IMG/VR virus record: IMGVR_UViG_3300020455_000051 | Location: 1-34,200 of that record | Reading direction: 5' to 3' (one strand) | DNA: 34,200 nucleotides | Source of the DNA: a virus | In this document: positions 1 to 34,200 of the stretch, one piece after another | Position numbering within the stretch: position 1 is the stretch's first letter | How the letters are laid out: each line of letters begins with the position of its first letter | The notes under the pieces: model-generated | What the model saw: only the letters and a program-made list of their open reading frames with translations | Told to the model about the DNA's origin: nothing | Database searches by the model: none | Program-made: the position numbers and the translations under genes

Positions 1-84
1 CACCAGATATAATACAATCTTATAGTCTTAGAGCTGGGTTAAATGATTACAGTATAACAAGAGATAATGCTTCAATAGTAATGA
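1..84. repeat. Terminal overlap of a circular assembly (left copy)
   Basis: Bases 1-84 match bases 34117-34200 over their whole length except position 8 (T here, C at 34124). The mismatch is the third base of an Asp codon (GAT/GAC), so it is silent. Joining the copies gives a circle of about 34,116 bp and restores one continuous gene across the junction. This is what an assembler produces from a circularly permuted or concatemeric phage population. It is less likely a true terminal direct repeat, because the two copies differ and lie inside a coding gene. Confidence 0.93.
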
Positions 85-338
85 AACAGGCAAATTATCA
101 AGCCGAAAGTTTAAGATCTTCTGCTAGAGATATGGTTAAATTTGGTAAATTGGAATTGATGGCGAATGTAGCTATGGCTGGTTACAATTACTCAACTATA
201 GGATCAGCACCATCTCAAACTGCATCAACAAGTAATAACTTTTTAGATCCTTCCTACATGGATTATGGAACAACTGGCACAAGATCACAGTTTCTTGCTC
301 CTAGACCTCGTAGTCGATTTATGCCAAGTGGACAATAG
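1..338 (+). CDS. gp14-like internal virion protein, 3' part (gene continues from 33873)
   Basis: This is the C-terminal part of the gene that starts at 33873; the circle junction splits it. Translating 33873-34200 and continuing at base 85 gives a single 582-base frame, 193 residues, very close to T7 gp14 (196 residues). An internal ATG at 81 is in frame but is not the true start, since the frame is open upstream to base 1. The part here ends in a Ser/Thr/Asn-rich and then Pro/Arg-rich tail. In T7 the corresponding protein is stored in the capsid and ejected to form a channel in the outer membrane. The role here is inferred from size, the N-terminal residues and the position after the gp12-like tube gene. 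Confidence 0.8.
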   Translation, partial: PDIIQSYSLRAGLNDYSITRDNASIVMKQANYQAESLRSSARDMVKFGKLELMANVAMAGYNYSTIGSAPSQTASTSNNFLDPSYMDYGTTGTRSQFLAPRPRSRFMPSGQ

Positions 339-340
339 AT

Positions 341-2098
341 ATGGCTGAAAGATACCAAAGATATAAAACAAAAGGTCTGGCACTAAGGATGCCAACTGTT
401 GATTTTAGTTTTGAACAAACCAGATCTAATAATCTTGCTAATCTAGGTAATAATTTAGATAGAATGTCCCAGATGTTTTATAAAAATGCTGTGCAAACTG
501 CTAAGATTGAAGGTGCTGAATATGGAGCTTTAAATGCTCCTACAGAACAACAATTAATAGATGCTTCTGAAAGTAATACAGAATTAGATTTTGTTGGAGA
601 TAAAGATACTGTATTTGGTAGATATGCCAGAACAGCCACCTTAGAAGCTACATCTGATAAGCTAACTTTAATAGCTAAAGAAAATATGGCTGATATAATA
701 TTAAATGCTAAACAAAATAATTTAGATCCAACAGAAGTTGCTAAACAGCTAGATAGTGTTGTATCTGGGTTGTCAGATGTATTAGATACAGAAAGTCCTG
801 TTACATCTAAAAAATTTAAAGCATCACTCGGTATATATTCTAATGCTGAATATAAGACCTATGCATCAAAATATATTACAGACAAGCAAAAAGAACTACA
901 GGCAACATTTTCATTAAATTTTGAAAATGTAATAACAAACCAACTTCCTAAAATAATACAATCTGGATATCCTAAACAAATACCGAGTGATATAAAAAAA
1001 GATGGTAAGACTGTTTATAAAGATGAAGTGGTAGCTACAACATTTCAAACTATACAAACAATTAAAAATAAAATTTTAGCATCAAGACCAGTTGGCATGA
1101 GTGCTGAAGCATTACTTGCTTTAGAAAAAAGATTTGATGATCGAGTTTTTCAAGTAGCAAAAGACGTAGTAAATGATTCTATTTTTAAAAATGAAGATCC
1201 CCAAAAGATTTTAGATTTATTAGAACAAAATAAATTTGATAAATTACCTATTGCCATACAAAGTGCATTTTCTGTTGTTGAAGGCGAAAATAAAGCATTT
1301 TTGAAAAAAGTAGCTAGAGAAGCTGTTGATGAAAAAAGAAAAGATATTGAAACAAAAATAGCTCATAAAACAATAATTAGAAATGATAATATTAGAATTT
1401 TAGAATTAAATGCTTCTACTGCATTGCTTGAATCAGATCCAGAAAAAAGATTAGAAGATTATCAAGCAATATTATCGCAAATGCAAAACCTTGATCCTAA
1501 AAAAGCTCAAGAAATGCTAGATGTATTAAAAGATAATCCAGAATTAAAATATGCACCAAATTCAAATCCTTCTATTTTTACGTCTGTAACTCTTGCATTT
1601 AATGAAAAAGAAGTAATGATTACTCAAGCTACTTTGAATAAGTATTTGGTTCAAGGTAAACTAAGTAAATCTGATTATGATACTTTTTCTAAAAATTTAT
1701 TAGCAAGAAATAATACAGAGTTTAACAGAGCTTTAGCTGATGCTAGATCAAGATTAAAAATACCTGTTTCTATTTTAGGTAATTCAGCAGTTATGAAATC
1801 CAGAGCTTTTAATACATTAAAAAGTATTGAACAAGGAATGTATATAGCAAGACGAACAGATCCTAATTTTGTTGCTAGTGTATGGCTTAATGATAATTAT
1901 GAAGCATACTTTAAAAATGGACAAGTGCTAGAATTTGATATTTTAAATGAACTTGCTGGAAAATATAAGAACTTAGAAACTTTAAATAAATTAATAAATC
2001 AAACATCTGATACAGCTCGTAAAAACAAATTAATAGATGATAAAGCAAGAATATTAGAATGGAATAGAACAAACGATAAAAAGTTACAGGGTTTCTAA
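341..2098 (+). CDS. Internal virion (ejection) protein, gp15-like by position
   Basis: A 585-residue protein lying two bases after the gp14-like gene and directly before a 953-residue ejection-protein candidate. It is Lys/Asp/Asn-rich, apparently mostly helical, with long heptad-like stretches and no signal peptide or membrane segment. In T7-type phages this slot holds gp15, an ejected internal protein that forms a periplasmic tunnel with gp16. The sequence alone does not show gp15 motifs I could name, so the assignment rests on order (gp11, gp12, gp14, this, giant proteins) and on size, which is shorter than T7 gp15 (about 750 residues). I see no enzymatic motif. A helical structural or ejection protein is likely; the precise role is inferred. 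Confidence 0.6.
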   Translation: MAERYQRYKTKGLALRMPTVDFSFEQTRSNNLANLGNNLDRMSQMFYKNAVQTAKIEGAEYGALNAPTEQQLIDASESNTELDFVGDKDTVFGRYARTATLEATSDKLTLIAKENMADIILNAKQNNLDPTEVAKQLDSVVSGLSDVLDTESPVTSKKFKASLGIYSNAEYKTYASKYITDKQKELQATFSLNFENVITNQLPKIIQSGYPKQIPSDIKKDGKTVYKDEVVATTFQTIQTIKNKILASRPVGMSAEALLALEKRFDDRVFQVAKDVVNDSIFKNEDPQKILDLLEQNKFDKLPIAIQSAFSVVEGENKAFLKKVAREAVDEKRKDIETKIAHKTIIRNDNIRILELNASTALLESDPEKRLEDYQAILSQMQNLDPKKAQEMLDVLKDNPELKYAPNSNPSIFTSVTLAFNEKEVMITQATLNKYLVQGKLSKSDYDTFSKNLLARNNTEFNRALADARSRLKIPVSILGNSAVMKSRAFNTLKSIEQGMYIARRTDPNFVASVWLNDNYEAYFKNGQVLEFDILNELAGKYKNLETLNKLINQTSDTARKNKLIDDKARILEWNRTNDKKLQGF

Positions 2099-4960
2099 AT
2101 GGATAAATTTGATGAAACATATGCTGAATTAGAAGCTGTAAGAAATGAAACTAATTCTTTTGTTTATAGGCATCCTATAACTGGAGAAACTAAAGAAGGT
2201 ATTGGAGAAGCTCCTTTAAACTGGGGAGAATATCCAACTGGCATTGAAGCTGGTACTACAGAAGCTAATGATTATGATGCTTTTAGAAGTAACTATCTTC
2301 CCCTTCCCCATGTAATGATGGAAGGAAATTTAGGAGAAGAAAGTAAGCTTAGTCTTACAAGTCCAGAAGTTATATCTATGTCCCAGAATATGCCAGAAGG
2401 AAGCCAATTAAATGATGTTAATTGGATTTCAGCTTCTACGATGTTGTATAATTATCTTCATCCAAATGCCAAACCTTTTGGAAGTACAGAAACCAGAGAG
2501 ATTTATAAAGGTGTTAAACAAGCTGGTTATCCTGTTGAAAATGCACAATTAGAAAATGCTGAAGCCTATGCAACATGGGGTATAAATTTTATGACAGCAT
2601 TTGATTATAATTTTACAGCTTTAGCTTTTAATGCTGGTAAATTAAGTAATGCTCCACCAGAAGTAGCTAAAGCAATGTACTACCTTATGGAAACAGCAGA
2701 TAGATCTGGAATGACACTTAAGAACTTTGGTAAAGGTGCTTTAGCTATGGCTACAGATCCTTTTAACTTAGGTGTTTTAGCTACCTTTGGAATTGGAGTA
2801 GCTGGTAAATATGCTGGTCAGCAAATGACTAGAATGGGATTTAAGGAACTTCTTAAAAATACAATCTTATCTGCACCTACAAAAGCTTCTGTTGCAACTG
2901 GAGCTGAAGCTGGATTTCTTACAATGGCTGATAATTTAGCCAGACAAAATGTAAAAGTAGAAGCAAAAGTTCAAGATGGAATAGATCCAGTTGAAGCTGG
3001 TACTTCTGCTGTCATTGGTAGTGTTTTAGGAGATAGATTAACTGCTGGTATGCCTTCTCTTTTAGAAGGTGGCAGAAGATTGTTGGTCAGAGGTGGAAAA
3101 GAAGCTGATAATTATTTAGCTAATAATCCAGATACAGGCACTACATTAAATATGGGAGTTGATCCTACTAGACCTATTGCTGAAGGTTTAAGCAAAATAG
3201 GTAAGGCTTTAGACGAAACAACACCTAAAGTAGATCAAGATGAGTTAGGCTTCTATTCAAAGGCTTTAGAGGTAACTAAAGGACTTAAACAAGAAAAAGG
3301 ATCTGGACAGCAATTTAAATCAATGTTGATTAAAAATGGTGTAAAGCAAGATGAATTAGATTGGCTTGGATTAGATGAAGTTTTAAGTAAAGACAAAGTA
3401 ACTAAGGCAGAAATAGAACAACACATCAATGATAATAGAATAACAATATCTGAAGATGTAGCTGAAGTTAATGAAGCTCAAAATAGCTTAGATTTTAGTG
3501 CATCAGAAGAAAATGTAAGATTAGACGATTTAGCACTTAAAAAAGGTGTAATACCAAATCAATTAAAAGCAACCTATACAGCAGAAGAAGCCTATGGAGA
3601 TGGTTATTTAGCTGATAGAGCAAGTGAAATATTAGAAGATCACAATGCTAATTTATCAGAGTTTGATCCACCAATGACAGAATCAAGAGCAATGGAATTA
3701 GCTGTAGATGAATACTATGATAATCCTATTCGTTTTTATGAAGATAAAAATACTGGATATGTAATCTCTGGAAATGATGAATTGGGATATTCAATATTTA
3801 AAAACAAAGCTGAATCTTTTAATCATAAAAATAGATTAGATGAGGGGCAAGATGGAATTTACTCTTTAAATGAAGCAGAGATACAAGCTGAAATGATAGC
3901 TAATGAATATGGAGATATAGAAGCTTATGGAAGTGGTGCTAGATGGAGAGATTACACAGTTGATAATGGAGAAACAGGAGATAATTATCAAGAAACTAAA
4001 TTGATATTAGATAATAGCAAAGAAGGATATTTTAATGAACCAGCACATTATGATGAAGATAATATTTTAGCATCAATAAGACATACAGATAGAATTGCAG
4101 ATGATGGATCTAAAGTATTGTTTATAGAGGAAATTCAATCTGATTGGGGACAGCAAGGAAGGCAAAGAGGTTTTAAACTTACCAATAAAGAATACCTAGA
4201 TAATGAAATTAAAATAGAAAAATTAAAATCAGAACACGAAAAACAAGTAAACAATTTTACATTTAAAGATGGCGATAAACAAATTCCTTTTGCTGATTGG
4301 TATTATGCCAGAAGAAAAGAAATGGCAGTTTCAGAACATGATAAAATAATGGCTGATGGTAAAAATTATAGATCATTAGATAATGCTTTTGAGGATCAAG
4401 TAAGAACTGGCTATGTTTATCAAAATGGAAAACAAATTATAATTAATCCACAAATTCCTTTTGAACAAAATGTCCCTAATTATAAAAAAATACGAGATGT
4501 ATATTCTGAAATATCAAGAGCAGAAATTCAAAGAAATAATAGAGTTCCTCAAGCTCCATTTGTTAACGATACGAAAAAATGGACAGCATTAACTATTAAG
4601 CGATTAATGGCAAAAGCTGAAGAAGAAGGATATGACAGTATTGCATTTAGTGCTGGTATTATTCATGCAAAAAGATGGAACAAACAAGAATTAAAAACCT
4701 ATTATGATAAAATTCTTCCTTCTGTAATTAATAAAGAAGTTGGTAAAATAGATAATAGTTCTATTGGTACTGTTACAATGATGAAAGGAAATAGATCTTC
4801 AGAGCTAGATGATTTCCCACAATTAGCAATTAGACTTACTCCAAAAGTAAAAGACACAGTTAGTAAAGGACAGGCATTATTTTCTGCTGGTGGTTTACTA
4901 GGAGCTGGAACTTTAAGTACACAAGGCGAAAATAGTGAGGTTATGAATGGCAATACCTAA
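2099..4960 (+). CDS. Large ejected virion protein with C-terminal polyvalent-protein-type domain
   Basis: A 953-residue protein. Residues about 200-350 are rich in Gly/Ala and alternate hydrophobic and amphipathic segments (for example around LGVLATFGIGVAG), as expected for a membrane-interacting ejection protein. From about residue 550 the character changes. FIEEIQSDWGQQGRQRG (about residues 676-692), an APF...W..L..KRL segment followed by A.EEGYDSIAF.AG, and a final LTP...V..GQALF are the hallmarks of a domain seen in 'large polyvalent proteins' of phages and conjugative elements, which are delivered with the DNA. It overlaps the next gene by 14 bases. I find no lytic-transglycosylase (SLT) signature, unlike T7 gp16. 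The overall role as ejected cargo is a good inference; the domain's biochemical activity is not known to me. Confidence 0.65.
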   Translation: MDKFDETYAELEAVRNETNSFVYRHPITGETKEGIGEAPLNWGEYPTGIEAGTTEANDYDAFRSNYLPLPHVMMEGNLGEESKLSLTSPEVISMSQNMPEGSQLNDVNWISASTMLYNYLHPNAKPFGSTETREIYKGVKQAGYPVENAQLENAEAYATWGINFMTAFDYNFTALAFNAGKLSNAPPEVAKAMYYLMETADRSGMTLKNFGKGALAMATDPFNLGVLATFGIGVAGKYAGQQMTRMGFKELLKNTILSAPTKASVATGAEAGFLTMADNLARQNVKVEAKVQDGIDPVEAGTSAVIGSVLGDRLTAGMPSLLEGGRRLLVRGGKEADNYLANNPDTGTTLNMGVDPTRPIAEGLSKIGKALDETTPKVDQDELGFYSKALEVTKGLKQEKGSGQQFKSMLIKNGVKQDELDWLGLDEVLSKDKVTKAEIEQHINDNRITISEDVAEVNEAQNSLDFSASEENVRLDDLALKKGVIPNQLKATYTAEEAYGDGYLADRASEILEDHNANLSEFDPPMTESRAMELAVDEYYDNPIRFYEDKNTGYVISGNDELGYSIFKNKAESFNHKNRLDEGQDGIYSLNEAEIQAEMIANEYGDIEAYGSGARWRDYTVDNGETGDNYQETKLILDNSKEGYFNEPAHYDEDNILASIRHTDRIADDGSKVLFIEEIQSDWGQQGRQRGFKLTNKEYLDNEIKIEKLKSEHEKQVNNFTFKDGDKQIPFADWYYARRKEMAVSEHDKIMADGKNYRSLDNAFEDQVRTGYVYQNGKQIIINPQIPFEQNVPNYKKIRDVYSEISRAEIQRNNRVPQAPFVNDTKKWTALTIKRLMAKAEEEGYDSIAFSAGIIHAKRWNKQELKTYYDKILPSVINKEVGKIDNSSIGTVTMMKGNRSSELDDFPQLAIRLTPKVKDTVSKGQALFSAGGLLGAGTLSTQGENSEVMNGNT

Positions 4961-7900
4961 TGATCCAATATTAGAAGAAGAAACTATATCTCCTGTATTA
5001 GCTGAAGATGCTATTATTGCAAAAGATCAAGATATTAATGGAAATGAAATCCTTAATGATGGAGATGATGTTGTTAAAGTAGCTGGATTAGGTAAAGGCA
5101 TAAGCAAAGTTGTAAAACCAGTTACAGATTTTTTTAATGATAGTGCTGATGTATTAGTAGCTCCAGCAGTTAAGAAAGCTAAAGAAAAAGCTAAGTTAGA
5201 AAACAAAAAAATTGTTGAACAATCTGTTGATGAAAATCCTTTAGTAGTTTCAGCGAATGGCGAATTAAGAATTAGAAATGCTACACCAGAGGAAACAACC
5301 TTACTTAGTGGCTATAAAGATATTGACCAGCCATTAAGAACAAATGAAAAAGGTACTGCCAAGATAAAATCTGGCGATAAAGTTATACTTCCTAATCTTG
5401 AAAAAATAACAAGTTTAGATGGCGATGATGCCAGTTTAGATAAATTTCTAGCTTCTACATATTTAGCCTACAAAGACAAAAAAGTTGATGGTCAATTAAT
5501 ATTAGAAAAAGGTAATCGAGGTTTTAAGGAAATAATAAAAGATGCAAATAGAATAGGATCTGTAGATATTTTTCTAAAAATTATGAGTAGAAAAAAAGGC
5601 GATGCTAATTTTACAGATGCAGAATTGTTAGCTTCAAGAAAAACAATAATTTCATTACAAATAAATGCTAAAAGATTATTAGATAAAGCTATTAAAACTG
5701 GAGATTTATTAGATTTAGCTAAAGCATCTCAAGCTATATCAATAGAAGGTTATGCCAGTATTCAATTAATTAAAGTACAGGAAGATCTAGGAAGAGCATT
5801 AGTTACAAATAAAATTATATCTTCTCCTTCTTCAGCCAGAGTTAGTGCTATGGGTACTATGTTAGAAACTGTGGATGGTGGTGCTGGTACTGCTGTTATT
5901 AATGAATCTAATCTTGCAGAGTTTGTTGAAGCTTATGGTGGAGAAGAAGGTCTAAGACAATTCCTAGCAATGTATAATAGATTGCCAACAGATATGGCTA
6001 AAAACAATTTTGCTAAGAAATCTATTTTTAGAAAAGCTGGAGATAGCTTGGTAGAGATATTTCAATCAGCATTACTATCAAATCCCCTAACTCATTCATT
6101 TAACTTTGCTGGACAGACAATGTTTCAACAATTATTGATTGCTGAAAGAGCTTTAGGTGGAGAAGGTGCTGAAGCTCTGGCTATGTTTAAAGCACAATTT
6201 AAATATATGCCACAAGCTTGGAGAGCTGGAATGTATGCTCTAAGACATGAAAAAAGTATGACAGAAGCATCAACCAAACTTGAAAGTAATATGAAAGCTA
6301 TAAGTCGTGAAGGATGGGGACTTAGAAATACAGAGGAAGGTGGAACTACTGCTGAAAATGCATTTGCTAATTTTGCAGATGGGTTTGGTGTAATGATGCG
6401 ATTGCAAGGTTATAGACCGATGTTAGCAATGGATGATATGTTTAAAGCTATACAAAGAGGTATGCAGTTAGAAGCTTTAGCTATTAGAGCTGAAAAAGAT
6501 GCATATAATTCTGTAATGGATACAGGAAAAGTTCCTAAAGATTTTACAGGAACATTAACAGATTATGCAAATCAACAAGCCAAACAAGCTCATTTAAAAA
6601 CATTAAACTCACAAACAGCTTTTGATGAAGCTTCCCAATTTGCAAAGATGGCTACTTTTCAAGATGATTTAGAAGGAATGTTAGGTAGTCCACTTTTTTC
6701 AACTGTAATGAATTTTCCACTAATGAAAATATTTGTGCCATTTTACAAAACACCTACAAAAATAGTACAACGAATTATGGAGAGAACTCCATTAGCTTTA
6801 ATGATGCCATCTGTAGTTAGGGATCAATTAATAAATGGATCAGCATTACAAAGAAAACAAGCTTTAGCTAAAATAAGCTTATCTTCTGGATTAAGTGCAA
6901 CAGCTATGATGCTTTCATCTGGTATGATTTCAGATGATGTTGTTATTACTGGTTATGGAGAAACAGATCCTAAAGCTAGAAAAACTTGGTTAGAAACTCA
7001 CGAACCTTATTCTATTGGAGTTAAACAAGAAGATGGAAATTGGAAATGGATTAGTTATAAACGTATAGATCCTATTTCTGGTGTACTTGCTTTTTATTCA
7101 GACACAGCATACACAATTAGATATTCAAATGATCAAGAATTAATGTTTGATGCTTTTATGAATACAACTATTGCTAGTATGAAATACGTTGCTACATCCC
7201 TTCCTATGACACAATTTATCGGAAGTGTAATAGATACTGCTGGATCAAGTTTTGAAGATGGGGAAAGCAAATATAAAAGAATAGTGGAACTATTCGCAAA
7301 ACAAGCAACAACTACTGCTGGTACAATAGCTCAACAAATTGGAACTGGTGGATTATTTGGTCAAGGAATGTCGGCTACTGTTGAAAGATACGTTAGTCCA
7401 GAAGCTTCTAATGTGATGCCAGAGGATAGATATCAATACATTCCAACTATCGGTATGCCATCATTTATTAAAGGACATTATGAAGGTTTAAATAGGCTTA
7501 GATCAAGAATACCATATTTTTCTCAATCACTTCCTACAAAAACAAATAGATGGAATGAACCTATAAAACAAACTAATGGTGCTTTATGGGAAACTGTGTT
7601 GCCTTATAAAGTTGTAAATAAAAAAGCTGGAAATGTTATAAATACAGAATTAAACAGAATAGGATTAGGATTTAATAACCTTCCTAAAAACATGGGAGAA
7701 CCTATGTTAGAGTTGTCTGGAGAACAATATCAAAGATATATAGAGCTATATAATAATCCTATGGCAACTAAATTTGCGAATAAACTTGGTGTTAAAAACA
7801 TCCCTACTGCATTACAATCTTTTGAAAATACTATTTTAGGTAAGATGGAAATAGATGGTAAATTTGAATTTAGAGATGGAGAAGAAAATTATCTTCAAAT

Positions 7901-8168
7901 GTTTGAAGGAGAATTACAGCCAAAGCTTGTTGCATCTAGCAGAAAACATAAAATAACTTTACTTAGAAGAATAGATAGTAAATACAAAGACATAGCTAAA
8001 AAACTTATGTTTTTAGAATATCCAGATTTATTAGCTGTAAAAAATCAAAGGGAAAGTTATGAAAATGAATATGGTAAAAATCCACCTATGATTATTTCTC
8101 CAAGCCAATCTGATTTAGATACAGCTACAAGACAAAGAAATGAAATTTTAGAAAATGCAGTAAACTAA
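4947..8168 (+). CDS. Giant internal virion (ejection) protein, gp16-like by position
   Basis: A 1073-residue protein, the largest of the genome and the last of the ejection block. It starts inside the preceding gene (14-base overlap). The N-terminal 110 residues are acidic. The middle (about residues 370-650) contains long amphipathic helices, including SNPLTHSFNFAGQ and a PLMKIFVPFYKTPTKI segment; PFxxTP-type segments recur in very large ejected proteins of tailed phages. Hydrophobic stretches near residues 640-660 (SSGLSATAMMLSSGM) could insert in membrane. I see no catalytic motif and no SLT domain. The position corresponds to T7 gp16 (1318 residues), which lines the DNA-translocation tunnel. 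Ejection function is inferred from position, size and composition. Confidence 0.6.
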   Translation: MAIPNDPILEEETISPVLAEDAIIAKDQDINGNEILNDGDDVVKVAGLGKGISKVVKPVTDFFNDSADVLVAPAVKKAKEKAKLENKKIVEQSVDENPLVVSANGELRIRNATPEETTLLSGYKDIDQPLRTNEKGTAKIKSGDKVILPNLEKITSLDGDDASLDKFLASTYLAYKDKKVDGQLILEKGNRGFKEIIKDANRIGSVDIFLKIMSRKKGDANFTDAELLASRKTIISLQINAKRLLDKAIKTGDLLDLAKASQAISIEGYASIQLIKVQEDLGRALVTNKIISSPSSARVSAMGTMLETVDGGAGTAVINESNLAEFVEAYGGEEGLRQFLAMYNRLPTDMAKNNFAKKSIFRKAGDSLVEIFQSALLSNPLTHSFNFAGQTMFQQLLIAERALGGEGAEALAMFKAQFKYMPQAWRAGMYALRHEKSMTEASTKLESNMKAISREGWGLRNTEEGGTTAENAFANFADGFGVMMRLQGYRPMLAMDDMFKAIQRGMQLEALAIRAEKDAYNSVMDTGKVPKDFTGTLTDYANQQAKQAHLKTLNSQTAFDEASQFAKMATFQDDLEGMLGSPLFSTVMNFPLMKIFVPFYKTPTKIVQRIMERTPLALMMPSVVRDQLINGSALQRKQALAKISLSSGLSATAMMLSSGMISDDVVITGYGETDPKARKTWLETHEPYSIGVKQEDGNWKWISYKRIDPISGVLAFYSDTAYTIRYSNDQELMFDAFMNTTIASMKYVATSLPMTQFIGSVIDTAGSSFEDGESKYKRIVELFAKQATTTAGTIAQQIGTGGLFGQGMSATVERYVSPEASNVMPEDRYQYIPTIGMPSFIKGHYEGLNRLRSRIPYFSQSLPTKTNRWNEPIKQTNGALWETVLPYKVVNKKAGNVINTELNRIGLGFNNLPKNMGEPMLELSGEQYQRYIELYNNPMATKFANKLGVKNIPTALQSFENTILGKMEIDGKFEFRDGEENYLQMFEGELQPKLVASSRKHKITLLRRIDSKYKDIAKKLMFLEYPDLLAVKNQRESYENEYGKNPPMIISPSQSDLDTATRQRNEILENAVN

Positions 8169-8183
8169 AAAGGCATAATTTAA

Positions 8184-8212
8184 ATGACACAAATTTATTT
8201 TTACTGTATAAA
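8184..8212 (+). promoter_or_regulatory. Sigma70-like promoter for the tail-fibre block
   Basis: In the 66-base gap before the tail fibre, ATGACA (8184-8189) and TATAAA (8207-8212) are separated by exactly 17 bases. They match the -35 and -10 consensus at five of six and five of six positions. A ribosome-binding site (AAGGAAGG) follows at about 8219-8226, and the fibre gene starts at 8235. The phage carries no RNA polymerase, so host sigma70 promoters are expected. AT-rich sequence makes chance -10 matches common; the -35 and spacing raise the odds. Confidence 0.55.
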
Positions 8213-8234
8213 CACTATAAGGAAGGTATAAAGT

Positions 8235-9506
8235 ATGGCAACATTTAGTGTAAACGATACTTTACGAAGAGCTATTTTAACAGGAAATGGCAGTACAACT
8301 TCTTTTGCCTTTTCATTTCAAGTTAATGCAATTACAGATATTAAAGTTTATGTTGATGGAACTTTAAAAACTCAAGGCACAGGATCAGCTAACTATGCAG
8401 TCCAAGATGGATCTGGTAGTGCTGGACTATCTAATACTGGAACTGGTGCTGTAGTGTTTGTTACAGCTCCAGCTAATGCTACTACAATAACAATCTTATC
8501 AGACATACCTTTAGCCAGAACTTCTCTTTATACCTCTGGTGGAAATGTTACAGCATCATCTTTAGAAAATGATTTTGATACTCTTACAATGGCTATTGGA
8601 GATAGAGAAGAAAGAGATGCAAGATCCTTACAAGCTCCAGTTCAAGATCCAACATCTATTGATATGACTTTACCAGCTAAAGCTTCAAGATTAGGTAAAC
8701 TTTTAGGATTTAATTCTTCTACTGGAAATCCAGAAGCTACATTTACTACAGCCGATGGACAGACATTATCAAACATTGCATCTGATATTGCCACATTAGC
8801 TGATTTACAAGATGGAACAACTGTAACTAATGGTCTAAGTGGATTAGCTGGTATTAAAGCAGACATTACAACTGTTGCTGGTATAAGTGCTAGTAACATA
8901 ACTGCTGTGGCTGGTATATCTAGTGAAATATCAACAAATGCTTCTAATATTTCTGCAATTCAAGGTGCTTCAGCCAATGCTACTAAAGCAGAAAATTATG
9001 CGATTAAAGTAGATGGAGCTGTTGAATCAAGCCAATATTCATCTAAAGCATGGGCGATTGGTGGAACTGGTGTAACAGATACTTCTGGTGCTGGAAGTGC
9101 TAAATCTTGGGCAGTTGAAGCAGATGCAGTAGATGGCACAGAACATTCATCCAAGACTTATGCAGTAAGTGGTTCTACTCTTAATGCTGGATCAGCTAAA
9201 AACTGGGCATTAGGTGGTGGAGATAGTTTTTCTTCATCAACGACAATAGGAAATACTGGATTATATTCTGCTAAATATTGGGCAGAACAATCAGCTTTAT
9301 CCAAAACAGAATTTTCTAATATTTATCAAGGCACTCATTCTTCTGATCCTTCTGGTGGGAGTGTATCTGCTGGAGATTTATATTTTAATAGCAGTTCTAA
9401 TGTACTCAAATTTTACAATGGCTCTGCATGGGCAAACATAGAAGCTACAGATACAAGTAGCTTTGCAACAAATGGTTTTGCGATAGCCGTTAGCATAGCT
9501 TTATAG
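8235..9506 (+). CDS. Tail fibre protein with T7 gp17-type N-terminus
   Basis: A 423-residue protein. Residues 1-135 form the domain by which T7-type fibres attach to the tail: a start resembling MATFSVNDTLRRAILTGNG, the VYVDGTL segment, and the ENDFDTL..A.GDREERDARSLQAP end that leads into the shaft. Residues about 180-250 are a Ser/Ala/Ile-rich shaft. From about 250 to 360 there are imperfect repeats of 25-35 residues centred on SSKAWA/SAKSWAV/SSKTYAV/SAKNWAL/SAKYWAEQ, a common trimeric-fibre pattern. Near 370-403, a GDLYFNSSSNVLKFYNGSAW module is a small tip or connector domain found in many phage fibres. It acts at adsorption. The protein is shorter than T7 gp17 (553), and the receptor-binding tip is probably supplied by the following small genes. 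Confidence 0.9.
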   Translation: MATFSVNDTLRRAILTGNGSTTSFAFSFQVNAITDIKVYVDGTLKTQGTGSANYAVQDGSGSAGLSNTGTGAVVFVTAPANATTITILSDIPLARTSLYTSGGNVTASSLENDFDTLTMAIGDREERDARSLQAPVQDPTSIDMTLPAKASRLGKLLGFNSSTGNPEATFTTADGQTLSNIASDIATLADLQDGTTVTNGLSGLAGIKADITTVAGISASNITAVAGISSEISTNASNISAIQGASANATKAENYAIKVDGAVESSQYSSKAWAIGGTGVTDTSGAGSAKSWAVEADAVDGTEHSSKTYAVSGSTLNAGSAKNWALGGGDSFSSSTTIGNTGLYSAKYWAEQSALSKTEFSNIYQGTHSSDPSGGSVSAGDLYFNSSSNVLKFYNGSAWANIEATDTSSFATNGFAIAVSIAL

Positions 9507-9515
9507 GAGTAAAAA

Positions 9516-9848
9516 ATGGCACAAAATTTTAGACAATATAAAATGAGAGAAATAGGAACGAGTGCTACAGACATTCCAGATGGCAGTAACTTTGATAGTT
9601 ATGATTGTATCATATCAATAAGAATGACAAACATTACAACCAATGCAATATCGGTTGATGCTTACATTACAAATACAAATAATTTTTATCTTATAAAAGG
9701 TGTAACCATTCCAGCTCACAGCAGTTTGGAATTGATTGATGGTGGATCAAAGATCGTGGTTGTAAGTGGCGATAGATTATATTTCAAATCAGATACAGCA
9801 TCTAGCTTAGATGTAATTGTATCGGCAGTTGATGCGATAAGTACATAG
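9516..9848 (+). CDS. Small beta-rich tail-associated protein
   Basis: A 110-residue protein with a strong ribosome-binding site (AGGAG) just after the tail fibre stop. It has an alternating polar/hydrophobic pattern typical of a beta sandwich (NAISVDAYITNTNNFYLIKGVTI, then SLELIDGGSKIVV and DRLYFKSD), no cysteine, no signal peptide and no membrane segment. Similar short proteins next to marine phage fibres are usually annotated as hypothetical or structural. Its place inside the fibre block and its composition suggest a virion tip, decoration or fibre-junction protein. Function is not established. Confidence 0.6.
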   Translation: MAQNFRQYKMREIGTSATDIPDGSNFDSYDCIISIRMTNITTNAISVDAYITNTNNFYLIKGVTIPAHSSLELIDGGSKIVVVSGDRLYFKSDTASSLDVIVSAVDAIST

Positions 9849-9855
9849 GTGGAAT

Positions 9856-10707
9856 ATGGGATATGTAGGTAATGAACCAAGTGTAAACTTTACAAGTTTT
9901 GCCAAGCAAGACTTAACTGGTGTTACTGGTAGTCCAGCTAAAAGAGGATATACTCTAAGTCATGCAGTAGCAAATGCCAATGAGATTGAGGTATTTGTTA
10001 ACAACGTAAGACAAGAGCCGACAGAAGCTTATACAGCTAGTGGAACTGGATTAACCATGACTGGAGATGTTGAAACTTCAGATGACTTTTATATCATATT
10101 TTTAGGAAAAGCTATTCAAACAACTGTTCCTCCTGATGGAAGTGTAAGCACAGCAAAGATAGCAAGTAGTGCAGTCAATCTTACATCTAAGGTTACTGGA
10201 GTTTTACCAGTCGCAAATGGAGGTACTGGTTCAAGCAGTTTTACTGCATCAACAATGACTTTAAAAACTGCTGTAGCTACTACTTCAGGAACAGAAGTTG
10301 ATTATGGAAGTATTCCATCAGGAACAAAACGAATTACTGTAATGTTTAATGGTGTTAGTGGGAATGGATCAGATAATAGTGTGTTAGTACAACTTGGCAC
10401 AAGTAGTGGTTTAACAACATCAGGTTATGTTGCTCTTACTACTTGGGGTAGTGGTGCTGTTCAAGATAGTGGTGGTTTTATTGTTTATGGAATTAATAGC
10501 ACTAATACTATTTCAGGTATTCTTACAATATGTCATATGGGTTCAAATCTTTTTGTTGGCTCTCATGCTGTTAGATACAATTCATCTACTGGTGTGTTTG
10601 GTGGTGGTCATGTTCAATTAGGTGGAACTTTAGACAGATTAAGAATAAGACCAAATGGTTCAGATAGCTTTGATGCAGGTTCTGTTAACGTAATGTATGA
10701 ATCATAG
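9856..10707 (+). CDS. Secondary tail fibre/tip protein (two-domain)
   Basis: A 283-residue protein. The N-terminal 110 residues (VFVNNVRQEP, a YTASGTGLTMTG turn, SDDFYIIFLG, then PPDGSVSTAKI) form an attachment module that recurs, more diverged, in the gene at 11703. A short collar, VLPVANGGTGSSSF, resembles the 'GGTG' collagen-like joint of many fibre proteins. The C-terminal domain (about residues 145-283) begins with SGTKRITVMFNGVSGNGS and is Gly/Ser-rich and beta-type. The ribosome-binding site is GGTGGA. The gene is probably part of the receptor-binding apparatus together with its neighbours. The roles of domain types are known in general; the target is unknown. Confidence 0.7.
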   Translation: MGYVGNEPSVNFTSFAKQDLTGVTGSPAKRGYTLSHAVANANEIEVFVNNVRQEPTEAYTASGTGLTMTGDVETSDDFYIIFLGKAIQTTVPPDGSVSTAKIASSAVNLTSKVTGVLPVANGGTGSSSFTASTMTLKTAVATTSGTEVDYGSIPSGTKRITVMFNGVSGNGSDNSVLVQLGTSSGLTTSGYVALTTWGSGAVQDSGGFIVYGINSTNTISGILTICHMGSNLFVGSHAVRYNSSTGVFGGGHVQLGGTLDRLRIRPNGSDSFDAGSVNVMYES

Positions 10708-10716
10708 GAGATATAA

Positions 10717-11352
10717 ATGGCATTAAGCAAAATACAAGCTGAGTCAATGAACCTAGCAGATACCTATGCTTTTACTGGAAGTTTATCTTCTAGTGTTGGT
10801 CATAGTTTTGTTCCTGAATTTATAGGTAATTTATATTTAGCTGGTAACACTTCAGATGCTTGTGAGTTAACTGGTTGTTTTACAAATACTCATCAAGTTT
10901 ACAGATTGATTGGCGAGGTTGGTGCATCTTATGCAGGTGAATCTTATACTAAATTTTTCTTTTTAAGTGGAACAGACACAAAATTAGCATCAGGCTATTA
11001 TGGTAGAGGAAGGTCTTATGATGATGCTTCATCATCTTCTGATTCGGCTCAAGCAGATGGAGCTTTTGCAAATATAAATATGAATCAAGCATCAACTGGT
11101 TCAAATATTGTTGATATGTATTTTTATAGAAAACAACATGGATATCAATTATTGGGTACTGCTTCCTTTCACGATCAAAGTAGTGATAGAGGATATCAAC
11201 TTTTTGGTTGGAAAAATAATAGTGCTTTAGAGTTAACTGGCTTTAGATTAGAAAATGGAGCAGGTAATAATATGAGTGCAGTAAACTTTTCTGTCTATGG
11301 GTATAGGTTAAGACAAAATGCAACTGGAGAAATGTTAGGAGCATATCAATAA
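10717..11352 (+). CDS. Tail tip/receptor-binding candidate
   Basis: A 211-residue protein starting MALSKIQAESM, an opening it shares with the gene at 12577 (MALTKLNSASM). The rest is a beta-rich globular sequence (HSFVPEFIGNLYLAGN..., SYTKFFFLSGTDTKLASGYYGRG, ALELTGFRLENGAG) with Ser-rich loops. It has a good AGGAG site upstream, and its stop overlaps the next start (TAATG). The shared N-terminal peptide suggests docking onto a common partner in the tail, with the C-terminal part variable. Likely a receptor-binding or tip protein; I do not recognise a named family. Confidence 0.6.
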   Translation: MALSKIQAESMNLADTYAFTGSLSSSVGHSFVPEFIGNLYLAGNTSDACELTGCFTNTHQVYRLIGEVGASYAGESYTKFFFLSGTDTKLASGYYGRGRSYDDASSSSDSAQADGAFANINMNQASTGSNIVDMYFYRKQHGYQLLGTASFHDQSSDRGYQLFGWKNNSALELTGFRLENGAGNNMSAVNFSVYGYRLRQNATGEMLGAYQ

Positions 11353-11699
11353 TGGCTTATACAGTTAATGAAAAAACAAATGTTGCAACTTATAATAAAG
11401 ATACATTTCCACCAACACAAAAAACAGATGCTAAAACTGGTAAGATAACTTTAGTAGCAAAAACCGAAGCAGAATGTATTGAAGTAAAAAAAGTAAGAGA
11501 TAATGCTCCAGCTATAAGTTTGGATTTTCTAAGACAAAAAAGAAATAGCTTATTAGCACAAACGGATTACATGGCTTTATCAGATGTAGTTATGAGTGAT
11601 AAGTGGAAAACTTACAGACAAGAATTAAGAGATATAACCAAAACATTTAAGTCAATGAGTGATAAAGACTTTAAATTTCCAACAAAGCCAACGGAGTAA
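11352..11699 (+). CDS. Tail-assembly-chaperone-like protein
   Basis: A 115-residue protein whose second half (residues about 55-100: RQKRNSLLAQTDYMALSDV, then KWKTYRQELRDI) matches the short domain called phage tail assembly chaperone (Phage_tail_APC type: 'R..RN.LLa.tDw....D......w..YRq.LRD'). The N-terminal half is Lys/Thr-rich. Such proteins are usually encoded beside the fibre gene they help fold, which fits the position between two tip proteins. It is translationally coupled to the preceding gene. The family pattern is clear; the exact fibre partner is inferred from context. Confidence 0.75.
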   Translation: MAYTVNEKTNVATYNKDTFPPTQKTDAKTGKITLVAKTEAECIEVKKVRDNAPAISLDFLRQKRNSLLAQTDYMALSDVVMSDKWKTYRQELRDITKTFKSMSDKDFKFPTKPTE

Positions 11700-11702
11700 G
11701 CC

Positions 11703-12575
11703 ATGCCCTTTATAGGACAACAACCAACACAAGGTAGGTTTATAGAATTAGATAGTCTTACAGCTAGTGCTACAGACGATTATACATTGCAACTTAACTC
11801 GGCTAACTATTATCCTGAAAGTGTAAACAATCTTTTAGTTAGTATTAATGGTGTTATCCAAGGAAGCTCTACCATGAGTTTAAATGGTGCAGTCCTTACT
11901 GTAGGTGCTACGTTATCTTCTTCAGATACGATTGATTTTGTTAGAGTGTTTGGCAATGTAGGTACTGTATCAACTCCGACAGATGGAAGTGTAACTGCCA
12001 ATAAGATTGGAACTGGTGCTGTAACAAGTGCCAAGATAGCAGATGGTACTATTGTTAATGCAGATATAAATGCAAGTGCTGGAATTGTAGGAAGTAAACT
12101 TGGTACTGGTGCTGTGTTAAATGTTCTTCAAGAAACAACCGATACCAAAGGAAGTGCAATAGCATCTGGCAGTAACTCAGATGTTATTAGCCAAGCAATA
12201 ACTCCCCAATCTACAAATTCAAAAATATTAGTTAGATGTGTTATCCATATTGGTGCAGATTTAAATTCATATGGCTATGGTAGATTGCTTAAAGATTCAA
12301 CTGCAATAGGAATAGGCACTACAGCTAGTGGCAGTCAAATAAATGCTTCTTTTCAAGTTATGACAAAAAATTGGACTTATCAAGGTTATAGAACAAGTCC
12401 TCATGCTTTTGAATTTTTAGATGCACCAAGTACTACAAGCTCTATAACTTATAAAATTAATCTAGCTTGTACAAGTGGAAACTTATATCTAAATCGTTCT
12501 GGAACAGATGTAACAGATAATGTTTGGACACCAACTGTGTTATCAACTCTAACATTAATGGAAATAGGAGGATAG
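11703..12575 (+). CDS. Secondary tail fibre/tip protein with duplicated tip domain
   Basis: A 290-residue protein. Residues 1-115 are a diverged copy of the N-terminal module at 9856 (INGVIQ, LNGAVLTVG, SSSDTIDFVRVFG, TPTDGSVTANKI). Residues 100-150 are a spacer of repeated 'GAV-SAKIADGTI-NADI-ASA-GIVGSKLG' units. Residues about 165-290 form a tip domain (ITPQSTNSKILVRCVI, FEFLDAPSTTSSITYKI, STLTLMEIGG) that also makes up most of the next gene. The ribosome-binding site is CGGAG. Combined, this is a fibre with an attachment end, a helical or repeat spacer, and a receptor-binding beta domain. Confidence 0.7.
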   Translation: MPFIGQQPTQGRFIELDSLTASATDDYTLQLNSANYYPESVNNLLVSINGVIQGSSTMSLNGAVLTVGATLSSSDTIDFVRVFGNVGTVSTPTDGSVTANKIGTGAVTSAKIADGTIVNADINASAGIVGSKLGTGAVLNVLQETTDTKGSAIASGSNSDVISQAITPQSTNSKILVRCVIHIGADLNSYGYGRLLKDSTAIGIGTTASGSQINASFQVMTKNWTYQGYRTSPHAFEFLDAPSTTSSITYKINLACTSGNLYLNRSGTDVTDNVWTPTVLSTLTLMEIGG

Positions 12576-12576
12576 C

Positions 12577-13041
12577 ATGGCATTAACAAAACTTAATTCA
12601 GCAAGTATGCCTACTCATAGTGTAATACAAGTTGTACAAGGAGTTCTCTCAACTTATGCTAATCACGATACAGGTACTTTTACAGATACTGGTTTGACTG
12701 CATCAATAACACCTTCTTCAAGTTCAAATAAAATATTAGTTAAAGTTGCTGCTCTTGGCATATCTCAAAATGGATCTTCAGCAAAAACCGAATTAGCATT
12801 ACTACGAGGAAGCACTATAATTCAATATGCCTTAAGACCAGTTCTAACTAATGGTTCAGCTACTTTTGTTTCAGGAGCTTGTGCAATAGAGTTTTTAGAC
12901 ACTCCAAGTACTACAAGTGCTACAACATATAAGTTACAATTTAGAACAAGAGATGGAGGAGATTCAATAAGAATTAATGATTACCATACTGGCTCTGAAA
13001 GAAGCACATCTACTATTACGTTAATGGAGATTAAAGGTTAA
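12577..13041 (+). CDS. Tail tip protein, paralogue of the preceding gene's C-terminus
   Basis: A 154-residue protein. After a MALTKLNSASM docking opening shared with the gene at 10717, residues 40-154 parallel the tip of the protein encoded just upstream: ITPSSSSNKILVKV, IEFLDTPSTTSATTYKL and STITLMEIKG correspond to ITPQSTNSKILVRC, FEFLDAPSTTSSITYKI and STLTLMEIGG. The DNA around 12417-12460 and 12896-12940 is also alike, which indicates tandem duplication with divergence. AGGAGG lies 4 bases before the start. Likely an alternative or additional receptor-binding tip. Confidence 0.7.
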   Translation: MALTKLNSASMPTHSVIQVVQGVLSTYANHDTGTFTDTGLTASITPSSSSNKILVKVAALGISQNGSSAKTELALLRGSTIIQYALRPVLTNGSATFVSGACAIEFLDTPSTTSATTYKLQFRTRDGGDSIRINDYHTGSERSTSTITLMEIKG

Positions 13042-13083
13042 TGGCTAAACCTAAAAATATTTTAAAAATTTATGGAGAAATAA

Positions 13084-13191
13084 ATGCCTAAAACTATTGA
13101 AGAACTAAATCCAAAATTAGCTAAACCAAAACCAAAATCAAAGCCAAAGAAAAAGAATGAGCAAACCAACGATGCAAAGCCTACAAGCTGA
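13084..13191 (+). CDS. 35-residue Lys/Pro-rich micro-protein
   Basis: An ATG at 13084 preceded by GGAGAA at a proper distance opens a 35-residue frame. Its middle is an alternation of Lys and Pro (KLAKPKPKSKPKKK, residues about 11-24), with a net charge strongly positive. The next gene starts inside it at 13157. The composition is that of a disordered nucleic-acid or membrane-surface binder. It sits at the head of the lysis cassette. No family is recognised; the good ribosome site and overlap with the next start are the case for it being real. Confidence 0.5.
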   Translation: MPKTIEELNPKLAKPKPKSKPKKKNEQTNDAKPTS

Positions 13192-13315
13192 AATTAATAA
13201 TCTTAAATCAATCATTGAAGATTTAAGCTCAAGACTAAGGAGATTAGAAACAGGCATCTATGCTGGTATGGGATCTATTATATTATTATTAGCTTCACAA
13301 ATGTTTATGAGGTAA
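13157..13315 (+). CDS. Small coiled-coil plus TM protein (XhlA/holin-accessory-like)
   Basis: A 52-residue frame beginning at ATG 13157 inside the preceding micro-gene. Residues 7-32 form an amphipathic coiled coil (LQAEINNLKSIIEDLSSRLR), and residues 34-50 form one membrane segment (IYAGMGSIILLLASQMF). This 'short coiled coil then single TM' layout is that of haemolysin XhlA-type and other phage lysis accessory proteins. It lies four bases before the next gene of the lysis cassette. Assignment is by topology and position, not by firm sequence match. Confidence 0.6.
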   Translation: MSKPTMQSLQAEINNLKSIIEDLSSRLRRLETGIYAGMGSIILLLASQMFMR

Positions 13316-13319
13316 TCCT

Positions 13320-13790
13320 GTGCTGGAAGCTCTAGCTCTTGCTAATGGAGCATATGCCATAATAAAACAAACCATCGAGAATGGTCGTGAAATAAGTTCT
13401 GCTGGATCAGCTATAGCTAAATTTGTAGGTGCAGAAGATCAACTACAACAAGACCTACACAAAAGAAAAAATAGTATATGGACTAACTTTTTAGGCAAGA
13501 CCGATAATGACCTAGAAGAGTTTATGGCATTAGAGGAGATCAGACGTAAGAAGGAAATCTTGAGGGAGTTTATGCAGTTACATGGCAGAGCTAATCTTTA
13601 CACCGATTACATTGCATTTTGTGCTGAAGCTCGAAAGAACAGAAAACAAGCAAGACTAGATGCACATAAAAAAAGAGAACACATTAAAGATGTATTTTTA
13701 AAAGTTATTTTAGGAATTTTAATAACTGCTTTGTTTAGTGGAGTGATAACAGTTCTTGCAATTATAGCTAGAAAAAGAGGTTTGATATGA
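13320..13790 (+). CDS. Conserved phage protein with C-terminal TM in the lysis region
   Basis: A 156-residue protein starting with GTG at 13320 (GAGG about eight bases upstream; no ATG fits). The N-terminus ALALANGAYAIIKQTIENG is followed by GSAIAKFVGAEDQLQQ, a long charged helical region (DLEEFMALEEIRRKKEILREFM) and one C-terminal membrane span (residues about 128-150). I recognise this type as recurrent, unnamed proteins of marine phages, without a proven function. Its place among holin and endolysin genes and its tail-anchored layout suggest a lysis or membrane role. It overlaps the next gene by four bases. Confidence 0.65.
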   Translation: MLEALALANGAYAIIKQTIENGREISSAGSAIAKFVGAEDQLQQDLHKRKNSIWTNFLGKTDNDLEEFMALEEIRRKKEILREFMQLHGRANLYTDYIAFCAEARKNRKQARLDAHKKREHIKDVFLKVILGILITALFSGVITVLAIIARKRGLI

Positions 13791-13987
13791 GTGCATTTAT
13801 GTTGGCTTGTTATTTAAATGGTGTTGTTCAAGGAGCAATTTATTTTCGATCTGTAAATGATTGTAAATACTACACTAAATATTTAAACAACCAAACCTAT
13901 GAAACAGCTACAGGAAAAGAAGTTATATACAAATGTATTTGTAAAGTTGTGCCTAACATTGATCCTAAAAAAGTGAGGGTTTATTGA
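13787..13987 (+). CDS. Small cysteine-containing protein, unknown
   Basis: A 66-residue protein coupled to its upstream neighbour by an ATGA overlap. The N-terminus is weakly hydrophobic (AFMLACYLNGVVQGAIYF). Cysteines at 8, 26, 50 and 52 could form disulphides if exported; there is no clear signal-peptide cleavage site or lipobox. Positioned between two membrane-protein genes of the lysis cassette. I do not recognise the family. Confidence 0.6.
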   Translation: MSAFMLACYLNGVVQGAIYFRSVNDCKYYTKYLNNQTYETATGKEVIYKCICKVVPNIDPKKVRVY

Positions 13988-14199
13988 TGACAGAAGATAA
14001 AAAGAAATTAATAAATTTAGATTTGAGCAACAATTCTTTTGAGCTTTCACTTAGAATACTTGGCAATGAATTTGTCGCAATTAAAATCGGATCAACAAAT
14101 TTTAGTGGCAAGTTAATTGCTGGTGGAATCTTGTTATTATTTTTCACTTTAATTTTGCTTGAGGGATTTGGTTTAAACGAAATATTAAAAGGAGTTTAG
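13987..14199 (+). CDS. Single-TM small protein of the lysis cassette
   Basis: Start chosen at ATG 13987, which overlaps the previous stop (TGATG); a TTG three bases earlier is possible but needless. The 70-residue product has a charged N-terminal half and one membrane span at about residues 43-61 (IAGGILLLFFTLILL), ending in a short GFGLNEILKGV tail. The topology could suit a holin-like or antiholin protein, but size and sequence do not identify it. It is directly followed by the true three-TM holin gene. Confidence 0.6.
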   Translation: MTEDKKKLINLDLSNNSFELSLRILGNEFVAIKIGSTNFSGKLIAGGILLLFFTLILLEGFGLNEILKGV

Positions 14200-14200
14200 A

Positions 14201-14575
14201 ATGTTAACAGCATTGATACCAGCAGTTAGTGGGATACTGGATAAGTTTATTCCAGATGCAGATACTAAGCAGAAGTTGAGCCACGAAATAAGTACGATGG
14301 CAGAAAAACATCATCAAGAATTAATGTTAGCTCAAATCAAAGTTAATGAAGCTGAAGCAAAAGGTAACTGGTTTCAATCATCATGGCGACCTCTTACTGG
14401 TTATGTCTGTGTTCTCGGCTTTATGGTCAATTTTTTAATTTCGCCAATTTGTGCTGGGTTTGGAGTAATTATTCCACAAGCTGATACAGCTACAATGCTT
14501 CCAGTTTTAATGGGAATGTTGGGATTAGGTGGAATGAGAACTGTGGAACGATTAAAAGGTAAGGATAAAAAATGA
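14201..14575 (+). CDS. Three-TM phage holin (GTA-holin type)
   Basis: A 124-residue protein of the '3TM holin' family known from gene transfer agents and many alphaproteobacterial phages. It has an N-terminal hydrophobic helix (LTALIPAVSGILDKFIP), a charged amphipathic segment, the hallmark NWFQSSWRPLTGYVCV, two further hydrophobic segments (FMVNFLISPICAGFGVI and TMLPVLMGMLGLGGM), and a basic tail. Holins make lesions in the inner membrane that let the endolysin reach the wall or depolarise the cell. AGGAG lies upstream. The endolysin gene lies 0.2 kb downstream, completing the usual pair. Confidence 0.88.
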   Translation: MLTALIPAVSGILDKFIPDADTKQKLSHEISTMAEKHHQELMLAQIKVNEAEAKGNWFQSSWRPLTGYVCVLGFMVNFLISPICAGFGVIIPQADTATMLPVLMGMLGLGGMRTVERLKGKDKK

Positions 14576-14784
14576 TCTGGGTTTGGCTAAAATTTTTTAG
14601 ATTTTTTAATAAAATTGGAAATTATTTTTATTTACTTCATGTAAATGCTCTTCACTTAAAACTAAGAAAGGAAAAAGAAATGCCAAAAAAAGCTGAAATG
14701 TCTAAGAGAAAATCAAAAACTACAGTTAGTGCTAAACCATATTCTAATATGAAAAAAAGTTATCCTAAAAAGAAAAAGAAATAA
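14572..14784 (+). CDS. Basic Lys-rich small protein with possible dual start
   Basis: The frame opens at ATG 14572, overlapping the holin stop (ATGA), and gives 70 residues: an aromatic, hydrophobic N-terminus (IWVWLKFFRFFNKIGNYFYLL) then a very basic tail. A second in-frame ATG at 14680 has a much better ribosome site (AGGAAAAAG) and would give only the 34-residue basic tail (14680-14784), ending in five lysines. Both may be made. A membrane-anchored and a free version of the same basic peptide would result. The role is unknown; position is between holin and endolysin. Confidence 0.55.
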   Translation: MIWVWLKFFRFFNKIGNYFYLLHVNALHLKLRKEKEMPKKAEMSKRKSKTTVSAKPYSNMKKSYPKKKKK

Positions 14785-14785
14785 C

Positions 14786-15253
14786 ATGGCACAGCTCTCT
14801 AAAAACTTTACTTTAGCTGAACTTACTAAATCCCAGACAGCAGAAAGAAAAGGTATAGATAATTATCCAAGTGCTGAACAAATTTTTAACTTAACTTTGT
14901 TGGCTGAAAATATACTGCAACCTATAAGAAATAAATGGGGATCTTTTTTAGTTAGTTCTGGGTATCGTAGTGAAGAGCTTTGTCTTGAGATTGGATCAAA
15001 AAGTACCAGCCATCATTGTTGTAACGATGGCTTTAGTGCAAGTGATTTTGAGGTAGCTGGTGTAGATAATTATGAACTAGCTGTATGGATAAGAGATGAA
15101 AGTAATCTCCCCTACTGTCAGCTCATATTAGAATGTTATAAAGGTGGTAATTCTGGATGGATACATATTAGCCACCATCCAGAAGATATTAGAAAAGAAT
15201 GTTTAACCTATCATAGATCACAAGGTTATAGAAAAGGATTACTGCCTAAATAA
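14786..15253 (+). CDS. M15-type peptidase endolysin
   Basis: A 155-residue protein of the peptidase M15_3/VanY-like group that cleaves peptidoglycan cross-links. It has the typical opening NFTLAELTKS, the SSGYRSEELC segment (residues 57-66), zinc-ligand candidates H77 and D87, then E116 (QLILE) and H127 (GWIHIS). The usual motif has six residues between the first His and Asp; here there are nine, with an unusual HHCCND stretch, so three residues appear inserted. It has no signal peptide, consistent with release through the holin. It ends eight bases into the convergent minus-strand gene. Confidence 0.85.
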   Translation: MAQLSKNFTLAELTKSQTAERKGIDNYPSAEQIFNLTLLAENILQPIRNKWGSFLVSSGYRSEELCLEIGSKSTSHHCCNDGFSASDFEVAGVDNYELAVWIRDESNLPYCQLILECYKGGNSGWIHISHHPEDIRKECLTYHRSQGYRKGLLPK

Positions 15254-15485
15254 TCTTGATACCTCTAGGCAATGTATGACGTTCAATCCATCCCCTATCT
15301 TTTAAGTGGTGCAGATGAATAGAAACAGATGTTGGAGAAGTTCTTTCTTTAAGAACTTGCTGGTCATCTATCTTGCCTTTGCATATCTCTCTAACAGTAG
15401 GATAAACTCCTTCTTCTTTATGAAATGCTATAAGAAATTCATAGATTTGTTTTTGAGAAATAGTTAAGCCAATTTTATTGTCCAT
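15246..15485 (-). CDS. LexA-like winged-helix DNA-binding protein (no peptidase domain)
   Basis: A 79-residue protein that reads like the N-terminal DNA-binding domain of LexA alone: LTISQKQIYEFLIAFHKEEG, YPTVREIC, then SVSIHLHHLKDRGWIER. Between helix 2 and the recognition helix there are about eight more residues than usual (KIDDQQVLKERT). The C-terminal autoprotease is missing. It may bind a phage operator or a host SOS-type box without responding to RecA cleavage. It is the last gene of the minus-strand operon and overlaps the RecT gene by 11 bases. The convergent endolysin overlaps its end. Confidence 0.75.
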   Translation of the reverse strand: MDNKIGLTISQKQIYEFLIAFHKEEGVYPTVREICKGKIDDQQVLKERTSPTSVSIHLHHLKDRGWIERHTLPRGIKII

Positions 15486-16413
15486 TCTGATTCTCCTTTG
15501 CCTGTAGAGATAATGCTTTATTAAAATCTAATCTTTGCTGTTTAACTTCTGAAATAAATTTTTCTGGAAAATTATGCATAATCAATTCTAGGTTTATATG
15601 CTCAAAGTCTTTTAACATTGTCCTCTTTTCTTCTGGTTGTAGTTTAGGACTAGCATAAACAGCACTCATTATTTCTTTGTATCTTTTGACAACATTATCA
15701 ATTTCATCAAATGTTTCTGATGGTTTATTATTTAATAACTTTAGTTCATAAGATACGTTAACAGTTTGTTCATCTTGCTCAACAGTATCATTCTCGGCTG
15801 TATTATCGTCTGTGAGAGCATTAACTATGCTATTAGCTAGATCTGCATCATTTGTAATAATAGGTGGATTAACGACCTTTATATCGCTAGTTTTTGCTTC
15901 ATCTGGAAAATCCACAGCTTCTTCTGTTGTAATAATTCCTTTAATAGCATCTGGAAAAGCATCTCTTAATGCAAATCCTCTAGCTCTTTGAGCTAACATT
16001 CTTTTAGGATATGACTTCCAAGCACCACCTTTATTTAAAAGACCAGCTTTAGTTGCATCTTCTAAAGAAAATTCTCTCAAAGTTTCTTCAACAGTATCTT
16101 TAACTTTTCTTTTTACAATGCAAAAAGCAGTATCGCCTTCCAGCCATTCTTTCATACCATAATAATCTGGATGCTTCTTACAAACAGCTACTAAAGCATC
16201 TCCCCACAATGTAGCCTTACCATTTATAACATTTATATTTGATAAAGCTTGCATTGGTGGTAAACCAACTTCATATCCCCATTGAATAGCAACTAAAATA
16301 TTTTGTGGTTTACCTTTATAGGCATCTGGAACTAATCCAGATTTAGCTAATGTTTCTGAAAACTGCATAGCTTCTGTTAAAGACTTAGGTTCTAGCATAG
16401 TTAAATTTGGCAT
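15475..16413 (-). CDS. recT: RecT-family single-strand annealing protein
   Basis: A 312-residue protein of the RecT/Red-beta-like family, which anneals complementary single strands during phage recombination. Family features are visible: LTEAMQFSETLAKSGLVP near the N-terminus, ILVAIQWGYEVGLPPMQALSNI..INGKATLWGDALVAV (about residues 45-85), then WKSYPKRMLAQRARGFALRDAFPDA (about 130-155) and a TTEEAVD end. The last 120 residues are acidic and coiled. It starts on the base where the exonuclease gene ends, so the two are translationally coupled as a classic two-component pair. Confidence 0.9.
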   Translation of the reverse strand: MPNLTMLEPKSLTEAMQFSETLAKSGLVPDAYKGKPQNILVAIQWGYEVGLPPMQALSNINVINGKATLWGDALVAVCKKHPDYYGMKEWLEGDTAFCIVKRKVKDTVEETLREFSLEDATKAGLLNKGGAWKSYPKRMLAQRARGFALRDAFPDAIKGIITTEEAVDFPDEAKTSDIKVVNPPIITNDADLANSIVNALTDDNTAENDTVEQDEQTVNVSYELKLLNNKPSETFDEIDNVVKRYKEIMSAVYASPKLQPEEKRTMLKDFEHINLELIMHNFPEKFISEVKQQRLDFNKALSLQAKENQNGQ

Positions 16414-17357
16414 TAATTTTTCTCCTTTAATGAAAAGGTATAGCTTTCTTGCATTTCGCCTGTAGCTATCATTTTCTTTTTTTCTTTTAATTTTGTTTCT
16501 GAAATTATTTCAAAGTTTTGAAACTTTGCATGAGTTATACCTAGTGTATCAAGAATGTCTTGTATGCCAGATTTAATTTCATCCTTAGTCTTAGTCCATT
16601 TCCTAGCTTCAGATGATGCAGTAGTATAGTCAGAACATAATTGTTCAAAATCATGGTTAGATTTTTCTAATAATTTTTCTATCTCAACAAACTCTGGTTT
16701 ATCTTTATCTTTTATTTCTGGATAATCAGCACCAGTTTTTATTAAAGACCAAAACTCCTGTACCTTTTCAACAATCAAAGAACATAAAGCATCATTCTTA
16801 TCTATAGGATAAAAGTTCAATCCACCTTTTTGATCAAGACAGGCAACTATCCCCCAAGTTAATCCAGAGCATATCATTTGATGATGAACTTGTATTAACC
16901 ATTCTGGTCTTAACTTACCTTGATGATAGAAATCTGTTTTAATTTCCATAATACCAGTTCCCATGAATGTAACCATATCTCTATTACTATCTTCAATCTG
17001 AATTGGAACTTCGGAGATCTCTATAATACGATCAATAGAAGCTCCCATTTTTTCTGGAATATTTTGGAACACTTCTTTTGGCTCATACATATATATATTT
17101 GAACTTCCATTTAGTATTTCTAATTCTTCCTTTGCCCAATCAGCAACTCCATGTTCTAAATGAGTTCCCCTTCTTAAAGCTCTTGGATTACTTAGAAATG
17201 TACTGTTCCTAAAATCATCAATCCTTTCAACTTTATTTATTTTATCTCGATGCTTCATTAAAACATCTTGATTAGTTTGGTATGTAGTTTTCATTAAAAC
17301 GACAGGAGCAGATTCAGATGATCCTAATTCATGACCAGTTCTTGTAAGTTTTGGCAT
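16413..17357 (-). CDS. YqaJ/lambda-exo-type 5'-3' exonuclease
   Basis: A 314-residue PD-(D/E)XK nuclease that would resect double-stranded ends for the RecT partner. Candidate active-site elements are E68 (RRGTHLEHG), D109 (ASIDRI), E138 and K140 (GIMEIKTD), and the QVHHQM motif (Q156, Q160) typical of the YqaJ/Exo fold. The C-terminal third is a charged coiled coil. A GGAG site overlaps the stop of the previous gene. Pairing with RecT directly downstream strongly supports the assignment. Confidence 0.88.
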   Translation of the reverse strand: MPKLTRTGHELGSSESAPVVLMKTTYQTNQDVLMKHRDKINKVERIDDFRNSTFLSNPRALRRGTHLEHGVADWAKEELEILNGSSNIYMYEPKEVFQNIPEKMGASIDRIIEISEVPIQIEDSNRDMVTFMGTGIMEIKTDFYHQGKLRPEWLIQVHHQMICSGLTWGIVACLDQKGGLNFYPIDKNDALCSLIVEKVQEFWSLIKTGADYPEIKDKDKPEFVEIEKLLEKSNHDFEQLCSDYTTASSEARKWTKTKDEIKSGIQDILDTLGITHAKFQNFEIISETKLKEKKKMIATGEMQESYTFSLKEKN

Positions 17358-17359
17358 CT

Positions 17360-17575
17360 CTAAGCTCCTACATTATCGTAGTAACACTTATCGTCTAATG
17401 CACAGGCAAACCACAAAAATGCCCAGATATAAAAGATTACAAGAGGAATTAAAATTACTGCATAAACTAACTTAACAGCACTATTAGGGAAAACTATGAA
17501 AACAATGATACTATATATTATACGACAAACATAGTTATAGATAGCCTGTATCCCTTTATGTGCTTGACTTAGCAT
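17360..17575 (-). CDS. 71-residue membrane protein, two TM segments
   Basis: I place the start at the ATG at 17573-17575 (preceded by AAGGGAA on the minus strand), which overlaps the end of the upstream gene by 20 bases. The longer frame back to 17743 would lie inside that gene. The product has two hydrophobic spans (residues about 17-30, CRIIYSIIVFIVF, and 34-57, VKLVYAVILIPLVIFYIWAFLWF) and a short CALDDKCYYD end. No family recognised. It sits between an unknown gene and the exonuclease. Confidence 0.55.
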   Translation of the reverse strand: MLSQAHKGIQAIYNYVCRIIYSIIVFIVFPNSAVKLVYAVILIPLVIFYIWAFLWFACALDDKCYYDNVGA

Positions 17576-18116
17576 ATTTCCCTTTTTTGTACATTGACTT
17601 AACGTATTTATCATAAGTCTGTTCCTTACCTTTAGACTTTGTTTCTGGTGGCTGGTTGTGTTTGCGATGGTCAAGCTGTCTTTTTCTTTCAAGACCTTCG
17701 GCAGTCCATCTTTCAAATTGATCTCTATCTGATGCATGGTCAATTTCTCCCTCTGTTTCTGTTATGATTGTATCTAAACCATTTAAGCCATGTATATTTT
17801 CAAAACCATTAGATCCATAAAATCCTTCTTCTCCTCCTCTTCCTCTAGGATCGGCTGGTGTAATACTAGCCAGATTAGAAGTCATTGTATTTATAACATA
17901 ATGAGCATGAACTAATTTATCTACTCTCCTAAATGAATTTAAAGTCGAAAGCCTAGTGAGTTCATTATAACCATAATGTAAGATTTCGGCTACAGCAGAT
18001 ATATGTTGAGGATGAAACATTGGAACAGTCATTCGTCTTTGAAAGTTTAATCTAATGTTTTTCATAGCTCTGGTAATATCATGCTTGTATGTAGTTCGTT
18101 TTCTATTTGATCCCAC
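17556..18116 (-). CDS. Unknown 186-residue basic protein
   Basis: It begins with GTG at 18116, preceded by AAAGGAG with good spacing; no ATG start fits. The N-terminal 80 residues (RAMKNIRLNFQRRMTVPMFHPQHISAVAEILHYGYNELTR) look helical and basic. The middle is Gly-rich (GRGGEEGFYGSNGFENIHGLNG), and the C-terminus is a charged, Lys-rich tail that is probably disordered. This layout suits a nucleic-acid-associated protein. No family recognised. Confidence 0.6.
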   Translation of the reverse strand: MGSNRKRTTYKHDITRAMKNIRLNFQRRMTVPMFHPQHISAVAEILHYGYNELTRLSTLNSFRRVDKLVHAHYVINTMTSNLASITPADPRGRGGEEGFYGSNGFENIHGLNGLDTIITETEGEIDHASDRDQFERWTAEGLERKRQLDHRKHNQPPETKSKGKEQTYDKYVKSMYKKGKYAKSST

Positions 18117-18174
18117 TTTGTACTCCTTTCGTATTAATAATCATTATCGAATTAATTTTAAAAAACAATGTATA

Positions 18175-18687
18175 TCAAATTGGCATGTTTTGTTCTGAAG
18201 ATGCAAATTGTTCTTGCATCAATTTTTCAAAATCCATAAGTCTGTGATGTGCAATACCGATCTGCACTCCTGCAATATCTTTTCGCCATTCACAATACAT
18301 TTCCATCGCTTCTATAAGTGGCTGTGATGCTTGACAGCTAACAGTTGCACCTTTTTTTTGAACTTCAATCCAACCTTCAGCTTCACACTCATTAATCATA
18401 GTCGAAATGGTCTGTCTATTGCTGTGCATTTCATTTACAAGCTCTGTAATCGTGTAAAATCTATTTGCATAAGCTCCATACACCATCCAACGAGAAAAAG
18501 CATTTTTTAAGGGTGTCGAATTGAAATATCTTTGTATTTTAGTCATTGATCGAGTTTGCCTAGCTTGAAAGACAGCCATTTCAACTTCTATAATTTTCAT
18601 ACGATAATCATGCAGTAAATGCCTATGTATACTCTCAACAGAATTGTGAATGCTTGAATTGTCGCAACATTGTTTTGTATTGTTCAT
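18175..18687 (-). CDS. Winged-helix (MarR-like) DNA-binding protein
   Basis: A 170-residue protein. The N-terminus has a Cys/His-rich start (KQCCDNSSIHNSVESIHRHLLH). The central helices carry a helix-turn-helix (about residues 80-112: YTITELVNEMHSNRQTISTMIN) followed by a wing strand EGWIEVQKKG, as in MarR-type regulators. The C-terminus is helical and could dimerise. Its start overlaps the stop of the serine recombinase gene, so both are made together. Likely a regulator of this operon or a partner of the recombinase; the target is not known. Confidence 0.65.
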   Translation of the reverse strand: MNNTKQCCDNSSIHNSVESIHRHLLHDYRMKIIEVEMAVFQARQTRSMTKIQRYFNSTPLKNAFSRWMVYGAYANRFYTITELVNEMHSNRQTISTMINECEAEGWIEVQKKGATVSCQASQPLIEAMEMYCEWRKDIAGVQIGIAHHRLMDFEKLMQEQFASSEQNMPI

Positions 18688-19436
18688 TATTTCACTCCCT
18701 TAGATCTTAAATACATATTTCTAATAGTTGATCCATGCCATTCGCCTTTTCTGGCAGTTGGATAACCTCTCTTATTAAAATCCAAAGCTATCTCCCTATA
18801 AGACCATCCCATGTCTAGTCCTCTCTGGATGTTAGGTAATAGATTATCAGCTAGTTCATTAGCTTTAATCTTATTGCCCATAGCACCTTTCTTCTGTGCC
18901 TTCTTAGTCATACCAACTCCAAGCTTGGTAATCTTATTGCCAGATCTTGATACATGAGATCCATTAACTTTTATGTCATGTTTAATTCTGGCTAGTGCAG
19001 TTTTAGTTCGTTCTGATATGAGCTGTCGTTCATGTTGATTCATAACTGCCATGAAACCAACTGTAGTTTCATCCAGCATAGGATAGTCAACAACTATAAG
19101 TTTGATTTTGCCTTGCGATATAACATCGTCAAAGAAGTTAAGAACATCCCCTCTCCTTCTACCTAATCTGGATAAAGAATAGATGATTAAAGTTGCTTTG
19201 TTTTTTCTGCAATACTTAATGGCATCATTAAGTACTGGTCTTTTTGCCCATTCGGTTTTACCAGATACAGCTTCTTCCTTAAACCATTCTACATGATGAT
19301 CGCCACCATTTAGATATTGTTTGATTGCAAAGATCTGGTTTTCAACATCCTGTTTGTCGGTTGATACACGAACTAAAGCACAATATTTGCCTGTATGCTT
19401 TTTGCCATGATCAGCTCTAAGAATATTAGTTTCCAT
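18687..19436 (-). CDS. Small serine recombinase (resolvase/invertase family)
   Basis: A 249-residue site-specific recombinase. The resolvase domain (residues about 17-160) shows the nucleophile S25 in ALVRVSTDKQ (with R23), then IIYSLSRLGRRRGD with R90 and R93/94, and FMAVMNQHERQLISERTK, all family hallmarks. Residues about 190-245 (ANELADNLLPNIQRG.., YREIALDFNKRGYPTARKGEWHGSTIRNM) resemble the start of the 'Recombinase' domain or a resolvase HTH. The zinc-ribbon and coiled coil of large serine integrases are absent. It may resolve genome multimers, act as an integrase-like enzyme, or invert DNA. No att site is evident. Confidence 0.88.
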   Translation of the reverse strand: METNILRADHGKKHTGKYCALVRVSTDKQDVENQIFAIKQYLNGGDHHVEWFKEEAVSGKTEWAKRPVLNDAIKYCRKNKATLIIYSLSRLGRRRGDVLNFFDDVISQGKIKLIVVDYPMLDETTVGFMAVMNQHERQLISERTKTALARIKHDIKVNGSHVSRSGNKITKLGVGMTKKAQKKGAMGNKIKANELADNLLPNIQRGLDMGWSYREIALDFNKRGYPTARKGEWHGSTIRNMYLRSKGVK

Positions 19437-19636
19437 TAACTTGCTCCCTTACATTCTTGACAATTACATACAGTTACATTTTTTAGATCAGATATAAGTT
19501 CTCGCTTAGTATCATATCCTCTTACATGAGTTGGCTCTAAAGGATCGTGTGTGAATTTAAATCCATGTGGTAAATTTAAAATAAAATCATCATCTGTAAC
19601 GTCTACATCTCTATTCCAATTAAGTTTATATTTCAT
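19436..19636 (-). CDS. Small CxCxxC protein, unknown
   Basis: A 66-residue acidic protein (NRDVDVTDDDFILNLPHGFKF) that ends with a CNCQECKGAS tail, a CxCxxC cluster that could bind a metal. It is coupled on both sides by TAATG-type overlaps with the same GGGAGCAA ribosome-site sequence. No family recognised. Confidence 0.6.
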   Translation of the reverse strand: MKYKLNWNRDVDVTDDDFILNLPHGFKFTHDPLEPTHVRGYDTKRELISDLKNVTVCNCQECKGAS

Positions 19637-19803
19637 TAGTTTGCTCCCAATTTATGTTTTAAATGTAAAATTAAATACTTGGCATATTTCTGTAGAAATT
19701 CTTTGTCATCAAAAACAAAAACTTCTTTATTTTGTGCTACAGATTTTTCGTAGCACTCTATAAATAGTTTCAATTTATGTTTATCAAAACTAATAGTATT
19801 CAT
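19636..19803 (-). CDS. 55-residue unknown protein
   Basis: Reading the minus strand from ATG at 19803 gives 55 codons to a TAA whose last base is the first base of the next start. The product begins MNTISFDKHKLKLF and ends KHKLGAN. It is helical, Lys/Leu-rich, with one Cys. Start and stop both form TAATG overlaps with neighbours, and GGGAGCAAAC precedes the start. These signals make it a credible gene despite its size. Function unknown. Confidence 0.7.
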   Translation of the reverse strand: MNTISFDKHKLKLFIECYEKSVAQNKEVFVFDDKEFLQKYAKYLILHLKHKLGAN

Positions 19804-20051
19804 TAGTTTGCTCCCTCTAATTGATCATAGTAACTATCAATCCACTCTTTCATTTCTTTACGAGTTGGTCTTGGCTTTTGACATGATTGAATAAATTTTC
19901 CTTCTAAACTCATAACAATCCAATCAAGTAATTTTACTTTTAATGTTTTGTTTTGCATTGATACGTCAACTACCTCTTGAATATAGAAATCTCTATATCT
20001 CCAACTAAACCTACCAAATTTATGGCATTTAATTAGTTTGTGTTTTGACAT
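19803..20051 (-). CDS. First gene of the minus-strand operon, unknown
   Basis: An 82-residue basic protein (SKHKLIKCHKFGRFSWRYRDFYIQEV near the start, then KPRPTRKEMKEWIDSYYDQLEGAN). It is preceded by AGGAGAT and is the first gene after the divergent promoter region, so it should be made earliest from this operon. It has a beta-type middle (EVVDVSMQNKTLKVKLLDWIVMS) and a helical tail. No family recognised; an early host-takeover or regulatory role is possible but unproven. Confidence 0.6.
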   Translation of the reverse strand: MSKHKLIKCHKFGRFSWRYRDFYIQEVVDVSMQNKTLKVKLLDWIVMSLEGKFIQSCQKPRPTRKEMKEWIDSYYDQLEGAN

Positions 20052-20080
20052 TAGTATCTCCTGTTTAATTAAAAAGTAAC

Positions 20081-20095
20081 GTACACACTTTGTAC
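20081..20095. promoter_or_regulatory. Operator-like palindrome GTACA-N5-TGTAC
   Basis: The site GTACACACTTTGTAC is an inverted repeat, and can also be read as GTAC-N7-GTAC. The only other copy with the same layout is at 22677-22691. It overlaps the -35 of the rightward promoter candidate and lies just past the -10 of the leftward one, a place where a bound repressor would act on both. The N7 spacing equals that of the alphaproteobacterial LexA box (GTTC-N7-GTTC). The phage encodes LexA-like, winged-helix and ribbon-helix-helix proteins as possible binders. Confidence 0.6.
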
Positions 20096-20119
20096 ATCTA
20101 TTAATAAATATATCATAAT
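20090..20119 (+). promoter_or_regulatory. Candidate rightward early promoter
   Basis: TTGTAC (20090-20095) and CATAAT (20114-20119) are 18 bases apart, in front of the rightward operon that starts at 20204. The -35 is part of the operator-like palindrome. Sequence-only call in an AT-rich stretch. Confidence 0.45.
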
Positions 20120-20127
20120 GCTATCAA
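20099..20127 (-). promoter_or_regulatory. Candidate leftward early promoter
   Basis: On the minus strand, TTGATA (20127-20122) and TTAATA (20104-20099) are exactly 17 bases apart, in front of the operon starting at 20051. The operator-like palindrome lies at its expected start site. Confidence 0.45.
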
Positions 20128-20148
20128 TAGCAAGTAGTAACTAATAGA

Positions 20149-20181
20149 GTTTGTATATTTTTATTTAAATTACCTACAAAC
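20149..20181. repeat. Inverted repeat GTTTGTA...TACAAAC in the divergent region
   Basis: A perfect seven-base inverted repeat (20149-20155 and 20175-20181) separated by 19 bases of AT-rich sequence. It lies about 20 bases before the start of the ribbon-helix-helix gene at 20204. It could be an autoregulatory site for that protein or a leader hairpin. Chance is possible. Confidence 0.35.
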
Positions 20182-20203
20182 TGTTGATATTATTGGAGAT
20201 TTT

Positions 20204-20398
20204 ATGAGTGAAAAAGTTGTCTTATTCTGCCGAGTATCCAAAGAACTCAAGCAAGCTGTCGAAATTGAAGCGAAAAATCAAAGTAGATCAGCATCCTCAT
20301 TGGTGGAGAACATCGTTAGGAAGGAAATTCTTAGGTCAAATTATGAAAAGAAAGAAATCTTAGAGAACATAGAAAGACTAGCTGGTCATGTTTCCTAG
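20204..20398 (+). CDS. Ribbon-helix-helix (CopG/Arc-like) regulator
   Basis: A 64-residue protein. The opening strand VVLFCRVSKELKQAVEIEAKNQ followed by SRSASSLVENIVRKEI is the pattern of ribbon-helix-helix DNA-binding dimers: a short strand that contacts the major groove, then two helices. It is first in the rightward operon with a good GGAG site, and is placed to repress its own promoter region. It overlaps the following gene by 11 bases. Confidence 0.8.
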   Translation: MSEKVVLFCRVSKELKQAVEIEAKNQSRSASSLVENIVRKEILRSNYEKKEILENIERLAGHVS

Positions 20399-20801
20399 AT
20401 CCTTTTCAAAATTTAAAAATAAAAAAGTTAAGCTGGATGGCTATACATTCGATAGTTTATCTGAAGCAAAGCATTATCAACACTCCCTACTCCCAAGATT
20501 TAAATCTGGAGAAATAACACATTTAAAAGTTCATCCCAGATTTAGATGCATGATTGATGATGTAAAGATATGTGATTACATAGCTGACTTTTCTTACATA
20601 GATAGAAATGCAACTGGATTACAGGGACAAATAGGCTGTGAAGTTGTTGAGGATGTAAAAGGTTTTAAAACCGATGTTTACAAGCTCAAGAAGAAGCTGG
20701 TCGAAGCTCTTTATAGAGGAACTAAGATCATAGAAATAAATCCTAAAATATATTCAAAAATAGAACTGGAGTTAAGCAATGATGCAAAAGAAAGTAACTA
20801 A
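20388..20801 (+). CDS. DUF1064-type PD-(D/E)XK endonuclease
   Basis: A 137-residue protein with the DUF1064 signature: YTFDSLSEAKHY (E26), GEITHLKVHPRF, YIADFSY (D67) and VVEDVKG (E88, K91), i.e. the restriction-endonuclease-like core. Members occur in phage replication modules and are thought to act as Holliday-junction or branch nucleases. Its place between a regulator and the initiator candidate, with a RecT pair on the other strand, fits DNA replication or recombination. Substrate not shown by sequence. Confidence 0.85.
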   Translation: MFPRSFSKFKNKKVKLDGYTFDSLSEAKHYQHSLLPRFKSGEITHLKVHPRFRCMIDDVKICDYIADFSYIDRNATGLQGQIGCEVVEDVKGFKTDVYKLKKKLVEALYRGTKIIEINPKIYSKIELELSNDAKESN

Positions 20802-21036
20802 GTTATGGCTAGGTAAGTTTGTTTCTGTAAGAGATTATGAAGTATCCAAAGCTATTCAAAAAGGTGGTCTGGTAATTCAACATAATAATGAACAGATGGT
20901 ATTAAAGCCTAATGAGCTGTCATCATTAAAGCCTAATCCAAAGCCTATTCAATCCAAGTTTAAAGGAACTTATAAGCTGGTTGATATTACATTCAAGCCA
21001 ATGACAGATGATCCAAGACAAGGAACATTTATATGA
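20779..21036 (+). CDS. Small unknown early protein
   Basis: An 85-residue basic protein (GGAGTTAAGC ribosome site; ATGATG start). It contains LWLGKFVSVRDYEVSKAIQKGGLVIQH followed by a Pro/Lys stretch LKPNPKPIQSKFKG and VDITFKPM. No cysteines, no membrane segment. It overlaps both neighbours. No family recognised. Confidence 0.6.
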   Translation: MMQKKVTKLWLGKFVSVRDYEVSKAIQKGGLVIQHNNEQMVLKPNELSSLKPNPKPIQSKFKGTYKLVDITFKPMTDDPRQGTFI

Positions 21037-21149
21037 TCAACCTTAAATGTAAATGCTGTGGAACAATATATAATCTTGAACAATTCTGGGATAGTTTTGT
21101 CTGCTATATCTGCAAAGCCTACATCCACAATCCAACAAAATTAAAATGA
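21033..21149 (+). CDS. 38-residue zinc-ribbon micro-protein
   Basis: An ATGA overlap with the preceding stop opens a 38-codon frame with five cysteines arranged C6-x-C8-C9 ... C24-x2-C27 (LKCKCCGTIYNLEQFWDSFVC, then YICKAY), a compact zinc-ribbon pattern. The frame ends in an ATGA overlap with the next gene. Treble-clef or zinc-ribbon micro-proteins in phage early regions often bind host RNA polymerase or DNA; that role here is only a possibility. Confidence 0.7.
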   Translation: MINLKCKCCGTIYNLEQFWDSFVCYICKAYIHNPTKLK

Positions 21150-21322
21150 TAACAGCAGAAGAACAGGCAATGTTAGACCAGAAGTATGAGAATTTAATGG
21201 ATAAAGTTAGAGAAATAGATCCAGCTCTACATAAAAGATTAAGAGCAAGAGAACTAGCTGGTTTCCAGAAACACATTCAAGTCATAGAAAATGATGATCA
21301 ACAACTAGAGCTGGTGTTGTAA
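21146..21322 (+). CDS. 58-residue helical early protein
   Basis: This opens with an ATGA overlap and closes with a TAATG overlap. The product is charged and helical (ITAEEQAMLDQKYENLMDKV, DPALHKRLRARELAGF, ENDDQQLELVL). It is flanked by overlapping genes on both sides in one frame-coupled chain, which is good evidence of being real. Unknown function. Confidence 0.65.
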   Translation: MITAEEQAMLDQKYENLMDKVREIDPALHKRLRARELAGFQKHIQVIENDDQQLELVL

Positions 21323-21567
21323 TGGATAAAATTTATTACAATGAAATTAATGCACAAACTAGATCTTTAGTTGTCTGGTTAGATGATCTTAAAAATAATC
21401 CAGATCAAATAATTAAGATGCATAAACATCATATACACCTTATTGAAATGAGAGCTTGTACTGCTTACACACAGCCTTTTCATAAAGATAAAAAGATAAA
21501 TAAATGGATAACAGATAAGATCTATGATGTTGTTAAAGTTCACAGGATACAAGAATTAGATGCTTAA
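21322..21567 (+). CDS. 81-residue unknown early protein
   Basis: A His/Lys-rich helical protein (SLVVWLDDLKNNPDQIIKMHKHHIHLIEMRACTAY). It overlaps the initiator candidate by eight bases. No membrane segment or signal. No family recognised; co-expression with the initiator suggests a replication or early role. Confidence 0.6.
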   Translation: MDKIYYNEINAQTRSLVVWLDDLKNNPDQIIKMHKHHIHLIEMRACTAYTQPFHKDKKINKWITDKIYDVVKVHRIQELDA

Positions 21568-22669
21568 ATCAGATATAACACCAGATCCAATTAGAGATGC
21601 ACCAGTAGGAGAACATCAATCTCCAGCTCCTTATATCATAGTTCCAGCAAGAGCTTTCGGAGATACTAGATTCAACCAGTTTCCTTCTACATTTAGATGC
21701 CTAGCTTTATGTTCTGCCCATGCTTCAGCAAGAGCTGGTATATTCTTCTGTAATCAACAAACTCTGGCTTCTGTTATGGGATCTTCTCAACAAGCAGTAT
21801 CCCAACATATGAATAAGCTGGTAAAGTTCGGTTACATTGAAAGACTTAGAAAAGCCAATAATAAAAGACCTTATGGTCAACAAGGAGCTAAATGGAGAAT
21901 AATATATGATCCTAGAATGAACCTAGAACAAGCCATAGCTAATAGCTCTGAAGGAGATGATATAGAAGCTCAAGAAACACTAGATAAGATAACTCCTAAG
22001 AAACCAGTAAGAACTAACATAAGTCCAAAACAAGAAGAGTTAGCTAAATCAATAGCCGATAGATATATTAAAGATGAAAGAGAATACTTTAGCTACGATA
22101 GAATATTAGCTGATATTAAAACATACCTGTTATCAGAACAAACTATTGAAAGCTGGAATAGTCTGGGAAATGGTCTTACTTCTCCAATAGAAAAAGGATA
22201 CTTAAAGCCTAATAATACTGTAAATAAAAACAAGCCACAGCTTGTAAATGGTAAAATAGAAAACAAGCTCCAGCTTGTAAAAGAGAATACCAAATACAAG
22301 TCCCAGCTTGTATCAGAAAACAAGTCCCAGCTTGTTAGTAACAATATAATATTAACTAGTAATAATAGTATAAATGAAATTGAAAAGAAAAAGATATGTA
22401 ATAGTTATATGAATATTATACAAAAACATTATGGAAGAGCTTGGAGCTATGATCTAAGACAAGTGGAATTAGCTGGAGATGTAATAAGAGCTGGTTATAC
22501 TATTGATAGTTTTATAGCTGATGCTGAAGGTTTAATAGAATGGAATAAGAAGAACAATAAACAACCACCACATTCTCTTCAATACTTCATAGCTAGGAAG
22601 AACAACAGTAAGAAGCCAATGGATGCTAAAGATATAGTTAAACAGTTGGCTGGAAAGTTAAAGGTATGA
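21560..22669 (+). CDS. Replication-initiator candidate (winged helix + iteron-encoded linker)
   Basis: A 369-residue protein. Residues about 40-110 carry a winged helix (FRCLALCSAHAS, then QQTLASVMGSSQQAVSQHMNKL and GYIERL), as in replication initiators such as RepA-type and lambda O proteins. Residues about 224-259 are a repetitive linker of four K-x-QLV units encoded by 16-bp palindromic iterons. The C-terminal domain (SYMNIIQKHYGRAWSYDL... HSLQYFIARKNN) is an unnamed helical region. The genome has no recognisable DNA polymerase, primase or helicase, so an initiator that recruits host replication proteins is expected. Assignment rests on the fold, iterons and gene order; it could instead be a regulator. 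Confidence 0.7.
   Translation: MLKSDITPDPIRDAPVGEHQSPAPYIIVPARAFGDTRFNQFPSTFRCLALCSAHASARAGIFFCNQQTLASVMGSSQQAVSQHMNKLVKFGYIERLRKANNKRPYGQQGAKWRIIYDPRMNLEQAIANSSEGDDIEAQETLDKITPKKPVRTNISPKQEELAKSIADRYIKDEREYFSYDRILADIKTYLLSEQTIESWNSLGNGLTSPIEKGYLKPNNTVNKNKPQLVNGKIENKLQLVKENTKYKSQLVSENKSQLVSNNIILTSNNSINEIEKKKICNSYMNIIQKHYGRAWSYDLRQVELAGDVIRAGYTIDSFIADAEGLIEWNKKNNKQPPHSLQYFIARKNNSKKPMDAKDIVKQLAGKLKV
22230..22335. other. Candidate replication origin: four 16-bp palindromic iterons
   Basis: Four near-identical 16-mers, ACAAGYYMCAGCTTGT, begin at 22230, 22263, 22296 and 22320 (spacings 33, 33, 24). The first is ACAAGCCACAGCTTGT; the third and fourth are the same, ACAAGTCCCAGCTTGT. Each contains a dyad (ACAAGC/GCTTGT or close). 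They lie inside the initiator gene, and an AT-rich stretch (about 22336-22430) follows directly. This is the layout of the lambda origin, where O-binding iterons lie in gene O next to an AT-rich unwinding element. A fifth copy is at 29824. Confidence 0.7.
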
Positions 22670-22676
22670 CATTATT

Positions 22677-22691
22677 GTACAAACTCTGTAC
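22677..22691. promoter_or_regulatory. Second operator-like palindrome GTACA-N5-TGTAC
   Basis: GTACAAACTCTGTAC matches the half-sites and spacing of the site at 20081-20095. It lies eight bases after the initiator stop, ahead of the transporter and TGT-like genes. No good -35/-10 pair with correct spacing was found beside it. It suggests that the same regulator controls the two early operons and this cassette. Confidence 0.55.
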
Positions 22692-22756
22692 GTTCCTAAA
22701 GAATTTATACACAGCACGATCTCTAAAAAATAAATCTGTGGCAAAAAGCGACTATA

Positions 22757-22791
22757 GGGGGGGGATGGTCGAGGGGTATCGTGGGGGTATC
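22757..22791 (+). other. G-rich triple repeat in an intergenic gap (possible G-quadruplex)
   Basis: Within a 172-base gap in a genome that is otherwise AT-rich, there is a run of eight G (22757-22764), then four G (22773-22776) and five G (22783-22787), arranged as three imperfect units of 10-11 bases, two ending in GGGGTATC. Together they could supply four G3 tracts for a G-quadruplex. No coding frame spans it. Lies between the initiator gene and the transporter gene. Confidence 0.7.
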
Positions 22792-22841
22792 TCACAAAAA
22801 TATTTTCTAAAAAACCATAAAACAAAAAAAGGACAAACATA

Positions 22842-23312
22842 ATGGCACAATATAAGTTTAGTTTAATTTACATTTTAAGTATTGTTTTAGTTAACATAGG
22901 GTTTGTATATGTTCCATTAATACCATTATTTGATACGATGTATCCACCTATGACGATTGCTGTAGGTTTAATTTTTATTCTAAGAGATTATGCCCAAAAA
23001 GAAATAGGTCATAAAGTTTTAGGAGCTATGTTAATTGGTGGTTTGTTAAGTTATGTAATGGCTGATCCATATATAGCTGTGGCATCATTAGTTGCTTTTA
23101 TGGTTTCTGAAACTGTTGATTGGGGTGTTTATACTTTAACAGACAAGCCTTTACGACAAAGAATATTATTAAGTTCTTTAATATCCACACCGATAGATAG
23201 TGGTTTATTTCTTTACATGATAGGTCAATTTAGTCTGACTGCAACATTGGTAATGTTTGTTTCAAAGATGCTTGGTGCTTTAGCTGTATGGCATTGGTTG
23301 GCAAAAAAATGA
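22842..23312 (+). CDS. VUT/YhhQ-type queuosine-precursor transporter
   Basis: A 156-residue inner-membrane protein with five or six hydrophobic segments. The stretch PPMTIAVGLIFILRDYAQKEIGHK (about residues 32-55) and the SETVDWGVYTLTDKPLRQR segment after the third to fourth spans are strong marks of the VUT_1/YhhQ family, which imports the deazaguanine preQ0 (or preQ1) used for queuosine and for 7-deazaguanine DNA modification. It is preceded by AGGAC and overlaps the next gene by ATGA. No export signal other than membrane spans. The next gene, TGT-like, is the obvious user of the imported base. Confidence 0.85.
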   Translation: MAQYKFSLIYILSIVLVNIGFVYVPLIPLFDTMYPPMTIAVGLIFILRDYAQKEIGHKVLGAMLIGGLLSYVMADPYIAVASLVAFMVSETVDWGVYTLTDKPLRQRILLSSLISTPIDSGLFLYMIGQFSLTATLVMFVSKMLGALAVWHWLAKK

Positions 23313-24010
23313 TTCATTATCATGGAACACCATTAACACCTAGAGAACAGTTATATAAAATGGCTGGTAAACATTTCTGTGTAAGTTTTGCAGATGCAAG
23401 AGATGCAGATCTTTGTTTACAAATAGGTCAATCTATAATGTGGGATAATGGTGCTTTCACATCTTACACTCAAAACAAGCAGATCGATTATAACAAATTG
23501 TATGCTTGGCTTGAGCCTAAACTTGGTCATCCTCATTGGTGTGTTATTCCAGATGTTATAGGTGGTTCTATTAAGGATAATAAAAAACTTTTGTTACAGC
23601 ATCCTTTTCCAGAAAATTTATCATCTCCTGTATGGCATCTTAATTTAAATATAGATTATCTTCTTTTCTTAACAGATAGATATCCAAAAATTTGTTTTGG
23701 TAGTTCTGGCGAATATTGGAAAGTAGGATCTGATAAATGGTGCAATAGAATAGATGAAGCATTTAATGAGTTAGCAAAAAAACATAGGCATTTACCACAT
23801 ATTCATATGCTTAGAGGATTGGCACAAGCTGGAAAAAAATATCCATTTGCTTCTGCTGATAGTGTTAATGTAGCTCGTAATTATAAAGATAAAAATTTAT
23901 GTCCAGAATTGATGGCTAGAAAAATTGATGCCATTCAATGCCCAGTAAAATGGGTTCAGCAACCAACTCAACAACAATTAAAAGTAATAGGAGAAACATT
24001 ATGGCAATAA
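23309..24010 (+). CDS. TGT/DpdA-like deazaguanine transglycosylase
   Basis: Start chosen at ATG 23309, which overlaps the transporter stop (ATGA); a frame start at 23288 would enter the transporter gene. The 233-residue protein has the elements of a tRNA-guanine-transglycosylase-type TIM barrel: MWDNGAFTSY (D46, cf. TGT DSGGF), VIPDVIGG (D82), ICFGSSGEY, and YPFASADSVNVARN with D184 as the likely nucleophile. It is shorter than tRNA TGT (about 375) and lacks the C-terminal zinc site with its Cys cluster, as in DNA-directed DpdA proteins. Probable role: exchange of guanine for preQ0-type base in phage DNA. A role on tRNA is not excluded. Confidence 0.72.
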   Translation: MIHYHGTPLTPREQLYKMAGKHFCVSFADARDADLCLQIGQSIMWDNGAFTSYTQNKQIDYNKLYAWLEPKLGHPHWCVIPDVIGGSIKDNKKLLLQHPFPENLSSPVWHLNLNIDYLLFLTDRYPKICFGSSGEYWKVGSDKWCNRIDEAFNELAKKHRHLPHIHMLRGLAQAGKKYPFASADSVNVARNYKDKNLCPELMARKIDAIQCPVKWVQQPTQQQLKVIGETLWQ

Positions 24011-24201
24011 TCTATGACGTATCACAGGGAACTAAGTATTTGAAGGATGGCGAAGAGAAAACCAGATGGCAAAGACTGGGAGTTGCCTTTGAAAAGGAAG
24101 GTAAAATCACTTCTGTTAAGCTAGAAGCTTTACCAATTCCCAACAAAGAGGGCGAGATTTGGTTAAATATCTTCCCTCAAAAAGATAAAGTTCCATTTTA
24201 A
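24001..24201 (+). CDS. 66-residue small beta-type protein
   Basis: The ATG at 24001 with AGGAGAAAC upstream is preferred; it overlaps the TGT-like gene by 10 bases. The product, starting MAIIYDVSQGTKYLKDGEEK, with KTRWQRLGVAFEKEG and EIWLNIFPQ, alternates strands as in small OB or SH3-like proteins. Its stop overlaps the terminase gene start. I do not know its function; DNA-binding or an accessory to modification or packaging is possible. Confidence 0.6.
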   Translation: MAIIYDVSQGTKYLKDGEEKTRWQRLGVAFEKEGKITSVKLEALPIPNKEGEIWLNIFPQKDKVPF

Positions 24202-24599
24202 TGTCCAGAGTAACTCCAAAATTAGGTCGTTTTGGTGGCATAGGAGCTATTCAGAAGCGATTAAAGGGATCTCGGTTGATATATGACAATCGAGATCAAC
24301 TTGCTCTGGCGATGTTAGAGATGGCTTCTACGAATATAACCGATGTTATTGAATGGGAAGGAGAGGAAGTTAAGATTAAGGAGATGAAGGACATACCAGA
24401 AACTTCATTAAATGCGATTAAGAAGATTAAAGTTGTCCCTACTAAGGCTGGTAATCAGATTGAGGTTGAGCTTTACGATAAAGTTAGGCTGATGCAGTTA
24501 TTGGCTAAGAGTGCTGGATTATTAGATGAAGAAAAGGAAGTAGATAAACCAGCAGTTGTTAATATTGAGATGGTTATGCCAGATGATAAATCCAAATGA
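24201..24599 (+). CDS. Terminase small subunit
   Basis: A 132-residue protein with the Terminase_2-type C-terminal region: SLNAIKKIKVVPTKAGNQIEVELYDK followed by RLMQLLAKSAGLL. The N-terminal basic part (GGIGAIQKRLKGSR, DNRDQLALAMLEMAS) would contact DNA. It recognises the packaging site and stimulates the large subunit, whose gene lies downstream. TerS of this group forms a ring. Confidence 0.82.
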   Translation: MSRVTPKLGRFGGIGAIQKRLKGSRLIYDNRDQLALAMLEMASTNITDVIEWEGEEVKIKEMKDIPETSLNAIKKIKVVPTKAGNQIEVELYDKVRLMQLLAKSAGLLDEEKEVDKPAVVNIEMVMPDDKSK

Positions 24600-24780
24600 T
24601 GAAGAAAAATTTGAAGATTATCCTCAAGATTTCATTGAGAAGATGGATGATCTGAAAGGTAAAGTTAGGAAAGTTTCGATGTTTGAGGTTTTGAGGTTTA
24701 GCTGTGATGAAATTGAAAGTCCTAATGGAGTAAATAGTTATGGTTATCAAGGAGTAATAGATGGCAGAAAAAAAAGATGA
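24583..24780 (+). CDS. Small acidic protein between the terminase subunits
   Basis: The chosen start at 24583 (MINPNDEEKFEDYPQDF) overlaps the small terminase gene; a longer upstream frame to 24556 exists. The 65-residue product is acidic and helical (EKMDDLKGKVRKVSMFEVL) and contains the ribosome site for the large subunit (AAGGAG). No family recognised. It may be a terminase accessory, or mainly serve translational coupling. Confidence 0.5.
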   Translation: MINPNDEEKFEDYPQDFIEKMDDLKGKVRKVSMFEVLRFSCDEIESPNGVNSYGYQGVIDGRKKR

Positions 24781-26308
24781 TTTATTAACACCAGCAAGTT
24801 TGAAATGGGATTTTAGTGAAAGTCCTACTGTAGCGAAGTTTATGAAGTCTAATAGTTTTGTTAGAGGGATTATGGGAGCTGTTGGATCTGGTAAGAGTTA
24901 TGCTTGTTGTGCTGAAATCTTTAGGAGAGCTATTCAGCAGAAGCCTAGTCCCAGAGATGGAATTAGATATACCAGATTTGCTATTGTTAGAAATAGTTAT
25001 CCTATGCTGAAAACAACTACGTTAAAAACATGGCTTGAATTATTCCCAGAGAATATTTGGGGAAATGTTCATCACTCGCCACCGATAACTCATCACATAA
25101 AATTACCACCTAGAGGAGATGCTTCTGGGATAGATTGTGAGGTTTTGTTCTTAGCATTAGATCAACCTAAAGATATCCGAAAGCTTTTATCTCTTGAATT
25201 AACTGGAGCTTTTGTAAACGAAGCTAAGACCTTACCGAAAGCTGTTATAGATGGATTATCTCATAGAGTAGGAAGATATCCGACTAAGGCAGATGGTGGC
25301 TGTACTTGGCGAGGAATAATCATGGATACTAATGCTATGGAAGATGATCATTGGTGGTATCGTCTGGCAGAAAAAGAAACTCCTAAAGGAAAATTTAAAT
25401 GGGAATTTTTTAAACAATATCCAGCAGTATTAGAAATCCCTCTTGAAGAATTACCAGATGATATGCCAGAAGCTCAAGGATATATATTCCAAGCTGGTAA
25501 ATGGTGGAAAACTAATCCTAAAGCTGAAAACCTAAATAATTTGCCAGATGGTTATTATGATCAGCTTTTAGGTGGTAAAAACTTAGATTGGATTAGATGC
25601 TATGCCAAAGGCGAATATACCTTTGTGCAAGAAGGAAAACCTGTCTGGCAAGAATATAATGATGAAATTATGTCGGCTGACTTAGAGCCAGATCCGACAG
25701 TCCCTATTCATATCGGCTTAGACTTTGGATTAACTCCAGCTAGTGTATTTGCCCAGAAACTTAGAAATGGTCGATGGCATATTTTACATGAGCTGGTAAC
25801 AGAAGATATGGGATTAGAAAGATTCTGTAGTATTTTAAAAAGTGAGATTGCCAGTAGATTTCCTAAATTTGAGATTGTGATATGGGGAGATCCAGCAGGT
25901 ATGCAAAGAGATGCTATCTTTGAAACAACTGCCTTCCAGCATTTAAAAACTCATGGCTTGATGGCACAGCCAACAGCAACTAATGATTTTAGAACTAGAA
26001 GAGAAGCTCTGGCTATTCCTATGGGAAGATTGATAGAAGGCAAGGCTGGATTTATTGTTGATAAGAAATGCATAAAATTAAGAAAATCTTTATCTGGTGG
26101 TTATCACTATAAACGAGTAGCTGTAGGAGCTGGGCAAGAAAGGTTTAAAGATGTTCCCCACAAGGATATGCACTCACATATCGGAGATGCCTGTGGTTAT
26201 TGTCTGTTGGGATCTGAACATAGAATTATGACGAAGCGACCTACTCAATTTAATAATTTTAGACCAACTATTGTTAAGACTTTGGATTTCGATGTTTTCG
26301 CTTCCTAG
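24761..26308 (+). CDS. terL: Terminase large subunit (packaging ATPase/nuclease)
   Basis: A 515-residue packaging motor. Walker A GAVGSGKS (residues 39-46) and a Walker-B-like LTGAFVNEA lie in the N-terminal ATPase; MDTNAMEDDHW is the coupling region. The RNase-H-like nuclease begins at IHIGLDFGLTPASVFAQ, followed by IWGDPAG and a GDACGY end, with acidic residues expected to hold metal. It acts with the portal and TerS. AAGGAG precedes the start. Good full-length family member. Confidence 0.93.
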   Translation: MAEKKDDLLTPASLKWDFSESPTVAKFMKSNSFVRGIMGAVGSGKSYACCAEIFRRAIQQKPSPRDGIRYTRFAIVRNSYPMLKTTTLKTWLELFPENIWGNVHHSPPITHHIKLPPRGDASGIDCEVLFLALDQPKDIRKLLSLELTGAFVNEAKTLPKAVIDGLSHRVGRYPTKADGGCTWRGIIMDTNAMEDDHWWYRLAEKETPKGKFKWEFFKQYPAVLEIPLEELPDDMPEAQGYIFQAGKWWKTNPKAENLNNLPDGYYDQLLGGKNLDWIRCYAKGEYTFVQEGKPVWQEYNDEIMSADLEPDPTVPIHIGLDFGLTPASVFAQKLRNGRWHILHELVTEDMGLERFCSILKSEIASRFPKFEIVIWGDPAGMQRDAIFETTAFQHLKTHGLMAQPTATNDFRTRREALAIPMGRLIEGKAGFIVDKKCIKLRKSLSGGYHYKRVAVGAGQERFKDVPHKDMHSHIGDACGYCLLGSEHRIMTKRPTQFNNFRPTIVKTLDFDVFAS

Positions 26309-26783
26309 ATTAAATAGAGTTTTAAAATTAGATTATCCAGAAGATAAGATTGTAAACTTTCATCCTATGCATCTGGATTTGATTGAATTAAATAAATTTG
26401 ACCAAGAAAATCTTTTAGAAAATAAACATAATATGCATAAACTTTATGAGTTTGCAAAAGCTGGATTAGGCTTTACTGCAATGTCTGGGAATACAATCTA
26501 TGCAATCTTTGGTATCTGGGATTTATGGGATGGAGTTTCTGAAGCTTGGTTAATCCCATCTAACAATATTTCCAGAAAAACTTTAAAATTTCATAGGGTT
26601 GCTCTTAGGTTTTTTGAGTATTATGCCAGAGAAAAGCATACAAAAAGGATGCAGTTTACTGTTTGTTCGCACAATGTACAGGCTTACAAGTGGGCAGAGA
26701 GGTGTTACTTTAAGAGAGAAGCTGAAATGTTGCATTATGGCATTAAAGGCGAAAACTATTATTTATATGCGAGGATATTTTAA
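26292..26783 (+). CDS. GNAT-like (T7 gp13/DUF2833-type) phage protein
   Basis: The ATG at 26292 is chosen over a TTG at 26271, both inside the terminase gene end. The 163-residue protein has a GNAT-type core: GLGFTAMSGNTIYAIFG.WDLW, a helix LRFFEYYAREKHTKRMQFTVCSHN, then AYKWAERCYFKREAE. T7 gp13 and the DUF2833 group, found near structural genes, share this layout. Whether it has acetyltransferase activity is unknown; it may assist assembly of the internal virion proteins. Coupled to the next gene by TAATG. Confidence 0.65.
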   Translation: MFSLPRLNRVLKLDYPEDKIVNFHPMHLDLIELNKFDQENLLENKHNMHKLYEFAKAGLGFTAMSGNTIYAIFGIWDLWDGVSEAWLIPSNNISRKTLKFHRVALRFFEYYAREKHTKRMQFTVCSHNVQAYKWAERCYFKREAEMLHYGIKGENYYLYARIF

Positions 26784-27025
26784 TGGGTAGTTTATTTGGA
26801 AGTTCATCTCCACCACCACCAGACACATCTGATTTAGATGAAAGAGAAAGTAAATTAGAACGTCAAGAAAATGAAGAAAAAAGAAAAATTGCTTCTCGAT
26901 CTAGGGCAAGGCGAACTGGTGGATCTAATCTATTGATGACACAAAGAGAAGGTGGATCTGCTGTAGGTAATCCAACACAAGAACAAACAACTCTTGGATA
27001 TGCCAGAAACAGTAGAAACGTATAA
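26783..27025 (+). CDS. Small conserved structural-region protein
   Basis: An 80-residue protein opening MGSLFGSSSPPPPD, followed by a charged helical region (LDERESKLERQENEEKRKIASRSRARRTGG) and a Gln/Gly-rich tail. Myristoyl-like starts of this type (MGS.F....PPPP) are common in small proteins just before podovirus portal genes. TAATG coupling with the preceding gene. Likely a minor virion or assembly protein. Confidence 0.65.
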   Translation: MGSLFGSSSPPPPDTSDLDERESKLERQENEEKRKIASRSRARRTGGSNLLMTQREGGSAVGNPTQEQTTLGYARNSRNV

Positions 27026-27033
27026 AATTTTAA

Positions 27034-27135
27034 ATGAAAAAATTTATTCGCAATCCAAAGTTTAAAGAAGAACCTATTGAAGAAACTTCTGAAGAAGAAG
27101 AAAAAAAAGAAGAAGATCAAGAAGGTGGAGAATAA
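27034..27135 (+). CDS. 33-residue acidic micro-protein before the portal
   Basis: A frame starting MKKFIRNPKFKEEPIEETSEEE and ending in GGE has an acidic stretch of mostly Glu. Its last codons form the ribosome site (GGTGGAG) of the portal gene, and it fills the gap exactly. There is no strong ribosome site of its own. It may be a real small assembly factor or a leader for coupling. The long frame read on the opposite strand here is a shadow of its AGA-rich codons. Confidence 0.45.
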   Translation: MKKFIRNPKFKEEPIEETSEEEEKKEEDQEGGE

Positions 27136-27138
27136 TCT

Positions 27139-28701
27139 ATGGCTGAACTTTCTGTAAGTGAAATTAAAAAAAGATTTAAAAATGCTGAAGCTGAAAAAGA
27201 GCAATGGCGATCTATTTATGAAGAAGCTTATGAATACTGCCTTCCAATGAGAAATCTTTACGATGGTTACTATGATGGTGGAGCTGTCGGACAAGATAAA
27301 ATGAAAAGAATTTTTGATAGTACAGCTATTCATTCTACATCAAGATTTGCTAATCGCATCCAAAGTGCATTATTTCCTCCCCAAAGATCTTGGTGTAGAT
27401 TGACTTCTGGTTCAGATATTCCTCCAGAACGTCAAGTTGAAGTCGAACAAATCCTCGATGATTATAATGAAAAGATGTTTAGCATTATGAATCAATCTGG
27501 CTTTGACTTGGCTATGGGAGAGTTCTTACTGGATCTAGCTATTGGAACATCTGTGATGCTGATACAGGCTGGAGATGAAACAACTCCAATTAGATATACA
27601 GCAGTTCCTTCATACCAGATTTGTTTTGAAGAAGGAGCTAATGGAACTGTCGATACTGTTTACAGAAAAATGAAAAGACCATTTGATGTAATTATGAAAG
27701 AGTTTCCAGATGCTACAATTCCTAAAGAAGTTTCAGATAAATTTTTAGAAGATCCTACAAAAAAAGTAGAATTATTAGAAGCTACCTATGAAAAAGATGG
27801 ATTTATTTATTATTGTGTATCGACTATGGAAGGAGATCACAAACTCGTTTCCAGAACTCTTAAAGGTATGCCATTTGTAATTAGCCGATATATGGTTGCC
27901 AGTAATGAAAAATATGGGAGAGGAGTTGCATTAATGGCTCTTCCAGATATTAAAACTTTAAACAAAGTAACCGAATTAACTCTTAAAAATGCATCAATTT
28001 CTATCGGTGGAGTTTTTACTGCTGTGGATGATGGAGTGCTAAATCCACAAACAATATCAATACAAGCTGGATCTGTTATAGGTGTTTCTTCTAATGGTGG
28101 AGCTAGAGGAGCTTCTCTTGCTCCTTTACCTAGATCTGGGGATGCAAATATGTCCCAGATACTAACAAATGATTTAAGAGCTAACATTAAGAGAATGATG
28201 TTAGATGATGAAATTGCTCCAGAAAATATGTCAGCTAGAACTGCTTTAGAAATCCAGCATAAGATAACTTCCCTATCAGAAAACATGGGTGCTAGTTTTG
28301 GAAGACTTATTTCTGAAACATTAGTTCCTATTGTCAGAAGAACTTTAGAACTTATGGATGAAATGGGGATGATAGAACTGCCATTAAAGATAGATGGATT
28401 GCAAGTAAAGATAGTTCCTGTATCTCCATTAGCGATGGCTTCAAATCAAGATAAAGTAAATGATGTTTTAGCATTTTTACAAATGTCCCAGCAATTAGGA
28501 GCTGTCGGTGGATCATTGTTAAAAATGGATGCTGTAGGAGATTACATAGCTGATATGCTTGGTATCCCCTCTTCTCTTAGAACGACTAATGAAGAACGAC
28601 AGCAAATCATGGAACAAACAATGCAGTTAGCTCAACAGCAACTTGAAATGCAACAAGGACAAATGCCACCAGAGCAACCACAAGAACAACCAGTAGGGTA
28701 A
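27139..28701 (+). CDS. Portal (head-tail connector), T7 gp8 type
   Basis: A 520-residue portal of the podovirus head-tail connector family. Opening KKRFKNAEAEKEQWRSIYEEAYEYCLPMRN and STAIHSTSRFANRIQSALFPP are diagnostic. The middle includes RYMVASNEKYGRGVALMALPDIKTLN and LAPLPRSGDANMSQ; the C-terminal tail is Gln/Pro-rich. It forms the dodecameric vertex ring through which DNA passes. GGAG precedes the start. T7 gp8 is 536 residues. Confidence 0.93.
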   Translation: MAELSVSEIKKRFKNAEAEKEQWRSIYEEAYEYCLPMRNLYDGYYDGGAVGQDKMKRIFDSTAIHSTSRFANRIQSALFPPQRSWCRLTSGSDIPPERQVEVEQILDDYNEKMFSIMNQSGFDLAMGEFLLDLAIGTSVMLIQAGDETTPIRYTAVPSYQICFEEGANGTVDTVYRKMKRPFDVIMKEFPDATIPKEVSDKFLEDPTKKVELLEATYEKDGFIYYCVSTMEGDHKLVSRTLKGMPFVISRYMVASNEKYGRGVALMALPDIKTLNKVTELTLKNASISIGGVFTAVDDGVLNPQTISIQAGSVIGVSSNGGARGASLAPLPRSGDANMSQILTNDLRANIKRMMLDDEIAPENMSARTALEIQHKITSLSENMGASFGRLISETLVPIVRRTLELMDEMGMIELPLKIDGLQVKIVPVSPLAMASNQDKVNDVLAFLQMSQQLGAVGGSLLKMDAVGDYIADMLGIPSSLRTTNEERQQIMEQTMQLAQQQLEMQQGQMPPEQPQEQPVG

Positions 28702-28702
28702 A

Positions 28703-28993
28703 ATGGCAAATCAATCTGAAAAAATAAGATCAATCAATTCTGTTGGTTGGGATGGAGTAAATTCCACAGTTCAACCTTTTAAAAATAAAAACGAACAAAA
28801 TGATTTAGATATATCTTTTGCTCAATGCTTTCAAACCGAAGCTGGGCAGAATGTTTTAAAATATTTTGAAAAAGTTTATTTGGATCAACCAGCATGGATA
28901 CCTTCAGCAGATCCTAGTTATGGCTATGCTAGAGAAGGACAAAATTCGGTAATAAGAGAAATAAAGCAAAGGATAAGGAGAACCTATGGCTGA
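28703..28993 (+). CDS. Bbp19-like small phage protein
   Basis: A 96-residue protein with FAQCFQTEAGQNVLKYFEKVYLDQP and YAREGQNSVIREIKQRI, a pattern of the Bbp19-type proteins that lie between portal and scaffold genes in podoviruses. Function unproven; possibly head completion. It overlaps the scaffold gene by eight bases. Confidence 0.75.
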   Translation: MANQSEKIRSINSVGWDGVNSTVQPFKNKNEQNDLDISFAQCFQTEAGQNVLKYFEKVYLDQPAWIPSADPSYGYAREGQNSVIREIKQRIRRTYG

Positions 28994-29798
28994 AGCAGAA
29001 CAACAAGTAGAACAATCTACAGAACCACCTAAAGGATTAATGGCAACAGTAGAGGTCGAAAATGAAACTAATCAAGATCCAGAGAGTATTAATGAGAATA
29101 ATATCTCGCATACTCAAAATGATGAACCTAAGAAAGAAATCGCAGAAAGACCAGAGCATATTCCAGAAAAGTTCTGGGATGCCAAAACAGGTAAAGTCAG
29201 AGAAGAAGAAGCTTTCAAGTCGTTACAAAGCCTCGAACAAAAATTCTCGCAAGGCAAACACAAAGTCCCAGAAACGTATGACACAGAAGTCTTAACATCA
29301 AAAGGTTATGATCTGGAAGATCCGATGGTAGAAACTTATGTTAATTGGTGTAAATCTAATGGTGTAAATCAAAATGGTTTTGAAGATTTAGCTAATAAAA
29401 TAATTGGTTTATCTGGTCAAACAAAAGAAAATTATGAATATGAAGAAAAAGCTGAATTAGAAAAATTAGGAAATAATGCAGATGCTATTATTAAATCTAA
29501 TAAACAATGGGCAAACAGCTTAGTTACTAAAGGTCAGCTTTCAGAAGAAGAAAGAGCTGAAATAGATGTTTTAGGTTATACTGCTTCTGGTCAAAGAACT
29601 ATCCAAAAGCTAAGAGCTATGATGGGAGATACAAGGCAAATCCCAGTTGGAGAAACATCATCTCTTAAAGAAAGCGAATCAGAATTTTCTGTTAGAATGG
29701 CTAATATGATGGCTGATCCTAAATATGGAAATGATCCAGCTTATACTCGAAGTGTTGAGCAAGAGTATGAAAAAAGGTATCCTAATAAATCTGGTTAA
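28986..29798 (+). CDS. Capsid scaffolding protein
   Basis: A 270-residue, acidic, Glu/Lys-rich protein with a disordered N-terminus and a segment PEHIPEKFWDAKTGKVREEEAFKSLQSLEQKFSQ, which is a recurrent pattern of T7-gp9-type scaffold proteins. The C-terminus ends in a short basic helix (SVEQEYEKRYPNKSG), the usual capsid-binding end. AAGGAG precedes the start. Position immediately before the capsid gene is canonical. Confidence 0.85.
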   Translation: MAEAEQQVEQSTEPPKGLMATVEVENETNQDPESINENNISHTQNDEPKKEIAERPEHIPEKFWDAKTGKVREEEAFKSLQSLEQKFSQGKHKVPETYDTEVLTSKGYDLEDPMVETYVNWCKSNGVNQNGFEDLANKIIGLSGQTKENYEYEEKAELEKLGNNADAIIKSNKQWANSLVTKGQLSEEERAEIDVLGYTASGQRTIQKLRAMMGDTRQIPVGETSSLKESESEFSVRMANMMADPKYGNDPAYTRSVEQEYEKRYPNKSG

Positions 29799-29992
29799 AC
29801 TCTATAAGTATCATTAAGACTTTACAAGCTACAGCTTGTGATGTAATTATTATATTAATCTATAACCTATTTTCTATAGGCAGATTTGGTTTATGTGAAA
29901 ACATACGTTGCAGAACGATATCTGTAGCCAAAGGCTGGATTTATCCAACAACCTAGATGGTGTTCATTTTTTAACTTTAACAGGAGTTGATT
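29799..29992 (+). promoter_or_regulatory. Capsid-gene leader with consecutive hairpins
   Basis: A 194-base non-coding gap in a genome where most gaps are below 20. Potential stems: 29824-29839 (ACAAGC/GCTTGT), 29866-29880 (CCTAT/ATAGG), 29892-29905 (TATGT-GAAA-ACATA, a GNRA tetraloop), 29911-29924 (CAGA/TCTG), 29926-29936 (AGCC/GGCT), and 29936-29947 (TGGAT/ATCCA). GGTT (888-891 of this kilobase) and GTTG (907-910) could pair with AACC and CAAC near 29949-29953 to close a multibranch. TTTACA at 29821 with TAATTA at 29844 (17 bases) is a possible promoter. Structured leader, regulatory RNA or packaging/origin element are all possible. Confidence 0.5.
29824..29839. repeat. Fifth initiator-type iteron
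   Basis: ACAAGCTACAGCTTGT differs by one base from the first (22230) and one base from the second (22263) iteron in the initiator gene, and no other complete copy was found in the window. It lies 154 bases before the capsid gene start. It could let the initiator act on late gene expression, or form a secondary origin. Confidence 0.65.
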
Positions 29993-30853
29993 ATGTCAAC
30001 AAATCTATCTCCAGCTTTCGTGCAATTATTTGATGCAGAGGTCAAACAAGCCTATCAAGGTACTTCAATGCTTCAAGGAATAGTTCGTACTAGATCTGGT
30101 GTCGAGGGATCGACAGTAAACTTCCCAACCATCGGAAAAGGATCTGCCACAGTTCGCACTCCTTCCACAGATGTTGTGCCTTTAAACTCTTCTTTTGCAT
30201 CTGTTTCATGTAGTCTTACAGACTATATTGCTTCAGAGTATTCTGATATGTTTAACCAACAAAAAGTGAATTTTTCAGAGAGATCTGAACTTGCACAAGT
30301 TGTTGGATCTGCAATCGGAAGAAGGCAAGACCAAATCATCCTAGATGCTTTAGCTTCTGCTTCTGCTGGATCTACAGTAGCTAATACTGTGGTTACAAGT
30401 GGTAGTGCAAGTGCTTCAAACCTTTCGGTAGGTAAGGTCATACAGGCATCAGAAAAGCTAAACATCAAAAATGTACCAGCAACAGACAGACACATGGTTA
30501 TTCATGCTTCTGGTTTAGCTGGATTACTAGCTGATGAAAGAGCTATTAGTGCAGATTATGCATCTATAAAAGCTCTATCACAGGGAAGTGGTCGCATTGG
30601 AGAGTTCATGGGATTTACTATTCATGTAATTGGAGATCGAGATGAAGGTGGTCTTGCCAAAGATGGAAGTAATGACAGAACAAACTTTGCTTTTCATAAA
30701 TCTGCTGTGGGTTGTGCTGTCGGCATAGCTCCTAAGACAGAAATTAACTATGTCCCAGAAAAAACTTCATTCTTAGTAACTGCAATGCTCTCAATGGGTG
30801 CTGTTGCTATTGATGCAGATGGTATCTGTGATGTTATTACAAGGGAGAGTTAA
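29993..30853 (+). CDS. Major capsid protein
   Basis: The ATG at 29993 lies six bases after AGGAG; an in-frame TTG six bases earlier is less good. The 286-residue product (MSTNLSPAFVQLFDAEVKQA) reads as an HK97-fold podovirus capsid protein: YQGTSMLQGIVRTR, EGSTVNFPTIGKG, the RRQDQIILDAL helix, ADERAISADYASI, and MGFTIHVIGD. Its position after the scaffold and before a decoration-like gene is the norm. Shorter than T7 gp10A (345). The assembled shell would be T=7-like by inference. Confidence 0.9.
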   Translation: MSTNLSPAFVQLFDAEVKQAYQGTSMLQGIVRTRSGVEGSTVNFPTIGKGSATVRTPSTDVVPLNSSFASVSCSLTDYIASEYSDMFNQQKVNFSERSELAQVVGSAIGRRQDQIILDALASASAGSTVANTVVTSGSASASNLSVGKVIQASEKLNIKNVPATDRHMVIHASGLAGLLADERAISADYASIKALSQGSGRIGEFMGFTIHVIGDRDEGGLAKDGSNDRTNFAFHKSAVGCAVGIAPKTEINYVPEKTSFLVTAMLSMGAVAIDADGICDVITRES

Positions 30854-30855
30854 AC

Positions 30856-31137
30856 ATGGCTTTTTCAAGAACTGGATGGAATCCTATTGGTGGGCAATCC
30901 AAAAAAGGCACAGCTCCCCAAATCTTCTCATACACTTCTACCGATACTGTAGCCACAGCTAATACTGCTGGTTACTTCAATGATGTATCAGATGAAGTTT
31001 CTGTAGGAGATATGATCTTTTCTAACACTTCAACTGGTGGAACTTTAGTTGCTACATTGCTTTATGTTGTAAGTAATGCTTCTGGAGTTGTCGATGTTAA
31101 CGATGGAACAACACTAGCTAATACAGATAGTGATTAA
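30856..31137 (+). CDS. Small head protein (decoration/fibre candidate)
   Basis: A 93-residue beta-rich protein (PQIFSYTSTDTVATANTAGYFNDVSDEVSVGDMIFSNTS), with no cysteine or membrane span. It lies two bases after the capsid gene and ends before a strong terminator, so it should be made in capsid-like amount, which fits a decoration or head-fibre protein. No name I can support. Confidence 0.65.
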   Translation: MAFSRTGWNPIGGQSKKGTAPQIFSYTSTDTVATANTAGYFNDVSDEVSVGDMIFSNTSTGGTLVATLLYVVSNASGVVDVNDGTTLANTDSD

Positions 31138-31144
31138 CATTTAA

Positions 31145-31183
31145 GGTAGGAGCATCTTTATGATGCTCCTTACCATTTTTTTT
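31145..31183 (+). terminator. Rho-independent terminator after the head genes
   Basis: A stem GGTAGGAGCATC / GATGCTCC-T-TACC (12 pairs with one bulged T) and a five-base loop TTTAT are followed by eight T (31176-31183). It closes the capsid unit just eleven bases before the gp11-like gene, so it probably lowers tail-protein transcription relative to the capsid. The strongest terminator in the window. Confidence 0.88.
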
Positions 31184-31193
31184 GGAGTGAGAA

Positions 31194-31823
31194 ATGGCAT
31201 CTGGAGATACAGAAGTAAAAATTTGTAATAAAGCTCTTCTTCTTCTTGGTGCTGAAAGCATTTCTTCTTTTACAGATGGATCTACTGCTGGTAATGCCTG
31301 TTCATTAATTTATCCAGATGTTAAAGCAACAACTCTTGGAATGTACTCTTGGTCATTCACAATAGCTAAAAAAGAATTAAACAGAGATACAGAAACTCCT
31401 AACTCGGAATGGACATATCAATATACTATGCCTAATGATATGCTTACTGGAGTTCCCAGAGCTGTCAGAGCTAGTGGATCTGCTGGTAGTCCAACTATAA
31501 CAACTTGGGAAATGGGAACTACTCTAGGTGGTTATTCTGCATTATTTACAAATCAAACTGCAATATTCATAGATTATCAAAGAAGTGTTGAAGAAGGTAA
31601 TATGCCTTCATACTTTACACAATTATTAACTTACCAGTTAGCTTGGCATTTAGCCGAAGTTATGACAGATCAAACAGCTAAATCTGAATATTGGAGAGGT
31701 GTAGCATTAGGAGTTGCAGTTGAAGGATATAGAGGTGGTTTTTTTAGACAGGCAGTAAATATAGATTCGGCTGGTCAAACACCTTCTGTAATACAAGATT
31801 ACTTATTAACAGATGTGAGATAA
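31194..31823 (+). CDS. Tail tubular protein A (gp11-like)
   Basis: A 209-residue protein of the T7 gp11 type: EVKICNKALLLLGAESISSF near the start, LIYPDVKATTLGMYSWSFTIAKKEL, and LLTYQLAWHLAEVMT towards the end. It forms the ring between portal and nozzle. GGAG in the terminator loop region gives the ribosome site. Close to T7 gp11 (196). Confidence 0.9.
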   Translation: MASGDTEVKICNKALLLLGAESISSFTDGSTAGNACSLIYPDVKATTLGMYSWSFTIAKKELNRDTETPNSEWTYQYTMPNDMLTGVPRAVRASGSAGSPTITTWEMGTTLGGYSALFTNQTAIFIDYQRSVEEGNMPSYFTQLLTYQLAWHLAEVMTDQTAKSEYWRGVALGVAVEGYRGGFFRQAVNIDSAGQTPSVIQDYLLTDVR

Positions 31824-31824
31824 C

Positions 31825-33876
31825 ATGGCTAGATTGCAACAATATCAATCTAACTTTTCACTAGGAGCAATAGATCCCCTACTACGAGGTCGAATAGATT
31901 TACAGCAATATTATTCAGCTTTAGAAACTGCTAAGAATGTTTTGATAGAACCTCAAGGTGGATTTAGTAGAAGAGCTGGATTAAAATTTGTAACCGATTT
32001 GACATCAGACAATGCTTCAAATGGTGTAATGTTAATTCCTTTTGAATTTTCAACTACACAAAATTTTATGATTGTTGCTACAGCCTATAATACTGCAAAT
32101 ACAATTCGTTTTAGATTTTATGCAGATCAAACTTTAATAACTAACATTAATGGTTCTGGTAATAGTTATTTAGATTATTCTACAGGGACTCTTTATTCGG
32201 TAAGTAATTATGATTTAAAAAAATTATATTTTACACAAAATACCGATACTTTAATTTGTGTTCACGAAAATTTAATTCCATTTTCTGTAGTTAGAGGAAC
32301 AGCTAATAATTTATGGACAATTTCGCAAATATCTTTAACTAAACCTAAAGCACAATTTACTAAAGCAACAACTAATCCTTCAGCTACAATTACACCAGAT
32401 GCAACAGATGGAACTGTAAATATAACATCATCGGTTTCTGTTTGGAATGGAAGTCATATTGATCAATATATAAATGTTTTAAATGGTTTTGGTAGAGCAA
32501 GAATAATTGAGCAACCATCATCAACAGTTGTAAAAGCTGTAACCGAAACACCTTTTTTTGAAAAAGATGTAGCCATAGCTTCTGGTGCATGGGAGCTAGA
32601 AACTGGCTATGAAGATGCTTGGTCTGCAACTAGAGGTTATCCTAGAACTTGTACATTCCATGAAGGCAGACTTTATTTTGGTGGAAGTGCTACATTACCT
32701 TCAACTTTGTTTGGATCTAAGGTTGGTCAATATTTCGATTTTAAAGCTGATGAAGGTTTAGATGATGATGCTCTTCAAGTAACACTAACAACAGATAATG
32801 TTAATGCTATTAATGCTTTGAAATCTGGTAGAGATTTACAAATCTTTACATCTGGTGCTGAATTTTTCTTACCTCAAGCAGATTTAGAACCTATTACTCC
32901 TTCTAACGTAGTTGTTAAATCAGCAACCAGAAGAGGATCAAAAGCTAATATAAGACCTCAAGGAGCTGAAGGTGGAACTCTTTTTATTCAAAGACAGGGA
33001 AAAGCATTGCGAGAAATGTTGTTTTCAGACGTAGAGCTGTCGTATGTGGCGAATAATATAAGTTTGCTCTCCTCACACTTAATTATCGATCCTCAAAAGA
33101 TGGCTCTACGACCAGCCACAGATACGACAGAAGGCGATTTATTAATGATAATCAATGGTACATCTACTGCTGGTTATCGTTCTGCATCAACAGAATATGC
33201 TGGTGCAATGGCTTGTTTTATGATGAATAAAAGTCAGAACATTATAGCTCCTTCTTATTTTAAAACAGATGGGGATTTTATAGATGTTGCTGTAGATTTA
33301 GATGATATTTTTGTAGTTGTTAAAAGAACAATCGGTGGATCTGCCAAATATTATTTAGAAGTTTTTGATGATGATTTTACAACAGATAGTGCTGTGCAAA
33401 AAACATCTAGTTTTTCTGGGACAAGTTATACTGGTCATTCTCATATAGAAGGTAAAACAGTTGCAGTTGTAAGAGATGATATTGTTGATCCATCTGTAGC
33501 AGTTTCATCTGGAGCTGTTACTACAGTATCTCAACCAGCTAATTATATGGAAGCTGGAATAGATTTTGATGTTGAAGTTAAAACTATGCCTTTTGAAAGT
33601 AAATTAGCTTCTGGATCGGTTCAAAGTCAAAAGAGAAGAATAATAGAAATATCCCCTATGCTTTATAAATCCCAAAATGTAGCAGTTAATAATACCGATA
33701 TTTCTTTAGATACATTCCCTATTTCTGGATCTGGTGGTGTTCCAACATTTACAGGAACTAAAAAGACTATGGGATTTCGTGGATATACCAGAGATGCACA
33801 GATAACAATAACACAAACTCAACCAGTTTTTTTAACTGTATTAAGTTTAGATTTTAAAGTGAGTATAGGTCAATGA
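31825..33876 (+). CDS. Tail tubular protein B (gp12-like nozzle)
   Basis: A 683-residue protein with the opening QSNFSLGAIDPLLRGRIDLQQYYSALETAKNVLIEPQGGFSRRAGLKFV, as in T7 gp12 and the P22 gp10-type nozzle. It is beta-rich throughout (FHEGRLYFGGSATLPSTLFGSKVG, RQGKALREMLFS). It forms the tail nozzle. The last ATGA overlaps the gp14-like gene. T7 gp12 is 794 residues. Confidence 0.9.
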   Translation: MARLQQYQSNFSLGAIDPLLRGRIDLQQYYSALETAKNVLIEPQGGFSRRAGLKFVTDLTSDNASNGVMLIPFEFSTTQNFMIVATAYNTANTIRFRFYADQTLITNINGSGNSYLDYSTGTLYSVSNYDLKKLYFTQNTDTLICVHENLIPFSVVRGTANNLWTISQISLTKPKAQFTKATTNPSATITPDATDGTVNITSSVSVWNGSHIDQYINVLNGFGRARIIEQPSSTVVKAVTETPFFEKDVAIASGAWELETGYEDAWSATRGYPRTCTFHEGRLYFGGSATLPSTLFGSKVGQYFDFKADEGLDDDALQVTLTTDNVNAINALKSGRDLQIFTSGAEFFLPQADLEPITPSNVVVKSATRRGSKANIRPQGAEGGTLFIQRQGKALREMLFSDVELSYVANNISLLSSHLIIDPQKMALRPATDTTEGDLLMIINGTSTAGYRSASTEYAGAMACFMMNKSQNIIAPSYFKTDGDFIDVAVDLDDIFVVVKRTIGGSAKYYLEVFDDDFTTDSAVQKTSSFSGTSYTGHSHIEGKTVAVVRDDIVDPSVAVSSGAVTTVSQPANYMEAGIDFDVEVKTMPFESKLASGSVQSQKRRIIEISPMLYKSQNVAVNNTDISLDTFPISGSGGVPTFTGTKKTMGFRGYTRDAQITITQTQPVFLTVLSLDFKVSIGQ

Positions 33877-34200
33877 GTGGAGCTGAATTATATCTTGTAG
33901 CTAGTCTTGTTTCTGCTGGAGTTAAATATGCAAAAACAAAGTCTGATGCCAAAAAGTTAAAATCACAAGCATATCAAGCAGAAATAAAAGGTAGAGTTGA
34001 TAGAGCTAATTATAAGCAACAAGGAATTAATACACTTAAAGAAATGAGCCAAGTTATGTCAGCTAATGTTGCCAGAGCTTTTTCTGGTAACTTAGATCCA
34101 TTTAAATCTGGGGAAACACCAGACATAATACAATCTTATAGTCTTAGAGCTGGGTTAAATGATTACAGTATAACAAGAGATAATGCTTCAATAGTAATGA
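33873..34200 (+). CDS. gp14-like internal virion protein, 5' part (continues at 1-338)
   Basis: This begins with an ATGA overlap with the nozzle gene. The N-terminus SGAELYLVASLVSAGVKYAKTK is a hydrophobic helix followed by a basic segment; the ANYKQQGINTLKEMSQVMSANVARAFSGN run is a feature of T7-gp14-like proteins. The frame continues from 34200 to base 85 without a break. Total 193 residues. Function, an ejected membrane-pore protein, follows from the T7 family. Confidence 0.8.
   Translation, partial: MSGAELYLVASLVSAGVKYAKTKSDAKKLKSQAYQAEIKGRVDRANYKQQGINTLKEMSQVMSANVARAFSGNLDPFKSGETPDIIQSYSLRAGLNDYSITRDNASIVM
34117..34200. repeat. Terminal overlap of a circular assembly (right copy)
   Basis: Copy of bases 1-84 with a single difference (C at 34124 versus T at 8). 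Both copies lie in the same codon phase of the gp14-like gene. Confidence 0.93.

Follow-up and report, generated by a model that had tools for sequence, protein, structure and literature searches.

The largest class of phages encoding DpdA carries no precursor biosynthesis genes: Hutinet 2019 listed 76 such phages and already proposed that their precursor is made by the host or imported (PMC6884629). The initial annotation of the locus described here had assumed that DpdA phages usually carry several of these genes, which that count contradicts. Phage YhhQ homologues were noted in the same survey and found uncorrelated with any phage group, phage 7-11 contained dADG at 0.02% of G, none was detected in Orion, and the dPreQ0 of CAjan was lost on dpdA deletion (PMC6884629). 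Pantoea phage MED16, which has only a homologous short DpdA, carries dADG at 0.13% of G, and most of the restriction enzymes tried still cut its DNA, with no noticeable effect of dADG on them (PMC8306585); strong restriction protection should therefore not be assumed. The concept of DpdA-only salvage is thus not new, and a DpdA-only phage with measured dADG has already been published. We found no base analysis in the literature for a phage with exactly a VUT transporter and a short DpdA, the combination examined below.

We analyzed IMG/VR record IMGVR_UViG_3300020455_000051, a marine bacterial virus whose entire 34,200 nt form the window. An 84-base repeat with one mismatch is common to both genome ends (1–85 and 34116–34199), and the last ORF reads on in frame into the first across the end join; the genome is therefore probably complete and circularly assembled. 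A T7-type head–tail connector, tail tubular proteins, and an internal virion protein bear out the early labeling of the virus as a podovirus. Its closest isolate is Methylophilales phage MEP301 (terminase 65%, connector 51%), which lacks both genes of the cassette. TerL and the connector, leading to MEP301, give a tentative pointer to the host, and no host sequence matched the genome. A serine-recombinase-like protein is encoded at 18687–19436 on the − strand, and a Pfam scan of the genome recorded both PF00239 and PF07508, without showing which member bears PF07508. Since PF07508 is absent from MEP301 according to the MEP301 paper, the present phage may be able to integrate.

The first cassette gene (22842–23312, + strand) encodes a predicted VUT/YhhQ-like 7-deazaguanine precursor transporter of 156 aa. 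It matched phrog_4899 (E 3e-34), a family that takes in all 27 phage homologues compared, including the annotated “putative preQ0 transporter” of CAjan (∼42% identical), and that also matches the E. coli genome; hhalign aligned it with E. coli YhhQ over 108 columns (E 2e-4). This homology sustains the VUT/YhhQ-type call of the initial annotation, with scores below the curated cut-offs, narrowly so for PF02592 (E 7e-6; 27.0 bits against 27.2) and clearly so for TIGR00697 (E 6e-7; 29.4 bits against 50.95). Using an alignment made from the window and the viral loci, we obtained an AlphaFold model (pLDDT 87) whose 14 best VIA-align matches, reaching Z 8.9, were all ECF S-components or ECF subunits related to them; with helical proteins, scores of this size are no more than suggestive of a likeness to S-components. 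Members of the YhhQ family differ in cargo, which may be preQ0, preQ1, or queuine, and their specificity is not readable from sequence (PMC11130926). The transporter and DpdA ORFs lie where they had been annotated and share an ATGA stop–start overlap (23309–23312, + strand) indicative of translational coupling, and overlap or near-overlap of the two genes recurs in many relatives.

The second gene (23309–24010, + strand) encodes a predicted short DpdA, a TGT-family 7-deazaguanine DNA transglycosylase of 233 aa. Residues 1–192 matched phrog_887, “queuine tRNA-ribosyltransferase” (E 1.2e-35), and homologues were found in 104 phage records (best 48% identity), several of them annotated with that name. 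A profile comparison aligned the protein with CAjan DpdA, whose function is proven (hhalign 2e-5). No match to PF01702 appeared up to E 1, no TGT came up when solved structures were compared by sequence alone, and hhalign against the TGTs of 10 bacterial genomes and E. coli gave nothing significant (E. coli TGT, E 0.02–0.09); the TGT link therefore rests on phrog_887, the CAjan DpdA, and the predicted fold. In the AlphaFold model (pLDDT 91.7), eight strands are arranged in the order of a barrel, and TGT-family proteins occupy 49 of the model's 50 best VIA-align PDB rows (Z 13.1–14.8), the remaining one being PdxJ (13.3). At the top stood CBASS Cap10 (Z 14.8), archaeosine TGT (Z 14.4), and bacterial TGTs (Z 13+). 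Foldseek alone placed generic TIM barrels on top, and TGTs emerged only with VIA-align. Of the two relations suggested at the outset, that to DpdA stood, together with an eight-stranded TGT-like barrel, and that to PF01702 did not.

The candidate catalytic residues are strongly conserved across 88 aligned sequences, CAjan and MED16 included. D46 of DNGAF (23444–23446, end of strand 3), H110 (23636–23638, end of strand 5), H166 (23804–23806, end of strand 7), and D184 of ASADS (23858–23860, end of strand 8), all on the + strand, are invariant (88/88 each, with H110 also present in CAjan and MED16). On the same strand, D82 of PDVIGG (23552–23554, after strand 4) is conserved in 87/88, and in GSSG (residues 131–134; 23699–23710, in the loop after strand 6) G131 is found in 88/88 and S132 in 86/88. 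All four motifs named in the initial annotation are thus present and conserved. In the model, D46, D82, H110, G131, H166, and D184 sit at or just past strand ends, a placement that, by strand position, is compatible with the anticipated D46/D82/D184 arrangement. D46 aligned weakly (E 0.02) with the Asp of ILTDSGGF in E. coli TGT and is the predicted counterpart of the TGT general acid/base Asp; D184, aligned with the Asp of CAjan SCDS, is the predicted nucleophile. Judged by strand position, D46 and D184 would be equivalent to the TGT aspartates that we take to be Asp102 and Asp280 of the Zymomonas enzyme, D46 alone being directly, and weakly, aligned.

The zinc motif CxCxxC (the CxCx2C...H site of tRNA TGTs) is missing from this DpdA, as had been annotated, and from all 89 phage homologues, and inspection of the CAjan sequence shows that its proven DpdA lacks it too. 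The absence is therefore no special trait of the 233-residue enzyme; it is normal for phage DpdA. Both the transporter and the DpdA gene are under purifying selection (dN/dS ∼0.17–0.28), a value that argues against a chance ORF and on which we rejected a decayed remnant as the source of the DpdA reading frame. By analogy with relatives of known activity, this DpdA would insert a 7-deazaguanine into DNA.

Together the two genes make up a 1.2-kb inserted segment (22834–24003, + strand) that is absent from the closest relatives. In L121–L124, whose terminases are 95–96% identical to that of this phage, the order is Rep, 66-aa protein, TerS, TerL, with no cassette and with ∼20–40 bp in its place (∼20 bp in L121). 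Homology by blastn to L121 and L122 ends at 22833 and restarts at 24004, and that to L123 and L124 restarts at 24025. Because the L121 homology breaks at 22833/24004 with only ∼20 bp between, the insert is exactly the two genes, VUT and DpdA. The 66-aa phage core gene next to TerS (24001–24201, + strand), whose start overlaps the end of DpdA, lies outside the cassette and occupies the same place in the cassette-free relatives. Between Rep and the cassette runs a G-rich element, gactatagggggggg...ggggtatcgtgggggtatc (22740–22800), which is conserved in L121 and L124 and could be an origin or a promoter. A diverged VUT/DpdA pair sits in the Rep/p66 slot of L169 and L171, as in this phage, and between TerS and TerL in L173. 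The same slot in L134 (3333–4700) holds VUT, a small QueF-Like-related protein, and a DpdA of a different subfamily, this TGT sharing ∼44–47% identity with proteins labeled “DpdA-like” in Mycobacterium and Arthrobacter phages. Deazaguanine genes seem to settle in this slot repeatedly.

No precursor pathway accompanies the insert. QueC and QueD are absent from the 34,200-nt record by HMM, and in 42 ORFs scanned with Pfam, the radical-SAM, GTP-cyclohydrolase, PTPS, QueC, and QueF families did not appear; for QueE and FolE, absence was judged by the Pfam scan only. On these grounds, the earlier reading of a genome free of preQ0 biosynthesis genes holds. The phage belongs to the DpdA-only class (Hutinet group 3), within which it stands out in that an importer is coupled to the enzyme and both genes lie in one clean insert.

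We then asked how regularly the two genes occur together, using 80 viral loci with DpdA relatives, and 85 loci in 29 DpdA clusters at 75% identity for the cluster counts. VUT adjoins DpdA in 72/80 loci (58/63 where the flank was adequate), either upstream or downstream, and is present in 25 of the 29 clusters; every other neighbor family reaches at most 11. The distances of VUT correlate with those of DpdA (r = 0.60, 0/2000 permutations), and the pair is also found together in 9 of 13 DpdA loci of bacterial genomes, mainly Rhizobiales. Since the other neighbors vary and the pair occupies different slots, we rejected both chance adjacency and shared ancestry of the whole region as explanations. 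The pairing of VUT and DpdA is a systematic, widespread, mobile unit, newly described here, and no gene but VUT accompanies this DpdA clade consistently.

Biosynthesis genes replace VUT in the same slot in a few relatives. VUT is present in 19 of the 21 long viral records, always without QueC and without QueD; L038, also one of the 21, has QueE, QueC, and QueD without VUT. L056 likewise combines QueE and QueD with no VUT, and L044 keeps DpdA without VUT and without QueC/QueD, the small third protein described below being present. Three close mutual relatives (L025, at 6692–8410, L030, and L033) carry VUT, QueC, and DpdA and no QueD, as checked by HMM for QueD and by phmmer only for QueE; they perhaps import an earlier intermediate, such as 7-carboxy-7-deazaguanine. 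In L087 (8705–9726), the Caulobacter phage DMCA, a 98-aa QueD-like protein lies directly upstream of a short DpdA with no VUT, which is another reduced arrangement. Because the class without VUT is small and the loci are not independent, the alternation of VUT and biosynthesis genes is a strong trend, not a law.

A third protein of ∼80 aa adjoins DpdA in 26/85 loci (11/29 clusters), usually between VUT and DpdA, and is absent from the genome of this phage. It was seen at L004 (6828–7067), as well as beside DpdA in L008, L012, L018, L026, L050, L084, L090, and others; the isolates X2_30, Mae-JY30, and Epa33, all with a short DpdA, carry it too. A search with the single sequence returned four viral loci, all ordered VUT, small protein, DpdA. 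Its invariant residues are Y5, C13, P14, Y22, E35, E52, and H71. Pfam gave nothing convincing and its phrog_37496 is unannotated; in the PDB, its profile significantly matched only the archaeosine synthase QueF-Like (5jyx, E 2.8e-4), with the conserved Cys aligned to Cys21, which we take to be the preQ0-binding nucleophile. Two further candidates for such mini QueF-Like proteins, the small ORF beside the Pam5 DpdA and MED16 gp37, were not matched by the profile. It is an evenly balanced proposition that these loci are versions of one mobile island for 7-deazaguanine salvage, modular in build, variable in its middle slot, and shared by phages of several host groups, in which the mini QueF-Like protein would turn imported preQ0 into archaeosine or preQ1. 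Its variants would then be transporter plus DpdA; transporter, mini QueF-Like (∼80 aa), and DpdA; transporter, QueC, and DpdA; and QueD/QueE/QueC in place of the transporter. If so, the variants with the mini QueF-Like protein would be among the smallest known routes to hypermodified DNA.

As to where the base comes from, 13 genomes carrying related loci all have a standard TGT (13/13) and mostly have QueC, strong in proteobacterial isolates and weak or missing in three MAGs. QueC was above cut-off in 288 of 300 genomes sampled from the order of Ideonella (Burkholderiales), including every sampled genome of 1.5 Mb or less. GTDB places Methylophilaceae in Burkholderiales. If the phage infects a Methylophilales bacterium, its host probably has its own preQ0 synthesis, and the importer would supplement that pool. 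As against the sea, which the initial annotation also allowed for, host-made preQ0 may be the main source of the base, because the probable host groups and the hosts of related prophages mostly encode QueC.

We consider it probable that VUT and the short DpdA constitute a mobile cassette of minimal size that salvages 7-deazaguanine for DNA modification. Fusions of QPTR and TGT in bacteria (PMC11130926) fit such a pairing. The transporter would import preQ0 or preQ1 into the infected cell, supplementing the host pool, and the short DpdA, with its TGT-type barrel, would swap guanine in phage DNA for the imported base. The exchange would proceed through a covalent Asp nucleophile, with D184 in that role and D46 as acid/base. 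Since no QueF- or ArcS-type enzyme was found in the genome, the expected product would be dPreQ0, or dADG as in MED16, and the modification might hinder host nucleases or serve another DNA-marking role. The cassette logic of the earlier import-plus-transfer interpretation is upheld by the consistent linkage of VUT and by the biosynthesis genes that replace it; the supposed rarity of gene-poor systems and the significance given to the zinc site are not. We infer the substrate specificity, DNA as the target, the imported base, the chemistry, and any benefit, restriction protection included. Weighing against DNA salvage are the base levels of DpdA-only phages, which are low (0.02–0.13% of G) or nil (Orion).

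The same two proteins might instead act on tRNA, the transporter supplying preQ1, preQ0, or queuine and the TGT modifying tRNAs so as to raise translation during infection. The DpdA fold matches tRNA TGTs as closely as anything, and bacterial QPTR–TGT fusions exist that serve tRNA queuosine (PMC11130926). We nevertheless regard action on tRNA as unlikely, given that the hosts of related prophages already possess a standard TGT, that the profile places this DpdA among phage DpdAs and the tRNA-TGT zinc site is missing, and that the tested relative MED16 has modified DNA (PMC8306585). Less probable still is that DpdA simply uses host-made preQ0, with the transporter a redundant passenger or an importer of another nutrient, such as a vitamin: this is countered by linkage across 25/29 DpdA clusters in otherwise differing neighborhoods and by the few relatives with QueD/QueE/QueC instead of VUT, even though most candidate host genomes encode QueC and no VUT is seen near dpdA in SfI, D105, and MED16, short-DpdA phages of enterobacteria and Vibrio. 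The structure that matched best, Cap10 bound to NDG-modified CdnD (Z 14.8), is tied with archaeosine TGT and raises the thought of a TGT-like protein with a role outside nucleic acids, for example binding or removing deazaguanylated protein N termini of type IV CBASS, which would make the cassette a counterdefense; Cap10 is itself a TGT-family protein remodeled to bind such an N terminus (PMC11996544). Z gaps under 1 amount to ties, however, the catalytic-type aspartates are invariant, and base transfer accounts better for the linkage with a base importer and with biosynthesis genes, so that we hold a counterdefense role to be very improbable.

What is new is the systematic pairing, the way biosynthesis genes alternate with the importer, and the mini QueF-Like protein. 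For the base source of biosynthesis-free DpdA phages, a point left open by Hutinet 2019, there is in this clade a strong correlation with VUT. Because biosynthesis genes stand in the place of the importer in a few relatives, the choice to make the base or import it can be tested directly on a two-gene, 1.2-kb cassette. As a set of small parts, the cassette could also be used to write modified bases into DNA, and it suggests that free 7-deazaguanines are worth importing in sea and soil.

Compared with known systems, the phage resembles the DpdA-only phages (the third group of Hutinet) and MED16 in having no FolE, QueD, QueE, or QueC and in drawing its precursor from the host or from outside. 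The short DpdA of MED16 is 36.7% identical to the one described here; MED16 has no VUT near it, whereas in this phage a dedicated transporter is coupled to DpdA and the two genes sit in a discrete insert. E. coli YhhQ (QPTR, COG1738) belongs to the same membrane protein family as the phage transporter, with 221 aa as against 156 aa for the latter, which falls under the TIGR00697 cut-off. Type IV CBASS Cap10 shares the TGT-family fold as the top structural match of the DpdA model, but it binds a deazaguanylated protein N terminus, and the annotation of this phage contains no CBASS gene. The CAjan-type phages (Seuratvirus, Queuovirinae) have DpdA and a homologous transporter, like this phage; unlike it, CAjan makes preQ0 with FolE, QueD, QueE, and QueC and reaches 32% of G, and its DpdA is only distantly related (hhalign 2e-5). 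DpdAs of the same clade (44–48% identity) lie near VUT/DUF165 in Pseudanabaena phage Pam5 and the Rhizobium phages RHph_X2_30 and RHph_N3_2, with no Que genes annotated in the region compared. Gene order and spacing vary among these three, and RHph_X2_30 adds the ∼80-aa QueF-Like-related protein to the pair.

Follow-up and report, generated by a model that had tools for sequence, protein, structure and literature searches.

The major capsid protein (MCP) is needed in far greater amounts than most other virion proteins, and to our knowledge little has been learned about how marine phages that depend on the host polymerase achieve high capsid output. The T7 record shows one layout for this step: the phi10 promoter lies between the scaffold and MCP genes, the terminator Tphi follows MCP, and the tail tube gene comes next. 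Structured RNA at the start of phage transcripts is also described for HK022, in which the putRNA, about 70 nt long with two stem-loops, arises at putL just downstream of PL and, in the portions of the report drawn on here, needs no phage protein (PMC9378689). Other structured RNAs, manA and wcaG, lie upstream of genes in marine cyanophages, according to the portions of that paper used here (PMC2864571).

The locus compared with these systems comes from a viral record of 34,200 bases, analysed at its full length and called the window below. By capsid it comes closest, among named phages, to Methylophilales phage MEP301 (57.7% identity along the full capsid).

The capsid leader and its surroundings

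Between the scaffold stop codon at 29798 and the MCP ATG at 29993 lies a gap of 194 nt (29799-29992), in which no plausible reading frame was found (Table 1). The portal gene of the window matches phrog_332 and the tail genes 3' of the terminator-like hairpin match phrog_394 and phrog_376; the scaffold ORF has no PHROG match and is named from its position and its MEP301 counterpart. Two adjoining genes elsewhere in the window (22842-23312 and 23288-24010) resemble a family of putative vitamin uptake transporters (PF02592, slightly below cut-off) and a queuine tRNA-ribosyltransferase (phrog_887), a pair suggestive of 7-deazaguanine modification in phage DNA or tRNA. A serine recombinase or DNA invertase-like gene (18687-19436; PF00239, phrog_125) sits in a genome that otherwise looks lytic.

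Table 1. Coordinates of features in and around the capsid leader of the window
Feature	Position	Strand	Details
O-like replication initiator gene with four iterons	21560-22669	+	phrog_270, E 1.6e-8; O-like phrog_345; MarR winged helix PF01047
Iterons of the promoter dyad	22230-22245, 22263-22278, 22296-22311, 22320-22335		spaced 33, 33 and 24; inside 21560-22669
sigma70-like promoter (predicted)	29821-29850	+	TTTACA 29821-29826, 18-nt spacer, AATTAT 29845-29850, TG before the -10
Perfect DNA dyad ACAAGCTACAGCTTGT	29824-29839	.	in the promoter spacer between TTTACA and AATTAT; first hairpin of the original prediction
Module hairpin P1	29857-29886	+	AAUCU-AUAA-CCUAU uuucu AUAGG-C-AGAUU
Long strand AUAA of the P1 4x1 internal loop	29862-29865	+	opposing C at 29881
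Tentative stem closing the middle arm	29887-29930	+	UGG 29887-29889 with CCA 29928-29930; weak basis
Middle-arm hairpin A	29892-29905	+	UAUGU-GAAA-ACAUA; GAAA tetraloop 29897-29900
Middle-arm hairpin B	29910-29925	+	loop ACGAUA; relatives ACGUA, GCGUA or CGUAA
Module hairpin P4	29932-29954	+	AGG-C-UGGA uuua UCCA-ACAA-CCU
AU-rich linker	29955-29992	+	UUAACUUUAA at 29971-29980; Shine-Dalgarno AGGAG 29982-29986
MCP gene	29993-30853	+	phrog_3437, E 5e-51
93-aa gene	30856-31137	+	phrog_18004, function not known; probably co-transcribed with MCP
Intrinsic terminator 3' of the capsid unit (predicted)	31145-31183	+	stem 31148-31170; extended stem and T run from sequence

The original prediction saw this gap as a structured non-coding leader with six hairpins, one carrying a GNRA tetraloop, and an outer pairing. 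The non-coding gap, several real hairpins and covariation are borne out, but the anatomy is different. Downstream of the -10 box the RNA runs through P1, a middle arm of two hairpins, P4, an AU-rich linker, the Shine-Dalgarno sequence and the start codon. P1 and P4 are modules, each a hairpin with a single asymmetric internal loop in which AUAA or ACAA (AYAA) faces one C. This repeated AYAA/C loop, shared by the first and the last hairpin of the RNA, is the informative feature that the prediction missed, while the GAAA hairpin that it named is present as hairpin A. Its outer pairing, taken from the minimum-energy fold, was rejected as conserved structure because it depends on bases upstream of the likely transcription start. 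The window thus carries a tandem two-hairpin 4x1 AYAA/C arrangement directly upstream of MCP.

In the window, P1 has the four-base strand on its 5' side and P4 has it on its 3' side; in the group of relatives around phage EXVC032P both modules have it on the 3' side, so the module is permuted with its loop unchanged. The middle arm is absent or reduced in two leaders (L003 and L020), and the CGU(A) loop of hairpin B recurs in the group E and C alignments. From the end of the last module to the MCP start the median distance is 38 nt (quartiles 34-43, 51 leaders), so the ribosome site stays outside the fold. The window linker holds the ten-base string TTAACTTTAA, found in 3 of 85 leaders against 0.06 in shuffles, and TTAAC occurs within the last 55 nt of 31 of the 85 against 11.3 in shuffles. 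By eye, no consistent pseudoknot pairing joined the hairpin-B loop or the linker with the tail. RNAalifold pairs the CC of the P4 outer stem (29952-29953) with an invariant GG (29959-29960) in 10 of 10 leaders, two pairs that never vary. In group B (e.g. L035), GUCAGCC between the middle arm and P4 can pair with an upstream GGCUG or with CUG of the downstream P4, the two being mutually exclusive.

Predicted promoter and candidate replication initiator sites

The window promoter matches at 9 of 12 positions, a level common by chance (24 such matches found, 37 expected). Across the 56 leaders that have a first module, a promoter at this position recurs: combined scores of at least 9 occur in 22 of 56, against 10.6% of shuffles, and of at least 10 in 13 of 56, against 1.8%. 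Extended -10 boxes appear in group E, and outside this group the promoter signal is modest. In the 56 leaders the best -10 box lies a median of 11 nt upstream of the first module, so the RNA is predicted to begin at P1 or a few bases earlier; in the window the start should be near 29857.

The first of the six hairpins originally proposed (29824-29839) therefore needs another explanation. It is upstream of the likely start, within the promoter spacer, and it probably acts as DNA, like an operator or iteron, not as RNA; several of the other hairpins are real. The pattern ACAAGCTNCAGCTTGT, with at most three mismatches, has 12 matches in the window (both strands counted) against 1.6 expected. Two are single weak matches; the rest are the copy in the promoter and the four at 22230-22335. 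The four copies are inside the putative O-like initiator gene. Iterons inside the initiator gene O are familiar from the lambda origin, and the window shares this arrangement; the additional dyad copy in the capsid promoter sets it apart from lambda. A second record (L005; G004, 32.9 kb) has three dyads, two of them within the gene of a protein with 39% identity and the third in the promoter of its MCP gene. A looser pattern, ACAAGN6CTTGT, is found in 8 of the 15 records searched, a set that includes several short fragments; the 15.5 kb examined of the L008 record showed no iteron cluster. Since the dyad stands in the capsid promoter and the iterons in the initiator gene, the replication initiator probably binds the capsid promoter, where it would repress or activate; the shared sites suggest that the initiator may regulate capsid transcription. 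Another dyad, ACAAGAGCAAACTTGT, overlaps the first MCP codons in the L006 and L007 records (G005 15691-15706 and G006 20674-20689).

A repeated internal loop

Could the recurrence of the AYAA/C loop reflect the way it was searched for? In a scan that permitted any 4x1 loop, imposed no loop sequence and asked only for stems of at least 8 pairs in total, ANAA/C made up 59 of 140 4x1 hairpins in 85 non-redundant MCP leaders; in five sets of shuffles it made up 3 of 360. A stricter descriptor, A[CT]AA/C with at least 7 pairs, was composed after groups A, B and part of E had been viewed. Applied to 74 non-redundant leaders, it finds two modules in 32, one in 16 and none in 26. Two modules never occurred in 1480 shuffles, 43 of which had one, nor in 615 windows of 200 nt taken downstream. 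The 26 leaders without a module are mostly from a freshwater group with a variant loop, and the remainder include true absences.

Across both strands of the 34.2 kb window, the only tandem module pair is that of the MCP leader, and the same is true of EXVC032P. A lone module is not diagnostic, since a scan of HTVC010P for any ANAA loop with at least 8 pairs returns seven single hairpins, among them P1 of the MCP leader. The strict scan yields no pair in CKB-S2 (L084) or MEP301, because a stem is short or a loop variant; in CKB-S2 both modules stand back to back.

Covariation supports the fold

Folding energy says little about this region. The gap has a z-score of -1.68, with 14 of 200 shuffles folding equally well, and 29857-29957 a z-score of -1.78, with 6 of 200, both weak signals. 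It is covariation, rather than folding energy, that makes the structure convincing. Comparison among homologues, the kind of check put forward with the original prediction, revealed that four groups of leaders carry compensatory changes on both sides of their pairs. Group A (alignment A3) comprises ten leaders including the window, with L003, L005, L006, L007, L009 and L015 excluded. Here P1 is 100% paired, 6 of its 8 pairs have changed on both sides, and 18 of 29 pairs overall show two-sided change (score 0.477, against 0.233 when shuffled and about 0.1 when the structure is slid). The weak points are the arm-closing stem and hairpin A, with 55% and 66% of cells paired, partly through misalignment by MAFFT.

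The remaining groups agree. In the EXVC032P group (E; alignment A6, 21 of 34 non-redundant leaders, excluding L164, L158 and leaders whose middle arm is shortened), 96.0% of cells are paired and 14 of 23 pairs show two-sided change, for a score of 0.407 against 0.168 shuffled and 0.03-0.08 slid. Groups B (A7) and freshwater (A8) were hand-picked at 15 and 16 leaders, the divergent L048, L058, L066, L077, L080 and L082 being left out of A8. Two-sided changes affect 6 of 16 pairs in group B, with 96.2% of cells paired, and 9 of 24 in the freshwater group, with 90.4%; one freshwater pair was scored as 32-46 for 32-45, which lowered the support for that helix. The freshwater loop varies more, approximating [AC]NNA opposite C. 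The number of further pair types did not exceed shuffles in group A (418 of 500 reach the value) or group B (280 of 500). Without a given structure, RNAalifold on A3 recovers P1 and part of hairpin B and misses P4, partly because MAFFT aligns P4 poorly.

These results bear on whether the structure is mainly a by-product, in which the gap is a DNA-level regulatory region of promoter and iteron with generic stabilising hairpins. The unremarkable folding energy and a spacer dyad that probably works at the DNA level are what such a region would offer, but two-sided compensatory changes in four groups, and a loop statistic obtained with no loop imposed, make this extremely unlikely.

Occurrence among aquatic phages

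How closely is the element tied to the capsid gene? IMG/VR was scanned with the EXVC032P form of P4 only, which matched at least 120 stretches. Among the matches listed, counting places with at least 150 nt downstream, an MCP relative follows at 115 of 117, and the two places without one have a single module only. Strict P1 lies upstream at 12 of 20 non-redundant places among the matches listed, against 14 of 400 shuffles; the other eight, inspected by eye, comprise six with a variant-loop or shorter-stem P1 and two (L290, L363) with neither P1 nor MCP. Together with covariation in four groups, this association gives strong support to the original claim that the capsid gene has a structured non-coding leader.

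So tight a tie to MCP would suit autoregulation, in which free capsid protein, bound to both modules, would reduce translation of its own mRNA or make that mRNA less stable, and two copies of one site fit a multimeric protein. However, the loop stays constant while MCP identity to the window drops to 27-29% in HTVC010P and EXVC032P, so the loop has persisted longer than most of the protein sequence; moreover, the modules end about 38 nt upstream of the start codon, and close relatives lack a module. Autoregulation by the capsid protein is thus judged distinctly unlikely.

The distribution among named phages is broad and uneven. HTVC010P and its relatives have P1 in the form GUAAG-ACAA-UUC-GCAA-GAA-C-CUUAC and, by eye, a probable P4 using AGAA. 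In HTVC010P (L087) P1 and the 3' end of gp08, annotated as a small gene (1227-1403), overlap, so coding and RNA constraints coincide in phages of this type. Under a relaxed descriptor, Jormungand, CRP-403, ct9yY11, ct3Et533 and Hodr have possible single or paired modules. Two groundwater podovirus-like phages (L264, ct3Et533; L262, ct9yY11) carry module-like hairpins before MCP, some of them variants in which U faces GCAA. Modules were not found ahead of MCP in L083 (SI2), L085 (Vibrio phage 1.257.O), L091, L259 (Lau218) or L263, nor, even with the relaxed descriptor, in L090 and L092. Of the 50 Vibrio records two were examined, CKB-S2 with the module and 1.257.O without.

The MCPs of L091 and CKB-S2 are 83% identical, yet the L091 leader is a plain strong hairpin and that of CKB-S2 two modules, a natural leader swap useful for functional tests. 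A plain strong hairpin also occupies the module position in 1.257.O. This looks as though a firm 5' hairpin of any kind could serve part of the function, although the plain hairpins in these two phages could be terminators of upstream genes.

Attempts to capture all groups with a single covariance model failed, as the group A and group E models miss each other's members; the groups are linked by architecture and loop only. The group A model (R1), whose training set included the window, matches 10 of 57 sources at E<=1; its match in HTVC204P (L090) has an E value of 0.04. Group B contributes two of the ten, and no match falls in the freshwater or EXVC032P groups. The EXVC032P-group model (R2) matches 14 of 58 sources and none in group A or HTVC010P, and its match in L088 (minus strand, E 0.51) resembles a chance match. 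A scan of genome contigs with the CKB-S2 capsid gave 41 candidate stretches, of which none was confirmed.

A proposed role in capsid expression

Three roles were originally considered for the leader: mRNA stability, an RNA switch for capsid expression, and a small RNA. A free small RNA finds no support, because there is no terminator before the ribosome-binding site. A ligand-sensing riboswitch or other conditional switch has in its favour a complex conserved fold in a 5' UTR and alternative pairings, such as the P4 3' strand with the invariant downstream GG and the group B CAG strand that pairs either way. Against it, no terminator hairpin precedes the gene and no other expression platform was seen, the last module lies a median of 38 nt from the MCP start, and neither ligand-linked context nor metabolic genes accompany the leader. 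Nor did an Rfam search, another check suggested at the outset, match any family: at the Rfam 15 gathering threshold there were no matches in the window, 20 loci and 15 further sources, and permissive thresholds gave a single sub-threshold match (rli38, E 4.9). A switch is consequently very unlikely.

A role in mRNA stability and expression is preferred, and the analogy with T7 points to high capsid output from its own mRNA as the basic task. According to this reading, given an even chance of being right, MCP has a dedicated mRNA whose 5' untranslated leader, supplied by the gap, raises capsid output through 5'-end protection and an open ribosome site. Transcription would initiate at about 29857 from the sigma70-like promoter in the scaffold-MCP gap. 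The extreme 5' end of the RNA would fold as P1, followed by the variable arm and P4, and then by an unstructured AU-rich ribosome landing site, MCP, the small gene and the terminator. By the T7 gene 10 layout, the leader would shield the mRNA 5' end and keep the ribosome site open, yielding more capsid. A strict scan for a post-capsid terminator finds one at 6 of 77 loci, against 2 of 385 shuffles; it misses the window's own terminator and is thus insensitive.

Stability alone does not account for the conserved loop, as a plain hairpin would protect the 5' end. Such strict conservation implies either a conserved factor that may read the loop or docking of the two modules, P1 and P4 making a tertiary contact. 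Candidate readers are RNA polymerase in a put-like manner, the ribosome, an RNase and the capsid protein. RNA polymerase would be the reader if the leader were a cis-acting antitermination RNA like HK022 put, the nascent RNA binding its own polymerase and reading through the post-capsid terminator and about 19 kb of late genes. Two irregular hairpins do start the transcript just past the promoter, ahead of a long late operon, and the loop is conserved across the named hosts Pelagibacter, Methylophilales and Vibrio, so that its reader would be conserved machinery. Yet a terminator directly after the capsid unit favours excess capsid over terminator bypass. Further, no convincing plus-strand terminator was found in window positions 1-15500, leaving little to antiterminate, and the element is present once in the window and once in EXVC032P. 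Antitermination is thus considered unlikely.

A wider version of the leader reading is more tentative, with clearly less than an even chance: a tandem AYAA/C RNA device common to many abundant aquatic podovirus-like phages may be recognised by a conserved host component (RNA polymerase, ribosome or RNase) that thereby sets the capsid level, while in the window group the initiator site in the promoter would tie capsid transcription to replication. The phages counted here are of the HTVC010P, EXVC032P and MEP301 types, CKB-S2 and possibly some Autographiviridae. The same motif pair in the same place in many distantly related aquatic phages is probably a shared device for the abundant shell protein. 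It offers a defined sequence element to test at the capsid-production step of HTVC010P and its Pelagibacter-infecting relatives, a new RNA internal-loop motif to solve structurally, a capsid-gene marker for metagenomic and metatranscriptomic data, and possibly a leader that could be transferred to express proteins in streamlined marine bacteria.

Comparison with known systems

Structured phage 5' leaders are already known; the present fold, its repeated loop and its spread constitute, as far as found in the Rfam and literature searches made, a new RNA family. Full-text searches on structured or noncoding RNA before phage capsid genes, on HTVC010P RNA, on pelagiphage promoters and leaders, and on internal loops in connection with capsid turned up no description of the element. 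The portions of the Skadi-1 pelagiphage report drawn on here give promoters near replication genes and no terminators, tRNA, tmRNA or ribonucleotide switches (PMC10504331), so the element seems to have been overlooked there. The manA and wcaG RNAs differ in belonging to other genes and to T4-like phages, and the word "capsid" is absent from the text of that paper as available here (PMC2864571). HK022 putL and putR resemble the present RNA as two irregular stem-loops near a phage transcript start, in the portions of the report drawn on (PMC9378689). The likeness is one of description, not sequence, and put belongs to the early operons of a lambdoid phage.

T7 differs in having a promoter for the phage's own polymerase and one plain hairpin in the gene 10 leader, which lacks the AYAA/C module. 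The T7 gene 9-10-Tphi-11 layout is nevertheless that of the window: scaffold, promoter (predicted in the window), leader, MCP, terminator, tail tube. The gene 10 leader joins its 5' hairpin to the linker TTTAACTTTAA, much like the UUUAACUUUAA-type linker before the ribosome site of the window. A 5' hairpin, an AU-rich UUAACUUUA linker and a terminator after MCP are thus common to T7 and the window, where the 5' end is a predicted one.
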